Of a stretch of 40,161 nt of DNA, positions 1 to 40,161 are shown one piece after another (positions within the stretch are counted from its first letter, which is position 1; each line of letters begins with the position of its first letter). Below the pieces are notes generated by a model. That model searched no databases and was not told the origin of the DNA. It was given only the letters and a program-made list of their open reading frames with translations. A program made the position numbers and the translations under genes. Location of the stretch: NCBI GenBank assembly GCA_030141605.1, contig JAQGDQ010001457.1:1-40161 (forward strand). The letters run 5' to 3'. Source of the stretch: Tubiluchus corallicola (taxonomy: Eukaryota; Priapulida; Priapulimorpha; Priapulimorphida; Tubiluchidae).

Positions 1-3000
1 GTGAGATATCAAAAATTATTATATTATATGCACGAAATTTACCCTCAAGCTCTGACGTAGGTATTACTCTTTTGTATGACAGGTGAAATTTTATTTTATC
101 TAGCAGGTCACTAAACATTGTTGGTGTCATTTGCTTGCAATTTAAAAAATCATTTGGTCGTGTCTGCTCTTAATTCTTGAAATATTTGGTAATAGCTTCC
201 TTTGTGTTTCTTCGTTGCAACCATTTTTAACACGCAACATTTTTTTATATGCCTTTGCTCTACCTTTACAGAAGCACATGTTGTGCGAACGTGACAAAGC
301 ATATTAGCTTATGCTTTCTAAATTTGAACCACGAAGCGCCATAAGTAGAGAAATCATTTACATAATTTTTGAATACTTCCTTTGGTAAAGAAAGAGGTGA
401 GGCACAGGGCAGAGCACATTCACTCAAAGAGGTGATAAGCAAAGGAAAAGACGTTTGCGCTGCCTCTGTGATTTGACATACAGGAAACATTATTATTAAC
501 ATTGCACTGTACTTCATTTTAGACTAGGAAACAAGTTGTGATCTTTACCTAAATGTTTGGAACAAATACTGTTCTTCTCAAGTAATAGTAAGCCTATGTA
601 AGCTTTATGCATGTAGCACCTGGTAACAACTGCCATTGACCAAACAGAAGAAATAGGCAACTGACTTGACACTAGAAAACAGCAAGTTTCTTCCCTCATC
701 AGCAACTTCTATAATCTGAAACAGAAAAACGGCAACTCAAACATTTTAACAATAAAATATTGGGACAAACAACTACTACTATATTTTAATTTAGTTTGAT
801 ATGACTGATTCATATTAAGTTGTAAGTGAAGTGCAAAATATTTTATTAAAAATTAACTTAACAATTGTTTAGCAAAATTAACAAAAACTCATAAAAACAT
901 GTATAACAGTTAATTAAATGTAATAACTCATTCTGTACGTATTCTGTGCTCATTCTCTACAAAAGTATGGACTTAATGTCTATTTCATTTGTAGATACAT
1001 GTAGTAACAGCTTTTCTATATTTGCTTTAAAATGACAAAGGTGGTACCTATGCAATGACACAATTAAAAAAGACACCATTTTTACAACATCTAGTAACAA
1101 CTAATTAACATTGGTGTGGAAACTGATGTTTGTGGCTGCATGGTGAAATGAAGACAGAGCACCTAGAAAGGAACAGGAAATTCATAATAAGATTTATAGA
1201 TACAGAGGTACCAGAAGGTAGAAATTCAAGGAAAGCTTATCGAAAGTTTCTTCTGGTCCTTATAATAATTGACAAACCAAAGAGGTGAGATATCAAAAAT
1301 TATTATATTATATGCACGAAATTTACCCTCAAGCTCTGACGTAGGTATTACTCTTTTGTATGACAGGTGAAATTTTATTTTATCTAGCAGGTCACTAAAC
1401 ATTGTTGGTGTCATTTGCTAATAGCTTCCTTTGTGTTTCTTCGTTGCAACCATTTTTAACACGCAACATTTTTTTATATGCCTTTGCTCTACCTTTACAG
1501 AAGCACATGTTGTGCGAACGTGACAAAGCATATTAGCTTATGCTTTCTAAATTTGAACCACGAAGCGCCATAACTAGAGAAATCATTTACATAATTTTTG
1601 AATACTTCCTTTGGTAAAGAAAGAGGTGAGGCACAGGGCAGAGCACATTCACTCAAAGAGGTGATAAATAAAGGAAAAGACGTTTGCGCTGCCTCTGTGA
1701 TTTGACATACATGAAACATCATTATTAACATTGTACTGTACTTCATTTTAGACTAGGAAACAAGTTGTGATCTTTACCTAAATGTTTGGAACAAATACTG
1801 TTCTTCTCAAGTAATAGTAAGCCTATGTGAGCTTTTTGCATGTAGCACCTGCTAACAACTGCCATTGACGAAACAGAAGAAATAGGCAACTGACTTGACG
1901 CTAGAAAACAGCAAGTTTCGTCCCTCATCAGCAACTTCTATAATCTGAAACAGAAAAACGGCAACTCAAACAACTTAACAATAAAATATTGGGACAAACA
2001 ACTACTACTATATTTTAATTTAGTTTGATATGACTGATTCATATTAAGTTGTAAGTGAAGTGCAAAATATTTTATTAAAAATTAGCTTAACTATTGTTTA
2101 GCAAAATTAACAAAAACTCATAAAAACATGTATAACAGTTAATTAAATGTAATAACTCATTCTGTACGTATTCTGTGCTCATTCTCTACAAAAGTATGGA
2201 CTTAATGTCTATTTCATTTGTAGATACATGTAGTAACAGCTTTTCTATATTTGCTTTAAAATGACAAAGGTGGTACCTATGCAATGACACAATTAAAAAA
2301 GGCACCATGTTTACAACATCTAATAACAACTAATTAACATTGGTGCAGAAACTGATGTTTGTGGCTGCATGGTGAAATGAAGACAGAGCGCCTAGAAAGG
2401 AATAGGGACTTCATAATAAGATTTATAGATACACAAGTACCAGAAGGTAGAAATTCATAGAAAGATTATAGAGAGTTTCTTCTGGTTCTTATAATAATTG
2501 AGAAACCAAAGAGGTGGGATATCAAAAATTATTATATTATATGCACGAAATTTACCCTCAAGCTCTGACGTAGGTTTTACTCTTTTGTATGACAGGTGAA
2601 ATTTTCATTTTATCTAGCAGGTCACTAAACATTGTTGGTGTCATTTGCTTGTAATTTAAAAAATCATTTGGTCGTGTCTGCTCTTAATTCTTGAAATATT
2701 TGGTAATAGCTTCCTTTTGTGTTTCTTTGTTGCAACCATTTTTAACACGCAACATTTTTTCTATGCCTTCGCTCTACCTTTACAGAAGCACACGTTGTGC
2801 AAACGTGACAAAGCATATTAGCTTATGCTTTCTAAATTTTGAACCACGAAGCACCATAACTAGAGAAGTCATTTAGCTAATTTTTGAATACTTCCTTTGG
2901 TAAAGAAAGAGGTGAGGCACAGGGCAGAACACATTCACTCAAAGAGGTGATAAGTAAAGAAAAAGACGTTTGCGCTGCCTCTGTGATTTGACATACAGGA

Positions 3001-3843
3001 AACATTATTATTAACATTGCACTGTACTTCATTTTAGACTAGGAAACAAGTTGTGATTTCTACTTAAATGTTTGGAACAAATACTGTTTTTCTCAAGTAA
3101 TAGTAAGCCTATGTGAGGTTTATGCATGTAGCACCTGCTAACAACTGCCATTGACAAAACAGAAGAAATAGGCAACTGACTTGATGCTAGAAAACAGCAA
3201 GTTTCTTCCCTCATCAGCAACTTCTATAATCTGAAACAGAAAAACGGCAACTCAAACAACTTAACAATAAAATATTGGGACAAACAACTACTACTATATT
3301 TTAATTTAGTTTGATATGACTGATTCATATTAAGTTGTAAGTGAAGTGCAAAATATTTTATTAAAAATTAACTTAACTATTGTTTAGCAAAATTAACAAA
3401 AACTCATAAAAACATGTATAACAGTTAATTACATGTAATAACTCATTCTGTACGTATTCTGTGCTCATTCTCTACAAAAGTATGGACTTAATGTCTATTT
3501 CATTTGTAGATACATGTAGTAACAGCTTTTCTATATTTGCTTTAAAATGACAAAGGTGGTACCAATGCAATGACACAATTTAGAAAGACACCATGTTTAC
3601 AACATCTAATAACATCTAATTAACTTTGGTGCGGAAACTGATGTTTGTGGCTGCATGGTGAAATTAAGACGGAGCGCCTAGAAAGGAATAGGGAATTCAT
3701 AATAAGATTTATAGATACACAGGTACCAGAAGGTAGAAATTCAAGGAAATCTGATCGAATGTTTCTTCTGGTCCTTATAATAATTGACAAACCAAAGAGG
3801 TGAGATATCAAAAATTATTATATTATATGCACTAAATTTACCC

Positions 3844-4035
3844 TCAAGTGCTGACGTAGGTATTACTCTTTTGTATGACAGGTGAAATTTTCATTTTATC
3901 TAGCAGGTCGCTAAACATTGTTGGTGTCATTTGCTTGTAATTTAAAAAATTCATTTGGTCGTGTCTGCTCTCAATTCTTGAAATATTTGGTAATACCTTC
4001 CTTTTGTGTTTCTTCGTTGCAACAATTTTTAACAC
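3844..4035 (-). pseudogene. PIF/Harbinger nuclease N-terminal fragment (copy four)
   Basis: A 63-residue open frame contains a pattern N-Y-K-Q-M-T-P-T-M-F-S-D-L-L-D-K-M followed by P-V-I-Q-K-S-N-T. HARBI1-type nucleases carry a comparable block, F-x-x-[RK]-[MV]-T-P-x-x-F-x-x-L, followed by a P-x-I-x-K-x-[DN]-T element, ahead of their catalytic domain. A basic stretch (KKHKRK) lies upstream, as expected for that region. No DDE catalytic part is found in the unit, so this is an exon-sized relic that was amplified with the repeat. The assignment rests on motif resemblance only; a chance open frame is the alternative. Confidence 0.4.
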
Positions 4036-4814
4036 GCAAAATTTTTTTTCTATGCCTTCTCTCTACCTTTACAGAAGCACATGTTGTGTGAACTTGGCAA
4101 AGCATATTAGCTTATGCTTTCTAAATTTTGAATCACGAAGTGCCATAACTAGAGAAATCATTTACCTAATTTTTGAATACTTCCTTTGGTAAAGAAAGAG
4201 GTGAGGCACAGGGCAGAACACATTCACTCAAAGAAGTGACAAGTAAAGAAAAAGACGTTTGCGCTGCCTCTGTGATTTGACACACAGGAAACATTATTAT
4301 TAACATTGTACTGTACTCAATTTAAGACAAGGAAACAAGTTGTGATTTCTACTTAAATGTTTGGAACAAATACTGTTCTTCTCAAGTAATAGTAAGCCTA
4401 TGTGAGGTTTTTTGCATGTAGCACCTGCTATCAACTGCCATTGACGAAACAGAAGAAATAGGCAACTGACTTGACACTAGAAAACAGCAAGTTTTTTTCC
4501 CTCATCAGCAACTTCTATAATCTGAAACAGAAAAACGGCAACTCAAACATCTTAACAATAAAATATTGGGACAAACAACTACTACTATATTTTAATTTAG
4601 TTTGAAATGACTGATTCATATTAAGTTGTAAGTGAAGTGCAAAATATTTTATTAAAAATTAACTTAACAATTGTTTAGCAAAATTAACAACAACTCATAA
4701 AAACATGTATAACAGTTCATTACATATAATAACTCATTCGGTATGTATTTTGTGCTCATTCTCTACAAAAGTATGGACTTACTGTCTATTTCATTTGTAG
4801 ATAAATGTAGTAAC

Positions 4815-5233
4815 TGTACTACATTTAAACTCCAGAACATCAAATGTTTAACATGCAGCAATTGTCGTTTCATCTGTAATAATAAATTACAGCAATAAGT
4901 TTTCAATGAAAAAGATAAGTTTGATAAAGGTACATTACGAAATTAGCTAACGTGATTATCGTCTATAATTGTACAAAAAAATGACAGCTAAATTGTTCTA
5001 ATAGCATAAAGTAGTTCAATAAACATAATTAGACACTTACATGTGGTCTCCCTGAGTTTTGGCACTTATAACTTGCAAGAAAAAACAATAAGAAATCAAC
5101 AACAACATTCACATCATATCAATTGAATTGCATGTCAGGTAATGTCTACCTGGCCAACTACCTGGTCACATGACTGATGACAGTTAAAAGGGCAAGACTA
5201 CATTTAATAGGTAGGGAAACGTGTATGTGCTTA
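4815..5233 (-). mobile_element. Solo LTR of the BEL/Pao element in unit four
   Basis: This 419-bp stretch matches the two LTRs of the full BEL element. It differs from the left LTR (6491-6912) at two visible positions and lacks the terminal three bases (aca) at its right end. It begins after the same unit sequence (gtagtaac) as the full element in unit five. It replaces about 31 bp of the unit, which resumes at ggtggtacc. No target-site duplication flanks it. A normal solo LTR formed by LTR-LTR recombination would keep the duplication, so a deletion or a rearrangement within the tandem array is implied. Confidence 0.9.
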
Positions 5234-5521
5234 GGTGGTACCTATGCAATGACACAATTAAAAAAGACACCATGTTTACAACATCTAATAACAACTAATT
5301 AACATTGGTGTTTAAATTGATGTTTGTTTCTGCATGGTGAAATGAAGACGAAGTGCCTAGAAAGAATAGGGAATTCATAATAAGATTTATAGATACACAG
5401 GTACCAGAAGGTAGAAATTCATAGAAAGCTTATAGAGAGTTTCTTCTGGTCCTTATAATAATTGACAAACCAAAGAAGTGGGATATCAAAAATTATTATA
5501 TTATATGCACGAAATTTACCC

Positions 5522-5782
5522 TCAAGCGCTGACGTTGGTATTACTCTTTTGTATGACAGGTGAAATTTTCATTTTATCTAGCAGGTCGCTAAACATTGTT
5601 GGTGTCATTTGCTTGTAATTTAGAAAAATCATTTGGTCGTGTCTGCTCTTAATTCTTGAAATATTTGGTAATAGCTTCCTTTTGTGTTTCTTCGTTGCAA
5701 GCATTTTTAACACGCAACATTTTTTTCTTTGCCTTCGCTCTACCTTTACTGAAGCACATGTTGTGCGAACGTGACAAAGCAT
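5522..5782 (-). pseudogene. PIF/Harbinger nuclease N-terminal fragment (copy five)
   Basis: An 86-residue open frame is the longest of the five versions of this fragment. It has a basic region (KKHKRK), then N-Y-K-Q-M-T-P-T-M-F-S-D-L-L-D-K-M and P-V-I-Q-K-S-N-T. The equivalent stretch in copy three (about 2558-2760) is similar. Copies one and two share a 1-bp deletion just after the D-L-L-D-K block that changes the frame, and copy two has also lost about 55 bp inside the fragment. The rest of a Harbinger transposase is missing, so the fragment cannot encode a working enzyme. Identification is by family motif resemblance. Confidence 0.4.
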
Positions 5783-6490
5783 ATTAGCTTATGCTTTCTA
5801 AATTTTGAACCACGAAGCACCATAACTAGAGAAGTCATTTAGCTAATTTTTGAATACTTCCTTTGGTAAAGAAAGAGGTGAGGCACAGGGCAGAACACAT
5901 TCACTCAAAGAGGTGATAAGTAAAGAAAAAGACGTTTGCGCTGCCTCTGTGATTTGACATACAGGAAACATTATTATTAACATTGCACTGTACTTCATTT
6001 TAGACTAGGAAACAAGTTGTGATTTCTACTTAAATGTTCGGAACAAATACTGTTCTTCTCAAGTAATAGTAAGCCTATGTGAGGTTTTTTGCATGTAGCA
6101 CCTGCTAACAACTGCCATTGACAAAACAGAAGAAATAGGCAACTGACTTGACACTAGAAAACAGCAAGTTTCTTCCCTCATCAGCAACTTCTATAATCTG
6201 AAACAGAAAAACGGCAACTCAAACATCTTAACAATAAAATATTGGGACAAACAACTACTACTATATTTTAATTTAGTTTGAAATGACTGATTCATATTAA
6301 GTTGTAAGTGAAGTGCAAAATATTTTATTAAAAATTAACTTAACAATTGTTTGGCAAAATTAACAACAACTCATAAAAACATGTATAACAGTTCATTACA
6401 TGTAATAACTCATTCTGTACGTATTCTGTGCTCATTCTCTACAAAAGTATGGACTTACTGTCTATATCATTTGTAGATAAATGTAGTAAC

Positions 6491-6912
6491 TGTACTACAT
6501 TTAAACTCCAGAACATCAAATGTTTAACATGCAGCAATTGTCGTTTTATCTGTAATAATAAATTACAGCAATAAGTTTTCAATGAAAAAGATAAGTTTGA
6601 TAAAGGTACATTACGAAATTAGCTAACGTGATTATCGTCTATAATTGTACAAAAAAATGACAGCTAAATTGTTCTAATAGCATAAAGTAGTTCAATAAAC
6701 ATAATTAGACACTTACATGTGGTCTCCCTGAGTTTTGGCACTTATAACTTGCAAGAAAAAACAATAAGAAATCAACAACAACATTCACATCATATCAATT
6801 GAATTGCATGTCAGGTAATGTCTACCTGGCCAACTACCTGGTCACATGACTGATGACAGTTAAAAGGGCAAGACCACATTTAATAGGTAGGGAAACGTGT
6901 ATGTGCTTAACA
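6491..6912 (-). repeat. 3' LTR of BEL/Pao element
   Basis: In element orientation it starts TGTTAAGC directly after a purine-rich tract and ends GTAGTACA, giving the TG...CA ends typical of LTRs. It is identical to 13810-14231 except for three substitutions, near 6546, 6864 and 6874. On its outer (left) side is unit five of the 1.28-kb array. Confidence 0.95.
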
Positions 6913-6923
6913 CCGCCCCCATA
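6913..6923 (-). promoter_or_regulatory. Polypurine tract (plus-strand primer)
   Basis: On the minus strand the sequence atgggggcgg lies directly before the TGTTAAGC start of the 3' LTR. This is the expected position for the purine-rich primer of plus-strand DNA synthesis. It is 40 bp downstream of the last pol stop codon (6963-6965). Confidence 0.75.
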
Positions 6924-6962
6924 AATGTCTCCACGAGCATTTATCACCTAACAAAAAAGCAA

Positions 6963-8594
6963 TCACACGTTCATCATCTGACCTTCAATGAAACACAACT
7001 TGTGTATAGGACGTTTAAGAAACCCCTCTTTGGTTTTCAAGGTGACACTCCTCACCAGACCATCCTTACTGACGTGGGTTTTTACAACACGTCCAAGCAG
7101 CCAACAATTTCTTGGAGTTGTATCCATAATTAGAACAACGTCATCCTCCTTGAGATTCTGTTTTTCTTTGTGCCATTTTGAACGTTGTTGGAGCATCGGC
7201 AAATACTCTAATTTCCAGCGATTCCAAAATACATTAGAAAGATATTGTATCTGTCGCCACTTTTTCATATAAACACCTCCTGCAGAAAACTGACCCAGTG
7301 GAAGTATTGGAGGAGCACTTCCGCCCATCAGAAGGAAGTGGTTAGGTGTTAAAGAATCATAATCATTCGGATCATCAGACGCTGTGGTCAGAGGTCTTGT
7401 ATTGACTATGTTCTCGACAATACAGAATAAGGTGCTCAAACCCTCATCATCAAGTACCTGCTCTTGAGCCACTGAGTGCAGAACTTTTTTAACACTTTTA
7501 ATTAGTGCTTCCCAAGCTCCTCCCATATGAGATGCCCGAGGAAGACAAAAGTCCCAATCAATATGTTTCTGAAGTAAGTTTTCCGTGACAACGTTGGTGT
7601 TCCAAGATTCTACAGACTTTTGGAGCTCTTTGTCTGCTCCCAAAAAATTACTTCCACAATCAGACATTAGTTTGTCAGGTTTACCTCTTCTGGAGCAAAA
7701 CCTATCTAGTGCTTTTATGAACGAATCAGTTGTCATCGTGAACAAAACTTCAAGATGGATGCGTCTGCTAGCCATACATGTGAAAAGGATGCCGTAACGT
7801 TTTACTTCTGAGCGACCACGTTTTACCATAATTGGACCAAAGCAATCAGTACCCACAGTAGCAAACACTCCAGAGCTTTGCAATCTGTCTACAGGCAAGT
7901 CAGCCATCTTCTGGTGTAGTGGAATTGCCCTATTCAGTCTACATTGTCTGCACTCAGCTAAAAGCTTGCGTACCATGCCACGCATTCCAATAATCCAAAA
8001 CTTCTGGCGGATCAAAGACATTACATGCTGTTTGCCGACATGTCCATGCGTGGTGTGGAAATCTTGGATGACTAAACGTGATAATTTATGTCCTTTTGGT
8101 AAAACAATTGGATGCCTCACATTATAGTTGACATCAGCACGCCTTATTCGGCCACCTACACGAATAAGTTGCTTTTCACATAGGAATGGATCAAGTTTCA
8201 CCAGACAACTAGACTTAATAACGTTCTGACTAGTGCTTAAGTCTTTATATTCTTTCGGCAAACTCTCTTTCTGCACATACTTGATTATTTCTTCTTCGGC
8301 ATAGTCGAGTTCTGCAACAGTCAGTTTATTTGGAAAACTCGAAGTCTTTTTGGCAACTTTGTTCTTTAGCACTGTTTTGAACCGAAGAAACCATGCAACA
8401 CTTTTCTTCAACTTGTAGAATGAAGAATAACGATCCATCAAATCATTTATGATAATATGCTGTCGCTGTGTGTCATCCATTGTCGTCGCTGTTATTGTAT
8501 TAACAACTGGAGAGTGCTTCACTTCTTTGTCACCTTGTAATAAATCCTTCTGTGTAGTCATATCAATTCGAGGCCAATCATCTTCTGGAAGCAT
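6963..8594 (-). pseudogene. pol: BEL pol segment: integrase and DUF5641
   Basis: The last pol segment, with no upstream start of its own; its frame is open back to about 8715, where it meets the RNase H segment through a -1 frame change. In order it has an H2C2-type zinc-binding region (H-x-x-H-G-H and C-R-Q-C), then an integrase core with the acidic triad: D in V-G-T-D-C-F (7845-7847), D in M-S-D-C-G-S-N-F (7659-7661) and E in G-G-A-W-E-A-L (7509-7511). The C-terminal part (Y-L-S-N-V-F-W-N-R-W to L-K-R-P-I-H-K-L) is the DUF5641 domain that ends many BEL polyproteins. It would insert the cDNA into the host genome. The stop is TGA at 6963-6965. All three catalytic acids are present; only the upstream frame break prevents fusion to the rest of pol. 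Confidence 0.93.
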
Positions 8595-8647
8595 CAGGAA
8601 TCTAGGTCCGAATTTCCAGCGTTTCGACTCTAACAGTGCATAAGCAT

Positions 8648-9280
8648 TTAGTCCTCGAGATAGGTCGTCAGCTGCATTTTCCTCAGAAGGGACATATCTC
8701 CATTGCTCTGTGAGACCTCTAGAATGCTTGTGACCCTCTTCTGCACGAAGGTATGAAAGCGCTTGACAGTATTTCGTATGTAGTGCAAGATAATTAGACT
8801 ATCCGTCCAAAATATTGACCTGTCAATGTGGATGGTAAGCTCTTTCCGTAGCACCTTTTCAAGTTTAGCTGCAAGAGCTGCTGCACATAACTCCAGGCGA
8901 GGAATAGTCAGTCCTTTCATCGGAGTTAGCCTTGATTTCGCAATGACAAATGCAGTGTGGATAACGTTGAGCTCATTCTGCTGACGAATGAACACTACCA
9001 CACCATAAGCACTTTCAGAAGCGTCACAAAAATAATGAAGCTCTGTGGATATCACCTTACCAAACTCACGAGGCATGAATGATCTCTCAATCTTGAAATC
9101 TGTTAACAGTGTGCTTTCGTCTTTCCATTGTTTCCATTTCTTCTCAATGGCGCCGTCCAACTTGCTATCCCACGTTTTGTCTGGTAAACGACATTCTTCT
9201 TGAAACAGTTTCTTTCCTTGCAGAACAAATGGGCCACACATTCCAAGGGGATCATAGATACTGGAAAGAGAACTAAGCAA
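8648..9280 (-). pseudogene. pol: BEL pol segment: RNase H region (Pao 'A17' domain)
   Basis: Begins in frame with the conserved S-S-L-S-S-I-Y-D-P-L-G block that follows the reverse transcriptase palm in BEL/Pao elements (family label Peptidase_A17, although it spans the RNase H). RNase H acids are visible: D in Y-F-C-D-A-S-E-S-A-Y-G, E in P-R-L-E-L-C-A-A and D in F-W-T-D-S. It would remove RNA from the RNA-DNA hybrid. It is out of frame with the RT segment upstream (break at 9295-9315) and with the integrase segment downstream (break at 8701-8720). After the second break the reading runs to a chance stop at 8648, so its true homology ends near 8715. Confidence 0.9.
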
Positions 9281-10308
9281 TCCACGCTTTGTATTGGGAT
9301 GCTCCTTTTGTTTACATGGACGCCTAGCGTATCAGCCTCCATCTGCCAACTTATCCCCAAGGCACGCTCATTCGGCAGTGTGTCATGTGACAAGTTTAGA
9401 TCTTTAACACCTTTTCCCCTATCTTCAATTGGGATAGTGTCGAGAACACGTTTATCATTTGACATCCATTTCGTCAAACAAAATCCACCCTTCTGCAAAA
9501 GCAGCTTTAGCTGAGTAATTAGCTTCAATGCTTGCTCTACATTTTCGACTGACTTTAGGCAGTCATCCACATAAAAATTGTAAAGCACAGTTGCTACCGT
9601 TTCTTTATCAAAGCTGTATTGGTAGTCCAATGCAGTGCGTTTCAAGGCAAATGACGCCGCACTGGGGGACCAAGCCCCTCCAAAAAGGTGCACGGTCATT
9701 CTAAGTATCTGAAGAGGCTGGTCAATTCGTCCCTCAGGCCACCAAATGAACCTCAGCATATCTCTATGCTTGGGCGAAACAAACACTTGGTGATACATCT
9801 CACGTATATCTGCTAGCACGGCAACTGGATACTGCCTAAATCGCAAGAGGACACCAACCAAATTATTCGTAAGGTCAGGACCTTGCAAAGCCAATTTGTT
9901 CAGTGAGATACCTTCGCACTCTGCACCGCAATCAAAAACAATACGGGTTTTATCTGGTTTATTTTCGTTAAAGACTGGGAAGTGAGGAAGATACCAAGTC
10001 AGATGTGTAGGAGTACTTGCTGATTGTTCTTCCACTAGCTCTGCATGACCCTTGTTTAGCAAATCGTTGATTCCGTCAGTGTACTTTTGATGAAGAATGG
10101 GATTCTTGGTGAATTTTCTTCTGAGTCCATTGAGCCGTTTTGCTGCCATCTGAAAGCTATCAGGAATAACATTATGTTTGCCTTTAAATGGTATTTCTAA
10201 CTCATAGTGGCCGTCTCTTCTGGTTATTGAGCTTTCCCAAATATCGATGACCATCATCTCTTCTCTAGAATACTGCTCATCATCCAAACAGAATCTATTT
10301 TCCAACAT
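9103..10308 (-). pseudogene. pol: BEL pol segment: reverse transcriptase
   Basis: Carries the reverse transcriptase fingers and palm. The first catalytic aspartate is in V-A-V-L-A-D-I-R-E-M-Y and the paired aspartates are in F-Y-V-D-D-C-L (9562-9573). Conserved BEL blocks around L-R-F-I-W-W and H-L-F-G-G-A-W-S-P-S are intact. It would copy the element RNA into DNA. True homology runs from about 10290 to 9310. Upstream it joins the gag-protease frame through a -1 change; downstream the reading passes another -1 change at 9295-9315, after which its last ~65 codons are out of frame. The ATG at 10308 is not a biological start. Confidence 0.93.
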
Positions 10309-13300
10309 CTCTCGACTTGCTGCTGCAAGACATCTGTTTTGGCTTCAGAAGACTCTTTGACCAGAACATAATTATTTACTGACACGTTGTGTACTTTGCT
10401 GCCCGCTATAGGCCCATTCAACGTCCACCCCAGCTTCGTCTTAACAGCATAAGGAGCGTTTACAGGACCACGTCTAACTTGCAGAGGGGCCAAGGCATCA
10501 GGTACGTCAAGACCGATTAGTAAGCTTAGGTCTTCATCTTGTCCGTGATACTCAACTAAAGATGACGCTATCTCTTTCAAGTGCGGCCATTTTTGAACAT
10601 CTGCGACTGATGCCAAGCATTCTGTATCTAGCATCAGTGACTGTCGAACAAAAACATGAGGCAACATGATTCTGTTTTCACCAATGCTGTCCGTAACAAC
10701 GAAACTTGTAACTAAAGTGTCTGCTTTACTTTGGCGTTTCTCGATTGTGGTTAGGGTAAGAACATCCTCTTTTCCTTCAGCACTTATGCTGTCAAACAGC
10801 TTCCTGGAACAAAACGTGTTTGTAGATCCAGGATCTAACAAAGCCATGGCTTCAACTGGCTTTCTTCCATGTACATGTACTTGAACTTTGACCATAGGCA
10901 ATGCTATCCTCTTTCCTTTAGAACTGCCCCTATTTGCACAGCTTGTAGCTTCAGTCTCGTCTTTTCTTTGCTGCTCATCCCTGGCAAGCCTATTAACATC
11001 TGAAGAAGAACTGCTCAGCCTTCCCACTGCATCGTGCAATAAAGCTGAATGCTTCTTGTTGCATTCATTAACACTACAAGACGGTTTGAAACATCTAGCT
11101 GCTCTATGTTTTCCTTTCGCCAAACAATTAAAGCAGAGGCGTTCCTTACGCACGAACATCAACTTAGCTGGGGTGTCCATAGCTGCAAAAGCTTCACACT
11201 GTCCAAGAGAAGAATGCTCATTTGAGCTGCAAAATATGCAAACTTTCTTGCAAAATTGGGCGCTTTTGGTTTGCGGCTTTTCTTGATTTGCTTTCGCCTT
11301 GCCATTGTTTGCTTGAACTTGAGGTGCTTTAGCAGAGGTGGCATAATTTTTGGCAGAGATGCTTCGTTTAGGTTTTTCCCAATCGCCGAGGCTACCATAC
11401 ACAGGGTGGTTCATTTTTTCAGCATTTTCCTGAATGAATGTTAGCAAATCATAAATACATGGGTTTCTGATTTCATGTTTTCCTATCCTGGACACCACGT
11501 CTTTCCATTTATCATGGAATTTGTATGGCAGTTTTTTAACAATCTGAACGAGACTTGTCTGTGTATTAATTTCGCTGAGATTATTCATTGCTTTCAACGT
11601 CTCGACACAGCTTAAAAGCAAGTCAGCAAATTCTCGCAGCTTCTCGTTGTCATTGGCCTTGATTTGGTCAAACTCGATTATTTTTGACATCCAAGCCTGA
11701 GTAACCATAAACGAAGAGCCGAACCTGTCGATGAGTAACTGCTTTGCATGCTTGTATGCTCGACTGGGGTCCATGTAGCTACAACTTTCCACAACTTTTT
11801 TGGCTTTTCCAGTGCAAAATTGCATTAATCTCTGAAACCTTGCAGCCTCATCTTGTGTGTAGCTCTCGACGTTGGCTTCAAAACGTCGCATGAATTGCCA
11901 AAAGTTTAGAACGTTACCATCAAATTTGTCCAACTCCGCTATTGGAAGTTGCATTGCTTTGTACATGTTGGTATGTTGACGTTGTGCTTCAAGCATGATG
12001 TTCATAATCATAGCCATGTCATTGCTCTGTGGATGGCATTGATTAGGCATGTCGCTTAAATTATCAGTACAAATGGTAGGTTGAGTAGAATTAAAGGCAT
12101 AACTATTCTCGCGCGGTATATTACTGCCATGCGCTAGTGGAATAAAAGCAGACGCTGATGCATTCAGACACTGATTTCCAGAACTTGGATGCTGCATAGG
12201 CAAACGAATATTTTTGTTTTCCAGCAGTGGCCTAACGTCAGTATCAAAGATCTGTATCCACTTGTTCATTATGTCGAATTCATAACCTTTTTTGCCAACA
12301 GGTGGCGCCACGTGAGCTGTATGCGAATCGTGTTCAATATAGTGCCATGGTTTATGTTGACCTAAAAAATGAGCAATTTTTACATTTTTCCCAAATTGCA
12401 TTAAAGCTGGTAAATATTCGTACCGACCCTGAATGACAGCATTATAAGTGAATGGCAAATGTTTTTCATAACTAGTTGACCAGTCTTTAAAAAACTGATT
12501 CAATAATCCTTGGTCCCCACCATCAAAAGTACAGGATTCTGATTTAGCATACAACATTAACTTATTATACATATCAATACTTGGTTTGTAAACAAACACA
12601 CCAGAGTTAAAGCAATCTGGCCAGCCTACATCAGGGGCAGCTGAAAGCCCTTTAAATCTAAACATGTCATCAACATTATCTAATACAATTGTATCAGAAT
12701 CTACAAATACACATTTGCTAAATTGTGTCAACCTCCAACAATGTAGCTTAGTAAAACTCACATTAAGTTCTGGTCTTCCTAACAATTGTAACCTTTTAAA
12801 CTCATGACTATCAATAATACTGACATGTTCAACCAAATCAAATGCATTTCTCAAAAGTGTCATAATATCACAAGAAATACCCTCTGTTACCATGATGACT
12901 AAGCATCTCATTGTTCCTGTGCGACGCAAACTAGAAGCAAGAACAAGTGCTCCCAACGCATACTTATCAGTAGTTGCTAAAGTAACAAAGGCCTCAGACA
13001 AGTAATTCTCATCGCTTTCGCGTGTAGTTTGTGTATGTTTAATTGTCGGATCCGTGTATGTTGACCTTGACCTTAGCCATGCTTTGACCTTTGAGTCTGA
13101 TGTTCCATGGTCCACTAACCTGGTCCCAACATCAGCTGCAGAACCAAAGCTGTCTTCATCACGTTCATCTTCAGAACTACACTCATTCTGCATGCGTTCA
13201 TGTCGTATTCTCATCGCTTGGAGTTTGAGTTCTTGTTCTTTAATCATGAGCTCTTGGTTTCTTAGCTTGGCACTCTTCTTCGATGACGTCACACTCGAGG

Positions 13301-13550
13301 ATTTGGTGGACTTTTCGCTCCTACGTTTCTCTTGCATGGGTTGGTCAGTTGCTATTGAGGGTGGCGATAAATCAGCTGATTCATCTGGAGCGCCTGGTAT
13401 ACAAGGACCGGTTTCCTGTTGCTTCAAAATTCGTTGCACTAAATTTGCCTTGTTGCCAGAAACCGACAAAGACATACTACGAAGAATTTGCCTCAGCTCC
13501 TCAACTACTTTATTTTCCAGTTCGCTTTTAGTGAATAACACTGATGCCAT
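10254..13550 (-). CDS. gag-pro: BEL Gag-glycogenin(GT8)-protease fusion polyprotein
   Basis: The start is taken as the ATG at 13550; an in-frame GTG six bases upstream is less likely. Residues counted from that ATG: 8-45 SAP-like motif; about 91-120 charged coiled coil; 184-448 complete glycogenin-type GT8 domain; about 535-700 DUF1759 gag/capsid region; two zinc knuckles, the second starting C-F-N-C at 806; aspartic protease with L-L-D-P-G-S-T (Asp906, the usual Ser after Asp replaced by Pro); then the protease-RT linker. The frame is open for about 1098 codons with no intron or stop, so the GT8 part is read as one polyprotein with Gag. The frame leaves pol near 10290 and stops at 10254. No slippery heptamer is visible there, so a mutation or sequence error is more likely than programmed frameshifting. 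Confidence 0.93.
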   Translation of the reverse strand: MASVLFTKSELENKVVEELRQILRSMSLSVSGNKANLVQRILKQQETGPCIPGAPDESADLSPPSIATDQPMQEKRRSEKSTKSSSVTSSKKSAKLRNQELMIKEQELKLQAMRIRHERMQNECSSEDERDEDSFGSAADVGTRLVDHGTSDSKVKAWLRSRSTYTDPTIKHTQTTRESDENYLSEAFVTLATTDKYALGALVLASSLRRTGTMRCLVIMVTEGISCDIMTLLRNAFDLVEHVSIIDSHEFKRLQLLGRPELNVSFTKLHCWRLTQFSKCVFVDSDTIVLDNVDDMFRFKGLSAAPDVGWPDCFNSGVFVYKPSIDMYNKLMLYAKSESCTFDGGDQGLLNQFFKDWSTSYEKHLPFTYNAVIQGRYEYLPALMQFGKNVKIAHFLGQHKPWHYIEHDSHTAHVAPPVGKKGYEFDIMNKWIQIFDTDVRPLLENKNIRLPMQHPSSGNQCLNASASAFIPLAHGSNIPRENSYAFNSTQPTICTDNLSDMPNQCHPQSNDMAMIMNIMLEAQRQHTNMYKAMQLPIAELDKFDGNVLNFWQFMRRFEANVESYTQDEAARFQRLMQFCTGKAKKVVESCSYMDPSRAYKHAKQLLIDRFGSSFMVTQAWMSKIIEFDQIKANDNEKLREFADLLLSCVETLKAMNNLSEINTQTSLVQIVKKLPYKFHDKWKDVVSRIGKHEIRNPCIYDLLTFIQENAEKMNHPVYGSLGDWEKPKRSISAKNYATSAKAPQVQANNGKAKANQEKPQTKSAQFCKKVCIFCSSNEHSSLGQCEAFAAMDTPAKLMFVRKERLCFNCLAKGKHRAARCFKPSCSVNECNKKHSALLHDAVGRLSSSSSDVNRLARDEQQRKDETEATSCANRGSSKGKRIALPMVKVQVHVHGRKPVEAMALLDPGSTNTFCSRKLFDSISAEGKEDVLTLTTIEKRQSKADTLVTSFVVTDSIGENRIMLPHVFVRQSLMLDTECLASVADVQKWPHLKEIASSLVEYHGQDEDLSLLIGLDVPDALAPLQVRRGPVNAPYAVKTKLGWTLNGPIAGSKVHNVSVNNYVLVKESSEAKTDVLQQQVERCWKIDSVWMMSSILEKR
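12206..13001 (-). other. Embedded glycogenin GT8 domain within gag
   Basis: Glycogenin is a Mn-dependent UDP-glucose glucosyltransferase that glucosylates its own tyrosine to prime glycogen synthesis. The domain spans residues 184-448 of the polyprotein and aligns almost without gaps to the animal glycogenin catalytic domain. Visible matches: A-F-V-T-L-A-T near the start; T-K-L-H-C-W (Lys268); DxD as D-S-D (284, 286; codons 12693-12701); S-A-A-P-D-x-G-W-P-D-C-F-N-S-G-V-F; F-D-G-G-D-Q-G (343, 346); R-Y-E-Y-L-P-A (Tyr377 at the autoglucosylation position, codon 12420-12422); H-F-L-G-x-x-K-P-W (His394, Lys400). The C-terminal glycogen-synthase-binding motif of host glycogenin is absent. Hand-counted G+C is 180/540 (33 percent) over 12361-12900, against 153/360 (42 percent) in two sampled gag blocks. 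Confidence 0.95.
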
Positions 13551-13809
13551 TTTCACTTGAAATTAAATTGCTCTTAGTGTCAATTTTGCAAAAAATTTAG
13601 GATCACTTTTCAAGACCGAAGCGCCATCTATTGCCCATTAGCTGACGTGTCCAAGTTCACAGAGTTCATGCAGCTTTACCTGTAGAAACCAGCTACGCTG
13701 TAGAAGCCCATAATGAGCAAAGCTATCAGGTAAGCATGTCAAACTTCCTGCACCTGAACCAGGTCACTGCTTAATGGCAACTTGAAACTCCCGGCGAGGT
13801 ATATAAAAC
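13551..13809 (-). other. BEL 5' leader between 5' LTR and gag start
   Basis: A 259-bp untranslated leader. A primer-binding site would be expected right after the LTR, but no sequence beginning TGG is present there; the leader begins GTTTTATATACC in element orientation. On the opposite strand this same spot reads as a TATA-like box (tatataaaac, 13800-13809), which may be chance. Confidence 0.7.
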
Positions 13810-14231
13810 TGTACTACATTTAAACTCCAGAACATCAAATGTTTAACATGCAGCAATTGTCGTTTTTTCTGTAATAATAAATTACAGCAATAAGTTTTCA
13901 ATGAAAAAGATAAGTTTGATAAAGGTACATTACGAAATTAGCTAACGTGATTATCGTCTATAATTGTACAAAAAAATGACAGCTAAATTGTTCTAATAGC
14001 ATAAAGTAGTTCAATAAACATAATTAGACACTTACATGTGGTCTCCCTGAGTTTTGGCACTTATAACTTGCAAGAAAAAACAATAAGAAATCAACAACAA
14101 CATTCACATCATATCAATTGAATTGCATGTCAGGTAATGTCTACCTGGCCAACTACCTGGTCACATGACTGATGACAGTTAAAGGGGCAAGACCAAATTT
14201 AATAGGTAGGGAAACGTGTATGTGCTTAACA
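13810..14231 (-). repeat. 5' LTR of BEL/Pao element
   Basis: Partner of the LTR at 6491-6912, with the same length and ends. Its outer (right) flank is the first 79-bp repeat, not the 1.28-kb unit that flanks the left LTR. It would hold the element promoter; no convincing TATA box was picked out inside it in element orientation. Confidence 0.95.
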
Positions 14232-14547
14232 CTGCGGGATGGGAAAGCCACGCATCTGTCCTTCAACAAGTGCATGAGTTGGAAACTAGGTTGAATAGGT
14301 ACTGTAAGTACTGCAGGATGGGAAAGCCATGCATCTGTCCATCAACAAGTGCATAAGTTGGAAACTAGGTTGAATAGGTACTGTAAGTACTGCAGGATGG
14401 GAAAGCCACGCATCTGTCCTACAACAAGTGCATAAGTTGGAAACTAGGTTGAATAGGTACTGTAAGTACTGCAGGATGGGAAAGCCATGCATCTGTCCAT
14501 CAACAAGTGCATAAGTTGGAAACTAGGTTGAATAGGTACTGTAAGTA
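14232..14547. repeat. Four 79-bp tandem repeats
   Basis: Copies start at 14232, 14311, 14390 and 14469, exactly 79 bp apart and over 95 percent alike; a fragment of a fifth begins at 14548. The BEL 5' LTR abuts the first copy. Short minus-strand open frames across it are periodic and not coding. Confidence 0.93.
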
Positions 14548-14969
14548 CTGCAATGTAGACAGGAACAATGAAAATGAGCTTAAAGAATTTTTCAAAATTG
14601 TAACACTTTTTTATGGTTTTGCACAAATTAGTGTGATTTCTTATTCATAAAGTCTCGAAATATTATAACAAGTTTCAGTTTGGATTTTCGGAATTACAGG
14701 GTCTGTTATACATCAAAAGATTTATAATTAAGCATCTCTTTTGTGCAAGAGCAGCACCTCTTAAAAGATTTGCTTTTCTGTGTTTTGCGTTATCAAAATA
14801 ATTTTGCCAAATGTTATCATACCAACTTTGCGGTCGTAGAACAGGTCTAATTAGGCTAACCTTACACGCTCAACGATATGAAAAGCTTTGAAACAGCACA
14901 GGTTTTAGTGATTCGTAGAGTGAAGAAATAAAATTTTTTCCCAAAAAATACAGAAAAAATTCCGAAGAA
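14548..14969. other. AT-rich interval, no gene seen
   Basis: No open frame of note, no tRNA-like or repeat structure recognised. Confidence 0.6.
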
Positions 14970-17900
14970 AATCTATTGTCAGTTATTGCTGAGATTAAGT
15001 TATTAAAATATCTTTTTTTCTTGAAGTTTGTAATGACTCTGCGCTAAACTAGTACAGCTAAACGAATCAGCTTAGCGCGATCTTTGCGCAGTTTTTGCGC
15101 GATCTTTGCGCAGTTTTTGCGCAATCTTTGCACAGTTTTTGCGCAATCTTTATGCAGTTTTTGCGCGATATTTGCACAGTTTTTGCGCGATCCTTTGCAC
15201 AGTTTTTGCGCAGTTTTTGCGCAATCTTTGCGCAGTTTTTGCACGATCTTTGCGCAGTTTTTGCCCGATCTTTGCACAGTTTTTGCGCGATCTTTGCACA
15301 GTTTTTGCGCAGTATTTGCGCAATCTTTCCGCAGTTTTTGCGAGATCTTTGCGCAGTTTTTGCGCAATCTAGCGCAATTTTTTGCGGGATCTTTGCGCAG
15401 TTTTTGCGCAATCTAGCGCAATTGTTGCGCGATGTTTGCACAGTTTTTGCGTGATCTTTGCACAGTTTTTGCGCGATGTTTGCACAGTTTTTGCGCGATG
15501 TTTGCACAGTTTTTGCGCGATCTTTACCCAGTTTTTGCGGGAGTTCTTGACGGAAAATTTCTATTGTCAGTTATTGCTGAGATTAAGTTATTAAAATATC
15601 TTTTTTTCTTGAAGTTTGTAATGACTCTGCGCTAAACTAGTACAGCTAAACGAATCAGCTTTGCGCGATCTTTGCGCAGTTTTTGCGCGATCTTTGCGCA
15701 GTTTTTGCGGGATCTTTGCACAGTTTTTGCGCAATCTTTATGCAGTTTTTGCGCGATATTTGCACAGTTTTTGCGCGATCTTGCGCAGTTTTTGCGCAAT
15801 CTTTGCGCAGTTTTTGCTCGATCTTTGCGCAGTTTTTGCCCGATCTTTGCACAGTTTTTGCGCGATCTTTGCACAGTTTTTGCGCAGTATTTGCGCAATC
15901 TTTGCACAGTTTTTGCGCAGTTTTTGCGGGATCTTTGCGCAGTTTTTGCGCAATCTAGCGCAATTTTTGCGCGTTGTTTGCACAGTTTTTGCGTGATCTT
16001 TGCACAGTTTTTGCGCGATGTTTGCACAGTTTTTGCGCGATCTTTACCCAGTTTTTGCGGGAGTTCTTGACGGAAAATTTCTAGTGAGTGTGAACGTTGG
16101 GCAGAGCTAAACAGTTGCTAAATGTACCGTCTGGCATTTCACCATGACAAATTCCTGTCGCTTTGATAGGAATCATATCCTTGAAGTTTGTTATGACTGC
16201 GCTAAACTAGTACAGCTAAACGAATCAGCTTTGCGCGATCTTTGCGCAGTTTTTGCGCAATCTTTGCGCAGTTTTTGCGCAATCTTTGCACAGTTTTTGC
16301 GCAATCTTTATGCAGTTTTTGCGCGATATTTGCACAGTTTTTGCGCGATCCTTTGCACAGTTTTTGCACAGTTTTTGCGCGATCTTGCGCAGTTTTTGCG
16401 CAATCTTTGCGCAGTTTTTGCGGGATCTTTGCGCAGTTTTTGTGCAATCTAGCGCAATTTTTGCGCGATGTTTGCACAGTTTTTGCGTGATCTTTGCACA
16501 GTTTTTGCGCGATGTTTGCACAGTTTTTGCGCGATGTTTGCACAGTTTTTGCGCGATCTTTACCCAGTTTTTGCGGGAGTTCTTGCGGAATTTCTTTGTA
16601 GTTATTGCTGGATTGTTATTAAATTTTTTTTCTTGAAGTTTGTAATGACTCTGTGCTAAACTGTCAGCTAAACGTCAGCTTAGCGTGATCTTTGCGCAGT
16701 TTTGCGCGATCTTTCGCAGTTTTGCGCAGTTTTTGCGCGATCTTTGCACAGTTTTTGCGCGATCTTTTTGCAGTTTTTGCGATCTTTGCACAGTTTTTGC
16801 GCGATCTTTGCACAGTTTTTGCGCGATCTTTGCGCAGTTTTTGCGCAATCTTTGTGCAGTTTTTGCGCGATCTTTGCACAGTTTTTGCACAATCTTTTTG
16901 CAGTTTTTGCGCAATCTTTGCACAGTTTTTGCGAGACCTTTGCACAGTTTTTGCGCGATCTTTGCAGTTTTTGCGCGATCTTTGCACAGTTTTTGCGCGA
17001 TCTTTGCGCAGTTTTTGCGCGATCTTTGTGCAGTTTTTGCGCGATCTTTGCACAGTTTTTGCGTGATCTTTGCACAGTTTTTGCGCGATCTTTGCACAGT
17101 TTTTGCGCGATGTTTGCACAGTTTTTGCGCGATCTTTACCCAGTTTTTGCGGGAGTTCTTGACGGAAAATTTCTATTGTCAGTTATTGCTGAGATTAAGT
17201 TATTAAAATATCTTTTTTCTTGAAGTTTGTAATGACTCTGCGCTAAATGATCTTTGCGCAGTTTTTGCGGATCTTTGCAGTTTTGTGCGATTTTGCGCAG
17301 TTTTGCGCAATCTTTGCACAGTTTTGGGTTTTTGGGTTTTGGTTTTGGGTTTTGGTTTGTTTTGGTTTGTTTTTGCACGATCTTTGCGCAGTTTTTGCCC
17401 GATCTTTGCATTTTGCGCGATCTTTACAGTTTTGCGCGAGTATTTGCGCAATCTTTGCGGTTTTTGACTCTTTGCGCAGTTTTTGCGCAATCTTTGCACA
17501 GTTTTTGCGGGATCTTTGCGCAGTTTTTGCGCAATCTAGCGCAATTTTGCGCGATGTTTACTGTTTTTGCGTGATCTTTGCACAGTTTTTGCGCGATGTT
17601 TGCACAGTTTTTGTGCGATCTTCCAGTTTTGCGGGAGTTCTTGACGGAAAATTTCTAGTGAGTGTGAACGTTGGGCAGAGCTAAACAGTTGCTAAATGTA
17701 CCGTCTGGATTTCACCATGACAAATTCCTGTCGCTTTGATAGGAATCATATCCTTGAAGTTTGTAATGACTCTGCGCTAAACTAATACAGCTAAACGAAT
17801 CAGCTTAGCGCAATCTTTGCGCAGTTTTTGCGCGATCTTTGCGCAGTTTTTGCGCGATCTTTGCGCAGTTTTTGCGCAATCTTTGTGCAGTTTTTGCGCA

Positions 17901-19378
17901 ATCTTTGCACAGTTTTTGCGCGATCTTTGCACAGTTTTTGCGCAATCTTTGCGCAGTTTTTGCGCAGTTTTTGCGCGATCTTTGCACAGTTTTTGCGCGA
18001 TCTTTGCGCAGTTTTTGCTCGATCTTTGCAGTTTTTGCGCGATCTTTGCACAGTTTTTGCGCAGTATTTGCGCAATCTTTGCACAGTTTTTGCGCACTCT
18101 TTGCGCAGTTTTTGCGCAATCTTTGCACAGTTTTTGCGGGATCTTTGCGCAGTTTTTGCGAAATCTTTGCGCAATTTTTGCGCGATGTTTGCACAGTTTT
18201 TGCGTGATCTTTGCACAGTTTTTGCGCGATGTTTGCACAGTTTTTGCGCGATCTTTGCCCAGTTTTTGCGGGAGTTCTTGACGGAAAATTTCTAGTGAGT
18301 GTGAACGTTGGGCAGAGCTAAACAGTTGCTAAATGTACCGTCTGGCATTTCACCATGACAAATTCCTGTCGCTTTGATAGGAATCATATCCTTGAAGTTT
18401 GTTATGACTGCGCTAAACTAGTACAGCTAAACGAACCAGCTTTGGGCGATCGTTGCACAGTTTTTGCGCGATCTTTGCACAGTTTTGGCGCAATCTTTAT
18501 GCAGTTTTTGCGCGATCCTTGCACAATTTTTGCGCAATCTTTGCACAGTTTTTGCGCGATCTTTGCACAGTTTTTGCGCAGTTTTTGCGCGATCTTTGTG
18601 CAGTTTTTGCGCGATCTTTGCACAGTTTTTGCGCGATCTTTGCACAGTTTTTGCACAGTTTGTGCACGATCTTTGTGCAGTTTTTGCGCGATCTTTGCAC
18701 AGTTTTTGCGCGATCTTTGCACAGTTTTTGCGCGATCTTTGCGCAGTTTTTGCGGGATCTTTGCGCGATCTTTGCGCAGTTTTTGCGGGATCTTTGCGCG
18801 ATATTTGCGCAGTTTTTGCGCAATCTTTGTGCAGTTTTTGCGTGATCTTTGTGCAGTTTTTGCGCGATCTTTGCACAGTTTTTGCGCGATCTTTTTGCGC
18901 AGTTTTTTGCGCGATCTTTCCACAATTTTTGCGCAAGCTTTGCACAGTTTTTGCGCGATCTTTTTGCACAGTTTTTGCGCTGTTTTTGCGCAATCTTTGC
19001 GCAGTTTTTGCGCGATCTTCGCACAGTTTTTGCGCAGTTTTTGCGTGATCTTTGTGCAGTTTTTGCGCGATCTTTGCACAGTTTTTGCGCGATCTTTGCA
19101 CAGTTTTTGCGCAGTTTTTGCGTGATCTTTGTGCAGTTTTTGCGCGATCTTTGCACAGTTTTTGCGCGATCTTTGCACAGTTTTTGCGCGATCTTTGCGC
19201 AGTTTTTGCGCGATCTTTGCACAATTTTTGCTCAATCTTTACGCAGTTTTTGCGGGAGTTCTTGATGGAAAATTTCTAGTGAGTGTGAACGTTGGGCAGA
19301 GCTAAACAGTTGCTAAACGTACCATCTGGCATTTCACCATGACAAATTCCTATCGCTTTCATAGGAATCATATCCTTG
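14970..19378. repeat. Composite higher-order array of a 22-bp minisatellite
   Basis: The basic unit is two related 11-mers, TTTGCGCAGTT and TTTGCGCGATC. Seven blocks (about 15073-15545, 15660-16062, 16229-16577, 16682-17152, 17247-17636, 17806-18274, 18442-19255) are separated by spacers. Each block ends in gcgggagttcttgacgg or a near variant. Spacers are of two kinds: A (14970-15072, 15546-15659, a shortened one at 16578-16681, 17153-17246) and B (16063-16228, 17637-17805, 18275-18441, truncated 19256-19378). A and B share their first ~25 bp, and both run into a related ~60-bp right end in all complete copies. Open frames of up to ~280 codons in several frames are a consequence of a stop-free unit whose length is not a multiple of three. 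Confidence 0.95.
17325..17372 (+). repeat. G/T-rich tract inside minisatellite block five
   Basis: A run alternating GGG or GG with TTTT, for example gggttttggttttggg, interrupts the 22-bp repeat. It could fold into a two-layer G-quadruplex. It probably arose by slippage from the gtttttg part of the unit. Confidence 0.8.
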
Positions 19379-20040
19379 AATGATACAGTTGAAATCATTT
19401 ACCGTGCAATACTGCTATGACATTTGCAAAGAAACTGCAACTAAAGTTTTTTGCGATAATATTAAGTGCAGTAAGAGATTGTGAGTGCAAAATGTGTGAT
19501 TCCATTCAAAAATTGAAAATTTCGTCTCTGTGAGAAGTAAATTATTCTTCGTGCTGAGATCATTCGCGTATTGTTGCGTATTCGTGTTCGTTTTGCCTGA
19601 GAAATAAATTGTGGCTGAGTTGCATTTTTTGTGAATTCAAGCGAGGCTATTGCAGCACTTTACTTGGCCTAGCGTTATACAAATATTTTAATACTATTTA
19701 TTATGACACAAGTTTAATGCAATATCATTTAAAGGATCAGTTCTGTTACCATATTTAGAGTTTTAACCAATAACTTTCCTTCTCTTATTCATACATCATG
19801 TCTACGTTTTTAGTACAATAATTATTGAGATACTTACTTATAATGTAATTATTTCGCACTTCATACTTCAAGTTTCCAGCATTCTGTCTTAAGGGTCAGT
19901 TAAATAAAATGGAAAATAATGAGGTCTTCTAAGAGCCAAGAGTCTTTTGCACGGACATAACTAAGTGATTACAGTTGTGTTTGGAAGAATATCCAATCAA
20001 CCTATTTTTTAGACATTTATAAGTGATTTACAAAACAAAA
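19379..20040. other. AT-rich interval with a dispersed repeat segment
   Basis: No gene seen. The part at about 19486-19640 is similar to 35270-35420: shared blocks include agtgcaaaatgtgtgatt and a later attgtggctg. This marks a diverged dispersed repeat of about 150 bp. Confidence 0.5.
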
Positions 20041-20640
20041 GGTTTTGTTTTACTTTATTTTGCTAGTTGGAAAATCATTTGCGAGAGCTGCTGGCAATGA
20101 ATACAATATGGAAACAGCTTACATAACAAAGCATCATAATTTTTTTAGAGTAATGCTTTCGAATGCTGTTGTGCGTGCAGTAAGCCCATCACACCTTGCA
20201 TGGTGCTTCTATCTTGCACGAAAATAATAAGAAAACAGTTCATTTTGCCATTTAACAAAGCTTTATCATTTTTGCAGAGTACTGGCTTTAAATGCATACG
20301 TTGGTTGTGTGCATTGTAAAACCATCTGAACCTGCACTGCGCTGCCATCTGGCAAAGGAAATAATATGATCATAGTCTTGACTGCACTTGACTGTTATGC
20401 CTACGGTAAGTTCATCACACGTTGCACTGTGCTGACATCTGGCAACGGAAATAATATAAAAACAGCCCATGATGCCGTGTAACAATGTTTCGTAATTTCT
20501 GTAGAGTACTGGTTTTAAATCCGCTTGACTGTTATGCGCATAGTAAGTTCATCACACCTTGCACGGTGCTGCCTTCTGGCATTGGAAATAACATAAAAAC
20601 AGCTTATGATGTTGTGTAACATAAATAAGATTTTTTAATT
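20041..20640. repeat. Degenerate ~140-170-bp tandem repeat
   Basis: Three to four diverged copies share, in order, a block like gtaagttcatcacaccttgc, a ctgccatctggca-type block, ggaaataatataaaaacag, a gtgtaacaa-type block and gagtactgg(t/c)tttaaat. Spacing varies, so this is an old decayed array. No coding signal. Confidence 0.7.
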
Positions 20641-21120
20641 TGCTTTAACTTACGAAAAATTTGAAATATGAGCTGTATACAAAGCTCGCACACCAAGCAC
20701 AAGAGTCACCTGCAATAATTGATTATAATCTCTGTAAATTCGAGTCTGAGAAATAAGTCTTATTGGTGTGGCGCCACCTAACAAAGAAACTGCTGAAATT
20801 GCATTACTTGCTACATGTATAAAAAGGCGACAATTTTCTTACTGCAGAATTATGAATTTAAAAGTATAAAGCTTGCAGAGGGAACAACAATAGCCAAAGT
20901 GACAACATTAGCGTCACCATCATCATCAGCATAGCAGCAACAGCAGTGATAACAACCGCACCAATGACAGCAATAATGTGAGTGACAAGTAGAAGGTCGA
21001 GCAGCTGCAGCGACAGTGACAACGACCATATAGTTGTTTCAAAATTATTTATTATATATCGAACATGCCAGTTCAAATTTTGGGTGTTACCCAGTAGTTC
21101 ACACGTGCTGCTAAGATTGT
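20641..21120. other. No gene seen; isolated TATA-like box
   Basis: A TATA-like tgtataaaaagg lies near 20815, followed 20-30 bp later by a pyrimidine tract and ctgcag, but no reading frame follows. The stretch 20910-20970 is a CA/CAT/CAG-rich low-complexity patch. Confidence 0.35.
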
Positions 21121-21596
21121 TGTGAAATTTGCTGAACCTTCAAAAAGAGGTATTATTATTATTATCAGCTTATCAATCGTTATTAAATTCCAGACAGAAT
21201 TATAAAGGATTAAAATCTTTCTTTGTCGGCAGGGAGTTAACCTACCACTCAGGTAAATACTTCAAAAGGATTATAAATAAGCTGCTCCTTTGTGTGCAGA
21301 GAGCGCGTCTCAAGTTGTCTCCAATTTAATGTTTTGCGGAATTTGCCGCAAAGTTTATAAACTTCAAAAGTCGGTGTTATTATTTCAGCCCTTATTAAAT
21401 TTCAGATAAAATTGCTGAAAGTTATAATCTTTCTTTGTGCGCAGGGCGTGAACTGAATCTCGAGTGAAATGCTTTAGAAGACTTTAATAACCATCGGGCT
21501 AGGGTTAGAGCAGCAATCATGATTGGTCTGCAATTTGTCATTTTAGAAAATCTGCCGCCAGGATTATAAATTTTAAATGTAAATTCCAAGTTCTTG
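21121..21596. repeat. Two diverged copies of a ~220-bp repeat
   Basis: Copies at about 21135-21330 and 21358-21520 share an aacttcaaaa-type start, ttattaaatt(c)cag, ataatctttctttgt, gcaggg(a/c)gt and a later gaaat-ctt pattern. No coding signal. Confidence 0.6.
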
Positions 21597-23757
21597 CAGG
21601 ATCTTTGCACAGTTTTTGCGCGATTTTACGCAGTTTTTGCGCAATCTTTGCACAGTTTTTGCGCAATCTTTGCACATTTTTTTGCGTGGTCTTTGCACAT
21701 TTTTTGCGCGATCTTTGCGCAGTTTTTGCAGGATCTTTGCGCATTTTTTGCGCAATCTTTGCGCAGTTTTTGCGCGATATTTGCACAGTTTTTGCGCGAT
21801 CTTTTTGGGCAGTTTTTGCGCGATATTTGAGCAGTTTTTGCGCGATCTTTGCGCAGTTTTTGCGCGATTTTTGCACAGTTTTTGCGCGATCTTTGCGTAG
21901 TTTTTGCCCAATCTTTGCGCAGTTTTTGCCCAATCTTTGCACAGTTTTTGCGCAATCTTTGCACAGTTTTTGCACAATCTTTGCACATTTTTTTGCGCGA
22001 TCTTTGCACAGTTTTTGCAGGATCTTTGAGCAGTTTTTGCGAGATATTTGCGCATTTTTTGCGCAATCTTTGCGCAGTTTTTGCGCGATCTTTGCACAGT
22101 TTTTGCGCGAACTTTGCACAGTTTTTGCGGGATCTTTGCGCAGTTTTTGCGGGATCTTTGCACAGTTTTTGCGTGGTCTTTGCACATTTTTTGCGCGATC
22201 TTTGCGCAGTTTTTGCAGGATCTTTGCGCATTTTTTGCGCAATCTTTGCGCAGTTTTTGCGCGATATTTGCACAGTTTTTGCGCGATCTTTTTGGGCAGT
22301 TTTTGCGCGATATTTGAGCAGTTTTTGCGCGATCTTTGCGCAGTTTTTGCGCGATTTTTGCACAGTTTTTGCGCGATCTTTGCGTAGTTTTTGCCCAATC
22401 TTTGCGCAGTTTTTGCCCAATCTTTGCACAGTTTTTGCGCAATCTTTGCACAGTTTTTGCACAATCTTTGCACATTTTTTTGCGCGATCTTTGCACAGTT
22501 TTTGCAGGATCTTTGAGCAGTTTTTGCGAGATATTTGCGCATTTTTTGCGCAATCTTTGCGCAGTTTTTGCGCGATCTTTGCACAGTCTTTGCGCGATCT
22601 TTGCACAGTTTTTGCGCGATATTTGCACAGTTTTTGGCTAATCTTTGCACAGTTTTTGTCCAATCTTTGCACAGTTTTTGCGCAATCTTTGCACAGTTTT
22701 TGTCCAATCTTTGCACAGTTTTTGCGCAATCTTTGCACAGTTTTTGCGCAATCTTTGCACATTTTTTTGCGCGATCTTTGCACAGTTTGTGCGCAGTTTT
22801 TGGGGGATCTTTGGGCAGTTTTTGCGCGATCTTTGCGCAGTTTTTGCCCAATCTTTGCACAGTTTTTGCGCAATCTTTGCACAGTTTTTGCGCAATCTTT
22901 GCACATTTTTTGCGTGTCTTTGCACATTTTTTGCGCGATCTTTGCGCAGTTTTTGCGGGATCTTTGCGCAGTTTTTGCGCAATCTTTGCGCAGTTTTTGT
23001 GCGATCTTTGCACAGTTTTTGCGCGATCTTTGCACAGTTTTTGCGCGATCTTTGCGCAGTTTTAGCGCGATCTTTGCGCAGTTTTTGCCCAATCTTTGCA
23101 CAGTTTTTGCGCAATCTTTGCACATTTTTTTGCGCGATCTTTGCACAGTTTTTGCGCAGTTTTTGCCCAATCTTTGCACAGTTTTTGCGCAATCTTTGCA
23201 CAGTTTTTGCGCAATCTTTGCACAGTTTTTTGCGCGATCTTTGCACAGTTTTTGCGCAATCTTTGCACATTTTTTTGCGCTGTCTTTGCACATTTTTTGC
23301 GCGATCTTTGCGCAGTTTTCGCGGGATCTTTGCGCAGTTTTTGCGCGATCTTTGCGCAGTTGTTGCGCGATCTTTGCACAGTTTTTGCGCGATCTTTGCA
23401 CAGTTTTTGCGCGATCTTTGCACAGTTTTTGCGCGATCTTTGCGCAGTTTTTGCCCAATCTTTGCGCAGTTTTTGCGCAATCTGTGCACAGTTTTTTGCG
23501 CGATCTTTGCACAGTTTTTGCGCAATCTTTGCACATTTTTTTGCGCTGTCTTTGCACATTTTTTTTTTGCGCGATCTTTGCGCAGTTTTCGCGGGATCTT
23601 TGCGCAGTTTTTGGCTAATCTTTGCGCAGTTTTTGCTCAATCTTTGCGCAGTTTTTGCGCGATCTTTGCACAGTTTTTGCGCGATCTTTGCACAGTTTTT
23701 GCGTAGTTTTTGCGTGATCTTTGCACAGTTTTTGCGCAATCTTTGTGCAGTTTTTTT
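21597..23757. repeat. Second 22-bp minisatellite array
   Basis: About 98 copies of the same TTTGCGCAGTT/TTTGCGCGATC unit as in the composite array, in the same orientation, without the A or B spacers. Variants not seen in the first array include cattttttt in place of cagttttt and ttgcccaatc. A ~417-bp block is duplicated inside it (21684-22100 and 22171-22587, offset 487 bp). Open frames over 500 codons long cross it in several frames on both strands and are repeat artefacts. Confidence 0.95.
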
Positions 23758-23762
23758 ATATA

Positions 23763-24570
23763 ACCATTTGAAATCCAAGATCGCAAACTACAACTAATGG
23801 AAGTAATTATGATATTATGAAATCCTGCTCTGCTGCACTTGAGATGCTGTCTACTCCCTAGCTGAAAGACCGACTAATAGATATAGTTATAACTTTATAA
23901 AATCCTGCCACACAAGCCACTTTGTTCTGCTTTGCTCTGTTCTGATACTCTCTGCTCGCTGCACACAAAGCAAGATAGTTATTTCAATTACATCATTTTA
24001 TGAAATCCTTTAAACCGGACCTCTTGAGACACGATAAATACCGTTTACAAAGAGATTAAGTCTTTTATTATAAGCCTCATCAAATCCATTAGCGAACTTC
24101 AGACAACCTTTGTATGTAACTCACAATGAACAGCTGTAATTTTCAATAATTCACTTGGACAACATAATAATGATTGAATTCAATGATAATTATAATCCCT
24201 CATTTTAAATTAGTGTGTGGAATTTTCCCAGGATTATATCCGTGGTGGGTAATGACCAGCCTTGAAGAGGTTTTCATATTGCACAAAAGCAATTCAGAAA
24301 TGTAACATAGAATAAATTGCATTGCGATTTTAATGGCTGATGTTTAAGACATGGGAGAAATTTATCCACGATTGTTCACAGGGGGGAGGGGGGCACAGGC
24401 CGTGATTCATGTGTCTGTTTAATTGGATTTTGTGAAATTTTCGTAAAATTATCTGACATCTTTGTAGATAATGCGCATGTCGTTTCAAGTATTTGCTGCC
24501 CAGCTTTGTACATTGAAAATTATCACTGCTTATTATAGTATCAGGAATTATTCTCTTTACTAGTAATTTT
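23763..24570. repeat. Dispersed ~0.8-kb repeat, copy A
   Basis: Closely similar to 31738-32530, including aaaccggacctcttgagaca, ttttcccaggattatatcc and a G-run before a (c)gccgtgattc block. The downstream part (24640-24740) is also matched at 40065-40161. It follows directly on the second 22-bp array. No protein-coding signal; probably a non-autonomous mobile element, class unknown. Confidence 0.85.
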
Positions 24571-24740
24571 ATTTAGAGTTGTGGCATTGAGGTATTATTG
24601 CTGTTTATAAAGTCTAACTCGTTCAACTAATTCCATTCACTTGGTATTAATGCTGTCATTATTTTCAATTGCTGCGTAATCTTTTCCATTTAGTATCATT
24701 CAATCGAGCCTGCATTTATCCTGCGCTTTTGTGTCACAAT

Positions 24741-25303
24741 GAATCAATTCTTCTGTAAAAACACCCATTAAGTCATTTGCTTTAAGTGGTGCTTGCGGTC
24801 TAATGGAAGCTAAACTTTATTCCCATAATAGCTTTTACGGCATGAAGAGGTTCATATTTTAAACTGCCGTAAATGTCACAACAAATTGCATTGATTATAA
24901 GAAAAGTACAAAAAGTGTTTGTAGCCTGTATACTGCTGGATTTTGCTCTAAGTTTACAAGGAGTTATGTGTGAGAGCCTAAAATGCTCTGTTGAGATGAA
25001 TGTTTGCCGTTTTCTTATAAAAATTCTCAGCTACCATAACATGTTTTCTTCTTTCCTCTTTCTACCTGCAGCTACTTATTTTGTGTGACCACTTGTTTTT
25101 TCAAGTTTGTGAGAGAAAGTTGATGGTTCATTAAATTGTGTTGTTATGTCACCTCAGGAAGAAACAGATATTGAAAATTATGAATATCGTTTCAGTTTTT
25201 TACGTAAAAGACACTATTTGCTAGTAATAAATGCTATGCTGTAGAAAAATAGTTTAATGTTGGCTATTGCTCGTTACTGACAAAGACCCTTGTTACCGAG
25301 AGT
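24741..25303. other. No gene seen
   Basis: AT-rich; a 71-codon open frame at 24873-25088 shows no recognisable motif and is treated as chance. Confidence 0.5.
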
Positions 25304-25612
25304 ATCCTGGGAAAATTCCTCGCATCATTTTAAAAGGCCAATTTAAAATTATCTCTATTTTCAATGATCGTGTAATGGGGTGCAATTTATTTGTAATAGA
25401 CGCGTCTTTGTGTGTTATGAAAGGCTCTTCAAGGTTGGTCAGTGCGCATCCAGTCAAACTTGGGAAATAATCCTGGGAAAATTCCTCACATCAAATTAAG
25501 AAATCAGGCTTAACATTATTTGTATTTTCAATCTTTATGTAATGGGTGCAAATTATTGATAATAGAAACGTCTTTGTGTGTTATGAAAAGCTCTTCAAGT
25601 TCATCACAATGG
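25304..25612. repeat. Tandem duplication, 166-bp period
   Basis: Two copies start at 25304 and 25470, both opening atcctgggaaaattcctc. They share aatggg(g)tgcaa and cgtctttgtgtgttatgaaa. The copies differ by substitutions and small indels. Confidence 0.85.
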
Positions 25613-26103
25613 CAACATTTTGCAGGTCCCTTGTAGGCTTTACAATTAATATTTTAATAACTTTATATCATTGTAGAAAAAGTGTAACAATGACCATTGA
25701 CCTAAAAAAACATTGAAAACACCAACTGCATAATCACCAAAGCCTGTTGTAACTATAAAGTTTGTAGTAATTTTAAGCATGTGAAAATTGTTATAGCTTA
25801 TGTTAAACTGTCAAATAAAATATTAGTGATTAGTACTGAGTATACATGAGAAAATGTAAGGGAATACTTAACGATAACGAATTTAAATGATGGGATTTCT
25901 TAAAAATTAACACTTCGATCAATAATGGACCTTAATTTATTGTTTTGTTGTTGCATTGTTTATCATTGAAGGATGCGGCTATGTTACAGCACACAGTTTC
26001 AACTTTGTACAAAATGTTCTGCTAGATTTCACTATGCTGCTGTGCTGCTGGCATTGATGTTGTAGGTGTCTTCATCATGATTGTCGTTCGAGATGGGTGG
26101 ATT
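25613..26103. other. No gene seen
   Basis: AT-rich unique-looking sequence without supported features. Confidence 0.5.
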
Positions 26104-26205
26104 TGGGGTGGTGTGGTGTGGTGTGGTATGGTGTAGTGGGTGTGGTAAATGTAGTGAATGTAGGGTATTACAGTGTAGGGGTGGCGTAGTGTAGGCGTGT
26201 AATTT
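26104..26205 (+). repeat. GTGGT-type microsatellite
   Basis: Imperfect 5-bp repeat (ggtgt) that decays rightward into tgtag-rich sequence. Confidence 0.9.
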
Positions 26206-26379
26206 AAGTGTTCTGCTATTTTCAAATTTACTCCCTTGAAAGCACAGCGAGAAAAACAAAAATATTCCATAACGTCGACTGAAGGGCAAAAAACGTGAAG
26301 AAAATACTTTTAATCAAATATAGATGCAAATTAGAATGTTCTGTGAATAAGTAGTTATCAACTCATTTCCGACTTCAAC

Positions 26380-26445
26380 ATGGTTAGGCTGATTCAGATT
26401 TGAACCCTGGACCTCTTGGCTGCCATTCGTCAACTAATACAATTC
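26380..26445 (-). repeat. tRNA-like SINE remnant with B-box
   Basis: On the minus strand, agaggtccagggttcaaatc carries a B-box (ggttcaaatc, 26397-26406 on the plus strand) in the context typical of tRNA-derived SINEs. No clear A-box was found upstream, so at most the 3' half of a tRNA-like head is present. Confidence 0.3.
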
Positions 26446-26778
26446 CTAGACTAGATTCCTACTATTTAATTAACTACAATCATTGTAGTTATTTTCTTTA
26501 CAAAATGACTATGATTGCAACTCTTCACTGCGGGAAATGTGCTGGTCGTTGGCATTTCACTTCTACGAGCAACTTTCACCAATCCGCCATTATGGTGGCT
26601 AGATATCACATTGTTTAAAGAATTTATTAAATATCGTCAATTAACATCAATTAATTAATTAATTACAGATAACAACAATTATCATCGCACAGGCATTTTT
26701 AAAACTTTATTAATATCTGAAAACCCAACAAACTGTGCTTATACCACACCTGCAAACCAAGCACAGTTTTGATAACGA

Positions 26779-26840
26779 TCGCCCAGCGGCTAAGGTGCAG
26801 GATTCGCACGGACTAGGTTGAAGGTTCGAGCGTTAGTATG
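26779..26840 (+). repeat. tRNA-like (SINE head) sequence
   Basis: An A-box-like stretch (gcccagcggctaaggtgc, from 26781) and a B-box-like stretch (ggttcgagcg, 26823-26832) are about 42 bp apart, as in tRNA-derived RNA polymerase III promoters. No proper acceptor stem could be drawn, so it is more likely a SINE head or tRNA pseudogene than a tRNA gene. Confidence 0.35.
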
Positions 26841-26904
26841 ATAAAACAATTTAATAAAATTGTAGTTTATAGTTAATTGTTAATTGATGTATAGAGGAAA
26901 ACTA

Positions 26905-26926
26905 TCCCTGATAATAGTATCAGGGA
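26905..26926. other. 9-bp perfect hairpin shared with 32.5 kb
   Basis: Arms tccctgata and tatcaggga with loop atag. A related copy with one mismatch lies near 32497-32518, and a more diverged one near 24530-24553. It ends 13 bp before a ctaa, loosely reminiscent of Helitron 3' ends, but that is not enough to classify it. Confidence 0.6.
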
Positions 26927-26939
26927 CACATTTTTTGAC

Positions 26940-27216
26940 TAAACTGTTGTTCTGCCCCGTCGCAAGAGAAATACTAGTCATATAATACCAACTAGTGGTA
27001 ACCTTGTGAAGTCACGCAATTACCTTGAACTGATAAAATTTGAACTGAAAGCATTTTCTGGGTAGATTTTTGAATGGCGAATTTTGGGATGTGTTAAAAA
27101 TGATAATCCAGATTTAGAAAACATTCAAAAATTCAGACTTTTGAAGAGCAAACTAACAGGTTCTGCTCTTAGTGCATTAGAAGGTTTTTCATTCAGTAGT
27201 GAAAATAATTTCTTTC
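26940..27216 (+). pseudogene. Decayed BEL/Pao gag (DUF1759) fragment
   Basis: One plus-strand frame, open from at least 26955, reads Y-L-E-L-I-K-F-E-L-K-A-F-S-G, then a TAG stop (27063-27065), then I-F-E-W, N-D-N-P-D-L-E-N-I-Q-K-F-R-L-L-K, L-T-G-S-A-L-S-A-L-E-G-F-S-F. The order and spacing match the DUF1759 Gag domain of BEL/Pao elements (L-P-K-L-E-L-x-x-F-x-G ... W ... I-Q-K-F-x-x-L ... L-x-G-x-A ... I-x-G-[FL]). It is only distantly like the Gag of the full element in this window, so it comes from another family. The fragment ends where the 75-bp satellite begins. It has an in-frame stop, no start and no downstream pol. Confidence 0.75.
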
Positions 27217-30200
27217 TCTGATTCATATCATTCACTACCCAATGGCTGCTCAATCACTAAATGTTAAGCTCGTCTGGACTTTCTTTCTCTGACTCATATC
27301 ATTCACTAGCCAATGGCTGCTCAATCACTGAATGTTAAGCTCGTCTGGACTTAATTTCATTCTCTGATTCATATCATTCACTAGCCAATGGCTGCTCAAT
27401 CACTAAATGTTAAGCTCGTCTGGACTTAATTTCATTCTCTGATTCATATCATTCACTAGCCAATGGCAGCTCAATCAGTAAATGTTAAGCTCGTCTGGAC
27501 TTAATTTCATTCTCTGATTCATATCATTCACTAGCCAATGGCAGCTCAATCACTAAATGTTAAGCTCGTCTGGACTTAATTTCATTCTCTGATTCATATC
27601 ATTCACTAGTCAATGGCTGCTCAATCACTGAATGTTAAGCTCGTCTGGACTTAATTTCTTTCTCTGATTCATATCATCCACTAGCCAATGGCTGTTCAAT
27701 CACTGACTGTTAAGCTCATCTGGACTTAATTTCTCTGATTCATATCATTCACTAGCCAATGGCTGCTCAATCACTGAATGTTAAGCTCGTCTGGACTTTC
27801 TTTCTCTGATTTATATCATCCACTACCCAATGGCTGCTCAATCACTAAATGTTAAGCTCGTCTGGACTTAAATTCTTTCTCTGATTCAAATCATCCACTA
27901 GCCAATGGCTGCTCAATCACTAAATGTTAAATTCGTCTGGACTTAATTTCTTTCTCCGATTCATATCATTCACTAGCCAATGGCTGCTCAATCACTAAAT
28001 GGTAAGCTCGTCTGGACTTAATTTCATTCTCTGATTCATATCATTCACTAGCCAATGGCAGCTCAATCAGCAAATGTTAAGCTCGTCTGGACTTAATTTC
28101 ATTCTCTGATTCATATCATTCACTAGCCAATGGCTGCTCAATCACTAAATGTTAAGCTCGTCTGGACTTAATTTCATTCTCTGATTCATATCATTCACTA
28201 GCCAATGGCAGCTCAATCAGTAAATGTTAAGCTCGTCTGGACTTAATTTCATTCTCTGATTCATATCATTCACTAGCCAATGGCAGCTCAATCACTAAAT
28301 GTTAAGCTCGTCTGGACTTAATTTCATTCTCTGATTCATATCATTCACTAGTCAATGGCTGCTCAATCACTGAATGTTAAGGTCGTCTGGACTTAATTTC
28401 TTTCTCTGATTCATATCATCCACTAGCCAATGGCTGTTCAATCACTGACTGTTAAGCTCGTCTGGACTTAATTTCTCTGATTCATATCATTCACTAGCCA
28501 ATGGCTGTTCAATCACTGAATGTTAAGCTCGTCTGGACTTTCTTTCTCTGATTTATATCATCCACTACCCAATGGCTGCTCAATCACTAAATGTTAAGCT
28601 CGTCTGGACTTAAATTCTTTCTCTGATTCAAATCATCCACTAGCCAATGGCTGCTCAATCACTAAATGTTAAATTCGTCTGGACTTAATTTCTTTCTCCG
28701 ATTCATACCATTCACTAGCCAATGGCTGCTCAATCACTAAATGGTAAGCTCGTCTGGACTTAATTTCATTCTCTGATTCATATCATTCACTAGCCAATGG
28801 CAGCTCAATCAGCAAATGTTAAGCTCGTCTGGACTTAATTTCATTCTCTGATTCATATCATCCACTACCCAATGGCTGCTCAATCACTAAATGTTAAGCT
28901 CGTCTGGACTTAATTTCTTTCTCTGATTTATATCATCCACTAGCCAATGGCTGCTCAATCACTAAATGTTAAGCGTGTCTGGACTTATTTTCTTTCTCTG
29001 ATTCATATCATCCACTAACCAATGGCTGGTCAATCACTAAATGTTAAGCTCGTCTGGACTTTCTTTCTCTGATCATATCATTCACTAGCCAATGGCTGCT
29101 CAATCACTGAATGTTAAGCTCGTCTGGACTTAATTTCATTCTCTGATTCATAACATTCACTAGCCAATGGCTGCTCAATCACTAAATGTTAAACTCGTCT
29201 GGACTTAATTTCATTCTCTGATTCATATCATTCACTACCCAATGGCAGCTCAATCAGTAAATGTTAAGCTCGTCTGGACTTAATTTCATTCTCTGATTCA
29301 TATCATCCACTACCCAATGGCTGTTCAATCACTAAATGTTAAGCTCGTCTGGACTTAATTTCATTCTCTGATTCATATCATTCACTAGTCAATGGCTGCT
29401 CAATCACTGAATGTTAAGCTCGTCTGGACTTAATTTCTTTCTCTGATTCATATCATCCACTAGCCAATGGCTGTTCAATCACTGACTGTTAAGCTCGTCT
29501 GGACTTAATTTCTCTGATTCATATCATTCACTAGCCAATGGCTGCTCAATCACTGAATGTTAAGCTCGTCTGGACTTTCTTTCTCTGATTTATATCATCC
29601 ACTACCCAATGGCTGCTCAATCACTAAATGTTAAGCTCGTCTGGACTTAAATTCTTTCTCTGATTCAAATCATCCACTAGCCAATGGCTGCTCAATCACT
29701 AAATGTTAAATTCGTCTGGACTTAATTTCTTTCTCCGATTCATATCATTCACTAGCCAATGGCTGCTCAATCACTAAATGGTAAGCTCGTCTGGACTTAA
29801 TTTCATTCTCTGATTCATATCATTCACTAGCCAATGGCAGCTCAATCAGCAAATGTTAAGCTCGTCTGGACTTAATTTCATTCTCTGATTCATATCATTC
29901 ACTACCCAATGGCTGCTCAATCACTAAATGTTAAGCTCGTCTGGACTTAATTTCTTTCTCTGATTTATATCATCCACTAGCCAATGGCTGCTCAATCACT
30001 AAATGTTAAGCGTGTCTGGACTTAATTTCTTTCTCTGATTCATATCATCCACTAACCAATGGCTGGTCAATCACTAAATGTTAAGCTCGTCTGGACTTTC
30101 TTTCTCTGATCATATCATTCACTAGCCAATGGCTGCTCAATCACTGAATGTTAAGCTCGTCTGGACTTAATTTCATTCTCTGATTCATAACATTCACTAG

Positions 30201-30919
30201 CCAATGGCTGCTCAATCACTAAATGTTAAGCTCGTCTGGACTTAATTTCATTCTCTGATTCATATCATTCACTACCCAATGGCAGCTCAATCAGTAAATG
30301 TTAAGCTCGTCTGGACTTAATTTCATTCTCTGATTCATATCATCCACTAGCCAATGGCTGTTCAATCACTAAATGTTAAGCTCGTCTGGACTTAATTTCA
30401 TTCTCTGATTCATATCATTCACTAGTCAATGGCTGCTCAATCACTGAATGTTAAGCTCGTCTGGACTTAATTTCTTTCTCTGATTCATATCATCCACTAG
30501 CCAATGGCTGTTCAATCACTGACTGTTAAGCTCGTCTGGACTTAATTTCTCTGATTCATATCATTCACTAGCCAATGGCTGCTCAATCACTGAATGTTAA
30601 GCTCGTCTGGACTTTCTTTCTCTGATTTATATCATTCACTAGCCAATGGCTGCTCAATCACTAAATGGTAAGCTCGTCTGGACTTAATTTCATTCTCTGA
30701 TTCATATCATTCACTAGCCAATGGCAGCTCAATCAGCAAATGTTAAGCTCGTCTGGACTTAATTTCATTCTCTGATTCATATCATCCACTACCCAATGGC
30801 TGCTCAATCACTAAATGTTAAGTTCGTCTGGACTTAATTTCTTTCTCTGATTCATATCATCCACTAGCCAATGGCTGCTCAATCAATAAATGTTGAGTTC
30901 ATCTGTACTTAATTTCTTA
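27209..30919. repeat. 75-bp satellite with higher-order structure
   Basis: About 50 copies of a 75-bp unit containing ctctgattcatatcattcac, tagccaatggctgctcaatc and gttaagctcgtctggactta. Some units are 62-68 bp, shortened around the ttaatttc junction. A marker variant (gctgttcaatcactgactg) falls at 27691, 28433, 29470 and 30507, giving repeats of 742, 1037 and 1037 bp; entire strings of variant units recur in the same order. Confidence 0.95.
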
Positions 30920-30984
30920 AGTATTCAGGTTTACAGAATTTAATCAGAAAAAATTGATATTAACTATCCTGCTTTTTGTTCAGA

Positions 30985-31330
30985 GCACAGAGCGCATTGC
31001 AAAAAGATTCCATAGAGTTTTATATATAAAAAGAAAATACTGAAATTGGTTGAAAATTACAACACTGCTGTCACAGTCGCTTATGTGAATATGTATATAC
31101 AGTATAAATTGTTCGGGCGTCGGGTTCTCGCCACCAGGGTCGTAGTAATCACCCAAAACACAACACATAAAGATGTATTTCCCCTTGAGGGTTCAACACT
31201 CCCTCCCAATGACGCCGAAACAGTTGTGAGACAAGTCCTGGGAGGGCAGGTGAAGGCTTGTCCTATTTGGCGTCTCAAACATCAGCAACCGCTGAACTCT
31301 AGTCAACAGAATGTTGCGCTTGTATTTAAA
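30985..31330 (-). mobile_element. Probable LTR-retroelement 3' end remnant
   Basis: On the minus strand a purine tract (attgggagggag, 31199-31210) is followed directly by tgttgaaccctcaagg, as at a polypurine tract/LTR junction. Further on are a ccctggtggcgagaacccg block and a TATA-like ttttatatataaaa near 31018-31032. The sequence before the tract (to about 31330) would be the 3' end of the internal region, but no enzyme domain is readable in it. No second LTR is present in the window. Confidence 0.4.
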
Positions 31331-31353
31331 AACTTTGTACAGGTAAAATACGT

Positions 31354-31442
31354 GAGTGTTTAACTTTGAGCCAATCAGAATGCAGGATTTGCACATGTGA
31401 AATATGAGACTGTTTAACTTTGAGCCAATCAGAAAGCAGGAT
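31354..31442 (+). repeat. 53-bp tandem duplication with CCAAT motifs
   Basis: Two copies of tgtttaactttgagccaatc followed by aga(a/t)-gcaggatttg, starting 53 bp apart. Each contains a CCAAT core. Confidence 0.8.
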
Positions 31443-31737
31443 TTGTGAATTTTATGCAGGTATGATTAGTACATTTTTGACTTACAGGGGTGTTTTACTT
31501 TAACGCCACATTGAAATAACATGCAGGCCGCATATCTGTGTCCTTGAGTGAGTGAAAGTTTGAACTCAAAACAGCCCAGCAATGATATAAAGCAATATTT
31601 ATATAATACTTTAATACTGCAATTTATACTATATCTTTGAAATTTTGTATATAATTTTCACATACATTGATATGATTATTTACAAGGCTGCCTCACTATG
31701 CGGCAGAATAAAATGTTTCAGCTTGAAATTTTACAGA

Positions 31738-32530
31738 CTGTAAGCAATTTTACTTGAAATCCAAAGCGCAAAGCATTACTAATCGAATCGTAATTATGAT
31801 GTTTTAAATCCCACCCCACGGCACTTGAGACGCTGTTTGCGCCCTGCAAAGAAAGAGGCTAATAGCTGTAATCAGGATTTTATAAAATGCTGCAGATCTC
31901 CTGCGATAGGGTCTGCTTGCTGCACACAAAGCGAGAGAGTCACTTCAATTACATCATTTTATGAAATCCTTTAAACCGGACCTCTTGAGACACGATAAAT
32001 ACCGTTTACAAAGAGATTAAGTCTTTTATTATCAGCCTCATCAAATCCATTAGCGCACTTCAGATAACCTTTGTATGCAACTCACAAAGAGCAGCTATAA
32101 TTTTCAATAATTCAGTTGGACAACATAATAATGATTGAATTCAAAGATAATTATAATCCCTCATTTTAAATTAGTGTGAGGAATTTTCCCAGGATTATAT
32201 CCCTGGTGGGTATTGACCAGCCTTGAAGAGTTTTTCATATTGCGCAAAGAGCGATTCTGTAATTCAGAAATGTAACACAGAATAAATTGCATCGCAATTT
32301 TAATGGCTGATGTTTAAGATATGAGAGAAATTTATCCAAGATTGTTCACAAGGGTGGGGGGGGGTCACACGCCGTGATTCGTGTTTCTGTTAAATAGAAT
32401 TTTGTGAAATTTTCGTAAAATTATCTGACATTCTTTGTAGATAATGCGCATGTCGTTTCAAGTATTTGCTGCCCACCTTTGCATAGAGGAAAATTATCCC
32501 TGATAATAGTATCGGGAACACATTTTTTGA
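31738..32530. repeat. Dispersed ~0.8-kb repeat, copy B
   Basis: Second copy of the family at 23763-24570, same orientation, with small indels and substitutions throughout. It ends in the tatccctgataatagtatcg hairpin-like block, which also occurs at 26900, and then gives way to the 29-bp array. Confidence 0.85.
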
Positions 32531-34560
32531 ATAAGTGTGGCAGTTGTTGTGATTATCAACAAAAAATACAGTTGTGCACAATGTAGTTAATTAAGTGCGG
32601 TTGTTGTGATAGTTAGCGAAAAAGTGCGGTTGCACAGAAAGAAAGTTAATAAGTGTGGTTACTCTGGTTGTGAGCAAATAAGTGTAAGTAATGTAAGTAA
32701 TTAAGTGCAGTTGTGCAGAATGTAAGTAATTAAGTGCGGTTGTTGTGATAGTCAGTTAAAAAGTGCGGTGGTGCAGAAAATAAGTAAAAAATGCTGTTGT
32801 GCAGTAAGTAAGTAATTAAGTGTGGTTGTTGTGATAGTTAGCAAAAAAGTGCGGTTGCACAGAAAATAAGTAATTATGTGCAGTTGCGCAGAAAATAAGT
32901 AATAAAGTGCTGTTGTGCAGAATGTACGTAATTAAGTGCGGTTGTTGTGATAGTTAGCAAAAAAGTGTGGTTGTGCAGAAAATAAGTAATTAAGTGCGGC
33001 AGTTGTTGTGATTGTCAGCAAAAAAGTGCGGTTGTGCAGAATGTAAGTAACTAAGTGCGGCAGTTGTTGTGATTGTCAGCAAAAAAGTGCGGTTGTGCAG
33101 AATGTAAGTAATTAAGTGTGGTTGTACAGAAAATTAGTAATTAAGTGCGGTTGATGTGATAGTTAGCAAAAAAGAGCAGTTGTGCATAAAGTAAGTAATT
33201 AAGTGCGGCAGTTGTTGTGATTGTCAGCAAAAAAGTGCTGTTGTGCAGAATGTAAGTAATTAAGTGCGGTTGTGCAGAAAATGAATAATTAAGTGCAGTT
33301 GTGGAGAATGTAAGTAACTAAGTGTGGCAGTTGTTGTGTTGTCAGCAAAAAGTGCGGTTGTGCAGAAATTATGTAAATAAGTGTGGTTGTTCTGGTTGTG
33401 AGCAAATAACTGTGAGTAATGTAAGTAATTTTAGTGCAGTTGAGCAGAATGTAAGTAATTAAGTGCGGTTGTGCAGAAAGTAAGTAAATAAGTGTGATTG
33501 TGCAGAATGTAAGTAATTAAGTTCGGTTGTGCAGAAAGTAAGTAATTAAGTGTGGCAGTTATTGTGATTGTCAGCAAAAAAGTGCGGTTGTGCAGAAAAT
33601 AAGTAATTAAGTGCGGCAGTTGTTGTGGTTGTCAGCAAAAAAGTGCGGTTGTGCAGAAATTATGTAAAAAAGTGTGGTTGTGCAGAATGTAAGTAATTAA
33701 GTTCGGTTGTGCAGAAAGTAAGTAATTAAGTGTGGCAGTTATTGTGATTGTCAGCAAAAAAGTGCGGTTGTGCAGAAAATAAGTAATTAAGTGCGGCAGT
33801 TGTTGTGGTTGTGAACAAAATGTGCAGTTGTGCAGAAAATAACTAATTAAGTGCAGTTGTGCAGAAAGTAAGTAAATAAGTGTGATTGTGCAGAATGTAA
33901 GTAATTAAGTTCGGTTGTGCAGAAAGTAAGTAATTATGTGCAGATGCGCAACAAATAACTAATTAAGTGCAGTTGTGCAGAAAGTAAGTAAATAAGTGTG
34001 ATTGTGCAGAATGTAAGTAATTAAGTTCGGTTGTGCAGAAAGTAGGTAATTAAGTGCGGTTGTTGTGATAATTAGCGAAAAAGTGTGGTTGTGCAGAAAA
34101 TGAATAATTAAGTGCAGTTGCGGAGAATGTAAGTAACTAAGTGTGGCAGTTGTTGTGATTGTCAGCAAAAAAGTGCGGTTGTGCAGAATGTAAGAAATTA
34201 AGTGTGGTTGTGCAGAAAATTAGTAATTAAGTGCGGTTGATGTGATAGTTAGCAAAAAAGTGCAGATGCGCAGAAAGTAAGTAATTAAGTGCGGCAGTTG
34301 TTGTGATTTTTAGCAAAAAAGTGCAGTTGCGCAGAAAGTAAGTAATTAAGTGCGGCAGTTGTTGTGATTGTCAGCAAAAAAGTGCGGTTGTGCAGAAATT
34401 ATGTAAAAAAGTGTGGTTGTTCTGATTGTGAGCAAATAAGTGTGAGTAATGTAAGTAGTTTTAGTGCGGTTGAGCAGAATGTAAGCAATTAAGTGCGGTT
34501 GTGCAGAATGTAAGTAATTAAGTGTGGTTGTGCAGAAAATTAGTAATTAGTAATAATTCA
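32531..34560. repeat. ~29-bp minisatellite with longer alternate units
   Basis: Basic unit taagtaattaagtgcggtt then gtgcagaatg. Longer units insert a block like cagttgttgtgattgtcagc followed by an A-run. About 60 units, irregularly mixed. No coding signal. Confidence 0.92.
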
Positions 34561-35604
34561 ATTCAAGGCCATTTATTTTCATAAGAATATGCCAGAGTCG
34601 CATAAATGTGAGTGTAATGAACAAACCTGAACAACTTTTCACAACATACAAGTCCATTCTAGATTTTGTAATGCCTGCTGTTGTATTACAATGTCAATTG
34701 AAATTATGTGCAATTAATAAACACATACGAAGTATTTTACAGTTTGAATAATAAATGGTAAGCGTGAGCAAGTTTAAACAAGTTCTACAACTTTCAAATT
34801 TTACCAAATTCTATGGCATAAGACACAAGTTCAGTTGACATGCTCTACGCTCAGCACACAATGCAGGTCTTTTATTTTGACCATAACTGTAACAAAGATT
34901 AAGCAGGTCTTATTATCCTGCAATAACAAATTATTGAAGCTTGTTTAGGTTCTTAAAAGGAAGAAAAGATTTGGTAGTAAGATGGTCAACTTGTGCAAAT
35001 AGATTGCACTAAAAGTGAAGGAACTTTGCATCTATTAAAATTGTTTAAGCAAAAATTGTTAGCGCTATATTTCTAGTGCTGAAGAATTTGAGGCGGAGTT
35101 AAAAAGCTGTCATGGTGATCAACTCCAACACGTCAGTTTATAGGCGTAACTTTCAGATGCGTGAAGACGAGACAACTCAAGCAAATCATTTGCTTTGCGG
35201 TCTTGCTATGAGTGTGAGCAGCGCTCCAGGAAAAAACAGAACAGTTTTTAGTGAAGTGTAATATTGATTTTAAGTGCAAAATGTGTGATTTTGTTAAAAA
35301 GTGAAAATTTTGTTGTCTGTACAAAACAATTTATTCTTTGCACTTAACCACAGAAGTGATCACGCTTTAGTCTTCTGTTTTGTCTAATAAATGGATTGTG
35401 GCTGCAAGGTGATTTAAGAATGGAATGGTGGCATTTCATAAAACAAGTTTTAAATTAACGTTCTCTCAGTAAAAGTGAAAAATCGCCTGGCTTTTCATTG
35501 AATTTAAAGCTTCATTAGGCTGATAACAAAAACTTAACTTTCAAATTTCTCACAGAAAACTGATCACGTTTCGCCATCTTGATTTAGAAATACGCGCCAC
35601 TTCG
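34561..35604. other. No gene seen
   Basis: AT-rich. The segment 35270-35420 matches 19486-19640 (diverged dispersed repeat). No supported coding region. Confidence 0.5.
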
Positions 35605-35664
35605 TGACGTCATCGACGTGATTCGCCTGGAATATTGCATGGAGTATGAATTTGCTTTATAAAT
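35605..35664 (+). promoter_or_regulatory. Possible promoter: CRE plus TATA-like box
   Basis: A perfect TGACGTCA (35605-35612) lies 45 bp before tataaat (35658-35664) in otherwise AT-rich DNA. The spacing suits an RNA polymerase II promoter. No gene follows; the transcript would run into the 25/26-bp repeat from 35836. Confidence 0.25.
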
Positions 35665-35835
35665 TTATGTCAGGCATCAGCAAGCTAATTCTCTCTTTAT
35701 AACTGTCCTGCCTATGTTTTATGGTAAGTGTTAATCCTATGTGCAATCATTTTAAATCAGTTACTTTATTTTATATAAATGGGTCTTGTAGGGCTGTGAT
35801 CTATCATGCAATGATAATGTTGTTTGGATACATGT

Positions 35836-36535
35836 GCAGGTTTTGCAGGTTTGACAGTATGACGGGTTTGACAGGTTTAACAGTATGGTGGGTTGGCAGG
35901 TTTGACAATATGGCGGTTTGGCAGGTTTTTCAGTATGGTGGGTATGGCAGGTATGACAGTATGGCGGGTTTTGCAGGTTTTGCAGTATGGCGGGTTTGGC
36001 AGCTTTGACAGTATGGCGGGTTTTGCAGGTTTGACAGTATGGCGGGTTTTGCAGGTTTGACAGTATGACGGGTTTGACAGGTTTAACAGTATGGTGGGTT
36101 GGCAGGTTTGACAATATGGCGGTTTGGCAGGTTTTTCAGTATGGTGGGTATGGCAGGTATGACAGTATGGCGGGTTTTGCAGGTTTTGCAGTATGGCGGG
36201 TTTGGCAGCTTTGACAGTATGGCGGGTTTTGCAGGTTTGACAGTATGGCGGGTTTGGCAGTTTTAACAGTATGGCGAGTTTGCAGGTTTGACAGTATGGT
36301 GGGTTTGGCAGGTTTGACAGTATGGCGGGATTTGCAGGTTTGACAGTATGGCGAGTTTGCAGGTTTGACAGTATGGCGGATTTGGCAGGTTTGACAGTAT
36401 GGCGGGTTTGCAGGTTCGACAGTATGGCGGATTTGGCAGGTTTAACAGTATGGCGGGTTTGCAGGTTTGACAGTATGGCGGGTTTGACAGGTTTGACAGT
36501 ATGGCTGGTTAGGCAGTACAGCAGGTATGACAGTA
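35836..36535. repeat. 25/26-bp minisatellite
   Basis: Unit caggtttgacagtatggcgg plus gtttg(g). About 27 copies. An eight-unit block is repeated with a 206-bp offset (35861 and 36067). Open frames rich in Gly-Phe-Ala-Val-Trp across it are repeat artefacts. Confidence 0.93.
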
Positions 36536-36772
36536 AAAAGTGATAGTTAGCAAAAAAGTCAGTTGAGCAGAATGTAAGTTATTAAGTGCGGTTGCGCAGA
36601 ATGTAAGTAATTAAGTGTGGTTGTGCAGAAAGTTAGTAAATAAGTGCGGCAGTTGTTGTGATTGTCAACAAAAAAGTGCAGTTGTGCAGAAAATAAGTAA
36701 TTAAATGCGGTTGTGCAGAAAATAAGTAAATAAGGGCGATTGCATAAAAATTATGTGCGGTTAATTACTTAA
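36536..36772. repeat. ~29-bp minisatellite, second array
   Basis: The same family as 32531-34560, directly abutting the 25/26-bp array, including a gtgatagttagcaaaaaagt block also found in the first array. Confidence 0.9.
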
Positions 36773-37506
36773 CCTACTTGCTTAGTTTAATTTAATTATA
36801 ATAATCTTGTGCAGGTGGCGCCACAGCACGGAAGTGTTTAATTCAGATAAAATTAACAATGCCAAAATCCGTGTTTTAGCTTCCTAGTTTTGCCAAGGTA
36901 GAAACCACCTGACTACCAAAAAGCAGATGCAGCATCATTGTGACAGATAATGTCTGTTAACTTCACTTTTCACACAGCTATTTGTTATAGTCCAACAGGC
37001 TTTTGTGTCTTAGTTATTTTTTTCAAGGAAGTGCCTCACTTGTTCTTGCTAGATTTTCAAAAATATTTTGCTCATGTTTTTCCCTCTTAGAGAGTCAAAC
37101 GCAGAATTCGCCACTGAGAAACAAATGACGAAAATTGTGTCTGGATTCTGGACATAAAGATTAAAATTGAAGTCTCTCAGGAGTACTTGGTGTTGCAAGA
37201 GCACAGATGCTGGCCTTGGTCTTGAATGTTTTGAATGTTGAAAAAGATTTTATTTTTTAAATTGCCAATTTGTTTATTTGCAGGTTATTATCTGTGGAGC
37301 TTCAAAAAGTTTATGTGGCTAAAAGTCACTTTAAAACTTGAAACATTTCACATGTTCTGCCTACTGTGTCTCACTGCAACGTTGGAAACGTCTAGGAAGC
37401 CACAATTACAACAAAATTCGTCATTTTCCTTCAACAGCTATGTGAATCATGTGCAATGTTGTAAAAAATTAGCTGAATTTCAAATATCACAGACTTGGTG
37501 AGGTTG
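36773..37506. other. No gene seen
   Basis: AT-rich. An 88-codon open frame at 37235-37501 has no recognisable domain; the match to a gene is unsupported. Confidence 0.5.
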
Positions 37507-37511
37507 ATGAC

Positions 37512-38704
37512 TGTCACGGTCGTGTTTAGCAGATTAAAACGAATAGCCATTTAACTGTAATAACACGTTTACGTGGCATTTGAAAAACTATTAGCTATAT
37601 CTGAATGTATTGTATTGAACCTGTCATTAATAACTAATTAACCGAATTTGGTAAACGTTATAAACTGGTGGCTCCACCTATCGGGAGTTCAACAAAGAAA
37701 TGTTAAAGTTCAACATTTTGGACCAAATTCTGGCTTCATGAGCTCATACCTATAGTACTGCTGTGATTGGATGATTAACTGGGTCACGACAGGTATAACT
37801 TGAGAGGTGCAGATTATTCCACGAGGTTACGGAGATAGTGGTTAAATGGCCGACTCAGCTAAAAGGCCAATTGATTTTGTCTTTGTCGGGGCGTTGGCCG
37901 ACAAGACGTCACTTCGGATACTTTAATAATCAACTTCATGACTTTCTATAGCTACGTGAATTGAATTGTTCACACTACCAGTCATTATCTTGCGTAGACA
38001 GAACGTGAGCCATACGTCTGATATTTGGCAAATGACATTTTCCTGTGATGGGTATGCTTCCATGATGGTGGAGTTTTCAACCAAAACGGCACAAGAAGTA
38101 GACTCCTAATATATTCTGAAAGCCTGGTACCTGACTCATTAGGAGGAGACGTTGTCAGAAGAATCCTGGTGGTCTGTCATCGTCCGCTAATCTCATTAAA
38201 GCCAGTCAAGCGAGTGGGACATTGATGCGGTCGCCGTTGTCGACAAACGTAGACTGTTAGCAAAGTGATTCCAGCCACCTAAGTGTGTGAAACCCGGAAC
38301 TTTACGGGAGACGTCCCGCTACGTGAAACGCTAGCAGACTGATCTTAAATGAGGGGTACCCCGCTGTTTTGTTGCAAGTTGTGAGTTCTTTTTGTTTATT
38401 GTTTTGGATTAATTAATTAATTATGCCAATTAAAATGTTAAACCTAAGGCAAACAGTTTGTTTATTTATACTTTGTTGTGTTCACTGTTTCCGTTCACAC
38501 TGTATCACCATTGGCCCATTCTCTGTACTTTAGGACAGACCGACCCCTCCTGCGCTTGTAACTGCCTTAGAATTCACATAAACATTGCTGCTCTTTAACA
38601 TTTGGAGTCACCAACCCGTTCAGCAATCCATCTTGACTTAAGTTGCCCGACCCAAGTTCGAAGCCCCGTGGGCTAGCAAAGAATTTCGTGACCCGAATGT
38701 TACA
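37512..38704. mobile_element. Solo LTR (1193 bp) with 5-bp target duplication
   Basis: The segment starts TGTCACGGTCGTG and ends CGTGACCCGAATGTTACA, so it has TG...CA ends and partly inverted termini. It is flanked on both sides by atgac (37507-37511 and 38705-38709), the 5-bp target duplication usual for LTR retrotransposons. It is richer in G+C than its surroundings around 38130-38360. No coding part is present, so it is read as a solo LTR of an unidentified, probably Gypsy-type, element unrelated to the BEL element here. Confidence 0.65.
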
Positions 38705-38709
38705 ATGAC

Positions 38710-39746
38710 AATCTTGTGTATGTATACAGCACATTGAAGTCAATTAAAGAGGTGCGTCAACTGATATGTTTTGTAATTTGCCAAAAAGGAAGCTGGAATT
38801 GTCAGCAAAACATTTCATGTAGAAGCAGCTCTAAGAAAATTGTTAGAAGCTATAGCTGACAGCTCTGGTCCTTGGAACTTAATACATGATGAAAGAAATT
38901 ATGCCATAATTATATTGATATGCCAAGAGAATGAGAAAAAGTCCAAACCTGTTTGAAACGGACTGAAATCGACGTTCGTTCATCTTGAGAACAAATAATC
39001 ATTGTGCAGTGTCACTAATCTAAAAAAAGAAAACTGATGATTATGATTAACGATTACTTGATTTTAAGAAGCCTGCAAGAAACACTGAGTTACACTGTTG
39101 CTTCAGTGATTAGTTTATTTCACATTGTGAGATTGAGTGAAGCATTTGTAAGTATTTGTAAAAGTGAAATCTTGTAATGGCAATCTTTTTTGATTTTGTA
39201 TGGGACTCTGTGCTTTGCATAATAACACAATACAAATTTGTTGTTCAGCATGGTTCACAAAGTATGTGTTGTATATCTTCAAACTGTCGCCACTTATCTG
39301 GCATGGTAGACTCGTAATTGTTTGATGAACATAATAAATTGTTTTGTACTATTACTCATTGTTTCTGTAAAGTGGATCCTAACAAAAGAAAGTTACCTTG
39401 AACTTTCCACTTTTGGAACTCTACAAGCAGCAATCCCCTAGTCAAAAAAACCTTCCTTAAAAATGTAGATGGATGTAGCAGACCTTTAGCTAGCTTAGGC
39501 TCATGTGGACGAGCATACATCCTTGATCAATAGACTTTTCCATTGTGTTACTTCAGAAACATAATATAATAAACATATAATGATCATCAAGGCAAATCTT
39601 TTGTAAAAGTAAGTAAGTTACTGTCACTATTGCGTAATACATACAATGAAATTTATGTGGTTTTACGTGCTGCTATATCAGGGATAGAAAGAAAATAAAG
39701 ATCTTGTGGTTTTAGCGCTAATTGAGCGAAATCTACGACCAGGTGA
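38710..39746. other. No gene seen
   Basis: AT-rich. Short open stretches (for example 38845-38957, plus strand) carry no recognised motif. Confidence 0.5.
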
Positions 39747-39787
39747 GCATTTCATCCAGGGGAGTATTTATTACCTGGATGAAATGC
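39747..39787. other. Perfect 14-bp inverted repeat (hairpin)
   Basis: Arms gcatttcatccagg (39747-39760) and cctggatgaaatgc (39774-39787) with a 13-nt loop. No T-run follows as in a terminator. It could be a mobile-element end or a structured RNA stem. Confidence 0.85.
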
Positions 39788-40064
39788 ATCTTTCATGATA
39801 ACTTGCACCCCTATTCATACAAATATGCCCTAGATTGCTGTTCAATTCCGATAACTTTGAGGCGGACTTAGCAACGTGATCAAGAGCATTGCGATCTCCC
39901 TGCATGGTAGCGCCATACTAAACAGTGATGGATGTTGTTAAAAACTGTCCACCACAGTAGGGGAAATAAAAAATTTTTTAAAAGCATCGGTTAGATAATT
40001 TTCACAGTGAATTTTTACAGTTCAGTTACATAAACAAGACTTCTTGTGTTCCCACACCATAATC

Positions 40065-40161
40065 GTTCAACTTCTACTCACTAGGTGTAAATGCTGTCAT
40101 TATTTTCAATTACTGCGCAAATCCTTCCTTTTAATGCATTTAATCGATCCCGCACAAAGCA
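40065..40161. repeat. Dispersed repeat, partial third copy
   Basis: Matches 24630-24735 (shared aatgctgtcattattttcaa) and is cut by the window end. Confidence 0.7.

Follow-up and report, generated by a model that had tools for sequence, protein, structure and literature searches.

The window, a 40,161-nucleotide stretch from the priapulid Tubiluchus corallicola, contains on its minus strand a BEL/Pao LTR retrotransposon whose Gag carries a glycogenin (GT8) domain. The two LTRs are recent, with 3 differences in 422 columns, and the Gag-protease ORF runs from a first methionine at 13550 to a stop codon ending at 10254, in exact agreement with the coordinates of an earlier note. Using Pfam, phmmer and alignment, we recovered in this frame, uninterrupted by a stop, the whole series that the earlier note had read there: SAP, GT8/glycogenin, DUF1759, zinc knuckles and a protease-like region. 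The features of the element are as follows.

13810..14231, minus strand: 5' LTR of the element, compared with 6491-6912
10254..13550, minus strand: Gag-protease ORF of 1098 aa, from methionine to stop codon and free of internal stops
13422..13505, minus strand: SAP domain, residues 20-47 (Pfam PF02037, E 8.5e-9)
13173..13310, minus strand: charged stretch resembling a coiled coil (assessed by eye), residues 85-130
13074..13091, minus strand: KVKAWL (KVxxW motif) upstream of GT8, residues 158-163
12216..13004, minus strand: glycogenin (GT8) catalytic domain, residues 187-449 (Pfam and phmmer)
12138..12167, minus strand: LNASASAFIP (LNxxAxxFxP-like motif) after GT8, residues 466-475
11496..11924, minus strand: DUF1759, Gag capsid-like region, residues 547-689 (Pfam PF03564, E 3.1e-9, above cut-off)
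11034..11240, minus strand: Cys/His zinc-knuckle region, residues 775-843 (alignment with other BEL Gags)
10287..10904, minus strand: aspartic-protease-like region with ALLDPGS (alignment to database BEL polyproteins)
6963..10344, minus strand: pol, three reading frames in the window copy, with RT region, Peptidase_A17, H2C2 integrase and DUF5641
6491..6912, minus strand: 3' LTR

The pol region matched PF05380 (Peptidase_A17, E 1.4e-46), PF18701 (DUF5641, E 1.9e-30) and PF17921 (H2C2, E 1.4e-11), and its RT region scored 17.8 bits with PF00078, under the cut-off of 29.6; no match was found when a pol piece was searched in phage records. Since certain other copies keep a single open frame of 2028-2217 aa, the end of the ORF at 10254 is a peculiarity of the window copy. 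The predicted model of the DUF1759 region was closest to the PNMA2 capsid (8uyo; Foldseek E 3.2e-3, probability 1.00) and also matched dArc1, with no match at or below 0.001. No variation was seen in the zinc-knuckle Cys/His columns between the window Gag and six other BEL Gags. The usual protease motif is D[ST]G, in place of which the window copy has DPG (ALLDPGS, 10824-10844); DPG was found in 19 of 27 GT8 loci and in three Gags lacking GT8 (L064, L066 and L068), the other GT8 loci having DNG (L021/L024), DGG (L025), DLG (L023) or, in four cases, no match to the pattern.

By eye, we found neither a target-site duplication (the flanks, gtaac and ctgcg, differ) nor a primer-binding site for the window element. 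A four-copy 79-bp array starts exactly at the 5' LTR end (14231-14552), so a later rearrangement may lie behind the missing duplication. Other repeats of the window are a 22-bp unit (GCGCGATCTTTGCGCAGTTTTT and variants) in long arrays open in many frames (15075-19254 and 21589-23703), a 75-bp unit in about 50 copies with 91% matches (27206-30918) and, adjoining the 3' LTR at 184-6468, a unit repeated five times at a spacing of 1.2-1.7 kb, with parts up to 98% alike.

Most of this layout is shared with other BEL/Pao elements. A coiled-coil-like stretch, DUF1759, zinc knuckles and protease were likewise present in the database elements P0001-P0007 and in four elements of this genome (L064-L066 and L068), and a pol with Peptidase_A17, H2C2 integrase and DUF5641 is common to the window and its database relatives. 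Unlike the window family, however, all of these elements lack GT8. SAP occurred in the GT8 Gags and in L068, but not in L064 or L066; P0001-P0007 carry no Pfam label for it, and the stretch of L065 examined does not reach the N-terminus.

Copies of the GT8-bearing Gag

The whole Gag frame matched at least 55 stretches of the same assembly (343.5 Mb). The close copies, at 92-99% identity, are the window, seven others (L002-L008) and a fragment on contig C1835, and many further stretches matched the window frame at 36-53% identity (one short stretch at 64%). The GT8 piece alone gave 95 matches in 68 clusters; removing three, on two contigs and representing split host-type genes, left 65, some of them weak and putative as elements.

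We compared 28 loci: the window, the seven close copies and 20 diverged stretches (L009-L028). GT8 was found in 28/28, among loci picked for matching the Gag, many via GT8 itself; the diverged ones were drawn from the whole-frame match list, and matches limited to the part after GT8 were mostly omitted at first. The GT8-bearing Gag is thus a retrotransposon family and not one odd copy. A single chimeric assembly join, with GT8 missing from all other copies, had been named in the earlier note as an alternative; it is ruled out by the seven close copies and 20 diverged stretches that carry GT8 on other contigs.

The 20 diverged loci were 47-61% identical to the window in GT8 and 45-67% in DUF1759, and the linker was 17-48% identical (19 loci). 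No stop interrupted GT8 in 17 of the 20 near-complete copies (more than 240 aligned GT8 residues). For SAP, the window, L004, L010 and L015 passed the Pfam cut-off; L011 and L014 scored under it. KVxxW preceded GT8 in 21 of the 23 loci with inspected flanks (L025 has SVENW, and L023 was unreadable in that frame), and an LNxxAxxFxP-like motif followed it wherever the frame was readable, in a loose form in L010, L015, L021 and L026 (judged by eye). GT8 therefore occupies the same Gag site, in the same frame, across several Gag subfamilies. As far as sequence comparison can show, it has mostly been inherited with the element since its capture.

Origin of the GT8 domain

The domain is clearly of glycogenin type: the translation matched Pfam GT8 (E 8.2e-15) as well as DUF1759, as the earlier note had anticipated, and residues 187-449 matched glycogenin-1 by phmmer (E 1.2e-82). 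The resident glycogenin locus of this genome (contig C2137) matched in five separated pieces, whose gaps are introns, whereas the element domain is continuous and sits in frame and intronless inside the Gag-protease ORF. Spliced RNA is therefore the likely source, which supports the earlier suggestion of a captured host mRNA; GT8 was probably captured through a spliced animal glycogenin RNA. Identity to this resident glycogenin was 49-59% for seven element representatives and 59-66% for six glycogenins from elsewhere. Since the element domains are further from the resident gene than other glycogenins are, the capture is either old or from another donor, and the host's own gene is ruled out as a recent source. 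A second host glycogenin-like gene, in pieces on opposite strands and about 47-64% identical to animal glycogenins, was seen in L060 (contig C2318, 606-2567).

The site of insertion can also be recognized in Gags without the domain. In L064 and L066, a similar KVxxW / LNxxAxxFxP motif pair lies close together, and the GT8 part had no match in six elements chosen as GT8-less (L062-L067). Among 150 DUF1759 matches scored in the genome, at least nine had a GT8 match just upstream, a lower bound because the GT8 lineage gets low scores from the DUF1759 family model; many BEL elements of this genome thus lack GT8.

One of the GT8-less Gags bears on the number of captures. L068 (contig C1776) combines SAP and a coiled-coil-like stretch with protease and a DUF1759 region (23.0 bits, short of the 25.4 cut-off) in one open Gag frame (818 aa in the stretch examined, 947 aa in the genome search). 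In the Gag tree, built on DUF1759 plus protease, it was sister to GT8-bearing L021/L024 (100/99), and a single GT8 clade was rejected (AU p 0.00036; 7.5e-6 with the shortened copy L069 included). A single GT8 clade had been seen in the Gag tree before L068 was included and was overturned on its addition. L069, which falls inside the L011/L014 subfamily and has no match upstream of residue 548, was left out of the final Gag tree; L062, with a very long branch, was in the earlier Gag tree and was left out of those with L068; L063 and L067 were in no tree, and the partial P0002 was unused.

GT8 was therefore either lost once, in L068, or gained twice. Two captures, one in the main lineage and one in that of L021/L024, would fit both the position of L068 and the GT8 tree, where 16 of 18 element rows formed one clade (98/94) and L021/L024 were placed apart. 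We nevertheless regard two captures as unlikely: the L021/L024 branch is long, a single origin of all 18 rows was not rejected (AU p 0.39), and both lineages carry the domain at one and the same place in Gag, preceded by KVxxW and followed by an NPxAxxxxP-like motif (by eye). This common insertion site appears to favour a single capture followed by loss in L068. Since L068 does without it, GT8 is dispensable and not essential to every member.

Active site and selection

The Gag GT8 has the glycogenin fold, the DxD motif, the catalytic lysine and aspartate and the priming tyrosine of glycogenin. Tyr195 and the Asp pair of glycogenin are named in titles of matched records, and residues are numbered here as in glycogenin. 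The following sites were placed by alignment.

12747..12749, minus strand: lysine equivalent to K86 of glycogenin-1
12693..12701, minus strand: DSD, the DxD motif (D102/D104)
12513..12515, minus strand: aspartate equivalent to D163 (GGDQG)
12420..12422, minus strand: Tyr381, equivalent to the self-glucosylated Tyr195 of glycogenin
12351..12353, minus strand: lysine equivalent to K218

Equivalents of D104 and N133 were kept in all 28 loci, those of Tyr195, D102, D160, D163, Q164, K86, G215 and K218 in 27 each, Y197 in 26 and H212 in 25, and the exceptions fell mostly in copies with frame breaks. In contrast to animal glycogenin (GYG1/GYG2), the element GT8 is Gag-fused and intronless, and a glycogen-synthase-binding motif was not found in 27/27 loci within up to 360 bases past the GT8 match. 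Motif scores there were 19-30, against shuffle means of 22.5-24.6 for the same loci; six of seven control glycogenins scored 92-120 and the seventh, P0302, 24.

To assess selection, we compared seven representatives of different subfamilies (21 pairs, not independent of each other). For GT8, pS was 0.67-0.95, which is saturated, and pN 0.24-0.37, compared with a pN of 0.21-0.43 for DUF1759 (the L026 row resting on 47 residues) and 0.31-0.47 for protease (15 pairs). GT8 thus changed at about the rate of the DUF1759 capsid region, and its pN was mostly lower than that of protease. Saturated synonymous sites together with low pN indicate that the long-term signal on GT8 is purifying selection. 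Within six subfamilies, GT8 dN/dS was 0.20, 0.32, 0.60, 0.66, 0.28 and 0.43, never below the corresponding DUF1759 values of 0.17, 0.22, 0.12, 0.54, 0.28 and 0.25; recent copies, some of them dead, look slightly more relaxed in GT8.

These data bear on two further explanations. The first, that GT8 is a neutral passenger or an assembly artefact, could appeal to the origin of the evidence in one genome and to the many broken copies, but is scarcely credible given its presence on many contigs, in several subfamilies with open frames, with saturated synonymous sites and low pN. The second is that GT8 serves Gag as a binding or dimer-forming module, for sugar or UDP-sugar binding or attachment to glycogen, with catalysis unimportant. 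Glycogenin is a dimer and GT8 adjoins the coiled-coil-like stretch, as such a module might; yet a mere scaffold would tolerate change at the equivalents of DxD, K86, D160, D163 and K218, which 27-28 of the 28 loci retain. We consider this module improbable, although part of the active-site conservation could reflect constraint on the fold.

Proposed function and relation to captured enzymes

From selection and the active site, we infer that an old BEL/Pao lineage with a captured glycogenin probably retains, on balance, a functional UDP-glucose transferase with Gag as its acceptor. The lineage would have taken up a spliced animal glycogenin message and retained only the catalytic domain, inserted at one Gag site, with the coiled-coil/KVxxW segment before it and the LNxxAxxFxP-DUF1759 capsid segment after it. 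On Gag assembly, GT8 domains of adjacent molecules would then meet much as they do in the glycogenin dimer, and such crowding in the particle would favour transfer between neighbours, adding short alpha-glucose chains to Gag at Tyr381 or nearby. In glycogenin, a C-terminal motif recruits glycogen synthase (PMC9287172). Since the catalytic domain and tyrosine are kept and the synthase-binding tail was not found, the Gag domain points to glucosylation without glycogen building, with chains that would stay short.

A more specific version, in which the capsid protein primes a short glucan on itself, is tentative, at somewhat less than even chances. Glucosylated particles might gain solubility, escape host sensors, or bind to glycogen or glucan-binding proteins, and a sugar-coated particle may perhaps be shielded or ride in glycogen-rich germ cells. 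The mimivirus protein R707 is related to glycogenin and has DxD and the same tyrosine, yet this viral enzyme acts on other acceptors and does not glucosylate itself (PMC9614988). The conserved tyrosine is therefore no proof of self-glucosylation. By analogy, the Gag enzyme might act on another protein or a free sugar, and selection on GT8 is silent on the acceptor. Such a target seems rather unlikely, because 27 of 28 loci keep the priming tyrosine and 26 the tyrosine two positions further, and another acceptor would not obviously need these residues, a point weakened by R707 having kept its tyrosine too.

R707 differs from the Gag GT8 in being 26% identical to glycogenin-1 and belonging to a giant DNA virus, and the part of PMC9614988 that was available does not describe it within a structural polyprotein. 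Captured host enzymes have been described in LTR elements as additional reading frames (PMC9289625 and PMC5408684). Orchid Gypsy elements likewise captured a host enzyme, an AlkB m6A demethylase active in vitro, but as an additional ORF in Ty3/Gypsy (PMC9289625), and animal LTR elements of bdelloids carry a GDSL esterase or DEDDy exonuclease, again different enzymes, in a third ORF rather than within Gag (PMC5408684). In a set of 5.8 billion proteins, no protein with GT8 and DUF1759 was found among the best 120 of 146 matches (lengths about 606-1928 aa; only the 7981 candidates sharing most words were scored) or among the best 120 of 374 (about 876-2786 aa). Fusion was judged by precomputed Pfam labels (P0135 is unlabelled), and any fusion should rank among the first protein matches. 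None of the titles listed in searches of the open-licence literature pointed to a retrotransposon glycogenin. Within these protein and literature searches, this would be the first retroelement using the glycogen-priming reaction.

The GT8 Gag represents a metabolic enzyme within a structural polyprotein, kept under selection through several subfamilies, and one genome offers a natural contrast between GT8 Gags and a SAP-bearing relative without GT8, so that function is testable. If the enzyme is active, retroelement particle assembly would be linked to glucose metabolism, Gag would be glycosylated by the element's own enzyme, and the particles may coat themselves with sugar.
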